Assembly (NCBI GenBank): GCA_024304885.1
Contig: JALJOM010000003.1
Location: 2,266,110 to 2,330,109 of the forward strand
Reading direction: 5' to 3'
Length of the DNA: 64,000 nucleotides
From: Beijerinckiaceae bacterium
GTDB lineage: Bacteria; Pseudomonadota; Alphaproteobacteria; Rhizobiales; Beijerinckiaceae
The translations under genes were made by a program, and so were the position numbers. Below the pieces are notes generated by a model. The model worked only from the letters and a program-made list of their open reading frames with translations, had not been told where the DNA came from and searched no databases. Of this stretch, positions 1-64,000 are shown one piece after another (position 1 is the stretch's first letter; every line of letters begins with the position of its first letter).

Positions 1-298
1 CGGAGCCGGGCGTGGTCAAGACAAATTCCTTGAAGGCACCTGTCTTCGGATCCAGCCGGCCGAGCAGATTGGAATTCTGGCCGGTGTACCAGACCGAACC
101 GTCCGCAGTCGCCAGAGGATCATGCGGATGGGAATGCGGGGTCGGAACGACCCATTCCCGGAATGTCACATCGATTCGGGCCGTCGAGCCATGTGTGGCC
201 TTGTCCGGTCCCTCACTTCGCGCGGCTTGACCGTGAGCAAGACCACAAGTGCCGATCGCCGTCGCCAACAGCACGGAAACGAAAGCTCTCGTTCGCAT
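1..298 (-). CDS. Virginiamycin B lyase-like (Vgb/streptogramin lyase) beta-propeller protein, N-terminal part
   Basis: Reading the minus strand from the ATG at 298 gives a secretory signal peptide (about residues 1-25) followed by a segment with EWVVPTP, HPHDPLA, WYTGQNSN and LGRLDPKTG. These are typical of the first blades of Vgb-like seven-bladed propellers, and the frame stays open to the window edge, so the C-terminal blades and catalytic residues are not visible. A GGGAGGTG ribosome site at about 304-311 fixes the start. In this family only some members are streptogramin lyases; many are secreted proteins of unknown substrate. It lies 200 bp downstream of the TonB-dependent receptor in the same direction, so co-transcription is possible. 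Antibiotic inactivation should not be assumed. Confidence 0.75.
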   Translation of the reverse strand, partial: MRTRAFVSVLLATAIGTCGLAHGQAARSEGPDKATHGSTARIDVTFREWVVPTPHSHPHDPLATADGSVWYTGQNSNLLGRLDPKTGAFKEFVLTTPGS

Positions 299-500
299 GA
301 TACACCTCCCGAGCATCGAGCTTCTCGGATATCGTCATTTTATCCAAAGACGTCGTCAACGATAATGCCCGCCGAGCCGATCACAATTCACACCGCAACC
401 CGCGAAGAGTGCGATGCAATCGATCAAAATCGGCCGAATGGACCGCCCATAGCGCAGGCCTTCGCCCTATCTCTCGCCGAGACCCTCGTCCCGCTACGAC

Positions 501-2906
501 TCAGATTCTGGTCCGGATGGTAAATCCGGCCGTCAAAGGTATACCGACATCGCCGCCGAGGCCTCCGGCCCCGAATCCGGTCGCTGCTGTACGGTTGATG
601 AAATAGCGCTTGTCGAGCGCGTTGAGTACCCAGCCGGAAACGTCGAGACTGCCGTCCTCGAATCTGAGCCCGGCATGAACATTGAGAAGTCCGTAGGGAT
701 TGATCCGCGTGTAGATCGAGTTGGTCGGGTCGGAATAGAAGCTCGTCTGATAAGTGAAGTCCGCGCCCATATAGCCGACGACGGGCTTCGGCACGGATTC
801 GAATATCTCTCCCAGGCGATGCTGGTATTCTCCACCCACGGCGAAGGCCCAAAGCGGCGTCAGCGAAAGCGGCTGTCCGGTGAAATTGCAGCTCCTGCCG
901 AGATTGCTCAGCTCGAACGGGCAGGGTCCCGAGTCGAAGGACCCGTAAAAGGTCTTGTCGTAGGTCAGAGATCCATACAGGAACAGCCCTTCAAGTGGCT
1001 CGGCCCGAACGTCGAGCTCGACACCGCGCGACACCGCGCGCTTGGCATTGGCGAGAAAAGTCACGGGCGTCCCTGTCGTCAAGCTTGTGACATTGGTAAT
1101 GTAGTTGTGATCGACCATGACGAAAGCAGCGACATTCACGAGAAGCTTGTTGTCGAACCAAGCACTCTTGACCCCGACCTCGTAATTGTCGAGCTCCTCG
1201 GCAAGGACCGTTACGGGCGCTGTTGCCGGAAGGTTCGCCGTAGGATTGGGACCTCCGGCGCGTCCGCCTCTCGAATAGGTGACAAAGCCCATGACGTCAG
1301 GAGTGAACTTGTAGGCCGCTGATGCCAGAGCCGAGATGAATCCTTGATGCGTATTCGCGACGAACTCGCGATCGGCGCCGACTCGAGCGTTGCGCGCCGC
1401 AATGGCAGTCCCTTGTTCCGCGGGGGTCAGGCCCGCGAGACTGTTCGCGGCAAAAACGTAGTTTCGAAAGATGCTGCTCTTTTGCGTGTAGGAATAGCGT
1501 AGTCCCGTCACAATGTCGAGCTCGGGCGTCGCGTGCCAAACCGATTGCGCGAAGGGAGCGATCGAGTGGACCCTCGGATTGTCGTAGGTTTGCTGGCCGA
1601 GATAGTTGAGCGCAACGTTGAAAAGTGGGACCGAAGCCGCGTTTGGTGCGAACCAGGCGCCCGCCTGATCTCGATAATCGGTCAGGCCCCAGCCGTAAAG
1701 CTGCTCGAAAAGGTAGAATACTCCCGCCGAGGCTTCGACCGGCTGGTCGGGTGGCGTGGTGATCCGGAATTCCTGTTGCACGGATCTTTCGGTCACATGA
1801 CGATTGGTGTCACCGAAGACCCGCGGATTGATATAGTTTCCATTCCTGTTGTTCGGGTGGAAGTCCCAGCCCCGATAGGCCGATATCGAGCTCAAGGTAT
1901 AACCGTTGATATTGTATTTCAGGATTGCGGCAGCCCCATAGCTTTCCTGTGCTGTCTGCAAGTAGCCATTGACGTCCGTTCGATAGTTTGCGAGCGCCGG
2001 CGTGGGAAGCGGCGTATAGCCGACACGTGCCGCCCGCGTGAAGAAGTTGTTCGGCACTGGCCTACCATCCGCGAAGCTTAGCACTGCGCCATCGTAGATG
2101 TTCAAGCAGCATGCTTGATTGACGTGGCCATAGTCGAACACGAGGCGGGCGGTCAAGTCGTTGGTCGGCTGCAGCAGGATTTGCGCACGGGCGCCCTTGC
2201 TGTGCCAATCATTGTAGCGCGTCTCGGCGATGTTGTTCTGGATGAAGCCGTCGCGGTCCTGGCCGAAGACCGCAATTCGATAGGCGGCCCAGTCACTTTC
2301 CGCAATCGGTCCCGTGGATTGCGCCTGGACCTGGACGTTGTTGTATTTTCCATAGGTCACCTGCGCGGCCTGCTGCGCGACAAAGCTCGGCAGCGCCGTC
2401 GTCAGGTTCACCACGCCACCCGTGCTGTCCTGGCCTCCGCTGGTGCCTTGAGGTCCCTTCAGCACCTCGACCCCCACGAGGTCCGGGATGTCGAAGATCG
2501 CTTGACCCGGGCGAGGCTGATACACGCCGTCGATATAGACCGGCACTCCACCGAAGATTCCGTCGGTCGCATTGGACGAAGCACTGCCGAAACCTCTGAC
2601 ATTGACCGTGAGGTTGCGGACGTTGGAAAACTTGATCTGAAGGCTCGGCTGCAGCTTTTGCGCCTGCTGCAGGTTGGTGATGTTCAGGGCCTCGATCTGT
2701 CGCTTGGTGACCACGGTCACGGGATTCGGCTTGGATTGAAACGCTTCCACCTGCTCCTGCGACAACGATTCTGCGGTTACAGGGGCCGTCACGACGACGT
2801 CCTGAACCTGCGCATCCTGCCCGATCGCAGTCGAGGACGCCGCGAGGACGAGCCCAGCCGGCAGGCCGATACGGCGCGAAACCCGGCAAAACTTTCTCGT
2901 TTTCAT
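501..2906 (-). CDS. TonB-dependent outer-membrane receptor
   Basis: An 801-residue protein with a Sec signal peptide (about 1-29, ending TAIGQ), a TonB-box-like stretch VQDVVVTAP, a plug domain with VNVRGFG, YIDGVYQ and VEVLKGPQGT, then a long beta-barrel rich in aromatic strands. It would bind a ligand at the cell surface and import it using TonB-ExbBD energy. The barrel ends in FTIRTRI rather than a terminal aromatic residue, which is unusual. I chose the ATG at 2906 because GGAG lies 6 nt upstream; in-frame ATGs at 2918 and 2927 are alternatives, and the longer reading to 3032 would add an arginine-rich non-signal N-terminus. No B12-riboswitch box was seen upstream. The exbD-exbB-tonB operon at 12.3-14.3 kb is the natural partner. 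Ligand unknown; the heme and redox neighbours suggest iron/heme or an organic substrate. Confidence 0.93.
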   Translation of the reverse strand: MKTRKFCRVSRRIGLPAGLVLAASSTAIGQDAQVQDVVVTAPVTAESLSQEQVEAFQSKPNPVTVVTKRQIEALNITNLQQAQKLQPSLQIKFSNVRNLTVNVRGFGSASSNATDGIFGGVPVYIDGVYQPRPGQAIFDIPDLVGVEVLKGPQGTSGGQDSTGGVVNLTTALPSFVAQQAAQVTYGKYNNVQVQAQSTGPIAESDWAAYRIAVFGQDRDGFIQNNIAETRYNDWHSKGARAQILLQPTNDLTARLVFDYGHVNQACCLNIYDGAVLSFADGRPVPNNFFTRAARVGYTPLPTPALANYRTDVNGYLQTAQESYGAAAILKYNINGYTLSSISAYRGWDFHPNNRNGNYINPRVFGDTNRHVTERSVQQEFRITTPPDQPVEASAGVFYLFEQLYGWGLTDYRDQAGAWFAPNAASVPLFNVALNYLGQQTYDNPRVHSIAPFAQSVWHATPELDIVTGLRYSYTQKSSIFRNYVFAANSLAGLTPAEQGTAIAARNARVGADREFVANTHQGFISALASAAYKFTPDVMGFVTYSRGGRAGGPNPTANLPATAPVTVLAEELDNYEVGVKSAWFDNKLLVNVAAFVMVDHNYITNVTSLTTGTPVTFLANAKRAVSRGVELDVRAEPLEGLFLYGSLTYDKTFYGSFDSGPCPFELSNLGRSCNFTGQPLSLTPLWAFAVGGEYQHRLGEIFESVPKPVVGYMGADFTYQTSFYSDPTNSIYTRINPYGLLNVHAGLRFEDGSLDVSGWVLNALDKRYFINRTAATGFGAGGLGGDVGIPLTAGFTIRTRI

Positions 2907-3159
2907 ACGATGCTCCATATCCGACATCCCTTGCCCGGGACGTTGGGTGGTTCGCGTTGATGCTACCCTGGATCTCGCTCTGGCGCGGGCTCTTGCCGCA
3001 TCGCGACCTCGTTCACAGGGATCGGAGCACATAGGCGGTTGGTAAAAACGAACGCCGAGCCGTGGTTGCCATCGGGCCCCGAGCTGCTCGAGAAGTGCTG
3101 TAGCGCCTTTTAGAGCGCACGAGTCAGAACCCGCGCCTTAGGCTATGACATCCGCTTCG

Positions 3160-3230
3160 ACCGCTTTATTACTCTATTTGTTTTATCGAGTGTATATGCA
3201 TATGAAGTCAATTCGATCGTGGGTATCCGC
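3160..3230 (-). promoter_or_regulatory. AT-rich promoter island upstream of the TonB-dependent receptor
   Basis: In the 377-bp gap between the receptor and the cytochrome c' gene, this block is far richer in A+T than its surroundings. Read in the receptor's direction it contains ATATACACTCGATAAAAC (complement of about 3180-3197). The first ten bases recur exactly upstream of the HbpS-like gene at 11368. The island lies about 260 bp before the start codon, implying a long leader or a second element. Function inferred from position and recurrence only. Confidence 0.45.
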
Positions 3231-3283
3231 AAGAGTGAAATGGCGCTTATTGCATTCCTGCCACACTCGAAGGCCGATACCCC

Positions 3284-3694
3284 TCACTTCTTGAGGGGCT
3301 TGTAGATATCGTGGCAAGCGCGGCACGTTTCGGCGGCATCTCGCGCCGACGCCGAAGCCTTGTCGAAATCGCTGTCACTCAATGCGGCGAGCGCGGCAGC
3401 CACGGATCGCAATCCGCGCTGTGAGATCTCGACCGCATCTTCTGCATTTTCCTTCTTGGAGAAATAATCCTCCGTATATTGGAACCCCTCCACGAGAATT
3501 TCCGCATCCTGCTTGGCGCCTTCGACATTTTTCGCGACGATATCCGGCTCGAAGAACTTGATCGTTCGATCCAGATCCCGCATCAGCTCGTCGTCGTAGT
3601 CCCGCAAATCGATCTCTTTGCGTTCAGTGCCACTCGCGGAGACGGTCAAGAGAAACGTGAGAAGCAGCGGTAGGGCGACCATCTTCCACACCAT
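3284..3694 (-). CDS. Cytochrome c'-like periplasmic heme protein (first copy)
   Basis: A 136-residue protein: signal peptide (about 1-21, ending SASG), a predicted all-helical body, and one heme-binding CRACH motif at residues 124-128 near the C-terminus. That is the layout of cytochrome c' and related class II c-type cytochromes, which are four-helix bundles with C-terminal heme attachment that bind small ligands or carry electrons in the periplasm. AAGGG lies 9 nt before the ATG at 3694. It is 85 bp downstream of the DUF1501 gene in the same direction, making it the likely third gene of that operon. A second, divergent family member is encoded at 9059. Confidence 0.85.
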   Translation of the reverse strand: MVWKMVALPLLLTFLLTVSASGTERKEIDLRDYDDELMRDLDRTIKFFEPDIVAKNVEGAKQDAEILVEGFQYTEDYFSKKENAEDAVEISQRGLRSVAAALAALSDSDFDKASASARDAAETCRACHDIYKPLKK

Positions 3695-3779
3695 CCCGAT
3701 AAACCCTTGGTGGAAAAGAACGAGAGCGCCCGACCGTACAAGGCCTGACGCTCTCTAGAGACTTCCCTCGATCGACGGG

Positions 3780-5222
3780 TCAGGCGAGGACCTCGTTGAC
3801 CACCGAGCCATAGACGACGGTCGGACGTTCGGCGCGCCCGGCTTTGAGATAGGTGGTTTTCAAATGATCGAGGCCGAGGAGCTGGAGCACGGTCGCGTGC
3901 AGGTCATAGGTATCGACTGGCCGATCGACCGCCTTCAACCCGATTTCGTCAGTCGAGCCGAGCGTCGTCCCGGCCTTGATCCCGGCTCCCGCGAGCCATT
4001 GCGTATAGCCCCAAGGATTGTGATCGCGTCCGTTGCCGCTCTGGCCGTAGGAGGTGCGCCCGAATTCCGAGGTCCACACGACAAGCGTCTGGTCCAGCAA
4101 CCCACGCGACTGGAGATCAGCCAGCAGCCCTGCAATCGGCTTGTCCACTGCCCTGGCGTGAGCGCCGTGATTTTTCTCGAGGTCCTGGTGCGCGTCCCAG
4201 TTCCGTACATCCTCCCCAGCGGCCTCCAAGGGGCCCGAGACCACCTGGATGAAGCGGACCCCCCGCTCGGCGAGGCGCCGCGCGCGAAGCAGGACGGTCC
4301 CGTAGTCTCTCGTCGCCTCGTCGTTCAACCCATAGAGGGCCTTCGTCGCCTCGGACTCCTTGCTCAGATCGACGGCGTCGGGCGCGGCAGCCTCCATCCG
4401 ATACGCGAGATCATACGAACGCGAACGCGCCTGCAGCTCGGTGTCTTCCGGATAGACAACGTCTCGACTCTCGTTCAACCGTCTCAACAGGTCGAGATCG
4501 TCCCGCTGCTGTGACAAGCCGACGAGTTCAGGGCGATCGAGATGAAGAATGGGCGAGTTGCCCGGTCGAAACGCGGTACCCTGGTAGACCGCCGGCAGGA
4601 AGCCCGAGCTCCAGTTCACCGATCCACCGGTCGGCTCCTTCTTGCCGCTGTAGAGCACGACATAGGCGGGCAGATCGGGGTTTGCCGACCCGAGCGCATA
4701 GGTCACCCAGGCGCCGAGAGAGGGACGCCCCGGGCTGAGGTCGCCGGTATTGAGCTTGAGGATCGAGATGTCATGCGTCGCACCGATCGTGACGCTCGAT
4801 CTGATGAACGCGATCTTGTCGGCCTGTTGCGCGAGATTCGGCAGGAGGTCGGAAAACCATGCGCCGCTCTGACCATATTGCTTCCAGGTTCGATTCGACG
4901 CGAACAGCTTGCCGACGCCGCCCTGCGTGCTCGTCTTGATGCCCTTGAGGAACGAAGCCGGGACCTCTTGTCCTGCGAGCTTAACGAGGTCGGGCTTGTA
5001 GTCGTAGAGATCGAGGGTGCTCGGCGCTCCGTCCATGTGGAGCCAGATCACAGTTTTCGCTTTTGCCGGAAAATGCGGCTCCTTGGGCGCGAGCGGATCG
5101 ACGTAGGTCGCCGCCAGGGTCGGAGTGGCGAGCAGGCCACCTCCCGGCAAGTGCGCCGCGAGCGCGAGCCCGCCGAATGCAAATCCGGTCTTGAACATTA
5201 GATCTCGACGCGATTGTCTCAT
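3780..5222 (-). CDS. DUF1501 family secreted protein
   Basis: A 480-residue protein beginning with a Tat-type signal (SRRDLMFKTGFAFGG, residues 4-18). It contains sulfatase/alkaline-phosphatase-fold hallmarks of DUF1501: WLHMDGAPSTLDLYD, PSLGAWVTYALG, NWDAHQDL and VVWTSEFGRT. DUF1501 proteins are almost always encoded next to DUF1549/DUF1553 proteins and are abundant in Planctomycetes; their activity is not established. The start at 5222 has AAGGAG 8 nt upstream; a longer reading to 5297 would add a serine-rich stretch and spoil the Tat signal. It follows the DUF1549/DUF1553 gene by 34 bp and precedes a cytochrome c' gene. Confidence 0.92.
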   Translation of the reverse strand: MRQSRRDLMFKTGFAFGGLALAAHLPGGGLLATPTLAATYVDPLAPKEPHFPAKAKTVIWLHMDGAPSTLDLYDYKPDLVKLAGQEVPASFLKGIKTSTQGGVGKLFASNRTWKQYGQSGAWFSDLLPNLAQQADKIAFIRSSVTIGATHDISILKLNTGDLSPGRPSLGAWVTYALGSANPDLPAYVVLYSGKKEPTGGSVNWSSGFLPAVYQGTAFRPGNSPILHLDRPELVGLSQQRDDLDLLRRLNESRDVVYPEDTELQARSRSYDLAYRMEAAAPDAVDLSKESEATKALYGLNDEATRDYGTVLLRARRLAERGVRFIQVVSGPLEAAGEDVRNWDAHQDLEKNHGAHARAVDKPIAGLLADLQSRGLLDQTLVVWTSEFGRTSYGQSGNGRDHNPWGYTQWLAGAGIKAGTTLGSTDEIGLKAVDRPVDTYDLHATVLQLLGLDHLKTTYLKAGRAERPTVVYGSVVNEVLA

Positions 5223-5256
5223 CGTGTGGCTCCTTGGGTTCTCGGAAGGCGACGAA

Positions 5257-7566
5257 CTAGAATCGGTAGATGAACTCGTTTGAGTTCGCGACCGCATGGA
5301 CGAGATCGACCCATGCTGCGGCCCGCAACGGATCTCGCGATGGCGTGTCCTTCAAGCCGATCGGTACCGCGAGCGAAAGCCTGCCGTCCGTCGCCTTCTC
5401 GATGATCGACCTGCCGTGACTGTCGAGGAACGCCAGCAAGACCGCCTTTTCGCTGGGGGTCGGCACGCGCGAGAACAAGATTCGATAGAGACGGTCGAGC
5501 TGCGCAGATTCGTCCGGCCCCGCCTCGCGAATCACCCTGCCTGCGAGCGCCTGGGACCAAGCGAAGACCTGGTCGCTGTTGATCAGCGTCAACGCCTGCA
5601 GCGGCGTGGTCGTGACGTCACGCTTGCTGTGCACCTGCTGAGCGGAAGCCATGTCGAAAGGCTCCAGAAGAGGATAAGGAACGCTACGTCTCGTGAAAAT
5701 GTAGAGGCTACGTCGATTGTGATCACGTGGGTCAGCGGAGGCCTCCCATAGCGGGCCGGCGTTCAAGTTGGCAGGGATCGGCGGGAAGACGCTCGGGCCT
5801 CCGACCTTTTCCACGAGCTTGCCCGAGGCGACGAGCAGCGAGTCGCGAACCTGCTCGGCATCCAGGCGCTTGCGTGGGAAGACCGCGAGCAGACGATTTT
5901 CGGGGTCCGCCTTGTAGGCGTCCTCGCGGTGATCAGAGGCTTGCCGGTAAGTTCTCGACAACAGGATCTGGCGGTGCAGCGATTTGATGCTCCAGCCGTT
6001 ACGGACGAAGCTATCTGCGAGATAGTCGAGCAATTCTGGATTTGTCGGCCGATCGCCGGCTTTACCGAAATCGCTCACGGTACCAACGATGCCCTTGCCG
6101 AAATATTGGTTCCACACCCGATTTACGAAAACTCGCGCGGTCAACGGATTGGTCGGGCTCGCGAGCCACCCGGCGAGGGCCGCGCGACGGCCGGAGGATT
6201 TCTCGGTGGAAATGATGACCGGCTTTTCCGTGGTCAAGGATTCCGGGAATGCCGGCTGCACCTCCTCTTCCGGGCGCTCGTGATTGCCGCCGAAGAAAAC
6301 ATAGGTCGGTGGGGAATCCGAATGCCCGAGCTCGGTCACGCCTGAAATATAGATCGATCCTTTGTTCGGCTTGAGCTTATCGAACTTCTTCAGCTCTTCG
6401 GTGAGCTTGCGATATTCCAGCCACTTGTCCCAGTTGGCCTTGTCGAAGTCGGGACTCTCCTTGTCCTCGCCCGAATATCTCAGGAACGCGGCGAGATCGT
6501 TCTCGGTCGTGACATAGGACACCCTATGGTTGACCCAGCGATCGAGAGCGGTCCATTGCTCGACCGGCTTGAAAATCGATTCCCGGCTATCCGTCAGGTA
6601 GCGCTCCTTGTGGTATTTGACGGCCTTCTCCCGCACGGAATCGATCAGCGCCTTTTGGCGCGCCTTGATATCCTTGGTGGCTTCCACCCATTTGGCCTGA
6701 GCGGCCTCGAACTCGCGCTCGTACTCGCCCTTCGTGACAGGGATTTTTTCGTTGACGCTGGTGTTGGCGAAAAAGGCTTGGAACGAAAAGTAGTCCTTCT
6801 GCGTGAACTTGTCCGACTTGTGGTTGTGGCACCTAGCGCAACCGATCGTCGACCCGAGGATCGCTTGCCCGATGGTGTCGGTGATATCGGTCGTGATCTG
6901 ATATTTTCTCTGAACGAGGTCGCGCGAATTGCTGTTGTCCGGGTACCCGACGAGGAAGCCGGTGGCAATCAGCGCCTCCTCGTTGCCGGGCGCGATCTCG
7001 TCGCCCGCGATCTGCTCCTGGATGAATCGATTGTACGGCTTGTCCTGGTTGAAAGCGCTGATCACATAGTCGCGGTAGCGCCACATGTTCAACCGCAACA
7101 AGTCGTTCTGGAAGCCGGCACTGTCGGCATAGCGCGCGAGGTCGAGCCAGAGCCGCGCCTGCCGTTCGCCGTAGCGCGGCGAGGCGAGAAGCCGGGCCAC
7201 GAGCCTTTCATAGGCCTCGGGCGAGGTGTCGTTCACGAAGGCCACGACCTCTTCCGGGGTGGGGATCAATCCCCATGTATCCAAGGTCGCACGCCGGATG
7301 AAGGTCGCCCGATCGGCATCGGTAGACGGGGGCAGATCCTTCGCCTCCAGCTTGGCGAGAATGAAGGAATCGATCGGAGTCCGAACCCAGTCCTTCTGCT
7401 TGACATTGGGCTCTGTGGGGCTTTGTACCCGCTGATAGGCCCAATGCTGGCGCGAAGCGCGTGACGCTTTGGCGTCGCTCGTCGCCTGATTGTCCTCCGC
7501 GCAAACCGCGGTCGCTGCCAGTCCGAAGGCCAAGGCAACAAACCCGTGCTTGGATCGATTTCGCAT
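5257..7566 (-). CDS. DUF1549 (PSCyt2) / DUF1553 (PSD1) secreted protein
   Basis: A 769-residue protein with a Sec signal peptide (about 1-23, ending AVCA), HWAYQRV, then DUF1549 (RATLDTWGLIPTPEE, YGERQARLWLDLARYADSAG, CARCHNHKSDKFTQKDYF) and a C-terminal DUF1553 (RRAALAGWLASPTNPLTARVFVNRVWNQYFG region, HRQILLSRTYRQ, DAEQVRDSLL, RRSVPYPLLEPFDM). In Planctomycetes these domains usually follow an N-terminal PSCyt1 cytochrome domain. Here no CxxCH lies before the DUF1549 CARCH motif, so that domain is missing. The start at 7566 was chosen for the signal peptide; upstream sequence in frame is AT-rich promoter-like DNA. It forms an operon with DUF1501 and cytochrome c'. Biochemical role unknown. 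Confidence 0.92.
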   Translation of the reverse strand: MRNRSKHGFVALAFGLAATAVCAEDNQATSDAKASRASRQHWAYQRVQSPTEPNVKQKDWVRTPIDSFILAKLEAKDLPPSTDADRATFIRRATLDTWGLIPTPEEVVAFVNDTSPEAYERLVARLLASPRYGERQARLWLDLARYADSAGFQNDLLRLNMWRYRDYVISAFNQDKPYNRFIQEQIAGDEIAPGNEEALIATGFLVGYPDNSNSRDLVQRKYQITTDITDTIGQAILGSTIGCARCHNHKSDKFTQKDYFSFQAFFANTSVNEKIPVTKGEYEREFEAAQAKWVEATKDIKARQKALIDSVREKAVKYHKERYLTDSRESIFKPVEQWTALDRWVNHRVSYVTTENDLAAFLRYSGEDKESPDFDKANWDKWLEYRKLTEELKKFDKLKPNKGSIYISGVTELGHSDSPPTYVFFGGNHERPEEEVQPAFPESLTTEKPVIISTEKSSGRRAALAGWLASPTNPLTARVFVNRVWNQYFGKGIVGTVSDFGKAGDRPTNPELLDYLADSFVRNGWSIKSLHRQILLSRTYRQASDHREDAYKADPENRLLAVFPRKRLDAEQVRDSLLVASGKLVEKVGGPSVFPPIPANLNAGPLWEASADPRDHNRRSLYIFTRRSVPYPLLEPFDMASAQQVHSKRDVTTTPLQALTLINSDQVFAWSQALAGRVIREAGPDESAQLDRLYRILFSRVPTPSEKAVLLAFLDSHGRSIIEKATDGRLSLAVPIGLKDTPSRDPLRAAAWVDLVHAVANSNEFIYRF

Positions 7567-7714
7567 GTGCGCTGCCAACCCCCGACTCCATCTATCGTGT
7601 TCAAGCTTGATCGATCCCGTTCGAAATCGAGACCAAACGGGGACATCGGTTCCGACAAACGGCACGAAGGCCCGACCACCGGACTTCCGCTCATCGAACC
7701 GCGTGCCCTTGTTC

Positions 7715-7790
7715 ATGTTTTTATATACCAGTAAGTTTATAGAGTCGATGGAGTTTAATTTTCTCATTTTCGAAGGTTTCGAAATTGTCT
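7715..7790 (-). promoter_or_regulatory. AT-rich promoter island for the DUF1549-DUF1501-cytochrome operon
   Basis: The 421-bp divergent gap 7567-7987 holds no gene I can support. Read toward the DUF1549 gene, this A+T-rich block contains CTCTATAAACTTACTGG followed by TATATAAAA (complement of about 7721-7744). It resembles the CTCTAT-containing island upstream of the HbpS-like gene. The implied leader is about 150 nt. Confidence 0.4.
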
Positions 7791-7871
7791 CTTCTTTGCT
7801 CGTCGAAGCGATGCGGCCATTCCTGGCCAGAGGCTGCGCTCGAAGCCAGGTCGCCCTCGTCGTCAACGCAC

Positions 7872-7900
7872 TTGACATAGTCGATAAATCATGTGGATAT
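7872..7900 (+). promoter_or_regulatory. Predicted sigma-70-type promoter of the dienelactone hydrolase operon
   Basis: TTGACA at 7872-7877, a 17-bp spacer, and GGATAT at 7895-7900 make a good vegetative -35/-10 pair about 88 bp before the GTG start at 7988. Sequence match only. Confidence 0.5.
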
Positions 7901-7987
7901 GTCGCTCACCAACATGCCTTGCCAGTGGTCCGGTGGTGAAAATATCTTCTGGTGGGGCGCCAAGAACGGTGGGCAAGGAGGGATTCA

Positions 7988-8878
7988 GTGCGACGCAAGA
8001 CCGCCGACAGCTTCAATCCCGAGCTGTTGAAGCTTTTCGATCTTTATGTTCACGGCTTGACGAGCCGGCGCGGCTTCCTCGATGGCGCCGCCAGGTTCGC
8101 TGTCGGCGGGTTGACTGCCGCGGGGATTCTCGACGCGCTCAATCCACGGTTCGCCGAGGCGCAGCAGGTTCGCCCGGACAATCCCGGGATCAATGCGAGC
8201 TACAAGGAGTATCCGTCTCCCTCCGGCTATGGGACTCTACGTGGCTACCTGGTCCAGCCGGCAAAGATCGAGGGAAAGCTCCCCACCGTCCTGGTGGTTC
8301 ACGAGAATCGTGGGCTGAACCCGCACATCGAGGACATCGCGAGGCGAATAGCTCTCGACAATTTCATCGCCCTTGCGCCGGATGCGCTGTTTCCCTTGGG
8401 AGGCTACCCTGGAGACGAGGACAAGGCGCGCGAGCAGTTTCAGAAGCTAGATCAAGCCAAGACCCGAAACGATTTCCTGGCCGCCGTGGGCGTGCTGAAA
8501 GCTCTCCCGGAAGGTAACGGAAAAGTTGGTGTGGTCGGCTTCTGCTATGGCGGCGGCATCTCCAATTTCCTCGCCACCCGGGTACCCGACCTCGCGGCCG
8601 CAGTCCCGTTCTACGGCAGCCAGCCGCCGGCCGAGGACGTCGCGAAAATCAAGGCACGCCTTCTCATTCATTATGCCGGGATCGATGATCGCATCAACAA
8701 TGGGTGGCCCGCCTACGAAGAGGCGCTGAAAGCAGCCGGGATCAAGTACGAAGCCTATATCTACCCCGGTGTGCAGCATGGATTCAACAACGACACCACC
8801 CCGAGATACGACGCGGCCGCGGCCAAGCTCGCCTGGCAAAGGACGATCGACCATTTCAACGCGACCTTGCGGAGCTGA
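7988..8878 (+). CDS. Dienelactone hydrolase family protein, Tat-exported
   Basis: A 296-residue alpha/beta hydrolase. An N-terminal segment with TSRRGFLDGAARFAVGG (about 25-41) is a Tat signal. The nucleophile is Cys186 in GFCYGGG, with Asp233/234 in the YAGIDDR loop and His264 in PGVQHGF completing the DLH triad. An early HENRGL motif matches YghX/DLH-like proteins. The GTG start at 7988 is chosen because AAGGAGGG lies 5 nt upstream; an in-frame ATG at 7952 has no such site. DLH-fold enzymes open lactone or ester bonds, but the substrate here is unknown and no aromatic-degradation genes are nearby. It is the first gene of a plus-strand run with a cytochrome c', cytochrome b561 and peroxiredoxin, and diverges from the DUF1549 operon. 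Confidence 0.9.
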   Translation: MRRKTADSFNPELLKLFDLYVHGLTSRRGFLDGAARFAVGGLTAAGILDALNPRFAEAQQVRPDNPGINASYKEYPSPSGYGTLRGYLVQPAKIEGKLPTVLVVHENRGLNPHIEDIARRIALDNFIALAPDALFPLGGYPGDEDKAREQFQKLDQAKTRNDFLAAVGVLKALPEGNGKVGVVGFCYGGGISNFLATRVPDLAAAVPFYGSQPPAEDVAKIKARLLIHYAGIDDRINNGWPAYEEALKAAGIKYEAYIYPGVQHGFNNDTTPRYDAAAAKLAWQRTIDHFNATLRS

Positions 8879-8933
8879 CAGAGATCGTCAGTAACGCCGA
8901 CCATCGGCTCGCGCTGACGCCGAGTGCTGCAGC

Positions 8934-8952
8934 GCGGCGTGCCTCACGCCGC
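8934..8952 (+). terminator. Short perfect hairpin after the dienelactone hydrolase gene
   Basis: GCGGCGT, a 5-nt loop and ACGCCGC form a stable stem 55 bp after the stop codon, but no T-run follows. It may be an RNA-stability element rather than an intrinsic terminator. Confidence 0.25.
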
Positions 8953-9058
8953 GACGTGTCTCGATCACCCGACGGCCCCTGCGCGACCTCGCACGTGCTC
9001 CCGCGCTGATACGAGACGGCGCGGGAGCAAGATCAGAACAATCAGGAGAATCGTATCT

Positions 9059-9580
9059 ATGTCATGGAGTCCGCTTTCCGTCCGCGTCGTGTCGCCTGCC
9101 GTCGCGTCCATGCTGCTCGCTGCGTCATCGGTGATCTCCTTGAGCGCCCAGACGGCACCGCCTGCTGCACCGAGCGCAGCACCTACTCCAGCGGCGCGGC
9201 AGACGATCGAGGCACGCAAAGCGGCCTTTACGCTGGTCGGCCGCAACTTCCGACCGATCGGCGAGGTGCTGAAAGGCAACGTGAAATACGAAGATATCGA
9301 TGTCACGAAGCATATCGCACGCATCGCCTTCCTATCCAACCTCCTCCAGGAGGAGTTTCCCGACTCGACGAACCTCGGTGAGCCGGAAACGAAGGCAAAG
9401 CCGGATGTGTGGGCCAATCGTGCCGATTTCGATAAGCGGCTACACGATTTTCAGTTGCATGCGGTGGCCTTGGCCGAGGTCAATGCCCGCGACAAGGGCC
9501 TGACCGATTCGGTCAAGACGGCGGTAACCACCCTCGGTCAAGACTGCAAGGGTTGCCACGACACCTACAAGGTCAAGTGA
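9059..9580 (+). CDS. Cytochrome c' (second copy)
   Basis: A 173-residue protein with a signal peptide (about 1-30, ending SLSAQ), an Ala/Pro linker, and a classic cytochrome c' body: QTIEARKAAFTLVGRNF, LPEFPDSTN-like EEFPDSTNLGE, PDVWANRADFDKRL, and the heme motif CKGCH at 163-167 followed by DTYKVK. It would act in the periplasm, binding NO or CO or carrying electrons. The ATG at 9059 has AGGAG about 10 nt upstream. It lies 154 bp before a cytochrome b561 gene; cytochrome c' and b561 genes are often paired, which supports electron exchange between them. Confidence 0.95.
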   Translation: MSWSPLSVRVVSPAVASMLLAASSVISLSAQTAPPAAPSAAPTPAARQTIEARKAAFTLVGRNFRPIGEVLKGNVKYEDIDVTKHIARIAFLSNLLQEEFPDSTNLGEPETKAKPDVWANRADFDKRLHDFQLHAVALAEVNARDKGLTDSVKTAVTTLGQDCKGCHDTYKVK

Positions 9581-9734
9581 GGGCGAATTCTCGCGCCGAC
9601 TCGTGTCGTTCCTCGGCTCCATGCGCTCGAACTGCGCGGGGCCTCGCGGGTCGGCTGAAAGCCTCGGAGGCCGTCACGGACGGTCGCGAGGTCTCCCTCC
9701 CCGATCGACCAGAATAAGCGCAGAAGGGGCTTTC

Positions 9735-10466
9735 ATGGCAGCGATCGACGACAGCATCGACGAATCGACAGCGAAAGAAGAGTATCGCGTTTGGGACCTT
9801 CCCGTGCGCGTGTTCCATTGGGCCCTCGTCCTCGCCATCATAGCGGCGTTCGTCACAAACCGCCTCGGCGTGGCCTATTTCACGTATCATGTCTGGTGTG
9901 GCTATGCCGTCCTCGTGCTGATCCTATTTCGGGTCTTGTGGGGCTTGGTCGGGACGAAGCACGCGCGTTTCGCGACCTTCGTGCGCGGTCCCCGATCGAC
10001 CATCCGATATGCCGCGGAATTGATCCGCGGTCGTGACGAGCCTCATGCCGGACACAACCCACTGGGCGCCTGGATGATCGTCACCCTGCTCGGCTTGCTC
10101 GGCAGCCAGGCGCTCCTCGGACTCTTTGCCGATGACGAAATCTTCAACACGGGTCCCCTCAGCGGCTACGTCACCCACGACACGAGCCTGCGCCTCACGT
10201 CTCTGCATCGTATCGTCTTTTATTGGATCGTGGCGGCGATCGCGATCCACGTCCTCGCCGTCGTCGCCCATGCTGTCTTCAAGCAGGAGAACTTGGTTCA
10301 AGCCATGCTGACCGGTCACAAATCCGCCCCGAGCGCGACGCGTCACGACCACATCCATACCTCGCGAACCTGGCTCGCGGTCCTGGTCACGATCGCGGTG
10401 TCGGCGGGGCTCGCCTGGATCGTCGGGGATGCACCCGCTCCGAACAACACGGGCTCGCTGTTTTGA
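9735..10466 (+). CDS. Cytochrome b561 / NiFe-hydrogenase b-type cytochrome family protein
   Basis: A 243-residue integral membrane protein with four core transmembrane helices plus a C-terminal helix (about 220-236). It begins VWDLPVRVFHWALVLAI, where the early His is a heme b ligand, then YHVWCGYAVL, NPLGAWMIV and LHRIVFYWIV/AIAIHVLAVVAH supply further His ligands. Such proteins pass electrons between the quinone pool and periplasmic cytochromes. AAGGGG lies 5 nt before the ATG at 9735. No hydrogenase subunits are present, so cytochrome c' is the likelier partner. Confidence 0.92.
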   Translation: MAAIDDSIDESTAKEEYRVWDLPVRVFHWALVLAIIAAFVTNRLGVAYFTYHVWCGYAVLVLILFRVLWGLVGTKHARFATFVRGPRSTIRYAAELIRGRDEPHAGHNPLGAWMIVTLLGLLGSQALLGLFADDEIFNTGPLSGYVTHDTSLRLTSLHRIVFYWIVAAIAIHVLAVVAHAVFKQENLVQAMLTGHKSAPSATRHDHIHTSRTWLAVLVTIAVSAGLAWIVGDAPAPNNTGSLF

Positions 10467-10596
10467 AGCGGTGCGGCCGAGCCAGGAAAGGAGCGAGCCT
10501 TGGCCGCGACGTGGCCGCGATCGCCCACCATATCGAAGGACGAGCGGGTCCAGCTCTCGTCACGAGCCGGCGCAACACGAAGAGAGATGCACAATC

Positions 10597-11181
10597 ATGA
10601 CCGGAAAAACGACCTCTGCTTCCAAGCTCGGCATCTGCGGAGCAATAGCTTTGGAGGGATTGCTGACGATCCCGGCAATCGCGGACCTGAAGCCCGGCGC
10701 CGTCGCTCCGGAGTTCACGGCAGAAGCCGCCGTCGGGGGAAAGGACTTCACCTTCTCTTTGTCGGAAGCCTTGAAGAAGGGCCCGGTCGTTCTCTACTTC
10801 TATCCCAAGTCTTTTACTCGCGGCTGCACGATCGAGGCGCATGAGTTCGCAGAGGCCGCAGACAGCTTCTCTGCCGCCAGCGCGACCCTGATCGGGATGT
10901 CGCGCGATACGATCGAGACGCAGAGGAAGTTTTCGACGGAAGAGTGCCGCGACAAGTTCCCGGTCGCCGCCGATCCCGACCTCGCCGTCACGAAGGCCTA
11001 TGACGCCGTGAGCACTCGGGTTCGACCTTCCGGGGAGGCCGTGTCCGAGCGTATCTCCTATGTGATCGCGCCGGACCATACGGTCCTCTACAGCTATGTG
11101 GATCCCTCTCCCGACAAGCACGTGGAGAATACTCTCGCGGTCGTACGGCAATGGCATGAGCGGCGGAGCAAGGCTCCCTGA
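10597..11181 (+). CDS. Periplasmic peroxiredoxin, AhpC/TSA (BCP-like) family
   Basis: A 194-residue protein with a signal-like N-terminus (hydrophobic 11-29, ending AIAD) and a thioredoxin fold. The peroxidatic cysteine is Cys77 in SFTRGCTIEAHEF, which replaces the usual TPVCT by TRGCT. A second cysteine at 117 could be a resolving partner. It would reduce peroxides in the periplasm. It follows the cytochrome b561 gene by 130 bp in the same direction, consistent with protection of heme proteins. The start at 10597 keeps the signal peptide; AGAGAG lies about 10 nt upstream. Confidence 0.88.
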   Translation: MTGKTTSASKLGICGAIALEGLLTIPAIADLKPGAVAPEFTAEAAVGGKDFTFSLSEALKKGPVVLYFYPKSFTRGCTIEAHEFAEAADSFSAASATLIGMSRDTIETQRKFSTEECRDKFPVAADPDLAVTKAYDAVSTRVRPSGEAVSERISYVIAPDHTVLYSYVDPSPDKHVENTLAVVRQWHERRSKAP

Positions 11182-11367
11182 CGCGGACCGCCTGAAGTGT
11201 TCCGGCCAGCGGCTCAGCTCGCGACCGCTGGCCTCGGTCCGAAACGTGCGGGGCAATGACGGTTCCACGGCGGGCTGGAGCGGCACTCGTCCGGCTCCCG
11301 GCTCGTCGAGCGTGACTCCTATACCACATCATGGGCGCGCACGACCGAGGCAGCGCCTCAAAAAATA

Positions 11368-11395
11368 ATATACACTCTATTAGGATTATGTATAT
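11368..11395 (+). promoter_or_regulatory. Palindromic AT-rich element upstream of the HbpS-like gene
   Basis: ATATACAC and ATGTATAT form an 8-bp inverted repeat (one mismatch) spaced by 12 bp, 69-96 bp before the start codon. ATATACACTC is shared exactly with the receptor's upstream island (complement of 3188-3197). It could be an operator or extended promoter; the cognate regulator is not in this window. Confidence 0.4.
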
Positions 11396-11463
11396 TGCGT
11401 TGGGTTGCACCCCTTCCATCCACTCGACCGGTGCCCCACAGCGATTGAAAGGTTGTAGTCTCC

Positions 11464-11958
11464 ATGTCGATTCGATCGAACATCGCCACGCAAGCCGTCG
11501 TCGCCTGCACGCTGGCCTCGCCCTCTGTTGCGCAGCAGGTGACGACGGTGAAGAGCCTCTCGGCTCCGGCCGCTCTGGCGATCGCGCAGACAGCCTACGA
11601 TTTGTGCACGCAGCAAGGCTATCGGGTCTCCGTGCATGTGGTCGGACGCGAGGGTGAGCCACTCGTCGCGATCCGCGGGGACGGCTCGTCGCCACATACG
11701 TTCGAGAACAGCCTGCGGAAGGCCTATACCGCACGCACATTCCGCACCTCGTCGGGAGAATTCGCCCAGCGTGTGAAGGACAATCCCACGCTCGGCGTTG
11801 TCCATCTTTCGGGCGTGATCGCCCTGCAGGGAGCGCTGCCGATCAAGGTCGGCGAGGACGTCGTCGGCGCCGTCGGTATTTCGGGTGCTCCCGGTGGCGA
11901 CAAGGACGAGGCTTGCGCCAAGGCCGGTATCGACAAGGTCGCAGCTCAGCTCAATTGA
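11464..11958 (+). CDS. GlcG/HbpS family (DUF336) secreted heme-binding-like protein
   Basis: A 164-residue protein with a signal peptide (about 1-23, ending SVAQQ) and the complete GlcG/HbpS domain: LAIAQTAYDLCTQQGYRVSVHVV, SLRKAYTARTF, GALPIKVGEDVVGAVGISGAPGGDKDEACA. HbpS of Streptomyces binds heme and participates in redox sensing, but many members lack an assigned role. It has its own AT-rich promoter island and is followed by a strong terminator, so it is probably monocistronic. Position beside exbD-exbB-tonB and cytochromes fits heme or iron handling. Confidence 0.88.
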   Translation: MSIRSNIATQAVVACTLASPSVAQQVTTVKSLSAPAALAIAQTAYDLCTQQGYRVSVHVVGREGEPLVAIRGDGSSPHTFENSLRKAYTARTFRTSSGEFAQRVKDNPTLGVVHLSGVIALQGALPIKVGEDVVGAVGISGAPGGDKDEACAKAGIDKVAAQLN

Positions 11959-12054
11959 CTCCGGCTTGCGCCCACTGAGGCCATGGCGCAACCCGCAGGT
12001 GAGCATAGAGCGAATCACGGTCCCACGACAGCCACGATATGTCGTGCCTCTCGA

Positions 12055-12088
12055 GCTCCCGTTCGCTGTGTCGAGCGGGAGCTTTTTT
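12055..12088 (+). terminator. Intrinsic terminator after the HbpS-like gene
   Basis: GCTCCCGTTCG, a 6-nt loop, CGAGCGGGAGC (one G-T pair) and a six-T run end transcription about 100 bp past the stop codon. Confidence 0.88.
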
Positions 12089-12188
12089 GCTTGCTCCCGA
12101 CGTAGTCGATCCCTGCCGACGGCACGGCGCGGGGGACGGGACGGAAGCCAAATCGATCTGCGGACGAGCCGGAGCCCCCCCGTCCTAC

Positions 12189-12227
12189 AAAAAAAGAAAG
12201 CCGATCACCGACATTGCGGCGCTCGGC
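12189..12227 (-). terminator. Probable terminator of the tonB-exbB-exbD operon
   Basis: On the minus strand GCCGA and TCGGC close a stem with an internal CCG/CGG pair, followed by TTTCTTTTTTT, about 75 bp past the exbD stop. The stem is imperfect. The rest of 11959-12300 holds no gene I can support. Confidence 0.5.
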
Positions 12228-12300
12228 TCTCCGTCTCGGATAAGGCGGGCCGGCCGTGAGGTGCCGAGCCGCCCCTTTTTCGGGCCGTGCTCCCGCGGCC

Positions 12301-12750
12301 CTATTGGGCAGCAGGCACCGCAGAGACCGGCCTCACCGGGGATTCCGAGACGAGGGCGACCTTCGTATAGCCTCCGGAATTGATGAGGCCCATCACCTCT
12401 ACGATCCGGCCATAGGACAGTGTCTGATCGGCCCGCACATGGATGCGCCGGTCCTTGGCCTCCGGCGTCTCGCCGAGGACCGATACGATCCGCTCCTGCG
12501 CGACCTCGCTCTTGTCGACGAAGAGGCGCCCTTCCGCGTCGAGGCTGACGACGATGGGTGGCTTCTGGTCAGCGAGCGGCTTCGTCTGCGTCTTCGGGAG
12601 ATCGACCGGAATGCCGGTCGCCATCAGTGGCGCAGCCACCATGAAGACGATGAGCAGAACGAGCATGACATCGACCAAAGGAGTGACATTCATGTCGCTC
12701 AAAGGCGCGGAGTCGAACTCGCTGTCATGCTTACGCAACGCGAAGGCCAT
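12301..12750 (-). CDS. exbD: Biopolymer transport protein ExbD
   Basis: A 149-residue protein with one N-terminal transmembrane helix in the signature context MNVTPLVDVMLVLLIVFMV (residues about 20-38, catalytic-type Asp in LVDVML) and a periplasmic domain with RADQTLSYGRIVEVM. With ExbB it forms the proton-driven motor that energises TonB. The ATG at 12750 overlaps the exbB end by 20 bp, showing translational coupling. TolR would look similar, but the third gene is TonB, so ExbD is preferred. Confidence 0.93.
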   Translation of the reverse strand: MAFALRKHDSEFDSAPLSDMNVTPLVDVMLVLLIVFMVAAPLMATGIPVDLPKTQTKPLADQKPPIVVSLDAEGRLFVDKSEVAQERIVSVLGETPEAKDRRIHVRADQTLSYGRIVEVMGLINSGGYTKVALVSESPVRPVSAVPAAQ

Positions 12751-13468
12751 TGCGGTCTCCCCTCTTGGCGAGCTGGCGGGACAGCTCGATCTCGAACACG
12801 CCGATGAAGGCCGTGAGCTTCTTGCCGTAGGCACCGATGTCGGTGCCGATTCGATTGTAGAAGATGACGGCCGGAATTGCCGCGACGAGACCGAGGGCCG
12901 TCGCGAACAAAGCCTCTGCGATACCGGGCGCGACGACGGCGAGGCTCGTATTGCCGGATGCCGCAATGCCTTGAAACGAGTTCATGATGCCCCACACGGT
13001 GCCGAAAAGGCCGACGAAAGGAGCGACGGCGCCGATCGTGGCGAGCCCCGACAACCGGCTGTGGAGCTGCTCGAGTGCGCTGCTGCTCGCGAGCTGTGCA
13101 ACCCTGTGGACACGCTCCTGAAGCCCGTCGCGCTGCGCTTCGGTATGGACGAGGTCCGCCGAGCGAGCATGCTCCTCGACCATCGCCTTGTAGACCAAGA
13201 CGAACGGATCATTGGGCGAGGCCGTCGCAAAGCTATCCGCCAAGGATGCCACGGGCAGTCCTTCCTGAATGCTCGCGACGAGCCGCGATGCCCGCCGCTC
13301 GAGGATTTTCAGGCGGACGACCTTGTCGAGAATCACCGCCCATCCCCAAGCGGAGGCGATGACGAGAAGGATCATCACGGACTTGACGATAATGTCCGCC
13401 TGCAGAAAGAGTTGCCATGGCGACAGGTGTTGCACTGCCACGGCGGCGCCGGTTACGGGATCACTCAT
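12731..13468 (-). CDS. exbB: Proton channel protein ExbB (MotA/TolQ/ExbB family)
   Basis: A 245-residue membrane protein with three helices (about 27-48, 143-165, 182-205). Hallmarks are GLATIGAVAPFVGLFGTVWGIMNSF and ALFATALGLVAAIPAVIFYNR, which line the ExbB/TolQ proton pathway. It sits between tonB and exbD in a tight minus-strand operon, 43 bp after tonB. It would power the receptor at 501-2906 and other TonB-dependent receptors. Confidence 0.94.
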   Translation of the reverse strand: MSDPVTGAAVAVQHLSPWQLFLQADIIVKSVMILLVIASAWGWAVILDKVVRLKILERRASRLVASIQEGLPVASLADSFATASPNDPFVLVYKAMVEEHARSADLVHTEAQRDGLQERVHRVAQLASSSALEQLHSRLSGLATIGAVAPFVGLFGTVWGIMNSFQGIAASGNTSLAVVAPGIAEALFATALGLVAAIPAVIFYNRIGTDIGAYGKKLTAFIGVFEIELSRQLAKRGDRNGLRVA

Positions 13469-13511
13469 TTGTTCTCTCGGCTCATGGGGTGGGTCGGGTG
13501 GGTGTGTTGCG

Positions 13512-14279
13512 TCAGCGGTAGACGATTGCGCCTGAAAGCGAGATCGGCCGCGACACGCCCGTCGGCGGGAAGGGTGCCGCGCGCGCCAGGGCCTCGGTCG
13601 CGGCCAGATCGAAGATCGGATTGCCGGAGGGCGAGATGCTTTTCGAGATCAGTTGCCCTGCGGGGCCGATGACGAGGCGATAGCCGACACGGCCGCTCTG
13701 GCCACGCGCGATTGCCGCACGAGCCGTTCCGGTCGACGCGGTGCGGCTGACCCGGGCGAAGATCTGGTTCGCATAGCCCGATGGAACGGCATTCGCCGAC
13801 GGCGCCGGCGAACTCCCGGGCCCCGGTGCCGCCGGCGTTGCACGGCGCGGCTCCTGAGCTGGCGGCCTGTCGGCCACCTTCTTCTTGACGGGGATCGGCT
13901 TCTTCTCCTGAACGACCGGCTTCGGCTCGACCGGCGCAACGGGTTCCGGCTCCTCCGCGATCGGGGGCGGCGGCGGTTCGTCCTGCGCTTCCTCGATCGG
14001 TGGGGGCGGCGGCGGTTCGTCCACCGCCGGAATCTCCGGTTCCGCCGGAAGCATGACGAGCTCCAGAGGCTCCTCCTGAACAGGGTCTACGCGGCGCATC
14101 GAGAATGTCGCGAGCGCAACGAGAAGGAGCCCATAGAGCACGACGGCGGCCGCTTGCAGCAGAAGCGAGGATTTGCCCTGCGCCGGAGCGAGGAGGGCCT
14201 CGGCTCCGCCGCGATCGACAGCTGCGGAGCTGTCAGGGTCCCAAGCCAGCGGATATGTGGTTGCGAGAGTGGATGTCAT
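13512..14279 (-). CDS. tonB: TonB energy transducer
   Basis: A 255-residue protein: cytoplasmic N-terminus, one transmembrane anchor (about 37-58), a periplasm-spanning Pro/Glu/Lys-rich linker (about 68-150, with PPPPPP and PKPVVQEKKPIPVKKK), and a C-terminal TonB domain (about 170-255) containing GRVGYRLVIGPAGQL and ATEALARAAPFPP. It contacts receptor TonB boxes in the outer membrane. First gene of tonB-exbB-exbD; an AT-rich block at 14311-14333 lies just upstream. Confidence 0.93.
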   Translation of the reverse strand: MTSTLATTYPLAWDPDSSAAVDRGGAEALLAPAQGKSSLLLQAAAVVLYGLLLVALATFSMRRVDPVQEEPLELVMLPAEPEIPAVDEPPPPPPIEEAQDEPPPPPIAEEPEPVAPVEPKPVVQEKKPIPVKKKVADRPPAQEPRRATPAAPGPGSSPAPSANAVPSGYANQIFARVSRTASTGTARAAIARGQSGRVGYRLVIGPAGQLISKSISPSGNPIFDLAATEALARAAPFPPTGVSRPISLSGAIVYR

Positions 14280-14310
14280 CGGTCACGCCTAGGGTCGCAC
14301 GATTGATCAG

Positions 14311-14333
14311 TTAGTCTATACATCTTATAGATT
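14311..14333 (-). promoter_or_regulatory. AT-rich promoter island of the tonB operon
   Basis: Read toward tonB, this contains CTATAAGATGTATAGACTAA, about 32 bp before the start codon. CTATAA and TGTATA echo the islands upstream of the DUF1549 and HbpS-like genes. The rest of the divergent gap contains two overlapping short inverted repeats (CCGTTCC/GGAACGG at 14350-14378, TTGGAA/TTCCAA at 14370-14392). Confidence 0.4.
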
Positions 14334-14522
14334 TCTTGCGCAACCCTCTCCGTTCCGAGAAACCTCGCGTTGGAACGGCAAGGCAATTCCAACCTGTGAA
14401 TCGTATTCTCGGCAAAGCGCGATCATCGTCAGCGTGGGGAAGCGTTGCTCCGTTGCCACAGTGCCCGCCGGAGATCGAGGCCCTAGGCAATTGCGCTCGC
14501 CATGTTCAGCTTCGCCATTATA

Positions 14523-14548
14523 ATATATAAACTCGATCGATAAAATGG
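14523..14548 (+). promoter_or_regulatory. AT-rich promoter island of the outer-membrane beta-barrel gene
   Basis: This block contains ATAAACTCGAT followed by a GATAAAAT run, 10-35 bp before the start codon. ACTCGAT and GATAAAA also occur together in the TonB-dependent receptor's island. Confidence 0.35.
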
Positions 14549-14557
14549 AGTACAAAA

Positions 14558-15304
14558 ATGTTTCGTCGCCTACGCCACGTCGCTCCCTGGACCATTGCCA
14601 TGGCCCTCGCCGGGCCGGCACTCGGTGCCGACCTTCCGTCCCCTGCTCCTCCCGTTCCGGGCGGGGCGGTCACCTGGACCGGGTTCTATCTCGGCGCCCA
14701 TGTCGGTTATGCGTGGGCACGCGATACGGGGCTCCTCACCGTTGTGCCGCCTTTGGCCGACACGACGATCGGAGGTAGCATCGCGCCATTCGCGACCGGG
14801 CCCCGAGGGGTCCTCGGTGGCGGGCATATCGGATACAATTACCAGCTCGGAGCGCTCGTGGTCGGCCTCGAAGGCGACGTGGGCGGTACTGGGACGCGCA
14901 AGACCGTTCCGCTCCTCGACTACGTCACGGTCACGACGAATTCCTATGTGCAGGGCTCGATCCGAGGCCGCGTCGGCCTGGCTCTCGACCATATCCTCCT
15001 CTATGCGACAGGCGGTGGAACCTACGCGGGGATACGCAACAAGTACAGCGTGCTCGGAACGCGCGAGAGCTTCTCCACGACGCGCAGCGGCTGGACGATC
15101 GGCGGCGGGGTGGAATATGCGCTCGATGAGCACTGGGCGGTCCGCGCGGACTATCGCTATTCCGACTACGGCAATTTCACCGATCGCCCGATCGTCTTTC
15201 CGGGAATTTCGACGCGACACCATTGGACCGAGCACCAGGTCCGGGTCGGCTTCGACTACAAGCTCACCCCCCGAGCCTCGACTCCCGTGGTCTCGAAATT
15301 CTAG
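14558..15304 (+). CDS. Outer-membrane beta-barrel protein (Omp25/Omp31-like porin family)
   Basis: A 248-residue protein with a signal peptide (about 1-23, ALGADLP), WTGFYLGAHVGYAWA at the first strand, and repeated amphipathic strands such as GVLGGGHIGYNYQLG, WTIGGGVEYALDEHWAVRADYRYSDYG and HQVRVGFDYK. These are hallmarks of the small alphaproteobacterial Omp25/Omp31/OmpA-like barrels. Omp31 of Brucella has been linked to hemin binding, so a heme connection is possible here but not shown. A 20-residue tail follows the last strand and ends in Phe. Confidence 0.88.
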   Translation: MFRRLRHVAPWTIAMALAGPALGADLPSPAPPVPGGAVTWTGFYLGAHVGYAWARDTGLLTVVPPLADTTIGGSIAPFATGPRGVLGGGHIGYNYQLGALVVGLEGDVGGTGTRKTVPLLDYVTVTTNSYVQGSIRGRVGLALDHILLYATGGGTYAGIRNKYSVLGTRESFSTTRSGWTIGGGVEYALDEHWAVRADYRYSDYGNFTDRPIVFPGISTRHHWTEHQVRVGFDYKLTPRASTPVVSKF

Positions 15305-15374
15305 CACCTCGGCGCGCGGAGGGCCTCGCCACCAATAACTATATAATTTCGACAAAGAGACTAGACTTATAGCG

Positions 15375-15459
15375 GTTCTCGTGCGAGAACGCGGGCTCGA
15401 AACAAGGCCGGCCGTGAATGGCGCCGAAGGCTCGGCGCCACGAGCATCTCGCACGAGAA
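15375..15459 (+). promoter_or_regulatory. Two copies of a palindromic 13-mer upstream of the RND efflux operon
   Basis: GTTCTCGTGCGAGAAC at 15375-15390 is a perfect palindrome with 7-bp arms. Its 13-bp core TTCTCGTGCGAGA recurs on the minus strand at 15447-15459, where it is bracketed by direct repeats GCTCGGCGCC (15430-15439 and 15460-15469). Both are 150-230 bp before the adaptor gene, behind an AT-rich block at about 15330-15372. The pattern fits operators of a TetR/MarR-like repressor, but no regulator gene is adjacent. Confidence 0.5.
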
Positions 15460-15606
15460 GCTCGGCGCCTCGTCCGGCGGCACGGCGACTTGAAGGTGTG
15501 GTGCCGTGACGAGATCGTCCCTGTCCTCAGACGTGCAAGGCACGGCGTGCTGCTCCGCCCTTCGTATCCGGCCCGAGAGGGCCTTCGCGACGAGTGACGC
15601 GCGGCC

Positions 15607-16896
15607 ATGATCCATATTCGCTCCTCGGTCGCGCGATGGGCGACCGATGTCGCTAGGCCGGATCTCGGCTTCAGGATCGACGAACGGCCCGCCGCCGGTC
15701 CCGTCACTGCAGCCGAGGACGGAGGCAATCGCGCTCGAGGACAGATTCTCGGCCCGCGGCGGCTCCTTGCGATCGCAGCGATCGGGAGTTTTGTCGCCGT
15801 GGGGACCTGGGGCTTCGCGACCCACTCGCGGCAGTCGCCCACCGTCGCTCCACCCCACTCCGCTGCCGTCCCGGTCGGGGTCGCATCCAGCCGATGGGCC
15901 GATGTCCCGATCTACCTCTGGGGCATTGCCAACGTCCAAGCCTACAATACGGTGACAATTCGGCCGCAGGTGGATGGCCAGATCATCGAGATCGCCTTCA
16001 AGGAGGGGCAGCAGGTTCGCGCCGGCGAGCTCCTCTTGAAGATCGACCCGCGCATCTACGAGGCCAGTGTCGATCAGGCCTTGGCGAGGAAGGCGCAAGA
16101 CGAGGCCCAGCTCGCAAACGCGAGGCGAGATCTGCAGCGCTATGCCAAGCTCGTCGAGAACAACCACGTCACAAGACAGGTCTTCGAGGCCGCGGAGGCG
16201 CGCGTCGCGCAGTTCGAGGCGGCGGTCAAAGCCGACGAAGCGGCCGTGGCGCTCGCGCGGATCAATCTCGACTTTGCATCGATCAGATCACCGCTCGACG
16301 GCAGGGTGGGCATGCGGCTCGTCGACATCGGCAACATAGTTCGAGCCAACGACGGCGCGCCCCTCGTCACCGTCACCCAAACCAAGCCCATCAATGTGGT
16401 CTTCACGCTTCCGGAGACCTCTCTCCCACAATTGCTCGCGGCGAGCGGCGGTCGTCCATTGCCCGTCGAGGTGTTCGGCCAGGACCGCAAGGTGCGATAC
16501 GACCTCGGTGAGCTCACCCTCCTCGATAATGCCGTCGATCAGTCGACCGGGACCATTCGCCTCAAGGCCACCTTCCCCAACGCAGCCGGGTTGCTCTGGC
16601 CCGGCCAGTTCGTCAACGCACGGTTGCACGTGACCACCCTGCGGCAAGTATTGACGATCCCCGCGGAAGCGATCCAGAGCGGCATCGACGGCAGGTTCGC
16701 TTATGTCGTCGAAAGCGACGGCACGGTATCCGCCCGCAAGATCGCGGTCGCGACGGTCACCGACGGGGCCGCGGTGATCGAGAAGGGGCTCACAGAAGGC
16801 GAGGTCGTCGTCACCAGCGGCCACTATCGCCTGCAACCCGGCTCGAGAGTCGAAGCTCGCAAGGCCGATGTCGTTGCAGCGACGACGGCGGACTGA
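15607..16896 (+). CDS. RND efflux periplasmic adaptor (MdtA-like membrane fusion protein)
   Basis: A 429-residue protein with a cytoplasmic N-terminus, one membrane anchor (about 52-70), and the adaptor fold: GIANVQAYNTVTIRPQVDGQI and AGELLLKIDPRIYEA (lipoyl half), a coiled-coil hairpin (about 155-225), SPLDGRVGMRLVDIGNIV (second lipoyl half), then beta-barrel and membrane-proximal domains. It connects the inner-membrane pump to an outer-membrane channel. Ribosome site weak, so the start is less certain. The permease starts 6 bp downstream. No TolC-like gene follows. Confidence 0.93.
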   Translation: MIHIRSSVARWATDVARPDLGFRIDERPAAGPVTAAEDGGNRARGQILGPRRLLAIAAIGSFVAVGTWGFATHSRQSPTVAPPHSAAVPVGVASSRWADVPIYLWGIANVQAYNTVTIRPQVDGQIIEIAFKEGQQVRAGELLLKIDPRIYEASVDQALARKAQDEAQLANARRDLQRYAKLVENNHVTRQVFEAAEARVAQFEAAVKADEAAVALARINLDFASIRSPLDGRVGMRLVDIGNIVRANDGAPLVTVTQTKPINVVFTLPETSLPQLLAASGGRPLPVEVFGQDRKVRYDLGELTLLDNAVDQSTGTIRLKATFPNAAGLLWPGQFVNARLHVTTLRQVLTIPAEAIQSGIDGRFAYVVESDGTVSARKIAVATVTDGAAVIEKGLTEGEVVVTSGHYRLQPGSRVEARKADVVAATTAD

Positions 16897-16902
16897 AGGT
16901 GG

Positions 16903-19900
16903 ATGAGCTTTTCGACGCCCTTCATCGTCCGGCCGATTGCCACGACGCTGCTCATGAGCGCAATCCTGCTCCTGGGCCTCGTCGCCTTTCCGTTCCTGCC
17001 GATCGCCCCACTACCACAGATCGATTTTCCGACCCTTCAGGTGACCACGCGCTTGCCCGGCGCAGATCCGACGACGATCGCATCCTCGGTCACGACGCCG
17101 CTGGAGCGCCAGTTCTCGCAAATTCCCGGGCTCGCCCAAATGACGTCGTCGAGCACGACGGGCAGCTCGTCGATCTCGTTGCAATTCGATCTCGACCGCA
17201 ACATCGATGCCGCGGCCCAGGACGTGCAGGCCGCGATCACGGCGGCGAGCGGGCAATTGCCGCGCAATCTTCCGAGCCCACCGACCTATCGGAAGTCCAA
17301 CCCTGCGGATTTTCCGATCCTGATCCTCGGCATATCCTCCGAGACCATGCCGCTCACCGAGGTCAGTGACCTCGCGGATACGGTTCTCGCCCAGCGCATC
17401 AGCCGGATCCAGGGCGTCGGGCAGGTCATGGTCCAAGGCGAACGCAAGCCCGCCATCCGTATCCAGGTGGATCCGTCGAGGCTCGCGGCACTGGGCCTCG
17501 GCCTCGAGGATGTAAGGGCCAAGATCGAGACCACGACCGTCAATTCCCCGAAGGGCACGATCGAGGGCGAGCGGCGCAATTTCATCATCTATACCAATGA
17601 TCAGCTGACCAAGGCCGATGCCTGGAACAATGTCGTCGTCGCCACCAAGAACGGTGCCGCGATCCGCCTGCGTGACATCGGCCGCGCCGTAGCGGGGGCC
17701 GAGAACGAGAAAAGCGCGGCGTGGCACAGCGGACGTGCCGGAGTCGTCATCGCCGTCTTCAAGCTCCCCGGCGCGAACGTCATCGAGACCGTCGCGAGGG
17801 TCAAGGCTCTGTTGCCCCAGCTCCAGGCCGCGATCCCACCGGCGATGCGGGTCGATATCGAGGTCGACCGAACCAGCACCATCCATGCCTCCGTCACGGA
17901 GGTCGAGCACACCCTCCTCGTCACCATCGCGCTCGTCGTGGTCGTCATCTTCCTCTTCCTAGGAACGCTCCGCGCGACCATCGTCCCGAGCGTCGCGGTG
18001 CCGCTGTCGCTTCTCGGCACCTGCGCGATCATGTATGTGGTTGGATACAGCCTCGACAACCTCTCGCTGATGGCGCTGACGATCTCCGTGGGCTTCGTCG
18101 TCGATGACGCGATCGTCATGCTGGAGAATATCCATCGCCACATGGAATCGGGCAAGACCCCGCTCCAGGCTGCGATCGACGGCGCCGCGGAGATCGGCTT
18201 CACGATCGTCTCGATCAGCGTCTCGCTCGTCGCGGTCTTCATCCCGATTCTCCTGATGACGGGCATTGTCGGGCGGCTCCTGCGCGAGTTCTCCGTCACC
18301 ATCTCGCTCACGATATTCGTCTCGATGGTGGTTTCGCTGACCCTCACACCGATGATGTGCGCGCGTATTCTCGGGACGCGCCACGGCGTCGCCCGAAGCG
18401 CGCTGGCCGAAATCGTCGAGGCCACGATCGCTGCCCTGCTCGCGTCCTATGAAAAAGGGCTCGATCTCGTCCTGTCTAACCAACGCCTCGTCCTGGCATC
18501 CTTTCTCGCAACAGTCGTTGCCACGGGTGTCTTGTATGTCGCAATTCCCAAGGGATTCTTCCCTCAGCAGGACACGGGCGTGATCTACGGCACGACCGAG
18601 GTGACGCAAGATGCCTCGTTCGCCGAGCTGAAGGACCGCCAGCTCGCCGTCACCCGCGTTCTGGAGAAAGATCCGGATATCGCGCGATGGGTCTCGACCA
18701 TCGGCAGCATAGGCTCGAATGCGTCCAACACCGGCTTCATTCGCATCGGGCTGAAGCCGCGCAGCGAGCGCAACATGACCGGCGATCAGGTCATCGCGAG
18801 GCTGCGCAAGGAGCTCGCGGCTGTCCCGGGCGTCAACTTCTTCATGCAGGTGCCGCAAGACCTCAATGTAGGAGGCCGATCGAGTCGCACCCAATATCAA
18901 TACACGCTGCAGTCCGCCGATATCGACGATCTCAACCGTTGGGCACCTGTGGTGCTCGGTGCCTTGAGATCATTGCCGGAGCTACAAGACTTGGTCTCGG
19001 ACCAGCAGAACAGGGCCGCGGCGCTGACCCTCGTCGTCGATCGGGACAAGGCCTCTCGCTTCGGGATCGATCCCCGTCTCGTCGACGACACGCTCTACGA
19101 CGCCTTCGGCCAGCGCCAGGTGGCACAATATTTCACGCAGCTCAATTCCTACCGTGTCGTGCTCGAGGTGCTGCCCGAGCTTCAAGGCGATGTCGACACG
19201 CTCGAGAAAATTTATCTCACGTCGCCGATCTCCGGACGCCAGGTGCCGCTCTCGACCTTCGTCAGCTATTCCACGGAGGAGGCCGGCCTACTTACTATCA
19301 ATCATCAAGGCCAGTTTCCGGCAGTGACGATGTCCTTCAATCTCCGCCCCGGCGTCTCGCTAGGCCAGGCGATCGATGCGATCGACTCCGCGACAGCGAG
19401 GATCGGGTTGCCGGCTACTCTCGAGGGTGGCTTTCAAGGGACCGCCCAGGCTTTCCAGAGGACATTAGCGTCCCAGCCCTACCTGATTCTTGCGGCGCTC
19501 GTCGCTGTCTATATCATTCTGGGAATCCTCTACGAGAGCTTCATCCACCCCCTCACCATATTGTCGACACTACCTTCGGCGGGCGCTGGCGCACTGCTGT
19601 TTCTGATGCTGTTTCGGCATGATCTGTCGCTGATCGCGCTCATCGGAATATTGTTGCTGATCGGCATCGTGAAGAAGAACGGGATCATGATGGTCGATTT
19701 CGCGATCGCTGCGCGCGCATGTGGAGCTTCGGCCCATGATGCCATTCGCCGGGCCTGCCTCCTGAGGTTCCGGCCGATCATGATGACGACGGTGGCCGCC
19801 ATACTCGGTGGTCTGCCTCTCATGCTGGCAACAGGAACCGGATCCGAGCTTCGCGCGCCGCTCGGCGTTGCAATGGTCGGCGGGCTGATCGTGAGCCAAG

Positions 19901-20037
19901 TGCTCACCTTGTTCACGACCCCGGTGGTTTACCTCGCGTTCGAGCGCCTGCGAGATCGGCGCGACAGGTCTTCCGAGGTCCCGCCCGGGGCGCCGGCCGC
20001 AGACACCGGGCTCGGGGACTGCGAAGAGTTCCGTTGA
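16903..20037 (+). CDS. RND efflux permease, HAE1 family (MdtB/MdtC-like)
   Basis: A 1044-residue inner-membrane pump of normal family length with twelve predicted helices and two large periplasmic loops. Markers are IVRPIATTLLMSAI at the N-terminus, LPGADPTTIASSVTTPLE, the proton-relay helix GFVVDDAIVMLENIHRHME with paired Asp, and the second-half signature IGIVKKNGIMMVDFAI. It exports hydrophobic or amphipathic compounds by proton antiport. AAGGTGG precedes the ATG. A single permease rather than an MdtB/MdtC pair implies a homotrimer. Substrate unknown. Confidence 0.95.
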   Translation: MSFSTPFIVRPIATTLLMSAILLLGLVAFPFLPIAPLPQIDFPTLQVTTRLPGADPTTIASSVTTPLERQFSQIPGLAQMTSSSTTGSSSISLQFDLDRNIDAAAQDVQAAITAASGQLPRNLPSPPTYRKSNPADFPILILGISSETMPLTEVSDLADTVLAQRISRIQGVGQVMVQGERKPAIRIQVDPSRLAALGLGLEDVRAKIETTTVNSPKGTIEGERRNFIIYTNDQLTKADAWNNVVVATKNGAAIRLRDIGRAVAGAENEKSAAWHSGRAGVVIAVFKLPGANVIETVARVKALLPQLQAAIPPAMRVDIEVDRTSTIHASVTEVEHTLLVTIALVVVVIFLFLGTLRATIVPSVAVPLSLLGTCAIMYVVGYSLDNLSLMALTISVGFVVDDAIVMLENIHRHMESGKTPLQAAIDGAAEIGFTIVSISVSLVAVFIPILLMTGIVGRLLREFSVTISLTIFVSMVVSLTLTPMMCARILGTRHGVARSALAEIVEATIAALLASYEKGLDLVLSNQRLVLASFLATVVATGVLYVAIPKGFFPQQDTGVIYGTTEVTQDASFAELKDRQLAVTRVLEKDPDIARWVSTIGSIGSNASNTGFIRIGLKPRSERNMTGDQVIARLRKELAAVPGVNFFMQVPQDLNVGGRSSRTQYQYTLQSADIDDLNRWAPVVLGALRSLPELQDLVSDQQNRAAALTLVVDRDKASRFGIDPRLVDDTLYDAFGQRQVAQYFTQLNSYRVVLEVLPELQGDVDTLEKIYLTSPISGRQVPLSTFVSYSTEEAGLLTINHQGQFPAVTMSFNLRPGVSLGQAIDAIDSATARIGLPATLEGGFQGTAQAFQRTLASQPYLILAALVAVYIILGILYESFIHPLTILSTLPSAGAGALLFLMLFRHDLSLIALIGILLLIGIVKKNGIMMVDFAIAARACGASAHDAIRRACLLRFRPIMMTTVAAILGGLPLMLATGTGSELRAPLGVAMVGGLIVSQVLTLFTTPVVYLAFERLRDRRDRSSEVPPGAPAADTGLGDCEEFR

Positions 20038-20059
20038 TCTGGCGCGAATTCGCAATCAT

Positions 20060-20735
20060 GGATCCCATTCGCCTCGGGGAGGCCACCATTCCGCACGACC
20101 AAGAGTTCCGCCGGGACGTGTAAGGAGGTAGGAGTAGGATTCCGGTACGACGAACCAAGTGATGGGCAGGAGGGCCAAGGGGAGGAGACCACCGAGCCAG
20201 GACACCACGCGCCACCCGAGCTCGGGCAGCAGCTGCGCGGTTGCGATCCCGCCTAGGATCGCGCCCAATGGAAGACCACAGAACATCGCCGTCACGAAGG
20301 TCGAGCGCCGCCACTTCGGGACATGTTCCGACGTGATCGCGATGAGGTTGGCAGGGCGCCACCGAGGCCCACGCCTTCGAGAAGCCGAAGGAAGATCAAT
20401 GCCTCGAGACCACGCGTGGAAATGATTGAGAGCGACGCAGTGCCGACCATGGCAAAGGATGCGAGCATGATCGTCTTGCGGCCGTAGCGGTCACCGAGCG
20501 ACCCCTGGACGATGACACCGATCAGGGCGCCGCGCGCTCCGGCGCGGAAGATGGGACCGAATTGCGGACCCGGACTCCCGAGCTCACGCGCGATCACCGG
20601 CGCCGCGAAGGACATCGCCTGGGCATCGAAGCCGTCGATCATGGCGAGAACACCACACAGACCCGCGATGGCGAGCTGCCTCGTGCCGACCGCCTGTCGA
20701 TCGATCGAGGCCTCGATCCTGACCGCTCGATCCAT
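20060..20735 (-). pseudogene. MFS transporter remnant (aromatic-acid:H+ symporter-like), frameshifted and truncated
   Basis: From an ATG at 20735 with a good upstream GAGGGG, the reading frame gives a typical AAHS/MFS start (GLCGVLAMIDGFDAQAMSFAAPVIA) and the MFS loop motif GDRYGRKTIML. At about 20351 one base has been lost: the frame ends GGALPTSS, while the next frame continues correctly as NLIAITSEHVPKWRR then LPLGAILGGIATAQLLPELGWR. The gene then stops near 20060, about halfway through a normal MFS protein (after helix six), 20 bp from the RND permease stop. It cannot make a full transporter. The truncation point may mark a recombination junction. Confidence 0.85.
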
Positions 20736-20759
20736 CCTGCGTTCCCCTCTCGGTCGCCG

Positions 20760-21089
20760 GGGGCCACCATCATCACCCTCATCGTCGTCAGCCGGTTCGG
20801 AGGATACGATTTGCTTCCACAGCGCGACAGCAGTGGCGCGTTCGCCCTCGCGTACCTGCGCGCCAGCGTCCTGCCATTGCCGATAGGTACCCCAAAGTCC
20901 GTCGCTGTAGCCAGCGTCCATGGCTGTGACCCAGAGTGCCACCGCGTTGATGCCACGATAGCGCTTGCCGGAAGCGACATTGGTCGGGCGCGCACTACTT
21001 GTTCCGTTGTGGAACCACGGCGCACGCCACTCGCCTGCACCTTGCTCGACTGCCGCAACGATCTCGGGGGGAGATGCGCGTGTAAACAT
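20760..21089 (-). pseudogene. ArdC-like antirestriction / ssDNA-binding domain fragment
   Basis: About 105 residues match the N-terminal ssDNA-binding domain of ArdC-type proteins: VEQGAGEWRAPW, RPTNVASGKRYRGINAVALW, GLWGTYRQWQDAGAQVREGERATAVALWKQ. The sequence then enters an acidic stretch (ADDDEGDDGG) and runs in frame into the MFS remnant's leader; the C-terminal metalloprotease part of ArdC is absent. ArdC proteins are carried by plasmids and integrative elements to protect incoming DNA. Part of the decayed cluster beside tRNA-Gly. Confidence 0.75.
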
Positions 21090-21208
21090 CGGCAGGCGCT
21101 CCGGAGTGTATCCTGGAGGACATCGTGATGGCTCCTTGGGAGCGACGCGAGCGCACGCGATCGCCACCAATTGCGGGCGGCGTCAGGCTCGACCTTGATG
21201 GAATGGGA

Positions 21209-21744
21209 TCAGTGAAAAGCTGGTGAGACAGCTTGACTGTTCAGATAATGGATGTCGTCCGGCCCGATTACCTCGCGACGCTCGACCCTGCCATCCTCTG
21301 CCTCCAATGTCTTCACCAGCTCGGCGCAATGAGACAAGAGGCCAGGTTGAAGGTTGATGCCGGCGAGCGACGCTGCTCGCGCAGATAGCCGGTCGGCGCG
21401 CCCACTAAGCTGCAGAGCTGACCGAAGCTCCAGTGGATTGGCGCAGCCGGCATAGCTGGTCCGGGAACGATCAGCGCGAGCCGCTCGGGGTTCTCCCGGC
21501 TCGCCTCGACGCGGACCGCGCGGCTGTCCACTGTCCGGGCGTGTGCGCGCTCCGCCCGGCTGCGGACGGCGGCATAGAGCTCCGTCAGCGACAGATTGCG
21601 CTCGTCGTCGGGGCGCGAGAACCATTCGGACGAGACGCGGACGATGCGCTCGCCGCGCGAGATATCGACCTCTAAGCCGGCGGAACCGCGCTCCTCGGAA
21701 GCAATCAGGGTGAAAGCGCCGAAGCGGGAAGCATTGACGTTCAT
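21209..21744 (-). pseudogene. DUF932-like protein remnant, frameshifted
   Basis: From the ATG at 21744 (CGGAGA 8 nt upstream) about 122 residues resemble DUF932 proteins of plasmids and integrative elements: FTLIASEERGSAGLEVDISRGERIVRVSSEWF is split across 17-42, followed by RALIVPG-like and WSFGQLCSLVGAPTGYLR. At about 21375 the frame shifts; the other frame continues SLAGINLQPGLLSHCAELVKTLEAEDGR and then diverges and stops at 21209. Both the frameshift and the missing C-terminus show it is dead. Family assignment is from memory of such motifs. Confidence 0.65.
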
Positions 21745-21933
21745 CGGAAAATCTCCGTGACGGGCGCCGAGAGCCTCTCTCCCAAGCCCGACCCGTCACG
21801 GGATTCCCGGCCAACCTCTCACTTTCACGGTCAGATTCGAGCGCCGCAATGCACCCGCTGAGCGCAGGAGCCGGCGAGGCGAAATCTCGCGGTCAGGGGA
21901 ATTTCGGTTCCGTTTCGGTGGACACCATTACTG

Positions 21934-21962
21934 AAAAACGAAGAGGCCGCCATCCGGCGGCC
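21934..21962 (-). terminator. Intrinsic terminator of tRNA-Gly
   Basis: On the minus strand GGCCGCC, a 4-nt loop, GGCGGCC and TCTTCGTTTTT lie 34 bp past the tRNA's CCA end. Confidence 0.75.
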
Positions 21963-21995
21963 ATCATTCAAGTCCCTTATTTTATTTGGAAATTT

Positions 21996-22070
21996 TGGAG
22001 CGGGCGAAGGGATTCGAACCCTCGACCCCAACCTTGGCAAGGTTGTGCTCTACCCCTGAGCTACACCCGC
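21996..22070 (-). tRNA. tRNA-Gly (anticodon GCC)
   Basis: A complete 75-nt cloverleaf with encoded CCA. The acceptor strand begins GCGGGTG, the D-arm is GCTCAGGGGTAGAGC, the anticodon loop TTGCCAA reads GCC, and the T-arm contains GGTTCGAATCC. It borders the decayed MFS/ArdC/DUF932 block on its 3' side, and tRNA-Gly genes are common integration targets. Confidence 0.96.
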
Positions 22071-22445
22071 ATCCGTGCCGCCACGCTTGCGTCCGGCAGT
22101 TCGGACGTTATGGCCCAAAGGTGTACCGATTGCAACCGCCGCCGCAGGGCCGAAGTCGAATCTCTTTTCGCCGCCGAAAGGGCGCGACACAAAGGCGAGG
22201 TGGCTTGGATCATTCGCCGAGGTATGCGATCCCGAGGGCCAGGCAATGGACCACGAATTGCGCACCGAGCGGGCCCCCGCCGGTCTCGGAGCGTCCGGGG
22301 ATGCGACCCCGATCCCGACAGCGCTGCCGCCGATGTCGTGATCCGCGACGCGGGGCCGGTCCCGGCGGTGCGCGGCGGCCGCGGTCCCCGGGGCCGACCC
22401 CATAGTCGGGACGCGCTTCGAAACCTCTGTCAGCTGGTGCAGGAC
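22071..22445. other. Intergenic, no gene recognised
   Basis: This 375-bp stretch lies between divergent tRNA-Gly and the HAD hydrolase gene. It must carry both promoters, but I see no convincing -35/-10 pair, repeat or coding signal. The open frames across it have no ribosome sites and are not protein-like. Confidence 0.5.
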
Positions 22446-23072
22446 ATGACGACAATCGCACTCGACCTCGACGATACGCTCGTCGATACGACGAGAGTCC
22501 TGCTCGACTGGTTCGAAGCACGCACCGGCCGACGGCTGCCGGACGAGAAGCTCGCCACCTACGAGCTCGGCGCCGATGCCGCGGAGACCGACGCGCTCGT
22601 CGCGGCGTTCCACGCCGATCGGATGGACCGAGAAATCGCTGCGTTGGACGGCGCCGCCGAGGCGTGCCGTCAGCTCGCCACGTCGGGTTTCAGGCTCGTG
22701 GTCGTGACCTCCCGCAAGGCGGAAATCTCGGCGCATACGATCGATCTCGTCGAGCGCTGCTTTCCGGCCACCTTCGCGGAAATTCATTCGATCGGCTATA
22801 CGGCGGACAAGGCGGTGACCTTGCGGGATCTCGATGTCGCGCTTTTCGTCGATGATCATTTTCGCCATGTCGCGCAGGCCGCGTCGGCGGGCATCCCCTC
22901 GATCTTGTTTCGCGACCTCCCCTGGAATCGCAACAGGGCTTGGCCACACCGCGCCGCCGATTGGGCCGAGGCTCTCGCACTCGGCACGGCGCTTTTGCGG
23001 GCAGCTCGAAACAATGTCGAGGACGCTGCGCTGCTTCGGCGCGGCTCGAGCATTTTCCAGCGAAGCGGATAG
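22446..23072 (+). CDS. HAD-superfamily hydrolase (5'-nucleotidase-like phosphatase)
   Basis: A 208-residue protein with all HAD signatures: motif I DLDDTLVD (nucleophile Asp7, acid Asp9), motif II VVVTSRK, and motif IV LFVDDHFRHV. Size and the motif I form suggest a small nucleotidase or phosphoglycolate-type phosphatase. The last residues (about SSIFQRSG) are encoded by the head of a dispersed repeat that begins at about 23044, so the original C-terminus may have been replaced. The ATG at 22446 has only a weak ribosome site. Confidence 0.85.
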   Translation: MTTIALDLDDTLVDTTRVLLDWFEARTGRRLPDEKLATYELGADAAETDALVAAFHADRMDREIAALDGAAEACRQLATSGFRLVVVTSRKAEISAHTIDLVERCFPATFAEIHSIGYTADKAVTLRDLDVALFVDDHFRHVAQAASAGIPSILFRDLPWNRNRAWPHRAADWAEALALGTALLRAARNNVEDAALLRRGSSIFQRSG

Positions 23073-23150
23073 CGCTTCGCATCGCAAAAATGCGATAAAA
23101 CGAAGATCTCGAGCTGCTTTCCGAGTCCTTCCGATCGAAAATCGGCTCGC
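23044..23150 (+). repeat. Dispersed repeat family A, copy 1 (divergent)
   Basis: CATTTTCCAGCGAAGCGG heads a roughly 105-bp element with ATCGC/GCGAT and GAGCTGCTTTCCGA segments in the same order as the copies at 31858, 38441 and 60381. It overlaps the HAD gene's 3' end and fills the gap to the convergent DUF6101 gene. Confidence 0.75.
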
Positions 23151-23215
23151 CGGGCAGAGTCGACTCGTCGCGGCATGTGCTCGCTGTCACCGGGGTCCGG
23201 ATCGCGCTCCTCGAG

Positions 23216-23740
23216 TCAAGGTCTCGGCGTAACCTCGTATCCTGCGCAGGTCACGGTCGGTAAGCGGAAACGGCGGCGCGCCTTTTGGCCGTTCGAGATG
23301 CGGCGGCCACCCGCCGATTGGGTCCGAGCCCTCCGGGGCCGCGCCATGTGAGCGGGCTCGATCGGCCGCGATCTCCGGGACTGAGGCTCGCCGACGACAG
23401 GCACAGAAAAATAGCTGGACCAATGGTGCCAGGCCTGGATCATCGCGCTGCGGCTCCGCGATTCCTTCAGGGTCACGCTGAGGTCGGGATCGCGATGGGC
23501 GAGCGTGACGCGATAGACCACGCCGTCGTGCTGGCCCTCGCGGGCCATGACGATCCCGACATAGGTCTCGACAGGGACCGACAAATGCATCTTCATCCCG
23601 AGCAAACGGCGCTTTATCGTGACGATGCGTCTTCCGAGCAGGATCAGGCGGCGGCCGTCGTCGGCACGCGGGTCGAAAGCGACCTTGGTCGCGAGCTCGG
23701 GCGCCGTCCCGAGATCGATATGTGCCTGCCGCATTGTCAC
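23216..23740 (-). CDS. DUF6101 family protein
   Basis: A 174-residue protein recognised by RRIVTIKRRLLGMKMHLSVPVETYVGIVM, YRVTLAHRDPDLSV and WHHWSSYFSVPVVGE. The C-terminal third is Arg/Lys-rich and basic. DUF6101 is largely confined to Rhizobiales-type alphaproteobacteria and has no known function. The listed start is a GTG; the in-frame ATG two codons later (23734) is equally likely. Convergent with the HAD gene, divergent from the inositol monophosphatase-like gene. Confidence 0.8.
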   Translation of the reverse strand: MTMRQAHIDLGTAPELATKVAFDPRADDGRRLILLGRRIVTIKRRLLGMKMHLSVPVETYVGIVMAREGQHDGVVYRVTLAHRDPDLSVTLKESRSRSAMIQAWHHWSSYFSVPVVGEPQSRRSRPIEPAHMARPRRARTQSAGGRRISNGQKARRRFRLPTVTCAGYEVTPRP

Positions 23741-24066
23741 CGCCCGAGCTTTCGCTTAGTTCCGGCACAGTCTGCGCAGCGCCGGCATCGATTTTCCTAA
23801 CGACCGTGGTAAACGGTTCGTATAGTTACCAATTCTGCGCACTCGACCTTTCCCGGAGCTGGTCCTCGGCCCGTGCCATGCGACTTGCCGCGGTCCCTGC
23901 CACGCGGCTCCAGGCGCGCTGCGACTTGTGTCGTGCAGCTCGGCGGGATAAGCGATGGATCCACGGGCAAGGCAGTCTCGCGAACCCGTCGCGGGGCGAG
24001 GTGCGTTTGCGCACATCGCGCATTGCTTCGATCGCGATTCCGCGGAGATCCTTCCGGCACGCCGCA
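23741..24066. other. Intergenic between DUF6101 and the inositol monophosphatase-like gene
   Basis: A 326-bp divergent gap. A relatively AT-rich stretch at about 23795-23835 (around GTAAACGGTT and ATAGTTACC) is the likeliest promoter area. No gene recognised. Confidence 0.4.
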
Positions 24067-24888
24067 TTGACGACGACCTCACTCGGCGACGAGACCCTCG
24101 ATGCTATCGCTCGCGCCGCTTTGGATGCGGGAGAGATCGCGCTCGGCTTCTTTCGCCCGGGCGAGCGCACGACCGCCGAAGTTTCCCACAAGGACGGCGG
24201 ATCGCCGGTCACCGAGGCCGATATCCTCGTCGATCGGTTCCTGGAGCGCCGGCTCGCTCCCTTGTTCCCGCAGGCCGGCTGGCTCTCGGAGGAGACCGTC
24301 GATTCCGCGGACCGCCTGTCGAAGGAGCTCGTGCTGGTCGTCGATCCGATCGACGGGACACGCGGCTTCGCGAGCGGCCACGCGGTTTGGGCGATCGCGG
24401 TCGCGCTGGTCCGCGAGGGACGCCCGATCGTCGGGGTCGTCCATGCGCCGGCCTTGAAGGAGACCTATGCCGCGGTCCTCGGCGGCGGTGCCAGGCTCAA
24501 CGGCAAGGCGATCTCCGTGTCGTCCCGCAGCGCGCTGACACAAGGCGCGAAGGTCGCGGCACCAGTCCGCCTCGCCGAGGAGCTGCGCCGGGCGGGCATC
24601 GCCTTCGACCTTCAGCCGAGGCTGCCGTCGCTCGCTCTGAGGATCACGAACGTCGCGCGCGGCGCCCTCGATGCCGGCTTCGCCTCGGAAAACGCGCACG
24701 ACTGGGATATCGCGGCCGCCGATCTCATCCTGCAAGAAGCGGGCGGGCGCTTGGCGACCTTGGATGGTTGCGCGATTACCTATAATCGTGCCGATACGCG
24801 GCACGGCGTACTCGTCGCCGCACCAAAGGAAATCCAGCGGCAGGTGAGTGCCGCGGCGCGGCGTGCCCCCGGCCTTTCGGCCGGCTGA
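24067..24888 (+). CDS. Inositol monophosphatase family protein (CysQ/IMPase-like)
   Basis: About 273 residues with the lithium-sensitive phosphatase fold: GGSPVTEADILVDRFL, WLSEETVDS, the metal-binding VVDPIDGTRGF, and the C-terminal AHDWDIAAADLILQEAGG. Such enzymes cleave inositol phosphate or 3'-phosphoadenosine 5'-phosphate; the sequence alone does not decide which. No in-frame ATG precedes the domain; the TTG at 24067 gives a natural length, but it lacks a clear ribosome site, so the start is uncertain. DUF4170 and SDR genes follow in the same direction. Confidence 0.87.
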   Translation: MTTTSLGDETLDAIARAALDAGEIALGFFRPGERTTAEVSHKDGGSPVTEADILVDRFLERRLAPLFPQAGWLSEETVDSADRLSKELVLVVDPIDGTRGFASGHAVWAIAVALVREGRPIVGVVHAPALKETYAAVLGGGARLNGKAISVSSRSALTQGAKVAAPVRLAEELRRAGIAFDLQPRLPSLALRITNVARGALDAGFASENAHDWDIAAADLILQEAGGRLATLDGCAITYNRADTRHGVLVAAPKEIQRQVSAAARRAPGLSAG

Positions 24889-24996
24889 GGCCCCGGCCTT
24901 CCGAAAGCGGGCATGCGCGGGTGCGGCGGCCTTCGCCGTCGCGGCCACGGGAGTGCTCGGCCGTGCCGCGAGCTGCAACCCGAGGAAAGCGACGTC

Positions 24997-25245
24997 ATGA
25001 CGACCGACACAACCGACGAAGACAAGCAGCTTCTCCATTTCGTATTCGGAGGCGAGCTCAAGGACTTGAACGGGACAGAGTTCCGCGACCTGAGCCAGAT
25101 CGATATCGTCGGCATCTTCCCCGACTACAAGTCGGCGGAGCAGGCCTGGAGAAGCAAGGCTCAGGCGACCGTGGACAATGCCCACATGCGCTATTTCGTG
25201 GCGCATCTCCATCGCCTGCTCGACCCGTCGAAGCACGAGACGTGA
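24997..25245 (+). CDS. DUF4170 family small protein
   Basis: An 82-residue protein with LLHFVFGGELKDL, FRDLSQIDIVGIFPDYKSAEQAWRSKAQATVDNAHMRYF and a C-terminal LHRLLDP. This conserved alphaproteobacterial family has no known function. GAGGAAAG precedes the ATG. It lies between the IMPase-like gene and the SDR gene with short gaps, probably one transcript. Confidence 0.88.
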   Translation: MTTDTTDEDKQLLHFVFGGELKDLNGTEFRDLSQIDIVGIFPDYKSAEQAWRSKAQATVDNAHMRYFVAHLHRLLDPSKHET

Positions 25246-25276
25246 GCTGCGCTGCGCAGGGGCTCGGGCCGAAGCG

Positions 25277-26056
25277 ATGAACGACGGTGCGACCTCTCGG
25301 ACGGTCCCCGGGGTGGCCCTCGTGACCGGAGCGGCCAAGCGGATCGGACGGCATATTTCCGAGCGCCTCGCGCGGGAGGGCTATCGGGTCGTCCTCCATT
25401 GCCGGAAGGAATCGCTCGGCCAGGCGGAGGCCGCCGCTGCCGCGATCGCCTCGGCCGGGGGCAACGCCGCGGCCTTCGCCTGCGACCTCTCCGAGCCGCG
25501 CGCGCTTTCTCGCCTCGTCGCGGACGCCGGGAAAATCCTCGGTCCCTTCTCCCTGCTCGTGAACAACGCCGCCGTGTTCGAGCCCGACGAAGCCGCGGAA
25601 TTCGCTCTCGACCGGTGGGAGCGGCACTTCGCGGTCAACCTCCGCGCCCCCGCTGTTCTTTGCCGCGACTTCGCCCGCGACCTCCCCGCGGGGACGGAGG
25701 GCGCGATCGTCAACATCATCGACCAGAGGGTCTGGCGCCCCACACCACAATATTTTTCCTATACGCTCAGCAAGGCCGCGCTCTGGACGGCGACGCGGAC
25801 GATGGCGCAAGCCTTCGCCTCCCGCGGGATCAGGGTGAACGCCGTGGGGCCGGGACCCGTGCTCCCGAACCTCGCGCAGGGCGAGCCGGGCTTCGTCCAC
25901 GAGGTCGAGGGCCTCCCGCTCCATCGCGCGGTTCCGCTCGACGACATCGCCGACGCGGTGCTCTATCTCGCCCGCGCGCGCAATGTCACCGGGCAGATGA
26001 TCGCGGTCGATGCCGGGCAGCATCTCGCTTGGGAAACCCCGGATATCGTGCTGTGA
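25277..26056 (+). CDS. Short-chain dehydrogenase, pteridine-reductase-like (FolM/PTR1 type)
   Basis: A 259-residue Rossmann-fold oxidoreductase. The cofactor loop is TGAAKRIG (17-24), with NNAA at 96-99 and the catalytic YTLSK (Tyr162, Lys166). The usual catalytic Ser is replaced by Asp149 (NIIDQ), as in pteridine and dihydromonapterin reductases, and the basic KR in the loop favours NADPH. It would reduce a pterin or related carbonyl; substrate inferred. 31 bp after DUF4170. Confidence 0.87.
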   Translation: MNDGATSRTVPGVALVTGAAKRIGRHISERLAREGYRVVLHCRKESLGQAEAAAAAIASAGGNAAAFACDLSEPRALSRLVADAGKILGPFSLLVNNAAVFEPDEAAEFALDRWERHFAVNLRAPAVLCRDFARDLPAGTEGAIVNIIDQRVWRPTPQYFSYTLSKAALWTATRTMAQAFASRGIRVNAVGPGPVLPNLAQGEPGFVHEVEGLPLHRAVPLDDIADAVLYLARARNVTGQMIAVDAGQHLAWETPDIVL

Positions 26057-26152
26057 GCGCCGGCGTCCGGGTGCGGATCCCGTGCTCGGGTGGCGGGTCG
26101 CCAATTCTGGATTCGGGTCCCGCAAAACGACAAGAAGCGGGGTTTCGGCACG

Positions 26153-26186
26153 ATGGGAGACGTTGTGAATTTTTCCCGTCTCTCAT
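26153..26186 (+). promoter_or_regulatory. Inverted repeat, probable autoregulatory operator of the toxin-antitoxin operon
   Basis: ATGGGAGACG (26153-26162) and CGTCTCTCAT (26177-26186) form a 10-bp inverted repeat with one mismatch and a 14-bp AT-rich spacer, 29 bp before the antitoxin start. Antitoxins of the ribbon-helix-helix class bind such sites. Confidence 0.6.
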
Positions 26187-26214
26187 ATCTTGCATGGCAT
26201 TGGAGGCAACAGCC

Positions 26215-26481
26215 ATGGCGACAATGACCGTAGACTTGCCCGACCTCATGAAAGATTGGGTCGAAGCGCAAGTCCGGCATGGCGACTACGCCAGCGCCAG
26301 TGATTATGTCCGCGACCTGATCCGCCGCGACCGCGACCGCCGCGAGCACGAGTTCTCCCTCGAGGATTTGCGCGAAAAGCTGGCCGCTTCCAGAGACAGC
26401 GGCATCAGCACCCGTACCCTCGATGAAATCTTCGCCGAGGCTCAGGAGATCGCCAAAGCTCGCGGGATGGAGCATGGGTGA
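26215..26481 (+). CDS. ParD/CopG-like type II antitoxin
   Basis: An 88-residue protein with an N-terminal ribbon-helix-helix (TMTVDLPDLMKDWVEAQVR, YASASDYVRDLIRRDRDR), followed by a charged toxin-binding tail. GGAGG lies 8 nt upstream of the ATG. Its stop overlaps the toxin start by 8 bp, the classic antitoxin-first layout. It would neutralise the toxin and repress its own promoter. Confidence 0.9.
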   Translation: MATMTVDLPDLMKDWVEAQVRHGDYASASDYVRDLIRRDRDRREHEFSLEDLREKLAASRDSGISTRTLDEIFAEAQEIAKARGMEHG

Positions 26482-26776
26482 ATATCGGCTCACCAAAGAC
26501 GCCGATGACGATCTCTTGAAAATCTTTCTCTATGGGTTCGAGCTATTTGGCCGGGCGCAGGCGGAGGAATACCGCGATAGCCTGAACCGATGCTTTCAGC
26601 TTCTCGCCGAAAATCCGCGCCTCGGCCGCAACGCCGACGAGCTTGCCCCGGGAGCAAGGCGGCATGAACATACCCGACACGTTATTTTTTATGACGAGCA
26701 GCCGTATGGTGTGCTGATTACTGCCATCATCCACGAGCGCAGCATTCGCTGGCTGAAGGACAAGGAGAGTCCGTAA
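26474..26776 (+). CDS. ParE/RelE-superfamily type II toxin
   Basis: A 100-residue protein with YRLTKDADDDLLKIFLYGFELFG, LLAENPRLGRNADEL, and the C-terminal HVIFYDEQPYGVLITAIIHERSI. These fit the ParE branch, whose studied members inhibit DNA gyrase; a RelE-type mRNA interferase cannot be excluded. The ATG at 26474 overlaps the antitoxin. Confidence 0.9.
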   Translation: MGEYRLTKDADDDLLKIFLYGFELFGRAQAEEYRDSLNRCFQLLAENPRLGRNADELAPGARRHEHTRHVIFYDEQPYGVLITAIIHERSIRWLKDKESP

Positions 26777-27240
26777 AAGCGTCGTAGGTGGCGCCGTGTT
26801 CGAGGGCGTCACTTGCCTCACGCTCCAAATCAAAACCGATTACTTTTTGATGACGCTACGCAGGCAGCTCGCAGCCAGTCGCAGGTTCGACTCCACAGTG
26901 CGCTAGGTGCTCGGCAATCGTTCTCAACCGGTCGGTTCGCGGCGCTTCCTGATTTTTTGCGTGCAAACCGGCGCAGGACGCGGCCATGGGCGGGGTAAGA
27001 CCCGGAAAGCAAAATATAGTTCACGCCTTCGGCATTCCAGAGTCTCTGGATCACCTGGGACGAGCTAATTGATCGCATTTGGACTTTTGCCTGTTCCGCT
27101 GGTTAGTTGATACAGAGATCGAGATCTTTCGTGTCTCGTAGACAAATGATTTTGAGAAGAAATTTCCGTGTGAAATTCACGTAGGTAAATCATACGCCGA
27201 CGTCGGAGAAGCGATTCGAGATCACGAACCCGCCACCCCC
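26777..27240. other. Intergenic, no gene recognised
   Basis: A 464-bp gap with lower GC than its neighbours, especially 27050-27200. It contains an isolated tRNA T-arm-like string (GTCGCAGGTTCGACTCC near 26880) but no cloverleaf. With the adjacent toxin-antitoxin genes, this could be a remnant of acquired DNA. Confidence 0.4.
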
Positions 27241-28347
27241 TCACGCAGCGGCGGCCCCCGCGACGCGCTCGGGAAAAGCCGCGGCGAGGGCCGCACGGGT
27301 GGCTTCGATCACGCCGCGCTCGGTGATGAGCCCTGTCACGAGGCGCGCCGGGGTCACGTCGAAGGCCGGATTCAACGCCTCGCTGCCCACCGGCGTCACC
27401 GCGACGCTCGTCGTGCTGCCGTCGCCGTTGCGCCCCGTCACATGCGTGACCTCGCGCGGCGACCGGTGCTCGATCGGGACCTCCGCGATCCCATCCGACA
27501 AGGTGAAATCGATCGAGGGCGACGGCGCAGCGACATAGAACGGCACGTCGTTGTCCCGCGCCGAGAGAGCCTTGAGGTAGGTGCCGATCTTGTTGCAGAC
27601 ATCCCCGGACGCCGTGGTGCGATCAGTCCCGACGATCACGAGATCGACCTCGCCGTGCTGCATGAGATGGCCGCCGGCATTGTCCACGATGAAGGTGTGC
27701 GGCACGCCGTGCTGGCCGAGCTCCCAGGCGGTGAGCGCACCCTGGTTGCGCGGGCGGGTCTCCTCGACCCACACATGGACCGCGAGCCCCGAGTCGTGAG
27801 CCTTGAAGATCGGCGCGGTCGCCGTCCCCCAATCGACGGTCGCGAGCCAGCCGGCATTGCAATGGGTGAGAATATTCACCGGCCTGCCCGGCTTTCGCGC
27901 GGCGATGTCGCGAACGAGCGCGAGGCCGTGGTCCCCGATCGCCGCGCAGAGCGCCACATCCTCTTCCGCGATCTCGTTGGCCCGCGCCATGGCGACCTCG
28001 GCTCGCCGAGACGCCGCCACGCCAGCGAGATGCCGGCGCATCTCGTCCAAGGCCCAGCGGAGGTTCACCGCGGTGGGCCGTGTCGCGGCGAGCTTCGCCG
28101 AGGCAGCGTCGAGATTGGTGTCGGAAGGATCGGCCCGCATCGCGAGCGCCACGCCGTAAGCCGCCGTCACGCCGATCAGGGGCGCGCCACGCACCTGCAT
28201 GGTCGTGATCGCCTGCGCGGCCTCCTCGACCCGGGTCAGCGGGACGATCTCGAAATGATGGGGCAAGCGGGTCTGGTCGATGATCTCGATGGCCGCGCCG
28301 TCCGCGCGCGGCACGATCGTCCGGCAGAATCGACCATCGACACGCAC
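27241..28347 (-). CDS. mtnA: S-methyl-5-thioribose-1-phosphate isomerase
   Basis: A 368-residue enzyme of the methionine salvage pathway, converting methylthioribose-1-phosphate to methylthioribulose-1-phosphate. It carries [19 protein letters not shown], catalytic Cys163 in [10 protein letters not shown], and catalytic Asp242 in [19 protein letters not shown]. The start is a GTG at 28347 with AAGGAG 8 nt upstream. Other salvage genes are not nearby. A paralogous eIF2B-type regulatory protein is unlikely because both catalytic residues are present. Confidence 0.95.
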
Positions 28348-28493
28348 GAGCCTGCTCCTTCACCGAGATGCGAGGATGTCGCTACGGGAAAGGAACCGCT
28401 GCGCGCAAGGACAAATCCGCGCCCGGCACAATCGCGCAAGAGACCACGCCCGCGAACGCATTCGCGCGCTGCCTGGTCTCCGGTCCGAGCGCA

Positions 28494-28757
28494 TCAGCAA
28501 TTGCTGCAGATGCTCTGCTCGATCCGCCTGTCCTTCTCGTAGGCCGAGCGGCCGGATCGCATCGACGAGAGGTCCTGCGGCAGAAGAGCCGGCCTCGGAA
28601 CGGTCGCGCCTGTCGCGGTCAGGTATCTCGTGTGCAGCGGCGCTCCCGGACGCGGCTCGTTCGCCGGGCCGCCTGGCCCGGGCATCCCGGCTTGCGCCAA
28701 AGCGGCTCCGCCCCCGAGCCAGGACGCGCAAAAGATCACGCAAAGCCCCTTGTTCAT
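28494..28757 (-). CDS. Small secreted protein of unknown function
   Basis: An 87-residue protein with a clear Sec signal peptide (about 1-22, ending GAALAQ), a Gly/Pro-rich segment, and a C-terminal SICSNC. The start at 28757 is fixed by a near-perfect GGAGGTG 5 nt upstream. I do not recognise a family. Cysteines at the extreme C-terminus could form a disulfide or bind metal. It lies 146 bp upstream of mtnA and diverges from the coiled-coil membrane protein. Confidence 0.65.
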   Translation of the reverse strand: MNKGLCVIFCASWLGGGAALAQAGMPGPGGPANEPRPGAPLHTRYLTATGATVPRPALLPQDLSSMRSGRSAYEKDRRIEQSICSNC

Positions 28758-28850
28758 GTCCCACCTCCCCCACGGATCACAACGCCGGGAGGAGCGCGGA
28801 AGTTTCGCCTTTTTTGCCCGGCAGGATGGGCCGAAGGAATGCAATTCACC

Positions 28851-28870
28851 GCGCATTAAGGATAATGCGC
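28851..28870 (+). promoter_or_regulatory. Perfect inverted repeat in the divergent gap
   Basis: GCGCATTA, a 4-nt spacer and TAATGCGC form a perfect 8-bp inverted repeat between the divergent small secreted gene and the membrane-protein gene, 43 bp before the latter. It looks like a dimeric-regulator operator; the regulator is unknown. Confidence 0.45.
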
Positions 28871-28912
28871 GATGGTTCCGGGAAAAACCTCGACCATGCT
28901 CGGAGGATGGCG

Positions 28913-29815
28913 ATGGATCATTCCGACGATGAGGCCGACCCCGCGGTCCGGAAGGCGAACGACGCGCTCCGGAAAGCCCGCGAAGCCCTCGGCAAGGGAA
29001 ACGACGAGTCGCCGCAGCCGAGCACGGCATCCGGGCTCGTTCCTTGGGCTGCCACGGCCGAGGCGCGGCGGACGCCTGCCGCAGCCGCGAAGCGTAGGCG
29101 CGTACTCGGCGTTCTCGTGTCGGTCGGCCTCGGCGTGGCCGGACTGGGCGTCGGCGCGGCTGCGGTGAACCTGGCCCGATCCCAGGCATGGCTGGCTCCG
29201 ATCCTCGGCGTGCCGACCCCGGCACGAGACTCCCTGCCCGCCGCTCGAGCCCGGAATTCGGAGAGCCTCGAGCAGCAGATGACGGAGGCGCTCGGCGCGC
29301 TGCAGCTCGAGGTCGCGGAGCTGCGCGCCGCCCTCGCGCGCGCTCGAGGCGACGACGGCGCCGCGACCGTGACGAAACGGCCCGACGAGCTGGCTGCGCG
29401 TCTCGACAGGTCGAAAGCCGAGACGAGCGGCTCGATCGCGGAGCTCGCGGCCAAGATCGATCCGCTTCGGCAGGACGTGGCGGCGAAGCTGCAGTCCGTG
29501 GCCGAGCGGCTCGACAGGCTGGAGCACCGCCGCGAGGCGGCGACCCCTGCGAAGCCCTCCGAGCCTGCGGCGGAAGCCCGCGCCGCGACCGGTCCGGTCG
29601 AGGCCACGAAGAAGCCGCCCGTGCTCAGAAGCTGGGTCGTGCGCGATGTCTACGACGGCATCGCCCTCGTCGAGGGTGCAGATGGTCCGGTCGAGGTGGC
29701 CCCGGGCGAGGTCTTGCCGGGAGCGGGCCGCGTCAGGTCGATCGAGCGCGCTGGCAGAGGCTGGGTCGTCGTCACCAGCCGCGGCGTGATCGACAGCGCC
29801 CGCGGCCGATTCTAG
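28913..29815 (+). CDS. Single-pass membrane protein with periplasmic coiled coil
   Basis: A 300-residue protein: charged cytoplasmic N-terminus (1-62), one transmembrane helix (about 64-86, VLGVLVSVGLGVAGLGVGAAAVNLA), a coiled coil (about 120-215, LEQQMTEALGALQLEVAELRAAL onward), and a C-terminal beta-rich module with VVRDVYDGIALVEG, EVLPGAGRVRSIER and GRGWVVVTSRGVI. I recognise this layout from uncharacterised Rhizobiales proteins but no function is known. GGAGG lies 6 nt before the ATG at 28913. A hairpin with a T-run follows the stop codon. Confidence 0.8.
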   Translation: MDHSDDEADPAVRKANDALRKAREALGKGNDESPQPSTASGLVPWAATAEARRTPAAAAKRRRVLGVLVSVGLGVAGLGVGAAAVNLARSQAWLAPILGVPTPARDSLPAARARNSESLEQQMTEALGALQLEVAELRAALARARGDDGAATVTKRPDELAARLDRSKAETSGSIAELAAKIDPLRQDVAAKLQSVAERLDRLEHRREAATPAKPSEPAAEARAATGPVEATKKPPVLRSWVVRDVYDGIALVEGADGPVEVAPGEVLPGAGRVRSIERAGRGWVVVTSRGVIDSARGRF

Positions 29816-29858
29816 AGCAATTTCCGGCGAAGCGGAGCCCGGGTCGCCGGAGAATTTT
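29813..29858 (+). terminator. Terminator-like hairpin built on a truncated family A repeat head
   Basis: The sequence begins with the repeat family A head (TAGAGCAATTTCCGGCGAA) and then forms TCCGGCGA (29823-29830) / TCGCCGGA (29844-29851), followed by GAATTTTT. It starts right at the stop codon of the coiled-coil membrane protein gene, so a repeat copy appears to have been shaped into its terminator. Confidence 0.6.
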
Positions 29859-29877
29859 TCGCCCTCGAGCGAGGAAG

Positions 29878-29954
29878 TGGTACCGCCACCCCGGATCGAA
29901 CGGGGGACCTCTAGATCCACAATCTAGCGCTCTAACCAGCTGAGCTATGGCGGC
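29878..29954 (-). tRNA. tRNA-His (anticodon GTG), without encoded G-1
   Basis: A 77-nt cloverleaf with encoded CCA. Acceptor GCCGCCA pairs with TGGCGGT (first pair G1-U72), D-arm GCTCAGCTGGTTAGAGC, anticodon loop TTGTGGA, T-arm CCCCG-TTCGATC-CGGGG. The discriminator is A73 and the base before position 1 is C, so the usual G-1/C73 histidine identity is absent. This matches the divergent tRNA-His of many alphaproteobacteria. Confidence 0.95.
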
Positions 29955-30264
29955 GCGGCCCGGGCGCCTCGATGGTCTGTCGAGACGTCGGGTAACGGTA
30001 GGCGCACGGTCGCAATGACGCTTAGGCAAAGAGAGTCCCGAATGCAAGGCCCGCGAGCCGCAGGCACCGCCCCGTCATGGCTCGAAGCAGGTGCGCGCGT
30101 GTCCGTGCCAGGGTCGGTCCGGATCGACGCACTTGCGCTGCTGACGATTCTGTAACAACCGTCGAGAGAGATCGTTATCGGGTCGCGGCAATAGGTTGAA
30201 GCACGCGCATCGAGCGACTGGCCGAGCGGCCGGCTCCAGCACTAACTCGTCTTGGCCAGGGCTC
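29955..30264. other. Intergenic between tRNA-His and the sensor kinase
   Basis: A 310-bp divergent gap that should contain the tRNA-His and kinase promoters. No gene or clear motif seen. Confidence 0.4.
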
Positions 30265-31755
30265 ATGGCGCAGGTCTTCAGCTTTCGCGTTCTCGAGCGG
30301 ATCACGGCGCAAGTCCTGCGATCGTTCGGCTTTGCTCCGGCATCGGGCGCTCCGCCGAAGGACCCGGTCGACGCTCGCGTCTTCCGCGCGGCGACGGAAA
30401 AGCTCGCTCCGGTCGGCGAGACCGCCGAGCTGCGCGGCCCACTCCCCGCCCCCGAAGCCTCCGGAACGGCTGCCGTCGCCGATCCGCCTCCGGCCGAACG
30501 CCCTTCGCCGGAGGATCGCGATCCGGTGCCGGATCCCGTAGATCGGGCCGGCCCGATGGGACGCAAGGCGTTGAGCCGTGACGAGGAAGCGGCGTTCCAG
30601 GCGATCGCCGCGATGCTCGGGCCACGCAGCGACGATCGAGTCTCGCCGCACGACGCCGCTCGCAACGCGACCGCACCCTCGGACGCCGCCCTCGGCCTGC
30701 CGAAGTTCGGATCGGAGAATGCGGCGATCCTCGATCTCGTGCCGCTCGGGATCGTCGTGCTTCTCGAGCAGGATCCGATCTTCGTCAATCGCTTCATGCT
30801 CGATCTCCTCGATGCCACGGATCCGAGCGCGGCGCGGGCCTCCGGCCGCCTCGATGTCGTTTCCTCGTATTTGTCCGGGACGACCCTCGGACCGGAGATC
30901 GTCGAGATCCCGGGCGGCAGCGGCCCCATCGCGATGATCGCGCGCACGCATGCGATTCGATGGGACGGCGCCGCGGTTATGCTCGCCTGCCTCAGGCCTT
31001 GCGCAGAGAGCGGCTGGAAAAGGCTCGAGGAGGAGCTTCGGGACGCGCATCGGCAGGCCGAGCGCGCGAGCGCCTTGAAGTCGGACTTCCTCGCCAAGGT
31101 CAGCCACGAGATTCGCACGCCCTTGAATGCGATCCTCGGCTTCGCCGAGGTCATCCTCGACGAGCGCTTCGGCGCGATCGGGAACGCGCGCTACAAGGAC
31201 TATCTGAAGGATATCCACGCCTCCGGAACCCTCGTGATGAGCCTCGTCAACGATCTTCTCGACCTCGCGAGGATCGAGGCGGGCAAGCTCGACCTCACGT
31301 TCGTCCCGGTCGATGCCAATGCCGTCGTCACGGAATGCGCCTCGCTCATGCAGCCCCAGGCGATCCGCGAGCGGGTCGTCGTCCAGCTCGCCTTGGCTCC
31401 GGGACTACCGCCCGTCCTCGCCGACGAGCGATCGCTGCGCCAGATCGTCCTCAACCTTCTGTCGAACGCGGTGAAGTTCAACGAGCCGGGTGGTCGGGTG
31501 GTCGTCGCGACGACGCTCGCGGACTCGGGCCAAGCGTTGCTGCGCGTGCAGGATACCGGGATCGGGATGTCGGACTCGGAAATCGAGATCGCGCTCGAGC
31601 CGTTCGGGCGGGTCGCCGGGCAGCGGTCTTCGGTGGGGACCGGGCTCGGTCTCCCGCTGACCAAGGCCCTCGTCGAGGCCAACCGTGCCCGTTTCTCGAT
31701 CTCGAGCAAGAAGAGCGAGGGGACCTCGATCGAGATCGCCTTCCCGCCTGCGTGA
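30265..31755 (+). CDS. PAS-like sensor histidine kinase
   Basis: A 496-residue protein with no predicted membrane segment: a long Pro/Ala-rich N-terminus (1-140), a PAS-like region (about 150-250, ILDLVPLGIVVLLEQDPIFVNRFMLDLL), a HisKA domain with the phosphoacceptor His in KVSHEIRTPLNAILGFAEVI, and an HATPase_c domain with the N box LRQIVLNLLSNAVKF, G1 VQDTGIGMSD and G2 SSVGTGLGLPL. The layout resembles soluble PdhS/PleC-DivJ-like kinases of alphaproteobacterial cell-cycle control, but the assignment to that group is inference. No response regulator is adjacent. The ribosome site is weak. Confidence 0.9.
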   Translation: MAQVFSFRVLERITAQVLRSFGFAPASGAPPKDPVDARVFRAATEKLAPVGETAELRGPLPAPEASGTAAVADPPPAERPSPEDRDPVPDPVDRAGPMGRKALSRDEEAAFQAIAAMLGPRSDDRVSPHDAARNATAPSDAALGLPKFGSENAAILDLVPLGIVVLLEQDPIFVNRFMLDLLDATDPSAARASGRLDVVSSYLSGTTLGPEIVEIPGGSGPIAMIARTHAIRWDGAAVMLACLRPCAESGWKRLEEELRDAHRQAERASALKSDFLAKVSHEIRTPLNAILGFAEVILDERFGAIGNARYKDYLKDIHASGTLVMSLVNDLLDLARIEAGKLDLTFVPVDANAVVTECASLMQPQAIRERVVVQLALAPGLPPVLADERSLRQIVLNLLSNAVKFNEPGGRVVVATTLADSGQALLRVQDTGIGMSDSEIEIALEPFGRVAGQRSSVGTGLGLPLTKALVEANRARFSISSKKSEGTSIEIAFPPA

Positions 31756-31857
31756 CCCGGTCGGACAGCCGGCCAGACGGAACCCGGCCGAGAAGGAGAA
31801 CAATCGGAATTGTCGGCGTCCGGCTTGTCCGCAGCCGGACCCTTCGACCTAAAGGTC

Positions 31858-31961
31858 TAGAGCAATTTCCAGCGAAGCGGATACCACTTCGCGTCGTGAA
31901 ATTGCGACAAAACAAGAACGTAGAGCGGGTTACCGATTCAACCGGATCGGAAACCGCTCTA
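31858..31961 (+). repeat. Dispersed repeat family A, copy 2 (full length)
   Basis: A 104-bp element between convergent genes. The left half carries AATTTC...GAAATT and GAAGCGG...CCACTTC inverted pairs. The right half is a hairpin with TAGAGCGG and CCGCTCTA ends. Very close to the copy at 38441. Confidence 0.9.
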
Positions 31962-31973
31962 TGCCAGCGCAGG

Positions 31974-33641
31974 TCATTGTCGCGGCCGATCACGTAGAAA
32001 GATCTTCCAGCAAGGCGTCAGCTGCAGCTGCCTCCAATCTCCGAGTTGCGATGCCACGGTCTCCAGCGCGGCTCGGCGATACACGAAAACCGGGCATTGG
32101 GGGACAAGCAATGCGTCGGCAGTCAGCAACTGCTGCCTCATCTGCGCCCGTAACGGACCCGGGGTGGTTCGGTCCGGAGCGAAAGCGATGGGCAAGCCCT
32201 TGATGGGTGGCGTGCCGAGCAAGCTCGGCATCGGATCCACATAGTCGAGCGTCGCGAGCAACTCGATCCGTTCGCCCGCGGCCTGCAAGTCCCTAATGCT
32301 ATTCGCTGCGTCTACCAAGGAGAGGAGGTATGCCATCATCGTGCGCGGACTCGCGGAATCCGCCATTTCCAGGTCGAGCTGTGCCGCGCGCTCCTCGTAG
32401 GCTGGGTTCCCGCCCTGAAGGATCAGCATGGCGCGGGCTTTCCGGATATCGGCCTCCCTGCCAACCAGGCGCATGCCCCAATTCTGCAGCTCGGTGACGG
32501 GATGCTGGCGCAGCTGCGCCGTCGCCAGCTGGCCGTAGCCTAGCAACAGGTTCGCCCCGACCAGCACGCAAAAGCCGGTCACACTGATGAGCAGCAGGCT
32601 GCGCATCTTAGGGGGGAGCTCGCGGTGCTCGTCGAGGCTCTCCATGCGCAGCACCGCCGGCAAAAGGAAGGCTAGTGTTTGGCTGCCGGTGTTCTGGCTT
32701 TCGATTAGAAGCCCCAGAAACGAAAGCACAGCCAAGGGCAGGGCTGGTCCGCGCAAGATCGCCTGCGCGAACTGCCATGTCCGACCTCGAACCGCGATGA
32801 ATTGGCTCGAGAGCAACGCGGCCGTCGATCCCAGGAGCAGGAAAAAGGGCCCGATATTTTGACCCAACGCACCGATAATGCGGTTCAATTGCCCTTGGGC
32901 GAACTCCTGGGCCACTTGGCTCATCGTTGCGATGTCTTTCAGGTAAGCAAGCAGCACTGGAAGCGATACCAAGGCGAGGACACCGACTGCCACGGCTCCG
33001 GCCAGGATGCCCCGCGCGTCGAGGCGGCCAGCGAGCGCCGCGCCGATCACGAGGATCAGGCCCGCAGCGAAGGCCGTGATCTTCAGAGCGAAGAGAACGA
33101 GGAGCACCAGGACGGCGATAATGGTAACCGTCCATTTCGACGCGGGCCACCAAAGCGCGGTGACCAGGACGTAGAGGAGCAGGCCCGCTTGGCGGTTATA
33201 GATTCCGAAGGCGTCGCCTCCCGATGTCCCCCACGGCCGGTTGAAGTTGGCTGGTGCCAGTGCCAGCGCGATGAAGAAACCCCAGATCACAATCGCAGCC
33301 CATTTCGGTGGCTTGGCCGAAGCGAGCGCCCATGCCAGCAGGAATGCCGCCAAGGGGACGATGGCATATTGTGCGGCTAGGATCGGCTCCGCACCGGGGA
33401 AGGCCGCCTTGACCAAGGCGTAGCCGTACAGGGAGAGGAACCCGAACGGGGAGACGAAATCGAGATGCGGCACCTGCCCGCTTCTAATGCGGTGCTCGGC
33501 ATCCACGTACATGAATATGTCGTAGTGGTAGCTGCTGACCGGAAGCACCACAGGCAGCAACAGCAACAAGGCGCAGAGGGAACTCAGGGCTATTGCTACT
33601 GCCGCATGCGCGCCGGCGCCAATCGTCTGGTCAATTTTCAT
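31974..33641 (-). CDS. Polytopic membrane protein, GT-C glycosyltransferase-like
   Basis: A 555-residue protein with about 10-11 predicted transmembrane helices in the first 400 residues and a C-terminal soluble domain (about 410-555). After the first helix, YHYDIFMYVDAEHRIRSGQVPHLDF resembles the acidic first periplasmic loop of GT-C enzymes that use polyprenyl-linked sugars. No close family is recognised, so a transferase role is inference. GGGAGA lies 9 nt before the ATG at 33641. Its codon usage is less GC-biased than its neighbours, hinting at later acquisition. Confidence 0.7.
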   Translation of the reverse strand: MKIDQTIGAGAHAAVAIALSSLCALLLLLPVVLPVSSYHYDIFMYVDAEHRIRSGQVPHLDFVSPFGFLSLYGYALVKAAFPGAEPILAAQYAIVPLAAFLLAWALASAKPPKWAAIVIWGFFIALALAPANFNRPWGTSGGDAFGIYNRQAGLLLYVLVTALWWPASKWTVTIIAVLVLLVLFALKITAFAAGLILVIGAALAGRLDARGILAGAVAVGVLALVSLPVLLAYLKDIATMSQVAQEFAQGQLNRIIGALGQNIGPFFLLLGSTAALLSSQFIAVRGRTWQFAQAILRGPALPLAVLSFLGLLIESQNTGSQTLAFLLPAVLRMESLDEHRELPPKMRSLLLISVTGFCVLVGANLLLGYGQLATAQLRQHPVTELQNWGMRLVGREADIRKARAMLILQGGNPAYEERAAQLDLEMADSASPRTMMAYLLSLVDAANSIRDLQAAGERIELLATLDYVDPMPSLLGTPPIKGLPIAFAPDRTTPGPLRAQMRQQLLTADALLVPQCPVFVYRRAALETVASQLGDWRQLQLTPCWKIFLRDRPRQ

Positions 33642-33975
33642 TGCACAATTCTCCCGGTTCGCCGAGATCATGGCCAATAGAGCGCTTTCCCACCTGGGGA
33701 GCTGGAATGCAGCGCAAAATAGATAACTAGAATTGGCTTGCAATGCAAAACCAACGTGACAGCCATTGCGGGATGACGACGAGCCAAGGGATCGCGAGCA
33801 TGGCGGAATTTCCCGTCGTCGAGCTACGAAAGGCCGGCAACGACTTCCGAGACCGAGGTCGCATTCCTACCCGCGTGATCCCCGCCCTCCCGAGAGACTT
33901 CGCCCGAAGCAGAGGAACTTTCCTCGCGGGCGCCCGTTGATGTCGCGTCCAGTCCTTGTTCTCGGGGCGAAGCCC
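33642..33975. other. Intergenic upstream of the GT-C-like gene
   Basis: A 334-bp gap. An AT-rich segment at 33715-33755 is the likely promoter area for the minus-strand gene. A longer open frame from 33766 runs through here but its first part is arginine/proline-rich without a ribosome site. Confidence 0.4.
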
Positions 33976-34167
33976 ATGCCAGGAAAAGCAGAGCAGGCGC
34001 CGCTCGACGCCCGGCGCGTACGTCGCGACGAGACGCTCGACCACGAGCTCGAGCAGACTTTTCCCGCGAGTGATCCCCCGTCCTCGACTCAGCCGGGCAC
34101 GCGGTCCGGCGCGCCGGATCGCGGCGCGCGAGAACGCCGGGCGGCCATCGGCAAAGCCGTGAAATGA
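33976..34167 (+). CDS. Small hypothetical protein with a TFPASDPPS motif
   Basis: A 63-residue hydrophilic protein. Its core LDHELEQTFPASDPPSSTQPG is typical of widespread small alphaproteobacterial proteins of unknown function (consensus near ETFPASDPPS). The start at 33976 follows GGGGCG; the ATG at 33940 is possible. Convergent with the arsR gene. Confidence 0.6.
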   Translation: MPGKAEQAPLDARRVRRDETLDHELEQTFPASDPPSSTQPGTRSGAPDRGARERRAAIGKAVK

Positions 34168-34225
34168 AGCTCGGGCTCGACACCACGTGGCACCGGACCC
34201 CCGGGGCCACTCCGCCGGGAATGCT

Positions 34226-34525
34226 CTACGCGAGATCGTCCTTCAGGCGCTGAACAAAAGCCTCGAGCACGTCACGCCGCAAGGAATAGCTGGCGAACTT
34301 GCCGTCACGAACGACCGCGACGAGGCCGGCCAGCTCCAGCTCCTTCATGTGGTGAGAGAGCGTCGCCGGGTTGATTCCCGTGCAGTCGCGCACCGCGCCG
34401 CAGGCGAGCGCATCCTTGTGCTCGCCGAGGCGCTTCAAGATTTCGTAGCGGCGCCGATCGCCCAAGGCCTTCGCGATCAGAAGAGCCTGCTCCTCCGTCA
34501 GCACCTTGCCAGCGAGCTCCGACAT
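34226..34525 (-). CDS. ArsR-family winged-helix transcriptional regulator
   Basis: A 99-residue regulator: LIAKALGDRRRYEILKRLGEH (helix 1-2), CGAVRDCTGINPATLSHHMKELELAGLV (recognition helix) and a wing DGKFASYSLRRD. Metal-sensing CVC is not present, although a Cys precedes the recognition helix. It is the second gene after the SDR, 83 bp downstream, and a likely ArsR operator lies before that operon. The start at 34525 has AAGGTG upstream; ATG 34543 is an alternative. Confidence 0.9.
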   Translation of the reverse strand: MSELAGKVLTEEQALLIAKALGDRRRYEILKRLGEHKDALACGAVRDCTGINPATLSHHMKELELAGLVAVVRDGKFASYSLRRDVLEAFVQRLKDDLA

Positions 34526-34608
34526 TCCCACACCTTCGGGCATGATCACCGGTCGATCATGCTCGTTGTGTATCGGCGGCATGTCGTGGGCACAATGGCA
34601 TCGTCGCC

Positions 34609-35358
34609 TTATCGCAGCCCGCCGGAAACGATCAGCGTGTCGCCGGTGATCCAACGCGATTCGTCGGATGCCAGAAACACTGCGACGGGGGCTATGTCCT
34701 CCGGCTGTCCCGTACGCCCGAGCGGAGTCGTCGCGACGAGATCCTTCTCGAAATCGGTGCCGACGAAGCCGGCGGCAGAGGTGCCTTCGGTCACGACGAA
34801 GCCCGGATTGATCGAGTTGACCCGAATTTTCCTCGGGCCGAGCTCCTTCGCCAGCACGCGGGTCACGGCGTCGACCGCAGCTTTCGTCGCCGTGTAGACG
34901 ACTGTATTCGGCGAGTTGAGCTCGCTGGCCACGGAGCCGATATTGATGACGCTGCCGCCGTCGTCGCCGAAGAGCTTCGCCGCCTCCTGCGTCGCCAGAA
35001 GCAAGCCCAGCACGTTGACGCCGAAATGCCGATGGAAGTCCGCTTCCGTGACCGCCTCGAGCGGCCGAAGATCATAGACCCCGGCGTTGTTGACGAGGAT
35101 GTCGAGCCGCCCGAAGGCTCGGCGCGTCTCGGCGAAGATTTTTTCCACGTCCGCGGCCTTCGCGACATTGCCTTGCACGGCGATCGCCGTACCGCCCTCG
35201 GCGGCAATCTCGGCAACGACGCGGTCCGCGGCTTCCTTGCTCGAGGCATAGTTGACCACGACCGCCGCACCTTCTGCCGCGAGCCCTTTCGCGATTCCCG
35301 CGCCGATGCCCTTCGACGCGCCGGTCACGAGCCCTATCTTACCGTCCAATCTGCCCAT
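34609..35358 (-). CDS. Short-chain dehydrogenase/reductase (3-oxoacyl-reductase-like)
   Basis: A 249-residue classical SDR: TGASKGIGAGIA (cofactor loop), NNAGVYD, catalytic Ser in NIGSVAS, YTATK (Tyr, Lys), and C-terminal WITGDTLIVSGGLR. Close in style to glucose/3-oxoacyl dehydrogenases of broad substrate range. First gene of an operon with arsR, so probably controlled by that regulator. Start at 35358; an in-frame GTG at 35370 is possible. Confidence 0.92.
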   Translation of the reverse strand: MGRLDGKIGLVTGASKGIGAGIAKGLAAEGAAVVVNYASSKEAADRVVAEIAAEGGTAIAVQGNVAKAADVEKIFAETRRAFGRLDILVNNAGVYDLRPLEAVTEADFHRHFGVNVLGLLLATQEAAKLFGDDGGSVINIGSVASELNSPNTVVYTATKAAVDAVTRVLAKELGPRKIRVNSINPGFVVTEGTSAAGFVGTDFEKDLVATTPLGRTGQPEDIAPVAVFLASDESRWITGDTLIVSGGLR

Positions 35359-35388
35359 GTGTGATTCCACTGCTTCGACCCGAGGTCA

Positions 35389-35412
35389 TTCGATAATTGC
35401 GCAACTATCGAA
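35389..35412 (-). promoter_or_regulatory. ArsR-type operator of the SDR-arsR operon
   Basis: TTCGATA and TATCGAA are exact inverted arms around TTGCGCAA, giving a 24-bp palindrome with one mismatched pair, 31 bp before the SDR start. The form ATA-N-TTGCGCAA-N-TAT is typical of ArsR/SmtB operators. It lies between divergent genes, so it could also affect the gene at 35467. Confidence 0.8.
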
Positions 35413-35466
35413 AGATGATGCTCAGCTAGGTCGACGAGGCAGGTCTTTCAAGGAGCGTGACACCAG

Positions 35467-35910
35467 ATGCGCGCTTGGCTCTTTCTCGCTCCGGGACTTC
35501 TATGCGCCGACCTCCTGTCGCCCGCCGCCACCCCGACCTATTCGGAAAACCAGGCGCCTGCCGCAAGCGAGCCCGAGCGATATTCGATGACGCCGACCGA
35601 GGGCGGTTTTCTGCGTCTCGACAGGCAGACCGGATCCGTATCCCTCTGCACGGTCGAAAAGGGTCGAGCGCTCTGCCGTGCGGGCGCCGACGAGAAGGCC
35701 GCTCTCGAAACCGAGATTTCGCGGCTGTCCCGGGAGAATGCGGAATTGAGAAGCGCCCTCTCCGGCGTTCCCGCCGGGCGCCCGAGGGCCTCGCCCGGCT
35801 TGCCGAGCGAGGAGGAGTTCGAGCGCACGCTCTCCATGACCGAGAGATTCCTGCGACGCCTGCTGAAGGTCTTTCGGGAAGAAATGCCGGCGGACCAGGC
35901 ACCCAGGTAG
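35467..35910 (+). CDS. Conserved hypothetical secreted protein
   Basis: A 147-residue protein: signal peptide (about 1-20), a short beta segment RYSMTPTEGGFLRLDRQTGSVSLC with Cys at each side of VEKGRALC, a coiled coil (about 75-100, ALETEISRLSRENAELRSAL) and a C-terminal helix FERTLSMTERFLRRLLKVF. I recognise it as a conserved Rhizobiales family without known function. AAGGAG lies 10 nt upstream. A PNPOx-like gene follows. Confidence 0.75.
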   Translation: MRAWLFLAPGLLCADLLSPAATPTYSENQAPAASEPERYSMTPTEGGFLRLDRQTGSVSLCTVEKGRALCRAGADEKAALETEISRLSRENAELRSALSGVPAGRPRASPGLPSEEEFERTLSMTERFLRRLLKVFREEMPADQAPR

Positions 35911-35946
35911 TCGCGGTTTCGTGCACTCGTCGTCTGGAGGGATCCC

Positions 35947-36399
35947 ATGGACGAGGAGATGAGGCGCAAGATCCTGGCGCTCTTGGGCGAGCACCGGATC
36001 ATGACGGTTGCGACGCTGCGACCGGACGGCTGGCCGCAAGCGACGACCGTCGGCTACGTGAACGAAGGTCTCGCGCTCTATTTCCTCTGTAGCCCGGACA
36101 GCCAGAAGGCCCGAAATCTCGCCCGCGACGATCGGGTCTCGCTGACGATCGACCACGATACTCCAGACCTGATGGCGATCACCGGCCTTTCCATGGCCGG
36201 TCATGCGCAGGCGGTGGACGATCCGGCCGAGGTGGACAGGATCCTGAGGCAGCTCCCGCTGAAGTATCCCGACGTCAATTCTTCGCCGATGCCGATGCCG
36301 AGGCCCGACCAGGTTCGACTGTTTCGCGTGACGCCTTTGGTCATCTCCGTCCTCGACTATTCCAAGGGCTTCGGACACGCCGACCTCGTCATCTGCTGA
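35947..36399 (+). CDS. Pyridoxamine 5'-phosphate oxidase-fold flavoprotein
   Basis: A 150-residue split-barrel protein with MTVATLRPDGWPQATTVGYV, LYFLCSPDSQKARNLARDDRVSLTI and a C-terminal FRVTPLVISVLDYSKGFGHADLV. Such small members bind FMN or F420-like cofactors or heme and are rarely true PdxH enzymes. Substrate unknown. Second in line after the hypothetical secreted protein. Confidence 0.85.
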   Translation: MDEEMRRKILALLGEHRIMTVATLRPDGWPQATTVGYVNEGLALYFLCSPDSQKARNLARDDRVSLTIDHDTPDLMAITGLSMAGHAQAVDDPAEVDRILRQLPLKYPDVNSSPMPMPRPDQVRLFRVTPLVISVLDYSKGFGHADLVIC

Positions 36400-36604
36400 T
36401 TCGCCCTTTTAGCGGCGGCGTCGGCCACGCTGCGCCGAATCGCCTCCCTGCTCGCCGGCCGGCTGCTTCGACCGCCGAGTGCCGTTCCGCAACCGCACGA
36501 CCTCGTCTCGGCCGACGCGCGCGCGAGGCAGGCCGACGCCGGCACTCGATTCGATGCGCACTTATCGGCCGGTGGGCCGTGTTACCAGATTGACGCCCAA
36601 GCTG

Positions 36605-36629
36605 TCCCATGTTATCCCAAATTGTCCCG
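36605..36629 (+). promoter_or_regulatory. MraZ box array and mraZ promoter region
   Basis: TCCCA at 36605, TCCCA at 36615 and TCCCG at 36625 are spaced exactly 10 bp, giving TGGGA-type repeats on the opposite strand. MraZ binds TGGGN direct repeats with this period and represses its own operon. A TTGACT at 36636 is a possible -35. The rest of 36400-36808 holds no gene or RNA I can support; RNase P RNA motifs were looked for and not seen. Confidence 0.82.
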
Positions 36630-36808
36630 TTTCGGTTGACTCGTTTTTTACCTGCCCGTCCCGACGCACGGTCGGCCCAACGGCCGGTCGGATCGAGAGA
36701 ACGAAGCCATAGCTCTAGGATTTGGCATGCTTTCCGGCGCCCTGGGAGCCGAAGGCGGTCGATCCCGGGGGCAAGTGAAAGGCCGGAGCCGGCCGAATCG
36801 CCAAGGTC

Positions 36809-37309
36809 GTGGGAGTGGACGGATTTCGCTCGCATTGCACCAACCGGCTCGACGCCAAGGGGCGGGTCTCGATCCCCGCAGCCTTTCGTGCGGTGCTGAC
36901 GCGCGACGGATTCGAGGGGCTCTATGTCTATCCCTCGATCGAGTCGGAGGCGCTCGACTGCGGCGGCAACGCGCTGGTGCAGGAGATCGACGAGCTGCTC
37001 TCGAGGTTTCCTCCTTACTCGGAGGAGCGAATCATGTTCTCGACGGCCCTGATCGGGACGTCGGAAATATTGAGGGTGGATGCCGAAGGTCGGGTCATCC
37101 TGACCGAGGGGCTGAAGGATTTCGCGGGGATCGCCTCGGAGGTGACCTTCGTCGGGAAGGGAAGCAAGTTTCAGATCTGGGAACCGAGCCGCTTTCGTGC
37201 GCATCTGGAGGAGGCCAGAGTCCGGGTGCGCAATTTCCAAAAGGAGCTCGGCTCCAGATACGTGGCGCCGGAATCGCCGCCGCCACGGCCACATGGAGCA
37301 CGGGAATGA
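36809..37309 (+). CDS. mraZ: Transcriptional regulator MraZ
   Basis: A 166-residue protein with two AbrB-like MraZ domains: [22 protein letters not shown], and [23 protein letters not shown], plus the DxxxR motif in each. It is a DNA-binding ring protein controlling the division cluster. Starts are GTG only: 36809 (listed) or 36815. The stop overlaps the rsmH start (ATGA). First gene of the cluster. Confidence 0.94.
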
Positions 37310-38505
37310 TCTCGGGCCGCGGCGACGAGCTGTCTCGCGCCGCAGGCGGACCGGCCCGGCATGTTCCCGTGCTTCGTGCGGAAGTCCTGCGCGTGCTGCG
37401 GCCGCGCGCGGGCGGGCTCTATCTCGACGCGACCTTCGGGGCCGGAGGCTATACCGAGGCGCTGCTCGAAATCCCGCAGACGCGGGTGCTCGCGCTCGAC
37501 CGTGATCCCGTCGCGATCGCCGCGGGGGCCGAGCTCGTGCATCGCGCCGAAGGCCGCCTCTCGCTCGTCCAGGCGCGCTTCGGCAGGCTCGACGCCGTAG
37601 CGGACGAGCTCGGATTGCACGATTTCGACGGGGTGGTCCTCGACGTGGGCGTCTCCTCGATGCAGATCGACACGGCGAGCCGCGGCTTCTCGTTCTCGCA
37701 GGACGGGCCGCTCGACATGCGCATGGACTGCACCGGCCCGAGCGCAGCCGATCTCGTCAACTCCGAGCCGGAAGATGCGCTCGCCGACATCTTCTTTCAT
37801 TACGGCGAGGAGCGCGCCTCGAGGCGGATCGCCCGAGCCATCGTCCACGAGCGTGCGGAAGCCCCGTTCACGACGACGGCGCGGCTCGCGGCGACAATTG
37901 CCCGCGTCGCGCCGGCAAAGCCCGGCGCGATCCATCCCGCGACCCGCGCGTTCCAGGCCCTGCGGATCGCAGTGAACAACGAGCTCGGCGAGCTCGCCGT
38001 CGCGCTCGGCGCCGCCGAAGCGGTCCTGACGGAGGGAGGCCGGCTCGCCGTCGTCAGCTTCCACTCGCTCGAGGATCGGATCGTGAAGCAATTTCTCGCC
38101 GCCCGCTCGGGACGCGGCCGCGCGCCGTCGCGCCTCTTGCCGGGAGAGCCCGCCCCGCCGCAACCGACCTTCGTCGTCGTAGGCAAGCAGCCGATCGTCG
38201 CGACGGCGGCCGAGGTCGCCGAAAACCCTCGCGCACGCTCGGCGAAGCTACGCCATGGACTACGGACCGGAGCACCGGCGCGCGGCCTGGAGGACAGCAC
38301 CGAAAGGCTCGCGAGGCTTCCCGCCCGAGCGCATATCCCGATCGGACGCAACCGTCCGATCGAAACCGATAGGCTCCAGATCGAAGAGTTGGAGCAGGAC
38401 CGTGTCGACGAGGTCGTGCACCGTTTTCGGGACATGCTCCAGAGCAATTTCCAGCGAACCGGACACCGGTTCGCGTCGCGAAATTGCGACAAAACAAGAA
38501 TGTAG
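37306..38505 (+). CDS. rsmH: 16S rRNA (cytosine(1402)-N(4))-methyltransferase RsmH, with repeat-derived C-terminus
   Basis: A 399-residue enzyme with [18 protein letters not shown]-binding [50 protein letters not shown] and [13 protein letters not shown]. It methylates 16S rRNA at C1402. The family usually ends near 310-345 residues, shortly after [11 protein letters not shown]. Here about 65 more residues follow; the last 21 or so (from LQSNFQR to the stop) are encoded by repeat family A at 38441. The extension is probably dispensable. Confidence 0.95.
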
Positions 38506-38543
38506 AGCCGGTTTCCGATTCAACCGAATCGGAAACCGCTCTA
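38441..38543 (+). repeat. Dispersed repeat family A, copy 3 (full length, overlaps rsmH 3' end)
   Basis: AGAGCAATTTCCAGCGAA through CCGCTCTA, about 103 bp, aligns end to end with the copy at 31858 with few differences. The rsmH stop codon lies inside it. It abuts a family B element at 38542. Confidence 0.92.
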
Positions 38544-38657
38544 GAGCACGACGACTTTGGATCGAACCGATCCAAAGTCGTGAAACGTGATCGATTCTAA
38601 CGACTTAGCGCGGGATGCGAGCGGAAAACCAGTATCCATTTTTCGTCATCCCGCACT
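38542..38657 (+). repeat. Dispersed repeat family B, copy 1
   Basis: It begins TAGAGCACGACGACTTTGG, contains a palindrome (GACTTTGGATCG / CGATCCAAAGTC), then GTGATCGATTCT, and ends with an inverted pair TTAGCGCGGGATG / CATCCCGCACTAG (two mismatches). A related element lies at 51788. It separates rsmH from ftsL inside the division cluster. Confidence 0.85.
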
Positions 38658-38677
38658 AGCCCGAAAGAGTGCCTGAA

Positions 38678-39067
38678 ATGATCCGGTTGCTGAACATCCT
38701 CGCGGTCGTGGCGCTCGTCGGAGCCGCGGTCTACGCCTATTCGATCAAGTACGCGACGGTCTTCAGCGCCGAGGAGATCGTGAAGCTGAAGCACGAGATC
38801 CGGGCGAAGCAGGATCGCATCGGCATGTTGCGCGCCGAATGGGCCTATCTCGTTCGCCCGGAGCGGATCCAGGCGCTCGCCGACAAACTCCTCGATCTCG
38901 CGCCGATCGGCCTCGCGCAGATCGTGAAGGCCGACGACCTGCCGGCCAAGGCGCCCCGCGTCGATTCGATCGGGCGCAAGCTCGAGGAGCTCGGGCTCTT
39001 CGAGCCGACCAGCACGCCCAAGGACGCGAAGGCTCCGGCCGCCACCCCGGCGGCTCCGGCACGATGA
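38678..39067 (+). CDS. ftsL: Cell division protein FtsL
   Basis: A 129-residue bitopic protein: short N-terminus, transmembrane helix (about 3-21), then a leucine-zipper-like coiled coil (EEIVKLKHEIRAKQDRIGMLRAEWAYLVRPERIQALADKLL is spread over 31-71) and an Ala/Pro tail. It bridges FtsQ/FtsB-type partners in the periplasm. The ATG at 38678 is preferred over a GTG at 38669. It is followed 12 bp later by ftsI. Confidence 0.9.
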   Translation: MIRLLNILAVVALVGAAVYAYSIKYATVFSAEEIVKLKHEIRAKQDRIGMLRAEWAYLVRPERIQALADKLLDLAPIGLAQIVKADDLPAKAPRVDSIGRKLEELGLFEPTSTPKDAKAPAATPAAPAR

Positions 39068-39079
39068 GAAGCGGGCAAC

Positions 39080-41002
39080 ATGAGCGACGGTTTCGCTGCG
39101 AGATGGATCGATCGGCTCGGCGGCAAAACGGCCGAGCTCCATGGCTCGTCACGGCCCCGACGGTTCTCGGGCAGGGACCCGGAGGCGGAGCCTGCATCGG
39201 CGACGAGCTCCTCGGGTAACGAGCTTCCGCTCGCCGCGGCGAGCGCCAAGGCGGCGCCCGCGCACTCGGCCCGCCGGTCCGCCATGTGGTTCCTCGCGGG
39301 GCTCCTCACCACCGATCTCGCCAGAAGCGCGCCGCGGATCCGGCTCGTCGCGCTCTTGTTCCTCGCGGGCTACGCGATCATCGCCGGACGGCTCGTCAGC
39401 TTCGGGCTCAGGATCGAGCCGGAGCAGAGCGTCAAGCGGACGGCGACCGTCGCCGCGGCGCGGCCAGACATCCTCGATCGCAAGGGCCAGGTGCTGGCGA
39501 CCGACGTCAAGGTCATGTCGGTCTTCGCTGAGCCGCGGCGCATCATCGACAAGGACGAGGCCGTCGAGCTCCTCACCGCGGTGCTCCCCGATGTCGATGC
39601 CCGCGCCTTGCGCGAAAGGCTCGGCTCCCGCAAAGGCTTCATCTGGGTCAAGCGCGGAATCACGCCGAAGCAGCGCGAGGAGGTGCACAGGCTCGGGCTG
39701 CCGGGCGTGGGCTTCCTGCCCGAGAACAAGAGGGTCTATCCCAACGGGCCGCTCGCCGCGCATGTGCTGGGCTTCGCCAATCTCGACGGCATCGGTGTGT
39801 CGGGCCTCGAGAAATACATCGACGGGCAAGGTCTCGCCGATCTCCAGAGGGCAGGCTTCAACCTGACCCCGACCGACCTCGAGCCGATCGTCACGTCGCT
39901 CGACCTCGAGGCGACCTTCGCGGTCCGGGACGAGCTCGAGAAGGGGATTGCACGCTTCAAGGCCAAGGGCGGGGCCGCGGCGATCATCGATGTCGATACC
40001 GGCGAGGTCGTCGCCATGGCCTCCCTGCCCGACTACGACCCGAACACGCCGGCCGATGCGCTCGACCCGAACCATATCAACCGGCTCTCCGTCGGCGTCT
40101 ACGAGATGGGCTCGACCTTCAAGGCGATCTCCGTCGCCATGGCCCTCGACGCCGGCAAGGTGACCCTCAACTCGCGGATCGATGCGCGCGACGCGCTGCG
40201 GCACGGCCGCTTCACCATCCACGACTATCATGCCCAGCACCGCATCCTGACCGTCCCGGAGGTCTTCACCTACTCGTCGAATGTCGGCGCGGCCCGGATG
40301 GCGCTGATGGTCGGCGTCGAAGGGCACAAGGCCTTCCTGCGCAAGATGGGTCAGCTGACGAGGCTGCGCACCGAGCTGCCCGAGACCGCCGACCCGCTCG
40401 TCCCGCGCAACTGGGGCGAGCTGAATACGATGACGATCGCCTTCGGCCAGGGCCTCAATGTCGCCCCTTTGCAGGCCATCATGGCGGTGAGCGCGCTCGC
40501 CAATGGTGGTACATTGGTCACGCCGACCTTCCTGAAGCGCAGCGCAGAGGACGCCAAGAGAAACGCGCCGCGCGTCGTCAAGCCCGAGACGTCCGAGGCG
40601 ATGCGCTACCTGATGCGTCTCAACGCGGAGGTCGGCTCGGCCAAGATGGCCGAGGTCAAGGGATATTACATCGGTGGCAAGACCGGAACTGCGGACAAGA
40701 TCATTCACGGCCGATATTCCAAGGACAGGGTCTTGACGACCTTCATGGCGATCTTCCCAGCCGATCGCCCGAGATATGTCGTGCTGACCATGATGGACGA
40801 GCCGCAGGGCTTGCCGGAAACCCACGGCTATCGCACGGCGGCCTGGAATTCCGGTCAGGTCACCGGCAAGATCATCGCGCGCGCCGGTCCGCTTCTCGGT
40901 GTCCCGCCCCGGTTCGAGCAGCCGGCACAGCCCTTCCCGCTCCTGGCCAAGCTGGGCTACGGCTTCGCCAACCAGCCGCAAAAGCCCGGAACCGGCCATT
41001 GA
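39080..41002 (+). CDS. ftsI: Peptidoglycan D,D-transpeptidase FtsI (PBP3)
   Basis: A 640-residue division transpeptidase. A long cytoplasmic N-terminus (1-95) precedes the membrane anchor (about 96-116); then the PBP dimerisation domain (RPDILDRKGQVLATD) and the transpeptidase with Ser345 (GSTFK), S399-S400-N401 and K534-TGT. It crosslinks septal peptidoglycan. The N-terminal extension is longer than in E. coli PBP3, as in other alphaproteobacteria. Its stop overlaps the murE TTG start. Confidence 0.96.
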   Translation: MSDGFAARWIDRLGGKTAELHGSSRPRRFSGRDPEAEPASATSSSGNELPLAAASAKAAPAHSARRSAMWFLAGLLTTDLARSAPRIRLVALLFLAGYAIIAGRLVSFGLRIEPEQSVKRTATVAAARPDILDRKGQVLATDVKVMSVFAEPRRIIDKDEAVELLTAVLPDVDARALRERLGSRKGFIWVKRGITPKQREEVHRLGLPGVGFLPENKRVYPNGPLAAHVLGFANLDGIGVSGLEKYIDGQGLADLQRAGFNLTPTDLEPIVTSLDLEATFAVRDELEKGIARFKAKGGAAAIIDVDTGEVVAMASLPDYDPNTPADALDPNHINRLSVGVYEMGSTFKAISVAMALDAGKVTLNSRIDARDALRHGRFTIHDYHAQHRILTVPEVFTYSSNVGAARMALMVGVEGHKAFLRKMGQLTRLRTELPETADPLVPRNWGELNTMTIAFGQGLNVAPLQAIMAVSALANGGTLVTPTFLKRSAEDAKRNAPRVVKPETSEAMRYLMRLNAEVGSAKMAEVKGYYIGGKTGTADKIIHGRYSKDRVLTTFMAIFPADRPRYVVLTMMDEPQGLPETHGYRTAAWNSGQVTGKIIARAGPLLGVPPRFEQPAQPFPLLAKLGYGFANQPQKPGTGH

Positions 41003-42459
41003 CCCGCCTCGGCGACCTCCTCCCCGATCACGGCCTCCCGCCGGGCCTCGCGGCCATCGACGTCGCGGGGCTCGCCTGCGACAGCCGCAGCGTCACCCCG
41101 GGCATGGTCTTCTTCGCGGTGCCGGGGACGAAGGCGGACGGGCTCGCCTATGCCGCGGAAGCGGTGCGAAAAGGCGCGGTCGCGATCGTCGCCGAGCGCG
41201 CGCCCGAGCCCGCGATCGAAGCGGCCGTCGTCGTCGAGGTTCCCGATGTGCGGACGGCGCTCGCTCGCACCGCGGCGCGGTTCTTCGCGCGCCAGCCGGA
41301 CGTGATCGCCGCTGTCACGGGCACGAGCGGCAAGACCTCGGTCGCGGCTTTCACGCGCCAGATCTGGCAGGCCTGCGGCAAGCCCGCGGCCTCTCTCGGC
41401 ACGCTCGGGATCGTCGCCCCCTCGGGGACGGCCTACGGATCGCTGACGACGCCCGACCCCGTCGGGCTCCACCGTGCGCTCGACAGCCTCGCAGGCGAGG
41501 GTGTCACGCATCTCGCGCTCGAGGCCTCCTCGCACGGGCTCGACCAGCGCCGGCTCGACGGCGTGCGGCTCGCCGCCGGTGCCTTCACCAACCTGAGCCG
41601 CGACCATCTCGACTACCACGCGAGCCTCGACGACTATCTTCGCGCCAAGCTCGGCCTGTTCGAGCGCCTGCTCGCGCCCGGCCGGCCCGCGGTTGTCGAT
41701 GCCGACAGCGAGGTATCGGCACGCGTGATCGCGGCCTGCGAAGCCCGCGGCCTCGAGATCCTGACGGTCGGAAAGAAAGGCGAGACGATCCGCCTCATTC
41801 GCGCAGTCCCGGACGAGCTCTCGACACGGCTCGAGATCGCCTGTGCCGGCGCGACCTACGCGGTCGATCTTCCCCTCGCCGGCTCGTTCCAGGCCTCGAA
41901 CGCGCTCGTCGCCGCGGGGCTCTGCCTCGCGACCGGCAGTTCGGCGGGCGAGGTCTTCGCGGCGCTGGAACAGCTCGAAGGTGCTCCCGGCCGGCTCGAG
42001 CTCATCGGGCGACGCGCCGGCGCGCCGATCTTCGTCGATTACGCCCACAAGCCCGACGCGCTCGAAAAGGCCCTGCGCGCGCTGCGGCCCTTCGTGACGG
42101 GCAAGCTCGTCGTCGTCTTCGGCTGCGGGGGGAATCGCGACGCCGGCAAGCGGCCGCTCATGGGCGAGATCGCGGCGCGGCTCGCCGACCTCGCCATCGT
42201 CACGGACGACAATCCGCGCTCGGAGGATCCCGCTCGAATCCGTGCGGAAGTCCTCGCCGGCGCCGCCGGGGCGAGGAATATGCGCGAGATCGGGGACCGC
42301 GCCACGGCGATCGCCGAGGCCGTCGCTCTGCTCGGTCCGGGCGACGGCCTGCTGGTCGCCGGCAAGGGCCACGAGACCGGGCAGATCATCGGGACCGAGA
42401 CCCTGCCCTTCTCGGATTCCGCCTGCGTGCGCGAGGCCTTGCGAGGGATCGCCGCATGA
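40999..42459 (+). CDS. murE: UDP-N-acetylmuramoyl-L-alanyl-D-glutamate--2,6-diaminopimelate ligase
   Basis: A 486-residue Mur ligase: [20 protein letters not shown] site [40 protein letters not shown], and DDNPRSEDP, the motif that specifies meso-diaminopimelate. It adds the third residue of the peptidoglycan stem. The start is a TTG overlapping the ftsI stop (TTGA). Confidence 0.96.
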
Positions 42460-43922
42460 GCGAGCGCCTCTCCGAGGAAGCCTTGTGGACGAGCCTCGGC
42501 CTCGTCGCGCCCTTGTCGGCGCGGGTGAGCGGCGGGGTCCCGCGCGGCGGCGCCCACGGAATCTCGATCGATACGCGCACGCTGGGTCCCGGCGATCTCT
42601 TCTTCGCGATCGCCGGCGCGGCGCGGGATGGGCACGAGTTCGTCGAGGCCGCCTTCGCCAAGGGCGCGGTCGCCGCCGTGGTGGACGAGGCCCATGCCGA
42701 GCAAGTCTGCGGGCATGGACCGCTCTACGTCGTCCGCGACGTTCTCGCGGCCCTCGAAGGTCTCGGCGCGGCGGCGCGTTCGCGCACGCAGGCCCGTATT
42801 GTCGCGATCACGGGCTCGGTCGGCAAGACCTCGACAAAGGAAGCCTTGCGCCTCGTCCTCTCGGCGGCGGGAGCCGCGCATGCGTCGCCCGCTTCCTACA
42901 ACAATCATTGGGGCGTCCCGCTCACGCTCGCACGTATGCCGAAGCGGACCCGGTTCGGGATTTTCGAGATCGGCATGAATCACGCGGGCGAGATCACCCC
43001 GCTCGCCGCCCTGGTCCGGCCGCATGTCGCGATCGTCACCACGATCGCGCCGGTCCATCTCGAATATTTCGACAGCCTCGACGCCATAGCCGACGCCAAG
43101 GCGGAGATCTTCTCCGGGCTCGTGCCGGGCGGCGTCGCGATCCTCAACCGCGACATTCCCCAATACGAGCGCCTCCTCGCCCATGCCAAGGCCTCGCCCG
43201 CGGGCCATGTCGCGAGCTTCGGAACCGACGCGGCGGCGGATGCGCGACTCATGGAAATCCGGCTGGAGCCCGATCGCACGATCGTCGCGGCCCGGATCCT
43301 CGGTCGGGACGTGAGCTACGAGCTCGGGGCGCCGGGGCGCCATTTCGCGTTGAACTCGCTCGCGGTGCTCCTCACCGCCGCGGCGCTGGGCCTCGACCTC
43401 GACGCGGCGGCCGGCGCTCTCGAAGCCTTCGAGGCGCCCCCCGGACGCGGCGAGCGGCGCCTGGTCGCGACCGCGGAAGGGACTTTCACCCTGATCGACG
43501 AAAGCTACAATGCGAGTCCCGCCTCCATGCGCGCCGCGCTGGAGCTGACCGGAAGCCTACCGTTGAACGGCGCCGGGCGCCGCATCGCGGTCCTCGGCGA
43601 CATGCTGGAACTCGGCGAGAAGGCCAGGGCGATGCATGCCGAGCTCGCGGGCGATATCGCAGCGCACCATATCGACCTCGTCTTTACGGCGGGGCCCTTG
43701 ATGAAGGAGCTCTACCGGGCCCTTCCGCGCGAGGCGCAGGGCGCTTGGCGCCCGAGTGCGGCCGAGCTCGAGCCATTCGTCCGCTCCGGCGTACGGGCCG
43801 GCGACATCGTTCTCGTCAAGGGATCGAACTCGACCAAGATGAAGACGATCGTCGCGGCGCTCGAAAACCAGCAAGGCGCTGCGATCTCGGCGCAAGCCCA
43901 GCAAGGACAACAGGCATGCTGA
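42456..43922 (+). CDS. murF: UDP-N-acetylmuramoyl-tripeptide--D-alanyl-D-alanine ligase
   Basis: A 488-residue Mur ligase with [19 protein letters not shown] site [40 protein letters not shown], and [16 protein letters not shown]. It attaches D-Ala-D-Ala to the UDP-muramoyl tripeptide. ATGA overlap with murE; 7-bp overlap with mraY. Partner Ddl is not encoded in this window. Confidence 0.96.
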
Positions 43923-44998
43923 CCTGGCTCGCCGAATATCAGAACGTCTTCCAGCCGCTCAACCTGTTCCGCTACATCACCTTCAGGACCGGCGGTGCGA
44001 CCGCGACGGCGCTCTTCTTCGTGTTCTTCTTCGGCCCGCGGATCATCGCCGCCTTGCGGTTGAAGCAGGGCAAGGGCCAGCCGATCCGCGACGACGGGCC
44101 GAAGTCGCACATCCTGACCAAGGCCGGAACGCCCACGATGGGCGGGCTCATGATCCTGTCGGGACTCGTCGTCTCGACCCTGCTCTGGGCCAATCCGCGC
44201 AATCATTTCGTCTGGATCGTGCTCTTCGTCACGATCGGCTTCGGGCTCATCGGCTTCTACGACGATTACCTGAAGGTGACCCGCCAGACCCATCGCGGCT
44301 TCTCGGGGCGCCGCCGCCTCGGCTTCGAATGCGCGATCGCCCTCGCGGCCTGCGCGGCCATGATGCTTTTCGGGACACCGACCACGACCGGGCTCTCGCT
44401 TCCCGCCATCAACGGCTATGTCGCCGACCTCGGCCTCTTCTTCCTCGTCTTTGGCCCCTTCGTGATCGTCGCGGCCGGCAATGCCGTCAATCTCACCGAC
44501 GGGCTCGACGGTCTCGCGATCGTGCCGGTGATGATCGCAGCGGCCTCCTTCGGCATCATCGCCTATCTCGCCGGCAATGCGATCTTCTCGACCTATCTCG
44601 GGATCAACTTCGTTCCCGGCACGGGCGAGCTCGCGGTCGTCTGCGGCGCCTTGATCGGCGCCGGGCTCGGGTTCTTGTGGTTCAACGCCCCCCCGGCACA
44701 GATCTTCATGGGCGACACCGGATCGCTCGCGCTCGGCGGCCTGCTCGGCACCGTCGCCGTCGCCTGCAAGCACGAGATCGTGCTCGCGATCGTCGGAGGG
44801 CTCTTCGTGCTCGAGACACTCTCGGTCATCGTGCAGGTGATCTCGTTCAAGGCGACGGGCAAGCGCGTCTTCAAGATGGCGCCGATCCACCATCATTTCG
44901 AGCACCTCGGCTGGTCCGAGCCGCAGGTCGTCGTGCGGTTCTGGATCATCGCCTTCATCCTGGCGATGATCGGGCTCTCCACCTTGAAGCTCCGGTGA
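43916..44998 (+). CDS. mraY: Phospho-N-acetylmuramoyl-pentapeptide-transferase
   Basis: A 360-residue inner-membrane enzyme with about ten helices: [62 protein letters not shown], and [15 protein letters not shown]. It makes lipid I from UDP-MurNAc-pentapeptide and undecaprenyl phosphate. Confidence 0.97.
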
Positions 44999-44999
44999 C

Positions 45000-46403
45000 A
45001 TGACGCCGGTCACCGCCCTAGAAGGCAAGCCGGTCGCCGTCTTCGGCCTCGGCGGCTCGGGCCTCGTCAGCGCGCAGGCGCTCGCGCTCGGCGGCGCGCG
45101 GGTGATCGTCTGGGACGACAACGAGCACGCCCGCGAGAAGGCGCGCGCCGCGGGCCTCAGGATCGAGAACCTCGCGGCGGCGGATTGGCGTGGCCTCGAA
45201 GCCTTGGTGCTGTCACCGGGCGTGCCCCTGACCCATCCGGCACCGCATTGGACCGTCGTGAAAGCCAGGGAGGTCGGCTGCGAGGTCATCGGCGACATCG
45301 AACTCTTCTGTCGCGAACGTGCGGCGACGGCACCGGGCTCGCGCTTCGTGGCCATTACCGGGACGAACGGCAAGTCGACGACGACGGCGCTCGTCGCCCA
45401 TCTTTACCGCAGCTTCGGCTTTCCGACCGAGGTCGGCGGCAATATCGGCACGCCGATCCTCGCCCTCGAACCGCCTTCCGAGCATCGTGTCCACGTGATC
45501 GAGTGCTCGTCCTTCCAGATCGATCTCGCGCCTTCCCTGGCCCCCAGTGCCGGCATCCTGCTCAATGTCACGCCGGATCATCTCGATCGCCACGGGACGA
45601 TGGAGAGCTACGCCGCGATCAAGGCACGGCTCGTCGCGAAGGCCGATCATGCCGTGATCGGCGTGGACGACGACATTTCCGCGCGAATCGCCGCAGACCT
45701 CGCCGCCTCCGGCCGTTCGGTCACCCGCGTGTCCGTGACTAATACATCGATCGCCGACGGCATCGTGCGCGACGGGACGAGCCTCGTGCGACGAGCCGGC
45801 GGGCAGGCGCGCTCGATCGCCGACCTCGCCGGCATCGGCTCCTTGCGCGGCGCACATAATGCGCAAAACGCCGCCGCCGCGGTCGCCGCCCTCGGGTCCC
45901 TCGCCGAGGATCTTCCGAGGCTCCAGGCGGCTCTGAGAAGCTTTCCGGGCCTCGCGCATCGGCTCGAGGAGGTCGGCCGCGACGGCAAGGTCCTCTTCGT
46001 CAACGATTCGAAGGCGACCAATGCGGACGCCGCCGAAAAGGCGCTCCTGTCCTTCGACCAAATCTTCTGGATCCTCGGCGGGCGGGCGAAGGCGGGGGGA
46101 ATCGAGCCGCTCCGGCCCTTGTTCCCGAGGATCGCGAGAGGCTTCCTGATCGGGGAAGCGGCCGAAGCCTTCGCGGCGACGATTGGTAAAGAATTTCCTT
46201 ACGAATTCTGTGGCACTCTCGAGGAGGCGGTGCCGCGGGCCGCCGCGCAAGCCTCGGCGAGCGGGCTCGATCAGCCGGTCGTGCTTCTGTCGCCGGCCTG
46301 CGCGTCCTTCGATCAGTTCCCGGATTTCGAGAAGCGCGGCGACCGGTTCCGTGCGCTCGTCCAGTCCTTGCTCGAGCAAAGTATCCGCCGTCCTCGAGCG
46401 TAA
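45000..46403 (+). CDS. murD: UDP-N-acetylmuramoylalanine--D-glutamate ligase
   Basis: A 467-residue Mur ligase with [29 protein letters not shown] site [42 protein letters not shown] and [11 protein letters not shown]. It adds D-glutamate to UDP-MurNAc-L-Ala. It starts one base after the mraY stop. Its last codons and stop lie within a nested inverted repeat (46381-46444). Confidence 0.96.
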
Positions 46404-46444
46404 GTCGCGAAGCGACGCAGGCTCGAGGGCGACAAGGCGGATAC
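46381..46444 (+). repeat. Nested 64-bp inverted repeat between murD and ftsW
   Basis: Three perfect inverted pairs are nested: GTATCCGCC/GGCGGATAC (outer), CCTCGAGC/GCTCGAGG (middle) and GTCGC/GCGAC around GAA (inner). The murD stop codon lies in it. There is no T-run, so it is more likely an RNA-processing or stability structure or an inserted palindromic element than a terminator. Confidence 0.8.
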
Positions 46445-46514
46445 GACGAACAAGGCGGGGGTCCGGAAATCGGTCGATCCCGGGTCCTCGCCCGCCGGCC
46501 TGAAGGAGACCGCA

Positions 46515-47663
46515 ATGGTATCGCGCGCGGAACGCTCCCTCCTCGCGAACTGGTGGTGGACGATCGATCGGCTGCTGCTCGCGGCGATCGCGGCGCTCAT
46601 GGTGTTCGGGCTCGTCCTCGCCATGGCGGGGAGCCCGCCGGTCGCCGAGCGGCTCGGCCTGCCGACCTTTCATTTCGTGCATCGCCAGGTCCTCTATCTC
46701 GTCCCGGCGGTCAGCGTGCTGCTCGCCACGTCCATGCTGCCGCCGCGGCAGGTGCGCCGCACCGCGCTCGTGGTCTTCCTCGGGGCGCTCGGCCTCATCG
46801 TCGTCGCGCTCGTCTATGGCGCCGAGGTCAAGGGCGCGCGACGCTGGATCTTCGGCATCCAGCCGTCGGAATTCTTGAAGCCCGCCTTCGTCGTGCTCGT
46901 CGCCTGGGCCTTCTCGGAGGGCGGGCGGCGTCGCGACGTGCCGGGCACACTCGTCGCCATCCTGCTCCTGCCGGCGGCGGTCGTTCCCCTGATCCTGCAG
47001 CCGGACTTCGGGCAAACGCTGCTTCTCGGCATCGTCTGGGCGGGCCTCTTCTTCATCGCCGGGCTGCATTGGCTCTGGGTCTTCGGCCTCGGCGGGGCCG
47101 GCCTCGGCGGCGCCTTTGTCGCCTACAAGCTCGTGCCGCATGTCCGCGCGCGCGTCCTGAAGTTCATCGATCCCGGCGCCGGCGGCGGCATCGTCGACAC
47201 GTTCCAGGTCGATACGGCCATGGAGAGCTTCTTCGCGGGCGGCTGGCTCGGCAAAGGGCCGGGCGAGGGAACCGTGAAGCGCATCCTTCCCGATGCGCAT
47301 ACGGATTTCATCTTCGCCGTCACCGCCGAGGAGCTCGGGATCGTCGCCTGCCTCGCGATCGTCGCCGCCTTCGCCTTCATCCTGACCTACGGGCTCGTGC
47401 GCGCGGCGCGCAACGAGGACCCGTTCTGCCGCTTCGCCGCGGCCGGGCTCCTCATGCTGCTCGGCATGCAGGCGGCGATCAACATGGCCGTCAACGTCCA
47501 GCTCCTTCCCGCCAAGGGGATGACGCTGCCCTTCCTGTCCTATGGCGGCTCTTCCCTCGTCTCGCTCGGGCTGACGGTCGGCTTCCTGATCGCGGTTTTG
47601 CGCAAGCGCCCGAGGTCCGAGGCCCTCGCCGCCGCGCGAGGGGAGCGCTTCGCCCGCGCATGA
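46515..47663 (+). CDS. ftsW: Division-specific lipid II polymerase FtsW
   Basis: A 382-residue SEDS protein with ten helices: GARRWIFGIQPSEFLKPAFVV, LQPDFGQTLLL, SFFAGGWLGKGPGEGTVKRILPDAHTDFIFAVTAEELG, and GMTLPFLSYGGSSLVSLGL. It polymerises septal glycan with FtsI. AAGGAGA precedes the ATG; ATGA overlap with murG. Separated from murD by 111 bp. Confidence 0.96.
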   Translation: MVSRAERSLLANWWWTIDRLLLAAIAALMVFGLVLAMAGSPPVAERLGLPTFHFVHRQVLYLVPAVSVLLATSMLPPRQVRRTALVVFLGALGLIVVALVYGAEVKGARRWIFGIQPSEFLKPAFVVLVAWAFSEGGRRRDVPGTLVAILLLPAAVVPLILQPDFGQTLLLGIVWAGLFFIAGLHWLWVFGLGGAGLGGAFVAYKLVPHVRARVLKFIDPGAGGGIVDTFQVDTAMESFFAGGWLGKGPGEGTVKRILPDAHTDFIFAVTAEELGIVACLAIVAAFAFILTYGLVRAARNEDPFCRFAAAGLLMLLGMQAAINMAVNVQLLPAKGMTLPFLSYGGSSLVSLGLTVGFLIAVLRKRPRSEALAAARGERFARA

Positions 47664-48766
47664 GCGATCTCGTCCTCGTCGCCGCCGGCGGAACCGGCGG
47701 GCATCTCTTCCCCGCGGAAGCGACCAGTGCCGTGCTTCGCGCGCGCGGGCTCGAGGTCGAGCTCGTCACCGATGCCCGCGCGTCGAAGTACGGCGGCAGC
47801 TTTCCGGCACGCGCCATCCACGAGATCGCTGCCGCGACGCCGAGCGGGAAATCCCCTCTGGAGCGCGCCCGCGCGGCCCTCGTCCTCGCCGCGGGAACAT
47901 TCCAGGCCTGGCGCCTGATCCGGCGCACGCGGCCGGCCGCGGTCCTCGGCTTCGGCGGCTATCCGACCGTGCCCCCGATCCTCGCCGCGAGCCTTTCCGG
48001 CGTGCCGACGATCCTGCACGAGGCCAATGCCGTCATGGGTCGGGCCAATCGATTCCTCGCGCCGCGGGTCGATGTCGTCGCCAAGGGGTTCGATGCCCTC
48101 GGCGGCGTCGGCGCGGCGGTCGCGGCCAAGGCGCGGCGGACCGGAAACCCGGTGCGGCCCATGGTGCTCGAGGCAGCTCGTCTCGCCTTCCCGGCCTTCG
48201 ACGGCGGGCGCTTGCGCCTCCTCGTCACCGGGGGCTCGCAAGGCGCGCGAATCATGTCGGATATCGTCCCCGCGGCCATCGAGCTGATGCCGGAGCAGGC
48301 CCGGCGCAAGCTCGTCCTGGTACAGCAGGCGCGCGGCGAGGATCTCGCGCGGGTGCGAGAGACCTATGCACGGCTCGGCATCGACGCCGAGGTCGAGCCC
48401 TTCTTCGCCGACTTGCCGATGCGGATCGCAAGCTCCCATCTGGTGATCGGCCGGGCCGGGGCCTCGACGGTTTCGGAGCTCGCCGTGATCGGGCGCCCGG
48501 CCGTTCTCGTGCCCTTGCCGCATGCGCTCGACCAGGACCAGGCCGCCAACGCGAGCCAGTTCGCGGCCTGCGGCGCTGGAACGGTCATCGAGCAAACCGC
48601 ATTTTCGCCTCGATGGCTTGCGACGTTTTTGCTCGACGCTCTTTCCGACCCGGAGGGGCTCGCCCGGAGCGCGGCCGGGGCGAAGGGGACCGGGATCACT
48701 GACGCCGCCGACCGGCTCGCGTCCCTCGTGCTCGAAATCATTGCCACACGCAGGAAGACTCCATGA
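47660..48766 (+). CDS. murG: UDP-GlcNAc:lipid I N-acetylglucosaminyltransferase
   Basis: A 368-residue GT-B enzyme: [55 protein letters not shown], and [32 protein letters not shown]. It completes lipid II on the inner face of the membrane. Overlaps both neighbours by 4 bp. Confidence 0.96.
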
Positions 48767-50178
48767 GACTACCGCACGAGCTCGGCCCCATCCATTTCGT
48801 CGGCATCGGCGGCATCGGCATGTCCGGCATCGCCGAGGTTCTGCTCAACCTCGGCTATCTCGTCCAAGGCTCGGATGTCGCCGAGAACGCCAACGTGCTG
48901 CGCCTGCGCTCCAAGGGCGCGATCGTGCGCATCGGCCACGACGCCGGCAATCTCGGTGCGGCCCAGGTCGTCGTCGTCTCGAGCGCGATCAAGCGGGACA
49001 ATCCCGAGCTCGCCGCGGCCCGCCAGCTCCGGCTCCCCGTCGTGCGGCGCGCGGAGATGCTCGCCGAGCTCATGCGGCTCAAGCAATGCGTCGCGATCGC
49101 CGGGACCCATGGCAAGACCACGACGACCTCGCTCGTCGCCACCTTGCTCGAGGCCGGCAAGCTCGATCCGACCGTGATCAACGGCGGGATCATCAACGCC
49201 TATGGCACCAATGCCCGGCTCGGCGCCGGCGACTGGATGGTGGTCGAGGCCGACGAGAGCGACGGCACCTTCCTGAAGCTCCCGGCCGATATCGCCATCA
49301 TCACCAATATCGATCCGGAGCACCTCGACCATTTCAAGACCTTCGACGCGATCAAGCAAGCTTTTCGCGCTTTCGTCGAGAACCTCCCCTTCTACGGCTT
49401 CGCTGTCATGTGCATCGACCATCCGACGGTCCGCGAGCTCGTCGGCGAGATCGAGGACCGCCGCGTGATCACCTATGGCGAGCACGAGGACGCCGACGTC
49501 CGCCTCGTCGATATCGATCTTGCGGGCGGGCAGTCGCGCTTCTCGGTCGTGATCGACGATCGCAAGACCGGCATCCAGGCGGTGCTCGACGACATCGTCA
49601 TGCCCATGCCCGGCCGCCACAACGCCCTGAACGCGACCGCCGCACTGGCCGTCGCGCATCAGCTCGGCATGAGCGCGGAGGTGATCCGCAAGGCGCTCGC
49701 GAGCTTCGGCGGCGTCAAGCGGCGCTTCACCCGCACCGGGACCTGGAACGGGGCCACGATCTTCGACGACTACGGCCATCATCCGGTCGAGATCGCCGCC
49801 GTATTGAAGGCCGCCCGCGCCTCGACGAAGGACCGTGTCATCGCGATCGTCCAGCCGCACCGCTACACGCGGCTCGACGCGCTCTTCGAGGGCTTCGCGA
49901 GCTGCTTTACGGATGCCGATACCGTGATCGTCGCCGACGTCTATGCGGCCGGCGAGGCGCCGATCGAAGGTGCCGACAAGGACCATCTCGTCGCGGCCTT
50001 GATCGCCCGCGGGCATCCGCATGCGATCGCCCTGCCCTCCCCCGAGGATCTGCCGGGCATCGTCCGCGCGCTCGCAGGTCCCGGCGACTATGTCGTCTGC
50101 CTCGGCGCCGGCAACATCACCCAATGGGCGCAGGCGCTGCCGAGCCAGCTCGCCGAAGGCGACAAAGTTTTCAGCTGA
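48763..50178 (+). CDS. murC: UDP-N-acetylmuramate--L-alanine ligase
   Basis: A 471-residue Mur ligase: [21 protein letters not shown] site [56 protein letters not shown] and [10 protein letters not shown]. It adds the first L-alanine. ATGA overlap with murG. Confidence 0.97.
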
Positions 50179-50190
50179 GGTGTCCGACCC

Positions 50191-51117
50191 TTGACGTGCG
50201 GGGGATGGCCCGACATCACCGCCGACTTGCGCCGCCGAGCCCCCGCGCTGCGGGGAAAGCTCGAGGCCGACGTTCCCCTCGGCCCCCTCACCTATTTCAA
50301 GACAGGGGGGCTGGCGCAAGCGCTGTTCGAGCCCGCGGACGAGGCCGATCTCGCCACTTTCCTCCAGCACCTCGACCCGGCAATTCCGGTCCTGGTGCTC
50401 GGCCTCGGCTCGAATATCCTGGTGCGTGACGGCGGGGTCGAGGGCGTTGTCATCCGCCTCGGGAAAGCCTTCCAGGAGATCGCGGTCGAGGGCTCGACGC
50501 TGACGGCGGGCGCCGGAGCGCCGCTCGTCAAGCTCGCGACGGCCGCAGCCTCTGCCGGCATCGCCGGCCTCGCCTTCTATCGCGGGATTCCGGGTGCGGT
50601 CGGCGGGGCGCTCCGCATGAATGCCGGGGCCTACGGCTCGGAGACCTCCCGGGTCCTCGTGTCCTGCCGCGGCATCGCGCGGTCTGGGCAAATCCTGAGC
50701 TTTGCGACGTCCGAGATGGGCTACAGCTACCGCCATTGCAGGGTGGCGCCCGACCTGATCTTCACCCGGGCCACCTTCGCAGGCACCGCTGGAGACCCCG
50801 AGGCGATCTTCGCCGAGATGGCCGAGATCACGAAGTCGCGCGCCGAGACCCAGCCCGTGAGCACGCGCACCGGCGGCTCGACCTTCAAGAACCCGCCGGG
50901 CCACAAGGCTTGGGAATTGATCGACCGCGCCGGCTGCCGCGGCCTCGTCCACGGGGACGCGCAGGTCTCGGAGCTCCACTGCAACTTCCTCGTCAATCGC
51001 GGCAAGGCGACAGCCGCCGACCTCGAGACTTTGGGCGAGACGGTCCGCGCGCGGGTGCTCGAGACGAGCGGCGTCACGCTCGATTGGGAAATCCTGCGCG
51101 TGGGTGTGCCGCTCTGA
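50191..51117 (+). CDS. murB: UDP-N-acetylenolpyruvoylglucosamine reductase
   Basis: A 308-residue flavoprotein with PLTYFKTGGLAQAL, VLGLGSNILVRDGGVEGVVIRLG, FYRGIPGAVGGALRMNAGAYGSE, RTGGSTFKNPPGHKAWELIDRAG and the C-terminal catalytic ELHCNFLVNRGKATAAD. It reduces UDP-enolpyruvyl-GlcNAc to UDP-MurNAc. The start is a TTG with GAGGTG upstream. It is the last recognisable gene of the cluster here; ddl, ftsQ, ftsA and ftsZ do not follow. Confidence 0.95.
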   Translation: MTCGGWPDITADLRRRAPALRGKLEADVPLGPLTYFKTGGLAQALFEPADEADLATFLQHLDPAIPVLVLGLGSNILVRDGGVEGVVIRLGKAFQEIAVEGSTLTAGAGAPLVKLATAAASAGIAGLAFYRGIPGAVGGALRMNAGAYGSETSRVLVSCRGIARSGQILSFATSEMGYSYRHCRVAPDLIFTRATFAGTAGDPEAIFAEMAEITKSRAETQPVSTRTGGSTFKNPPGHKAWELIDRAGCRGLVHGDAQVSELHCNFLVNRGKATAADLETLGETVRARVLETSGVTLDWEILRVGVPL

Positions 51118-51293
51118 GCCCCCGACGCGCCGATTGACCCGTGGCCGAGACCGAGCCTAATCTTTCCGACCGATGCCTCGGCTACGCGCAACGGTCGCGG
51201 CGCGGAAAGCAGTGGGGGGAAATCTTGGGAGACGCGGACCAGCCTTGAGGCTTCTGGCAAAGCCTTCCAGGCATCCTGACGGCGCTTGCCGCG

Positions 51294-51791
51294 GTGATCA
51301 CGGCAGTAACGGGCCTCGTCGTCGCGGTCCTTCACCTGAGGCCCGCGCCGCAGCCGCGGGAACGGCCCGCGGCGCACGCCGATGGGGCGGCACCGCCCGT
51401 CGCGAGAGCCCCCGATTCCGCAAAAGCCACTCCCGACCCCGGTCCCTCGGTGGCCGCACCCGCCGCTGCGATCCCCGATCATCCCTTCCCGCTGGCGAAG
51501 GTCGTGATCACGACCGCGGACAACACCCTGGTGCAGGTGGGCGGCGCCTCCTTCGGCGTCTGCCAGGGCAAGAAAGCGCTGGCATTGGCCTACGGGCAGA
51601 CCGTCCCCTTCGGGCGCATGCAGAGCTTCACGGTCGCCTCGTCGGGCGGTGGGATCGCGACGCGCATTCTCCTGCTCGACGGGACCTCGCTCGACGGCTC
51701 CCTGGAGAATTGCGACCTCGAGGGGCGCAACGACGCCGGCCGGTTCACCACGACGCTCGACAAGATCAAGCGCGTCGATTTTCAGCGCTAG
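51294..51791 (+). CDS. Hypothetical protein with N-terminal membrane segment
   Basis: A 165-residue reading with a short hydrophobic start (VITAVTGLVVAVLHL), a Pro/Ala linker (about 18-63) and a C-terminal beta-rich domain with QVGGASFGVCQGKKALALAYGQTVPFGRM and CDLEGRNDAGRFTT. Upstream in frame, FWQSLPGILTALAAV continues the hydrophobic helix back to a stop at about 51246, so the true start may be lost through a frameshift or lie at a non-standard codon. Function unknown. A repeat element begins at its stop codon. Confidence 0.5.
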   Translation: MITAVTGLVVAVLHLRPAPQPRERPAAHADGAAPPVARAPDSAKATPDPGPSVAAPAAAIPDHPFPLAKVVITTADNTLVQVGGASFGVCQGKKALALAYGQTVPFGRMQSFTVASSGGGIATRILLLDGTSLDGSLENCDLEGRNDAGRFTTTLDKIKRVDFQR

Positions 51792-51960
51792 AACACGATG
51801 ACTTTGGATCGAATCGATCCAAAGTCATGAATCGTGATCGATTCTGAAAGCTCAGAGCGGGACGAGGAAAAGTGGACGCCGGTTTTCCGGCGCAATCGCG
51901 TTTACGCAGATTACGTAAACTTATCTGCCTATCCCGCTCTGAGCTTTCGGAATCGATCAA
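51788..51960 (+). repeat. Repeat family B, copy 2: MITE-like structured element
   Basis: The left part repeats the palindrome of the copy at 38542 (ACTTTGGATCGA / TCGATCCAAAGT). It is followed by 27-bp arms at 51836-51862 and 51932-51958 that are exact inverse complements except for one base (ends GATCGATTC, inner ends AGAGCGGGA). The 69-bp centre holds GCCGG/CCGGC and GTTTACG/CGTAAAC hairpins. No transposase is encoded. The right arm contains the stop codon of the convergent DsbA-like gene. Confidence 0.88.
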
Positions 51961-52607
51961 GCGTCCTCGATCGCATTGAAGAGCGCGTCGGCGAAGACAT
52001 CGGCCGAGTGGAGCCCGACGAGATCCTGCTTGCCGGCGAAGGTGAAGCGCGGCACCTCGGTCACGCCGGAGGCGCGGATGTCCGCAATCTCCTGGCGCAG
52101 CGCCGGCACATCCTCGTCGCTCGCGAGGAAGGCTCCGACTGCATCCGGGTCGAGCCGCGACTTGGCCGCGACCGCGACGAGCACGCCTCGGTCGCCGATG
52201 TCGAGCCCGTGCAGGAAAAAGCCCTGGAACAGGCGCTCGACGACCTGCGCCTGCACCCCGAATGCATAGGAATAGCGCACGAGCCGATGCGCATCGAACG
52301 TGTCGGGCTGGCGCGTGATGCGGTCGAAGGCGAGCTCGAGGCCGAACTCGCGGGCGAGCGCGGCCGGCCCCGCGAGCGCCCCCTCTATCCCCCCTGCGCC
52401 ATATTTCGCCTCGAGATAGGCTGGGCGGTCCATGCCTCCCGGCGGAATGTCGAGGTCGAGCTGGAACGGATACCAGCGAATATCGACCGCGAGGCCCGGC
52501 ACCGAGCCGACCACGGCATGGACGAGCCGCAGGCCGAGAAAGCAGGTCGGGCAGACGAGATCGCCGACGATATCGATCGGGATCGGTCCGGGGTCGTCGT
52601 CGCTCAT
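51957..52607 (-). CDS. DsbA/FrnE family thioredoxin-fold oxidoreductase (CPTC active site)
   Basis: A 216-residue cytoplasmic protein (no signal peptide) with the thioredoxin-like active site VCPTC (about 18-22), WYPFQLDLDIP, DAHRLVRYSYAFG, FQGFFLHGLDIGDR and GVTEVPRFTF (cis-Pro). FrnE-like proteins act in polyketide maturation or as disulfide isomerases. It is a tandem paralogue of the next gene upstream. The stop codon is inside the repeat element. Confidence 0.88.
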   Translation of the reverse strand: MSDDDPGPIPIDIVGDLVCPTCFLGLRLVHAVVGSVPGLAVDIRWYPFQLDLDIPPGGMDRPAYLEAKYGAGGIEGALAGPAALAREFGLELAFDRITRQPDTFDAHRLVRYSYAFGVQAQVVERLFQGFFLHGLDIGDRGVLVAVAAKSRLDPDAVGAFLASDEDVPALRQEIADIRASGVTEVPRFTFAGKQDLVGLHSADVFADALFNAIEDA

Positions 52608-52668
52608 CGAAGCCTCACGCGTGTCGCACGAAGCCTCGATAGCAAGTTCCGTGCTTCGCTTTTGCCTT

Positions 52669-53331
52669 TCAGTCCGCGCGAGTGGCCGCGGCCGAAGCCT
52701 TGGCGAGCGCGGCGGCGAGCATTTCCCGCGACGCTGCGCCGGGAACGACGACCTCGTCGGCAAAAATGAAGAAGGGCACATTGGTCACGCCGAGCCGCCG
52801 CGTCGTCGCCAGCTCCTCCTGGATCGAGAGCATGTCGTCGCGGCGCGCGAAGAGGCCTTCCACCGCGTCGCGGTCGAGCCCGGCCTCGGTGCCGAGCTCG
52901 ACGAGGCTCGCCCGATTGCCGATATCCACGCCCTCGCAGAGGAAGGCCTTGAACAGACGCTCGATCACCTTGCCTTGGATGCCGCCGATCTTGGCGAGCC
53001 GCACGAGCCGATGCGCGTCGAGCGTGTTGGGACTGCGCAGGATCTTGTCGAAGGCGAAGCCGAGGCCGACCTCCCGACCCGCTGCCAGGATTTCCTCGTG
53101 CTCGGCGCCGTACCGTGCTGCACCCCAGGCGTCGCGGGATGCGGCTCTGATGTCGAGCCCGTCATAGGGAATACCGGGCTCGACCTGGTAGGGCCGCCAG
53201 CGCACGTGAGTCTCGATGCCGTGGAAGGCCGCGATCACCTGCTCGAGCCGCCTCTTGCCGATGTAGCACCACGGACAAGCAACGTCGGCAATGACGTCGA
53301 TCGCGACGCCTTTCGAGGCGGGGTTCTGCAT
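52669..53331 (-). CDS. DsbA/FrnE family thioredoxin-fold oxidoreductase (CPWC active site)
   Basis: A 220-residue cytoplasmic protein with ACPWCYIGKRRLE (active-site CPWC, about 19-22), WRPYQVEPGIP, NTLDAHRLVRLA, LFKAFLCEGVDIGNR and GVTNVPFFIF. Closest in style to 2-hydroxychromene-2-carboxylate isomerase/FrnE proteins. It lies 61 bp upstream of its paralogue in the same direction, evidence of tandem duplication followed by divergence of the active site (CPWC versus CPTC). Confidence 0.9.
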   Translation of the reverse strand: MQNPASKGVAIDVIADVACPWCYIGKRRLEQVIAAFHGIETHVRWRPYQVEPGIPYDGLDIRAASRDAWGAARYGAEHEEILAAGREVGLGFAFDKILRSPNTLDAHRLVRLAKIGGIQGKVIERLFKAFLCEGVDIGNRASLVELGTEAGLDRDAVEGLFARRDDMLSIQEELATTRRLGVTNVPFFIFADEVVVPGAASREMLAAALAKASAAATRAD

Positions 53332-53441
53332 TTCGGTCTCTGGAACGGCAGGCGGCGTATAAGGCTCGAGCGTGTCGTTTCAAAGCGCAATTTTCGTGCC
53401 GCGGTAGTGCGATTTCCGTCGAAACCGCGTCCGCCCGCGGT

Positions 53442-53810
53442 TCAAGCCTGCGCTGCCGGGAGCGCGCCCTTCGCCTTCTCGACGATGGCCTTGAACGTTT
53501 CGGGCTCGTGGATCGCGAGATCCGACAGGACCTTGCGGTCGATCTCCACGCCCGCCTTGGCGAGCCCGTCGATGAAGCGCGAATAGGTGAGGCCGAGTTC
53601 GCGCACGGCTGCGTTCAGGCGCTGGATCCACAAAGCGCGAATCACGCGCTTCTTGGCCTTCCGGTCGCGCGTCGCATATTGCATCGAGCGATCGACCGCG
53701 GCCTTGGCGGCGCGGATCGTGTTCTTGCGCCGGCCATAGAAGCCCTTGGCGGCGTCCAGGGTCTTCTTGTGCTTGGCATGGGAGGTGACGCCGCGCTTGA
53801 CGCGAGCCAT
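53442..53810 (-). CDS. rplT: 50S ribosomal protein L20
   Basis: A 122-residue basic protein with [31 protein letters not shown] (split 1-31), [20 protein letters not shown] and [26 protein letters not shown]. It nucleates early 50S assembly and, in other bacteria, represses its own operon. 45 bp downstream of rpmI. pheS, often next, is absent. Confidence 0.98.
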
Positions 53811-53855
53811 GGCAAAACTCCGAGAAATGGAAAGGCAGGACGAGGAGCGACGGGA

Positions 53856-54056
53856 TCAGCCGTTCGGCAGGAAGTACTTGATGATGTTGTCGCCGTCGCT
53901 CTTGAACAGGACGCTCGTCCCGCGCAGGTTGCGGATCTGCTTGTTCGTCCGCTTGATCATGCCATGGCGCTTGCCGCGCTGCGCATAGACCACCTTGCCC
54001 GTGGCGGTGATCTTGAAGCGCTTCTTGGCGCCGGATTTCGTCTTCAGCTTGGGCAT
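53856..54056 (-). CDS. rpmI: 50S ribosomal protein L35
   Basis: A 66-residue protein beginning [20 protein letters not shown] and ending [10 protein letters not shown], full length for the family. infC is not upstream; the gap to the next gene (about 270 bp) includes an AT-rich stretch at about 54110-54140 that may hold the promoter. Confidence 0.98.
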
Positions 54057-54328
54057 TTTGCTCGTTTCCGCGGGCGCGCCGCGTCCTTCTCGTCTCGGGA
54101 GAGCGAGACCTTGGTCCCACTCTCGCTATATTGCTTTTCAAGGAGCGAACGAACCGCCACGGCAGCCCGTGAGCCGGGCGGTTCGGAGCGCCGGTTTATA
54201 AAGGAGCTTCGACGAAAAGCAATGGCCGAACGGCGCAGTCGCCGGAAAGCCTTCGACATTGCACCGCAGAACGGCTAAGGATACCTTTCCTACGGCATTC
54301 TCCGTCTGGATGAGACGGAGACCGAGCG

Positions 54329-54745
54329 ATGGCAGGTGCAAGTTCCGAGGCCCGCTCGACGTCCGTCGCGACGCTCGTATCCGCCGAGATCGTCCTGGCC
54401 GCCTCCGAACGGACGATACTCTATTACGACCAATGCCGCGCGGCCTCCTATCGACTGGCGGATACCCTGCGATCGCATGGGCACGAGGCGGGCGTTCTGC
54501 GCTGTACCGGCTTGCGGACCTCCGCTCCCAATGCCGACACGCGCTGGCACGCCGTAGGCGCGCAAAAATTCTGGATTCATTACGTCGTGATCATCGGCGC
54601 ACAGATCGTCGACTTGACGCGACGGCAGTTTTTTCCCGGCTGCGAGACGCCGTTCTACCAATCCGCAGCGGCGTTCGAGGCCGAGTGGGACAGCTTCGCT
54701 CCCGAGGTCCAGAACCCGCGCTTTCATGCGTCGTCCGCGACCTGA
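54329..54745 (+). CDS. Uncharacterised protein with a possible papain-like Cys-His-Asp arrangement
   Basis: A 138-residue protein. DQCRAASYRLADTL (Cys36 at a helix start), WIHYVVIIGAQIVDLTRRQF (His84 and Asp95 on adjacent strands) and a C-terminal FEAEWDSF match the order and spacing of small papain-like or NlpC/P60-like folds, including some toxin domains. No signal peptide. GGAG lies 8 nt upstream. Neighbouring genes give no clue except the convergent unrecognised protein at 54831. Enzymatic role is inference. Confidence 0.55.
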   Translation: MAGASSEARSTSVATLVSAEIVLAASERTILYYDQCRAASYRLADTLRSHGHEAGVLRCTGLRTSAPNADTRWHAVGAQKFWIHYVVIIGAQIVDLTRRQFFPGCETPFYQSAAAFEAEWDSFAPEVQNPRFHASSAT

Positions 54746-54830
54746 ACGACCCGGCTCGGCATTTCAGATATCTTGCGCGTGTCCGCGTGGTCATGTCGCC
54801 GCGGCGAGGCTCGGTGGCCGTCGACCGGCG

Positions 54831-55739
54831 CTACCCGTAGTTGTTGCCGTTGCGAGCCTCGCGCTGCTCGTTGGCCCGCAGCGCCACGAACTGCCCCCGT
54901 ATCTCGGCGAGATCGCCGGACCTCGGAGCCAAGGTCGAGGCATAGATTTCGAGGATCTGCACCACGGCGCGGCGATTGGCCTTCCAGGCCAGCGGCGAAG
55001 GCGAATGAACCCTCGTATCGGTGCGCCCCTCGGGATTCCAGGAGAAGGGCCTGCCCGTCGGATCCACGAGGCCGACCTCCGGCTCGAGCGCATCCGCGAA
55101 TCGATCGATCAAGCCTGTCTCGACGGCATCGAGCTGCTGCGCGGCAACGGCCCCGTATCCCGGGATCAGCTCGTCGAAGAAGATCGTCCGTGCCGATGCC
55201 CTCTGATCCCTGAACAGGGTGGTGCAGCTCGAGGCGAGCACATGGGACATCCCGGTCCTGGCCGCGGTCCGGCTGGTTCCCTCGCAAAGCCCATCCGAAT
55301 AGTTCGCGAGCTTGTGGATGATGTCGGTTCGGCTGAACAGGCCTTCGACAAATCCTCTGGTGATGCCGCAGCCGTACCGCCGATAGAGGTTGGTTCGCGT
55401 CGGCGCGCCCTGTGGATCGCCGACCTCGAGCCGGCAGGGCGAGACATGCGCCGCGGGATATTGGCGGCTCCATCCGGTACGGTCTTGCGGATGGGCGCCG
55501 ACCGGATAGGCCTCGAAGATCGGCGGGACACCGTCCCCGTTGCCGTAGCCCCAGATATCGGCGGCCAATTTTGCGGCCTCGAGGATCCCGTAGCTGATCT
55601 TCAACCGGTTCAGCGCATGGCCGTAGACGTCTCCGAGCGGAAGCCCGGCATCGTCGCGCGTGTCGTAGCCGGAGACGAGGTCGTCGAACTGGCGGACCTC
55701 GTCGGGATTCTCGTCGTAGATGTCTCGGCGTCTCGACAT
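54831..55739 (-). CDS. Uncharacterised 302-residue protein
   Basis: Starts MSRRRDIYDENPDEVRQFDD, with LGDVYGHALNRLKISYGILEAAKLAADIWGYGNGDG, RYGCGITRGFVEGLF and a C-terminal REARNGNNYG. No signal peptide, membrane helix or known motif is seen. The length, GC-typical codon use and an upstream GAGGCGA support a real gene. It is convergent with the papain-like gene, suggesting an orphan pair. I do not recognise the family. Confidence 0.55.
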   Translation of the reverse strand: MSRRRDIYDENPDEVRQFDDLVSGYDTRDDAGLPLGDVYGHALNRLKISYGILEAAKLAADIWGYGNGDGVPPIFEAYPVGAHPQDRTGWSRQYPAAHVSPCRLEVGDPQGAPTRTNLYRRYGCGITRGFVEGLFSRTDIIHKLANYSDGLCEGTSRTAARTGMSHVLASSCTTLFRDQRASARTIFFDELIPGYGAVAAQQLDAVETGLIDRFADALEPEVGLVDPTGRPFSWNPEGRTDTRVHSPSPLAWKANRRAVVQILEIYASTLAPRSGDLAEIRGQFVALRANEQREARNGNNYG

Positions 55740-55945
55740 CAGGGTCGCCTCGTTGCAGTGACGGCGCGCGCACCCTTCGAATGAGGGTTCGATTGTGCAG
55801 CTCAGCACGTCTCATGGGCGTGGTCGGTGTCGATTCGCACGCGGGCAGTCACCCGGCGGGCGGCGGCGCCCGGCACGTCTCGTGCTTCGAGAGGAAGAGG
55901 CGCGCCCGTTCCCGGTCGCGCGACGAGATGGTGGAGCCTGGAGCG

Positions 55946-56230
55946 ATGAGCGAGGCGCCGAAGCTGGCGGACGTGATCTTGGAGCTTTGCCGAAAGGCCG
56001 CTCCGAGCGAGACGATCGATCCCGTCGATGCCGCCAAGGCCTTCGCCGAGGTGAGCGGCCGGGGCCGCAGCGCTCCCTGGGAAGGCTATCTCCAGCCCGT
56101 GCGGGACAATGCCGTGAGGCTCGCGCGCGAGGGCAAGATCGTCATCTATCGCAAAGGGGTCCCGGCCGATCCGGACACGTTCAAGGGACCCTATCGGCTC
56201 GGCCTTGCGATCGGTGACGCGACGAGCTGA
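55946..56230 (+). CDS. DUF3253 family protein
   Basis: A 94-residue protein with ADVILELCRKAAPSETIDPVDAAKAFAEV, PWEGYLQPVRDNAVRLAREGKIVIYRKG and a C-terminal FKGPYRLGLA. DUF3253 is a winged-helix-like small family with no known role. ATG 55946 follows GGAG; ATG 55928 is an alternative. Convergent with the aldo/keto reductase. Confidence 0.85.
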   Translation: MSEAPKLADVILELCRKAAPSETIDPVDAAKAFAEVSGRGRSAPWEGYLQPVRDNAVRLAREGKIVIYRKGVPADPDTFKGPYRLGLAIGDATS

Positions 56231-56236
56231 GCCGGC

Positions 56237-57193
56237 TCAAAGCAGCGGCGCGAGAATATCCTCGGCGCGGGCGAAGAGCTCGCCCGGGAGGCGCAGCTCG
56301 GCGGCCTCCGCGTTCTCGACGACTTGCTCGGGCCGGCTCGCGCCCACGATAGCCGAGGAGACATTCTCCTTGCGCAGCACCCAGGCGAGCGCGAACTGGG
56401 CGAGGCCGATGCCAGCCTCCTCCTCGGCGAGGCGCTGGATCTTGTTGACGGCCTCGAGCACATCGGGCTCGAGCCAGCGCTTCGGAACCATGGCGCCCAT
56501 CGAGTCGTGGGTGGCCCGGGTTTCGGGCGGCAGCGGTGCGCCCGGCTTGTACTTTCCGGTGAGAACGCCTTGCGCGAGCGGCGACCAGACGATCTGCGTC
56601 GCACCGAGATCGGCGCAGCGCGGAAAGACCTCGGCCTCCGGATAGGGCCAGAGCAGCGAATATTGCGGCTGGCTCGACATGAAGGGCTCGAAGCCGGCCG
56701 TCTCGGCGAGCTCCGCCGCGGCCTCGATCTTGTCGAGCCGCCATTCGCTGAAGCCGAGGGTGCGCACCTTGCCTTTCTTCACCTCGGCCGTCAGCGCCGC
56801 CATCGTCTCCTCGAGCGGGGTCGCCTCGTCGTAGCGATGGCATTGGTAGAGATCGACGTAGTCGGTCCCGAGCCGCTTCAGCGAGGCGTCGAGCTGCTTG
56901 ACGATCTGCGCCGCCGACAGGCCTTTGTCGGTGTCGCTCATTTGCCCATAGACCTTGGTCGCGATCATGAAGGACGAGCGATCGAGTCCCGCGAGGGCTT
57001 CCCCGAGCACGATCTCCGCGGCGCCGCGGCCGTAGACATTCGCCGTGTCGAAGAAATTGATCCCGACGTCGAGCGCCTTGTGGATGCAGGCGATCGATCG
57101 GGATTTTTCGATGCCGCCGGAATAGGTCAGCCAGGAACCGAGGGAGATGGTCGAGACCTGAAGCTCGCTGTCGCCGAGCTGACGATACTTCAC
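56237..57193 (-). CDS. Aldo/keto reductase (potassium-channel beta-subunit/YghZ-like)
   Basis: A 318-residue TIM-barrel oxidoreductase: LGDSELQVSTISLGSWLTYSGG, FFDTANVYGRGAAEIVLGEAL (catalytic Asp and Tyr), KVYGQMSDTDKGLS (catalytic Lys), YVDLYQCHRYD (His), and the NADPH motif VSSAIVGASRPEQVVENAEA. Family members reduce aldehydes such as methylglyoxal; a specific substrate is not indicated. Confidence 0.93.
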   Translation of the reverse strand: MKYRQLGDSELQVSTISLGSWLTYSGGIEKSRSIACIHKALDVGINFFDTANVYGRGAAEIVLGEALAGLDRSSFMIATKVYGQMSDTDKGLSAAQIVKQLDASLKRLGTDYVDLYQCHRYDEATPLEETMAALTAEVKKGKVRTLGFSEWRLDKIEAAAELAETAGFEPFMSSQPQYSLLWPYPEAEVFPRCADLGATQIVWSPLAQGVLTGKYKPGAPLPPETRATHDSMGAMVPKRWLEPDVLEAVNKIQRLAEEEAGIGLAQFALAWVLRKENVSSAIVGASRPEQVVENAEAAELRLPGELFARAEDILAPLL

Positions 57194-57415
57194 ACCGAGG
57201 CTCCTCTGCTGTGGCCTCGATCGATGCAGGTCACATGCCGCGGCTCATGCGCGGCGAACGCCACGGTCGCAGGACGCGCGGGACCCGTGGCCAACGGAGA
57301 TCTCCATTGCAGGCGCGGCCGGCATGCACCGTGCCACGTCACCGTGACGCGTGGATCCGAGTCGGGCGCGCGGCTGCGCGGCGCGGCGATGGAGTTGCTG
57401 CGAGGTCTCGCGGAG

Positions 57416-57784
57416 CTACTTCAAGTGCATGGCAAGGAACTTGTTCATCTCGAACATCGTCACCTTGTCCTTCCCGAAGACCGCACTCAGCTTCTCGTCG
57501 GCGAGAATCTCGCGCTTGTTGGCCTCGTTCTGCAGCTTGTGCTTCTTGATGTAGTCCCACATCTTGCTCACGACCTCGGTGCGCGGCAGAGGATCGGAAC
57601 CGACCACCGCGGCGAGCGCAGCCGAGGGCTGCAACGGCTTCGTGAAGGCGCTCTGCGTGGCTTTTGCGGGTTTCGCGGCGGCGGCCTTGGCAGGCGCCTT
57701 CGCGGAGGCCTTCGCGGCCGGCTTGCTCGTCGTGGACGCGGCTTTAGCCGGCGGCGCCTTGGAAGATTTGCTTGAACCCGTCAT
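57416..57784 (-). CDS. SWIB/MDM2 domain protein with histone-H1-like tail
   Basis: A 122-residue protein. The N-terminus (1-50) is a Lys/Ala/Pro-rich H1-like tail; the C-terminus is a complete SWIB domain (LGSDPLPRTEV-like VVGSDPLPRTEVVSKMWDYI, KHKLQNEANKREILADEKL, MFEMNKFLAMHL). SWIB proteins occur in Chlamydiae and alphaproteobacteria and are thought to act on chromatin or DNA topology. GGAG lies 8 nt before the start. Confidence 0.93.
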   Translation of the reverse strand: MTGSSKSSKAPPAKAASTTSKPAAKASAKAPAKAAAAKPAKATQSAFTKPLQPSAALAAVVGSDPLPRTEVVSKMWDYIKKHKLQNEANKREILADEKLSAVFGKDKVTMFEMNKFLAMHLK

Positions 57785-58389
57785 CCCGGTGTCTCCACGT
57801 GAAGAACTCGTCGTGATTTGTTGTCGCCTCGCGCTGATGCAGGCTCGCGGTGCCGGTCCGCGACTCGGTCGGCGGATGCGCTCTTGGAACGGAACCCCAA
57901 CCATCGTCGCCAGTCAAGCGAAGTGCTCGGCGGCGAAGTGCTGTCACCGGGCGAGCTCGGCGCGTTCTCGCTCCGGCCCGCTCGTGCGAGGCTCGCGTCG
58001 AGTTGCTCGACTTCGCCTCTATCCGGTCCGCTCGCCCCGGGTGTGGACGTCGCCGCCGCACCCGCAGCTTCGTTGCGTGGCTTGCCGTCCTCTTAACAGC
58101 CTATTGTTTTTACAGTTATTTCTTCATTCTCCTCCGGGTTGCAGAACAAATGCCCACCGCAGGGAATTGCGCCGGCGAGCATGGCTTCGGCTCGTCGATG
58201 CCGGCCGTGTCAGGACGGAACCCGGCACACGTCGCGGCGTCTCGCGCGCCGATCCGGGACTGTGGATGAAGAGACGTGTGGTGCTTCATGTTTCCCACCG
58301 GACTCCTCCCTTTTTCCGCGAATTGGTCGGCCCTTCGCGAATCGGTCCCCGTCACCGGCCCGCCGATTCGCGCCACGAGGGCGGCGCAA
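57785..58389. other. Long intergenic region upstream of the SWIB gene
   Basis: A 605-bp stretch between the SWIB and rpoH genes (both minus strand). An AT-rich block at 58085-58135 stands out. On the minus strand it has GGAGGAG followed by ATG-AAG-AAA-TAA (58127 to 58116), a three-codon frame with a strong ribosome site. An 86-codon frame ending there (58376 to 58116) has no family match. No other gene seen. Confidence 0.4.
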
Positions 58390-59262
58390 TCAGATCATCG
58401 CCTCGGCCGCCGCATCCATATGGCGCTTGGCGAGGGCCTGGCGCACCTTCTCCATGGCGCGGCTCTCGATCTGGCGGACGCGCTCCTTCGAGATGCCGAG
58501 CTGCGAGCCCAAGGCCTCGAGGGTGGCCGCATTCTCGATGAGGCGCCGCTCGCGCAGGACCCACCGCTCCCGGGCCGACAAGGAGCCGAGCGCGTCCTCG
58601 AGCCAATTAACCCTCCGGCGCGCGTCGATCGCCGCGGCGACCGCCTCGTCCGGGAGCGGCTGGGAATCGGCGATGAGCTCGATTCGCTCCGCCGCTCCGG
58701 GATCCTCGTCGGAAAGCGGCGCGTTGAGCGACACGTCCGGCGCCGACAGCCGCGCATCCATCATCTCGACATCGGCCGGAGCGACGCCGAGCGAGCGGGC
58801 GATCTCGTCCACGATCTCGCCATGGGTCCGCCCCCCGCCCTTCAGGGCGAGCCGCGCCCGGATCCGGCGCAGGTTGAAGAACAAGGCCTTCTGGGTCGAG
58901 CTCGTCCCGCCGCGCACGATCGACCAGTTGCGCAGGATGAACTCCTGCATCGAGGCGCGGATCCACCAGGTCGCGTAGGTCGAGAAGCGCACGTCGCGGT
59001 CGGGCTCGAAACGGGCCGCGGCTTCGAGCAGCCCGACATGGCCCTCCTGGATGAGGTCGGGGAGAGAAAGCCCGTAATGGCGCAGCCGGACCGCGAGCGC
59101 GATGACGAGCCGCATGTGGGCCCTGGCGAGCGCATGCATGGCCGCCTCGTCGCGCTGATTCTTCCAGCGCAGGGCAAGGGTGCGTTCCTCGTCGCGGCCG
59201 AGCAAGGGCGCGGCCATGGCTGCGTCCAGGAATTGCTGCCCGACTCCGGCAAATCCGGCCAT
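58390..59262 (-). CDS. rpoH: RNA polymerase sigma factor, RpoH (sigma-32) family
   Basis: A 290-residue group 2/3 sigma factor: region 2 with LRHYGLSLPDLIQEGHVGLLEAAARFEPDRDVRFSTYATWWIRASMQEF (split), the RpoH box QKALFFNLRR just after, and region 4 LEALGSQLGISKERVRQIESRAMEKV. It directs heat-shock or, as RpoH2, oxidative-stress promoters in alphaproteobacteria; the type cannot be settled here. Symbol given at family level. Confidence 0.88.
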   Translation of the reverse strand: MAGFAGVGQQFLDAAMAAPLLGRDEERTLALRWKNQRDEAAMHALARAHMRLVIALAVRLRHYGLSLPDLIQEGHVGLLEAAARFEPDRDVRFSTYATWWIRASMQEFILRNWSIVRGGTSSTQKALFFNLRRIRARLALKGGGRTHGEIVDEIARSLGVAPADVEMMDARLSAPDVSLNAPLSDEDPGAAERIELIADSQPLPDEAVAAAIDARRRVNWLEDALGSLSARERWVLRERRLIENAATLEALGSQLGISKERVRQIESRAMEKVRQALAKRHMDAAAEAMI

Positions 59263-59801
59263 GGGTCGCGCCTGTCCTTCCTCGGGTCCCCCGCTACGCA
59301 GGCGAAAGCGTAGCTTCCCGACAGTCCGAAGTTCGGCGTTCCCACCTGCGGCGGAGGCACGAGGCCGAGGCCCGCCTCTGCGGCGCTGTTGCGCGAGACC
59401 GTCGAGGAATACGCGGTCCTGGCCGGGGGGTGCGGGCCGATCCGGCCCGAGCTGTCACGCCACCGACTAAACGATTGCGGGGCGCAACGGGTTCCGTCCG
59501 ACCGTCCGTCGGCGATGCCGATCCGGAGCCGCCGAGCCGCATCCGATGGCAATGCCGCCCTCCTGCCGGCAACGCGCTCGCTCGGAGCGGGCGAGGCAAG
59601 CCCTTCGCGCTTGCTCGAGCGGCTCCGCTCGACCATATTTCGAGGGGTTCCAATACCAAGTCTCGGAGGCCAGGACCGCTCGGCTCCGGCGGCGTCATGG
59701 CCGGCTCGAGGCCGGACATGACGATGGGGGTCGTGCTCTACGCGACGTGGTATAAACCGTTTCGCCGACTCCGGCCTTGAACCGGAGTTTTGGGGGATCC
59801 G
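59263..59801. other. Intergenic upstream of nfuA with REP-like hairpin
   Basis: A 539-bp gap. CGTCATGGCCGGC (59693-59705) and GCCGGACATGACG (59711-59723) form a 13-bp stem with one mismatch, resembling widespread GTCATGGCCGG-type REP elements of Rhizobiales. A second hairpin, ACTCCGG/CCGGAGT (59768-59788) followed by TTTT, sits just before the nfuA ribosome site. No gene recognised. Confidence 0.65.
59768..59791 (+). promoter_or_regulatory. Hairpin with T-run immediately before nfuA
   Basis: ACTCCGG, a 7-nt loop, CCGGAGT and TTTT, only 10 bp before the nfuA start. It could attenuate transcription or mask the ribosome site. The structure is clear; the role is inferred. Confidence 0.45.
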
Positions 59802-60365
59802 ATGTTCATACAAACCGAAACCACGCCCAATCCCGCGACCTTGAAGTTCCTCCCGGGGCGGCCGGTCATGACCGCCGGGACGCTCGACATCAGAGGAGCG
59901 GAAGGTGCCAGGCAATCGCCGCTCGCCGAGGCGCTCTTCGCGCTCGACGGCGTGTCCGGAGTCTTCTTCGGTGCGGACTTCATCTCCGTCACCAAGTCGG
60001 AAGGCGATTGGCAGGACCTCAAGCCGACGGTGCTCGGCGCCATCATGGAGCATTTCCTGTCCGGTGCGCCGCTGCTCGCCGACGCCGAGGGCATCGCCCT
60101 GCCGGGCGACGACGAGGAGTTCTTCGACCCCGACGACGCCGCGACCGTGGACACGATCAAGAAGCTGATCGAGAGCCATGTCCGCCCGGCGGTCGCCAGG
60201 GACGGCGGCGACATCAAGTTCAGGGGGTTCCGGGACGGGACCGTCTTTCTCGCCATGAAGGGCTCGTGCTCGGGCTGTCCGTCCTCGACGGCGACGCTCA
60301 GGCACGGCATCCAGAACCTTCTGAAGCATTATGTGCCCGACGTGCGTCTCGTCGAGCAAATCTGA
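59802..60365 (+). CDS. nfuA: NfuA-type Fe-S cluster carrier (NifU C-terminal domain family)
   Basis: A 187-residue protein: N-terminal Nfu_N domain (MFIQTETTPNPATLKFLPGR, GVFFGADFISVTK) and C-terminal NifU domain with HVRPAVARDGGDIKFRGF and the cluster ligands Cys-Ser-Gly-Cys in MKGSCSGCPSST. It carries and delivers 4Fe-4S clusters. Standard alphaproteobacterial/mitochondrial Nfu1 layout. Confidence 0.95.
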   Translation: MFIQTETTPNPATLKFLPGRPVMTAGTLDIRGAEGARQSPLAEALFALDGVSGVFFGADFISVTKSEGDWQDLKPTVLGAIMEHFLSGAPLLADAEGIALPGDDEEFFDPDDAATVDTIKKLIESHVRPAVARDGGDIKFRGFRDGTVFLAMKGSCSGCPSSTATLRHGIQNLLKHYVPDVRLVEQI

Positions 60366-60380
60366 GCGAGCCGGGGCGCT

Positions 60381-60484
60381 GGAGGATTTTCCTGCGAAGC
60401 AGGCGCCGGTTCGCGTTGCGAAAATGCAATAAAGCAGGGAAGTAGAGCTGCTTTCCGATTCCATCGGGACGGAAAGCGCTCGAG
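60381..60484 (+). repeat. Dispersed repeat family A, copy 4 (divergent)
   Basis: About 104 bp between nfuA and tsaB. GGATTTTCCTGCGAAGCAGG, then GGTTCGCGTTGCG, AATAAAGCAGG, TAGAGCTGCTTTCCGATTCC and GGAAAGCGCTCGAG follow the same order as the copies at 31858 and 38441, with compensatory changes that keep the arms paired. Confidence 0.8.
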
Positions 60485-60516
60485 CCGACGTCATCGGGAA
60501 CGCGATCGGGGCCGCA

Positions 60517-61191
60517 ATGAAGATTCTCGCGATCGACACGGCCCTGAACGCGACCTCGGCCTGCCTCCTCGATGCGGGCGGCGACGCTCCGCTCGCCGAG
60601 GAGACCCTCGTCATGGAGCGCGGCCATGCCGAGGCGCTCCTGCCCATGATCGAACGCGTCATGGCCCATGACGAATACGGGTTCGAGAGCCTGGAGCGGG
60701 TCGCGGTCACCGTCGGTCCCGGCTCCTTCACCGGGCTTCGGGTCGGCATCGCCGCGGCGCGGGCGATCGGGCTCGCCTGCTCCATTCCCGTCGTCGGCGT
60801 CTCGACGCTCGCCGCGCTCGCCGCGCCCTTGATCCTCGAGCAGCGCCCGGGGATCGTCGGCGTCGCGATCGATGCGCGTCACGGCTGCGTCTATTTCGCA
60901 GCTTTCGGACCGGACGGAAGGGCACTGCTGGAGCCGAGGATCGTCCCGACGCGGGAAGCCGCGCGCGCGCTCGGCGCGGGTCCCGCTCGGCTCGCGGGCT
61001 CGGGGGCGGAAATTCTGGCGATGGAGGCAGCCTCGGCCGGCCTCGAGGTCGAGGTCGCGGAGGAGTCGTCCGTCCCGGATATCCTGTTCGTGGCGCGACT
61101 CGGGCTTCTCGCCGATCCCCACGCCGCGCCGGCGCGACCCCTCTACCTGAAGGAGCCGGACGTCACGCTGCGGGCGGCTCGCGCCGGCTGA
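60517..61191 (+). CDS. tsaB: tRNA threonylcarbamoyladenosine biosynthesis protein TsaB
   Basis: A 224-residue ASKHA-fold protein with MKILAIDTALNATSACLLD, RGHAEALLPMIERVM, VTVGPGSFTGLRVGIAAARAIGLA and the VDARHGCVYFA-like VAIDARHGCVYFAAF. It partners TsaD in t6A modification of ANN-decoding tRNAs. Convergent with xthA, 12 bp apart. Confidence 0.94.
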   Translation: MKILAIDTALNATSACLLDAGGDAPLAEETLVMERGHAEALLPMIERVMAHDEYGFESLERVAVTVGPGSFTGLRVGIAAARAIGLACSIPVVGVSTLAALAAPLILEQRPGIVGVAIDARHGCVYFAAFGPDGRALLEPRIVPTREAARALGAGPARLAGSGAEILAMEAASAGLEVEVAEESSVPDILFVARLGLLADPHAAPARPLYLKEPDVTLRAARAG

Positions 61192-61203
61192 CGGGGCGGC
61201 TCG

Positions 61204-61995
61204 TCAATTCGGGCTTCGCGGCGCGAGCTCGAGGCGGATCGGCACGTGGTCGGACGGCTTGTCCTCGGCACGGCGCTCCTTGTCGATCGTAACGCTCGTG
61301 AGCCGGTCGGCCGCCTGTGGCGACAAGAGCAGGTGGTCGATCCGGATGCCCTTGTTGCGTTGCCAGGCGCCGGCCTGATAGTCCCAGAACGTGTAGAGCC
61401 CGGAATCGTCGGTGGTGGCGCGGAGCGCATCGGTGAGGCCGAGGTTGAGCAGCCGTCGATAGCGCGCCCGGGTCTCGGGGAGGAAGAGCGCGTCGCCCGC
61501 CCAGACGGCGGGGTCGTGGCAGTCGCGCGGCGCCGGGATCACGTTGTAGTCGCCGGCGAGGACGGTCGGCTCCTCGAGCGTCAGCAGATATTGCGCGTGG
61601 GCCTCGAGCCGCTCCATGAAGCCGAGCTTGTAGGTATATTTGTCGGTGTCGGGCGGGTTGCCGTTCGGCAGGTAGATCGAGGCGATGCGCACGATTCCGT
61701 CGCCATCGGGCACGATCGCCTCGATGTAGCGGGCCTGGGTATCGGCCTCGTCGCCCGGCAGGCCGGTCGTGACCTCGATCGGGACCTTGGCGAGGATCGC
61801 GACGCCGTTGAAGCCCTTCTGGCCATGGACCGCGCAATTATAGCCGAGGTCCTCCACCTCCATGCGCGGGAAGGCCTCGTCCACGCATTTCAATTCTTGC
61901 AGGCAGAGCACATCCGGCGCGACGTCCTTCAGGTAGCGCAGGAGATGCTCGGTCCTCTGCCGGACGGAGTTGACGTTCCAGGTCGCGATGCGCAT
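61204..61995 (-). CDS. xthA: Exodeoxyribonuclease III / AP endonuclease
   Basis: A 263-residue enzyme of the exonuclease-endonuclease-phosphatase fold: MRIATWNVNSVRQR, LCLQELKCVDE (metal Glu), GFNGVAILAK, GDYNVIPAPRDCHDP, and the C-terminal RIDHLLLSPQ and KPSDHVPIRLEL (catalytic Asp-His). It repairs abasic sites. Start at 61995 with the family's conserved MRIATWN. Confidence 0.95.
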   Translation of the reverse strand: MRIATWNVNSVRQRTEHLLRYLKDVAPDVLCLQELKCVDEAFPRMEVEDLGYNCAVHGQKGFNGVAILAKVPIEVTTGLPGDEADTQARYIEAIVPDGDGIVRIASIYLPNGNPPDTDKYTYKLGFMERLEAHAQYLLTLEEPTVLAGDYNVIPAPRDCHDPAVWAGDALFLPETRARYRRLLNLGLTDALRATTDDSGLYTFWDYQAGAWQRNKGIRIDHLLLSPQAADRLTSVTIDKERRAEDKPSDHVPIRLELAPRSPN

Positions 61996-62012
61996 GGCGC
62001 TCCCTGCCTTGC

Positions 62013-63263
62013 TCAGGGTGGGACGGCGCGAAGCCTCGGCCGCTTCTGCATCAGCCGCGGCAAGGTGCCATGGGGCACCACGCCCTCGCGCATGATCGCG
62101 CGGCGCAAGGGACCGATCATCGCGAAGGCGAAAAGCCCGGCACCACGGAGAATATCGACCGGCACCACATCCATCAGAAGAGAGCGGTTGAGGAGATCGA
62201 TCCCGTTGGTGCGCCAGGTGATGTCGTGGCGGCGCGCGCGCTGGTAGGCGCCGAGCGTGCGCACCGCGCCGATATCCTCGCCGCCATCGCGCGCATCCTC
62301 CAGAACGTCGACGAGCGCGGCACAGTCGCGCAGGCTGAGGTTCAGGCCCTGCGCCGCGAGCGGCGGAAAGACATGGGCGGCTTCGCCGATGAGCGCGATC
62401 CTGTGGCCCGCGAGCTTGTCCGCGCTCATGCCCGCCATGGGAAAGAAGCCGCGGGCGCCGCCCGTGGCCATGGGGCCGAGCAAATGATCGACCTGGCGGG
62501 CGACCTCGTCCGCGAGCGCCTCGTCGTCGAGGCCGCGACGCCGCTCCGCCTCCTCCGGCGTCATGAGCCAGACCAAGCTCGAGCGGTGCGGCGTACCCTC
62601 GAGCGGGCGCAGCGGCACGAGCGTGCAAGGGCCCGAGCGGGTATGGAACTCGGTCGAGATGTTGCGATGCGGCTTCTCGTGCGAGAGCAAGGCCGTGAGC
62701 GCGACCTGCGGGTAGGACCAGGTCCTCGCCGAGAGCCCCGCCTTCGTGCGGGCGAGCGAGGCCCGCCCGTCCGCGGCGACGACGAGCTTCGCAGCGACGA
62801 CCTTCCCTGCCGCCGTCGTGGCACGGACGAGGTCCGCACCGTAGCGGACGTCCTCGAGCAGGTCCTCCACGAGCTGGAGGCCGGGACAGGCCTCCGCATG
62901 GTCGGCCAGCGTCTCGACGAGGACATCGTTCTCGACATTGGCGCCGAAGGCCGAGAGCCCGATCTCGCTCGCCGCGAAGAAGGCCTCGGGCGCGGAGAGC
63001 AGCGCGCCGGTCGCGTCGATCATCCTTATCTTCTCGATCGGGGCGCTTTTCGCGCGCAGCTTCTGCCAGAGCCCGAGGGCCTTCAGGAAGCGCAGCGAGG
63101 CTTCGAACAGAGCGAGCGTGCGGCCGTTGGCGCGGCGATCGACCCGACCGACGCAGGCGACCGAGAATCCGGCGTCGGCCAAGGCGATCGCCGCCGCGAG
63201 GCCGGCAGCGCCGGCGCCGGCGACGAGGATGTCCGCTCGGGTCTCGGGCGTCGAGGATCCCAT
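62013..63263 (-). CDS. FAD-dependent monooxygenase, UbiH/UbiF-like
   Basis: A 416-residue flavoprotein: DILVAGAGAAGLAAAIALADAGFSV (FAD GxGxxG), RTLALFEASLRFLKALGLW, KLVVAADGRASLAR, and the second FAD motif HRIALIGEAAHVFPPLAAQGLNLSLRDCAALVDVL. It resembles ubiquinone ring hydroxylases and would sit at the membrane, but the exact ring position is undefined. 5 bp downstream of icd in the same direction. Confidence 0.9.
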   Translation of the reverse strand: MGSSTPETRADILVAGAGAAGLAAAIALADAGFSVACVGRVDRRANGRTLALFEASLRFLKALGLWQKLRAKSAPIEKIRMIDATGALLSAPEAFFAASEIGLSAFGANVENDVLVETLADHAEACPGLQLVEDLLEDVRYGADLVRATTAAGKVVAAKLVVAADGRASLARTKAGLSARTWSYPQVALTALLSHEKPHRNISTEFHTRSGPCTLVPLRPLEGTPHRSSLVWLMTPEEAERRRGLDDEALADEVARQVDHLLGPMATGGARGFFPMAGMSADKLAGHRIALIGEAAHVFPPLAAQGLNLSLRDCAALVDVLEDARDGGEDIGAVRTLGAYQRARRHDITWRTNGIDLLNRSLLMDVVPVDILRGAGLFAFAMIGPLRRAIMREGVVPHGTLPRLMQKRPRLRAVPP

Positions 63264-63268
63264 GGGCG

Positions 63269-64000
63269 TCAGCCGACCCCCATGGCCTTGCGCAGGTTGG
63301 CGTCGACCTTGTCGAGGAAGCCGGTGGTCGAGAGCCATTGCTGGTGGGCGCCGACGAGGAGGGCGAGGTCCTTCGTCATGAACCCGGCCTCGACCGTCTC
63401 GACGCAGACCCGCTCGAGCGTATGCGAGAATTTCGCGAGCTCGTCGTTGCCGTCGAGCTTGGCGCGCTGCGCGAGGCCGCGGGTCCAGGCGAAGATCGAG
63501 GCGATCGAGTTAGTGGACGTCTCCTTGCCCTTCTGATGCTCGCGGTAGTGCCGGGTGACGGTGCCGTGCGCGGCCTCGGCCTCGACCGTCTTGCCGTCCG
63601 GGCTCATCAGGACCGAGGTCATGAGACCCAGCGAGCCGAACCCTTGAGCCACAGTGTCGGATTGCACGTCGCCGTCGTAGTTCTTGCAGGCCCAGACATA
63701 GCCGCCGGACCATTTGAGCGAGGAGGCCACCATGTCGTCGATCAGGCGGTGCTCGTAAGTGAGGCCGGCGGCGACGAAGGCCGCCTTGAACTCGTTTTCG
63801 TAGACCTCCTGGAACAGATCCTTGAACCTGCCGTCATAGGCCTTGAGGATCGTGTTCTTGGTCGAGAGATAGACCGGGTACTTGTACATGAGGCCGTAGT
63901 TCATCGCCGCACGGGCGAAGTCACGGATCGAGTCGTCGAGGTTGTACATGGCCATGGCGACGCCAGCGCCGGGAAAGGCATAGACGTCCTTCTCGACGAC
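63269..64000 (-). CDS. icd: NADP-dependent isocitrate dehydrogenase, C-terminal part
   Basis: The last 243 residues of a eukaryotic-type (homodimeric) NADP-isocitrate dehydrogenase, continuing past the window edge. Seen are [53 protein letters not shown] (substrate and metal site), [31 protein letters not shown], and a normal C-terminus. It oxidises isocitrate to 2-oxoglutarate in the TCA cycle. Confidence 0.96.

Follow-up and report, generated by a model that had tools for sequence, protein, structure and literature searches.

The window (the whole 64,000-nucleotide stretch analysed) contains three adjacent minus-strand genes at 3284-7566, encoding a PSCyt2-PSD1 protein, a DUF1501 protein and a small class-II cytochrome (Table 1). 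Profile searches confirmed the DUF1549/DUF1553-DUF1501 pair named in a preliminary description: PSCyt2 (PF07583) matched at E 1.9e-80 with 270.2 bits against a curated cut-off of 29.8, PSD1 (PF07587) at E 4.9e-95 with 318 bits against 28.5, and DUF1501 (PF07394) as a full-length domain above its cut-off (E 1.9e-133, 445.9 bits). None of the three proteins received an NCBIfam name at E 0.01. The longest open reading frame of the PSCyt2-PSD1 gene extends to 7878 (5257-7878, minus strand, 873 codons), and that of the DUF1501 gene spans 3780-5297 (minus strand), with the ATG taken at 5222. With this start the intergenic gaps are 34 and 85 bp, in keeping with the tightly spaced trio, free cytochrome third, described earlier. 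All three genes carry predicted export signals, and their order is common to alpha-, beta- and gammaproteobacteria; a chance neighbourhood was ruled out by this conserved order and by matching phylogenetic profiles. A scan for promoters and terminators found fewer sites than shuffled sequence gave on average (1 promoter-like site, mean 2.2; 4 terminator-like sites, mean 7.2), and is thus uninformative on the operon. Judged from sequence, the trio is a real operon-like gene set. The alphaproteobacterial host assumed earlier also fits, as Methylosinus sporium DSM 17706, an alphaproteobacterium, has PSCyt2 at the place that matches its position in a genome of the window's family.

Table 1. Genes and sequence features at the locus, in window coordinates.
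Feature	Coordinates	Strand	Basis or remark
Vgb-lyase-like protein, N-terminal part	2..316	-	match below Pfam cut-off; full 352 aa in L163
TonB-dependent receptor	501..3032	-	family search
Class-II cytochrome, exported (predicted)	3284..3694	-	c556/b562-like by invariant Met; weak PF01322 match
CxxCH (CRACH) codons of class-II cytochrome, C-terminal	3311..3325	-	residues 124-128
Met38 codon of class-II cytochrome, invariant, candidate axial heme ligand	3581..3583	-	alignment
DUF1501 protein	3780..5222	-	480 aa; twin-arginine motif; sulfatase-like fold (model) without C-x-P-x-R signature
PSCyt2-PSD1 (DUF1549/DUF1553) protein	5257..7566	-	769 aa; N-terminus is a predicted export signal, without PSCyt1
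CxxCH (CARCH) codons, single, within PSCyt2	6826..6840	-	invariant in family
Dienelactone-hydrolase-family protein (YghX-like), divergent	7952..8878	+	427.3 bits, below 460-bit NCBIfam cut-off
Second, typical cytochrome c'	8924..9580	+	PF01322, E 9.5e-29
Cytochrome b561	9603..10466	+	family search
AhpC/TSA (PrxQ-like) peroxiredoxin, apparently exported	10429..11181	+	family search
HbpS-like protein	11464..11958	+	family search
ExbD, ExbB and TonB genes	12301..14279	-	named by eye from ORF sequence

The sole CxxCH of the 873-codon frame lies at residue 347, inside PSCyt2, and none precedes DUF1549, as first described. The motif is present in 53/53 proteobacterial copies in the tree and invariant across 40 alignment rows; PSCyt2 is a domain with its own predicted heme-c motif. 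The AlphaFold model of PSCyt2-PSD1 has a pLDDT of 87.5. Solved relatives were absent by sequence up to E 1, no PDB fold matched the model at E ≤ 0.001, and literature searches of open-licence PMC papers found no biochemical study of the protein. DUF1501 was found downstream of PSCyt2-PSD1 in 51/54 copies; of the other three, L131 and L150 have DUF1501 by another search and L160 runs off its contig. All 21 DUF1501 proteins aligned carry a twin-arginine motif. Foldseek matched the DUF1501 model to sulfatases (E 6e-8, probability 1.00, with low TM-scores of 0.3-0.4), suggesting the fold of the alkaline phosphatase superfamily. Sulfatases bear the signature C/S-x-P-x-R for formylglycine, whereas C-x-[PA]-x-R occurs in 0/21 DUF1501 rows and the looser [CS]-x-P-x-R in 1/21; the latter is absent from the window protein, which has no cysteine whatsoever.

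The third protein matched PF01322 (Cytochrom_C_2) at E 2e-4 with 22.7 bits, under the 26.5-bit gathering score. Like the class-II cytochromes c556, b562 and c', it has a C-terminal CxxCH followed by Tyr, and the PDB entries it matches best are CxxCH-bearing cytochromes b562, and cytochrome c'. Its N-terminal Met is invariant in 45/45 third proteins and aligned with the b562 Met by a weak match only. Of the original label, cytochrome c', the class-II assignment with its C-terminal CxxCH stands, but the score below the Pfam cut-off and the invariant Met call for caution over c' itself. The protein resembles an electron carrier of the c556/b562 type more closely than a high-spin cytochrome c', although c556 itself was not among its matches. 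Unlike other class-II cytochromes, 30 of 45 members of the family have CxxxCH in place of CxxCH. The idea of a heme-less third protein in gammaproteobacteria was dropped, as the alignment shows CxxxCH in place of the missing CxxCH. Such CxxxCH class-II cytochromes raise a second problem, namely whether and how heme is attached.

Among relatives (149 genomes, including the window's own), the small cytochrome profile was found in 10/10 genomes with PSCyt2 and in 0/139 without. PSCyt2 is enriched in methanotrophs, occurring in 34/151 genomes of one gammaproteobacterial methanotroph family and in 1/397 genomes of a Pseudomonadota draw, and the cassette recurs across distant methane-oxidisers. Genomes with PSCyt2 carry PF02461 only, PF02964 only, or both, so neither enzyme alone explains PSCyt2 and a tie to one methane monooxygenase type was ruled out. 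Methane monooxygenase was undetected in the PSCyt2 carriers G017, G063, G751, G151, G351, G383 and a Nevskia MAG. PSCyt2 and PSD1 are each reported 41 times in Rhodopirellula baltica (PMC2754498), and according to a genome paper of 2017 the functions of PSCyt genes are wholly unknown (PMC5615132). The version studied here is single-copy in 31/34 carriers of the gammaproteobacterial family and 9/10 carriers among relatives. It sits in bacteria of which some, such as Methylosinus sporium DSM 17706, are in culture, and has defined partners: a peroxiredoxin, a receptor and a cytochrome family whose presence or absence matches its own in each relative searched. The function of the whole family may therefore be testable by deletion and spectroscopy. 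Our literature searches, confined to open-licence PMC papers, found no description of the methanotroph cassette.

Companions were counted within 10 kb of the 46 cytochrome-bearing proteobacterial copies. A peroxiredoxin relative was present at 46/46 and a rhodanese-like protein at 43/46, followed by a TonB-dependent receptor related to the window's (31), PepSY (29), cytochrome b561 (20), dienelactone-hydrolase-family proteins (18), SMP-30/gluconolactonase-like relatives (18) and HbpS-like proteins (12). The neighbouring receptor pointed out earlier is thus real and recurrent. Receptors at other loci are 23-62% identical to it, so the ligands could differ between loci. Relatives of TonB, ExbB and ExbD lay within reach of 5, 7 and 8 of the 46 copies, and in several other genomes they adjoin the cassette. 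Relatives of the typical cytochrome c' were found at 8/46 copies by BLAST, with weaker HMM matches at further loci.

The preliminary description proposed that the free cytochrome stands in for a lost PSCyt1 and provides the heme function in trans. Planctomycete-type pairs (PVC, Acidobacteria and other phyla) share the PSCyt2-PSD1 architecture, the internal CxxCH and usually DUF1501 as the next gene; they have PSCyt1, whereas window-type copies lack it and add a free class-II cytochrome third together with peroxiredoxin and rhodanese-like companions. Replacement is favoured by the lack of any CxxCH upstream of PSCyt2 (0/53 proteobacterial copies in the tree) and by the class-II cytochrome found downstream on the same strand in 46/54 copies, while none was detected within 6 kb at PSCyt1-bearing loci. 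A PSCyt1 encoded elsewhere, which had been named as a counterexample, was ruled out: a profile search with PF07635 found none in the window's genome, although it picked up 24 and 65 matches in a pair of planctomycete genomes. The other counterexample named, a homologue without an adjacent cytochrome, does exist. Two of the 8 copies without a downstream cytochrome run off their contigs, but the remaining six, confined to a single subclade, have neither PSCyt1 nor the cytochrome. The same holds for the Acidobacterial homologue L029, in which no class-II cytochrome was detected in 10 kb of downstream sequence. A second Acidobacterial case, L030, was dropped, since only 663 bases of its contig follow PSCyt2. 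The proposed coupling of PSCyt1 loss to an adjacent cytochrome thus holds for most copies and fails in these; absence of PSCyt1 does not require the cytochrome, which, on this gene content, is not an obligate substitute for it. Moreover, the cytochrome's match is to class-II PF01322 and not to PSCyt1, and PSCyt2-PSD1, keeping its own CxxCH throughout, has no need to borrow a heme function. The supply of heme function in trans, as stated, is not supported in view of that retained motif, and we regard replacement as rather unlikely.

Clues to the substrate came from a plasmid of the marine Saccharobesus litoralis (NZ_CP026605.1), whose PSCyt2-PSD1 and DUF1501 proteins are 49% and 63% identical to those of the window. 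Its cassette shares both class-II cytochromes (the same small cytochrome family, 73 bits; cytochrome c', 38%), cytochrome b561 (48%) and a TonB-dependent receptor after the cassette; unlike in the window, the annotation of the stretch examined shows no peroxiredoxin. A pectate lyase/CBM77 protein, two GH88 enzymes and a pectinesterase lie within 15 kb, and glycan-degrading enzymes are also found near a Catenovulum relative. In contrast to the plasmid, a sample of the genes around the methanotroph copies yielded no such enzymes, including any glycoside hydrolase, and a scan of 10 window proteins found none that degrades glycans. For Verrucomicrobia, the 2017 paper (PMC5615132) reports PSCyt genes close to those for sulfatases, and carbohydrate-binding modules in some of the PSCyt genes.

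We tentatively propose, at somewhat less than even chance, that the locus is a periplasmic oxidation (redox) cassette acting on a ligand that is imported and resembles a carbohydrate. This ligand, most likely carbohydrate-like, for example a uronate-containing oligosaccharide, would enter through the TonB-dependent receptor and be oxidised by PSCyt2-PSD1, using a heme c bound at its CxxCH and assisted by the sulfatase-fold, Tat-exported DUF1501 protein. Electrons would leave through the small c556/b562-like cytochrome, passing to cytochrome b561 in the alpha type and to a PF00034 cytochrome c and a PepSY membrane protein in the beta/gamma type. The lactonase-like propellers and the dienelactone-hydrolase-family enzyme could then process an oxidised, lactone-type product. 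It counts against this reading that the pectin context comes from one plasmid, that the PepSY and TonB parts fit metal uptake as well, and that some proteobacteria carry PSCyt2 with no methane monooxygenase detected.

Much of the same neighbourhood could serve metallophore or heme uptake, in which a metal chelate would enter through the receptor and be reduced by the cytochromes and the PepSY protein, with the hydrolases cleaving open its ligand. The recurrence of receptor, PepSY and HbpS-like proteins, the TonB/ExbB/ExbD relatives and the Vgb-lyase-like and dienelactone-hydrolase-family proteins at the locus are consistent with this, but the pectin genes around the Saccharobesus cassette and the sulfatases accompanying verrucomicrobial PSCyt genes argue against it. 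In passing, no sigma-factor/FecR pair or siderophore synthase was noticed next to the cassette, and we consider uptake of this kind improbable. Still less probable is a module for periplasmic defence against peroxide or nitric oxide, made up of cytochrome c', cytochrome b561 and peroxiredoxin. The peroxiredoxin at every cytochrome-bearing copy, the window's own b561 and typical cytochrome c', and the c' relatives elsewhere would suit such a role; it leaves the PSCyt2-PSD1/DUF1501 core and the receptor unexplained, however, the typical cytochrome c' was undetected near many copies, and the invariant Met of the third protein argues against an open, gas-binding heme.

A narrower version of the carbohydrate cassette, which we think very unlikely, is that methanotrophs import plant or algal sugars that are methoxylated or methyl-esterified and oxidise them with the planctomycete-type periplasmic oxidase via its dedicated class-II cytochrome, whose heme site in the gamma lineage is a natural CX3CH, the methyl group passing to C1 metabolism. 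If true, methane-oxidising bacteria would be tied to the breakdown of pectin-type carbohydrates.

The cassette consists of genes for PSCyt2-PSD1 (DUF1549/DUF1553), DUF1501 and a small class-II cytochrome, separated by intergenic gaps of 34 and 85 bp (see table). It is a variant of a gene pair, PSCyt2-PSD1/DUF1501, that is known but has no function assigned. The complete form of the Vgb-lyase-like protein, found in locus L163, has 352 aa. Relatives of the cytochrome c'/cytochrome b561 pair recur near other cassette copies and on a Saccharobesus plasmid. Further along, window 15607-20037 holds two neighbouring ORFs of 429 and 1044 aa, the larger of which resembles an RND-type efflux transporter in its first residues.

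Genes of the cassette and its surroundings in the window
Feature	Position	Strand or direction	Length	Remarks
PSCyt2-PSD1 (DUF1549/DUF1553)	ATG near 7566	-	769 aa	
DUF1501	start 5222	-	480 aa	
Third gene, cytochrome with export signal	trio span 3284-7566	-	136 aa	
TonB-dependent receptor	501-3032	-		251 bp gap after trio
Vgb-lyase-like protein	2-316	-		below Pfam cut-off; 184 bp gap after receptor
Dienelactone-hydrolase-family protein		diverges from trio		YghX-related; NCBIfam score under cut-off
Second, typical cytochrome c'	8924-9580	diverges from trio		
Cytochrome b561	9603-10466	diverges from trio		next after typical cytochrome c'
Peroxiredoxin, HbpS-like protein		diverge from trio		with cytochrome c' and cytochrome b561

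The preliminary description, whose observation as a whole was confirmed and strengthened, had stated that no CxxCH lies ahead of DUF1549, which is correct for the window protein. PSCyt2 and DUF1549 are one and the same domain, and it has a CxxCH (CARCH) of its own, which does not vary across the 40 rows of the PSCyt2-PSD1 alignment (the window and 39 of 80 scan loci). All 53 proteobacterial copies in the tree have CxxCH once in the aligned part of PSCyt2, and none has it upstream. A PSCyt1 encoded elsewhere in the operon had been named as counter-evidence; a PSCyt1 search of the window's whole genome gave 0 matches. The search works, since it found 24 and 65 matches in two genomes of planctomycetes. 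Seven other genomes gave 0 (G010, G055), 1 (G218, G151), 4 (G789), 8 (G156) and 52 (G157) matches.

PSCyt2 was present in 10 of 149 relatives, own genome included. The third-protein profile, built partly from those 10 genomes, gave a single match in each of them and no match in any of the 139 others. Proteobacterial copies were drawn from the relatives, one contig scan, the families of a Methylobacter MAG (PSCyt2 in 34/151 genomes; regions fetched for 32 of the 34, without G239 and G299) and a Gallionellaceae MAG (3/100), and genome G751. After L020 and L123 were left out (same contig places as L023 and L024), 54 copies were examined. A model first built on alpha sequences and refined on the same 54 copies detected the cytochrome downstream on the same strand in 46; it lies 1.4-2.2 kb past the PSCyt2 end in 45 and 3.1 kb past it in L150. 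The eight copies without it were L016, L025, L026, L130, L138 (first copy), L151, L156 and L160, of which L025 and L160 are cut short by the contig end. DUF1501 was detected by script in 51 of 54; among the three misses, L131 and L150 do have DUF1501, and the contig of L160 ends.

Neighbours within 10 kb of each of the 46 cytochrome-bearing copies were counted by a BLAST comparison with seed sequences (cut-off 1e-6); the counts depend on how far each contig runs, and the family names rest on few Pfam-scanned members. A peroxiredoxin was found near 46/46, a rhodanese-like protein near 43, a TonB-dependent receptor near 31, a PepSY membrane protein and a PF00034 cytochrome c near 29 each, cytochrome b561 near 20, and a dienelactone-hydrolase-family protein and relatives of an SMP-30/gluconolactonase-domain protein near 18 each. 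BLAST found no rhodanese-like gene in window 1-16000. Exported rhodanese-like proteins with weak Pfam matches are encoded at L012 9033-9599, L018 7432-7917 and L024 7754-8275; the L012 protein appears to lack Cys at the usual active-site position.

The third gene yielded 46 sequences, all complete except the truncated L021. Each of the 45 complete ones has Met, Cys, Cys, His, Tyr and Lys at alignment columns 59, 145, 149, 150, 153 and 154. The heme motif is CxxCH in 15 (alpha, Gallionellaceae and G751 sequences) and CxxxCH in 30, all from the Methylobacter MAG family. CxxxCH third genes follow DUF1501 in L131, L133, L141 and 27 further loci. Searched against the PDB, the profile scored best with cytochrome c' and with b562 entries that contain CxxCH (E about 0.002); over a weak stretch of 5 bits, its invariant Met falls opposite the N-terminal Met of b562. 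In b562 the N-terminal Met is an axial ligand, and c556 also has a Met axial ligand. The earlier "stand-alone cytochrome c'" is indeed a free cytochrome, third in the trio, but the invariant Met and the PDB profile matches suggest that it is better called c556/b562-like.

A quick IQ-TREE of 72 rows (53 proteobacterial, and 19 outgroup rows that were a chosen sample; the Saccharobesus copy lies outside it) set the 53 copies apart from the outgroup at a branch with SH-aLRT 100; the order among other phyla is unsure because of long outgroup branches, flagged by IQ-TREE. The six testable cytochrome-less copies (L016, L026, L130, L138 3755-6154, L151, L156) all belong to a single eight-member subclade (SH-aLRT 94), in which the other two have the cytochrome. 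Three of them, L016, the first L138 copy and L151, come from genomes in which another copy of the cassette does bear the cytochrome. Homologues without an adjacent cytochrome, which the preliminary description had set against its own idea, thus exist, namely these six and L029, a near non-proteobacterial homologue (45%) with neither PSCyt1 nor a class-II cytochrome in 10 kb downstream. L030 (42%) has no PSCyt1, and it lies too close to a contig end for the cytochrome to be judged. L042, L057 and L058 have one CxxCH each and no class-II cytochrome shown; a further ORF with CxxCH lies 3.3 kb off in L042. The preliminary interpretation as a whole was partly supported. The downstream cytochrome in 46/54 copies and the missing PSCyt1 agree with a cytochrome that replaces PSCyt1, but L029 lacks both. 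One reading is that PSCyt1 was already absent before the cytochrome joined, gain versus loss not being proven; on this reading strict replacement is weakened.

Among the close relatives (63-72% identity), those with a name are Methylocystis, two Methylosinus, and Methylococcaceae, Methylobacter, Gallionellaceae and Nevskia MAGs, the last two not named as methanotrophs; identity falls to 45% at the next matches, Acidobacteria. Among the window's relatives, the methane monooxygenase families PF02461 or PF02964 occur in 8/10 PSCyt2 genomes versus 9/139 without PSCyt2 (Fisher p 2e-7, uncorrected for kinship); the carriers G017 and G063 have neither. PF02461 was found in 30 of the 34 PSCyt2 genomes of the gammaproteobacterial family, with no match in G155, G160, G221 and G239. 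Pseudomonadota were also sampled evenly (398 genomes, the own genome among them); PSCyt2 scored above the cut-off only in G751 besides the own genome, and below it in G759. PF02461 is absent from G751, Gallionellaceae G351 and G383, the Gallionellaceae MAG G151 and the Nevskia MAG G152. Because PSCyt2 occurs in 34/151 genomes of the gamma family versus 1/397 of the draw (p 1e-19, uncorrected for kinship) and some carriers lack PF02461/PF02964, it is strongly enriched in methanotrophs and not confined to them. PSCyt2 follows no single monooxygenase type.

A twin-arginine motif is present in 21/21 rows of the DUF1501 alignment; the sulfatase signature C-x-[PA]-x-R is found in 0/21 and the loose form [CS]-x-P-x-R in 1/21. 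In Foldseek the DUF1501 model (pLDDT 76.9) matches sulfatases at E 6e-8; the TM-scores are low (0.3-0.4). The PSCyt2-PSD1 model (pLDDT 87.5) had no PDB fold match at E <= 0.001, and no sequence match was found up to E 1. The gene set is conserved, with export signals and heme motifs recognised in sequence and a fold predicted by modelling. A ligand would be imported by the TonB-dependent receptor and oxidised by PSCyt2-PSD1, and the small cytochrome would hand the electrons on to either b561 or the pair of cytochrome c and PepSY protein; lactone-type processing may fall to the propeller and dienelactone-hydrolase-family proteins.

For the ligand, something carbohydrate-like is the guess with the most support, and a metal chelate is its main rival. 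Passages of a 2017 paper on Verrucomicrobia describe PSCyt genes near sulfatases, some with carbohydrate-binding modules, and give no function as known for them (PMC5615132); elsewhere the domains are read as pointing to a redox function (PMC2754498). A plasmid search gave 5 records, and loci of Saccharobesus litoralis and Catenovulum adriaticum were examined. The best record, Saccharobesus litoralis NZ_CP026605.1, encodes PSCyt2-PSD1 (49%, without PSCyt1), a DUF1501 protein (63%) and, annotated as hypothetical, a member of the small third-gene cytochrome family (73 bits, CxxCH). It also has genes for a cytochrome c' (38%), a cytochrome b561 (48%) and a TonB-dependent receptor, and within 15 kb lie those for a pectate lyase/CBM77, two GH88 proteins and a protein annotated as pectinesterase. 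On the Catenovulum adriaticum plasmid, genes for DUF1553 and DUF1501 are present, as are those for a PSCyt1 protein and an NHL-repeat protein; they adjoin GH43, GH115 and GH98 annotations.
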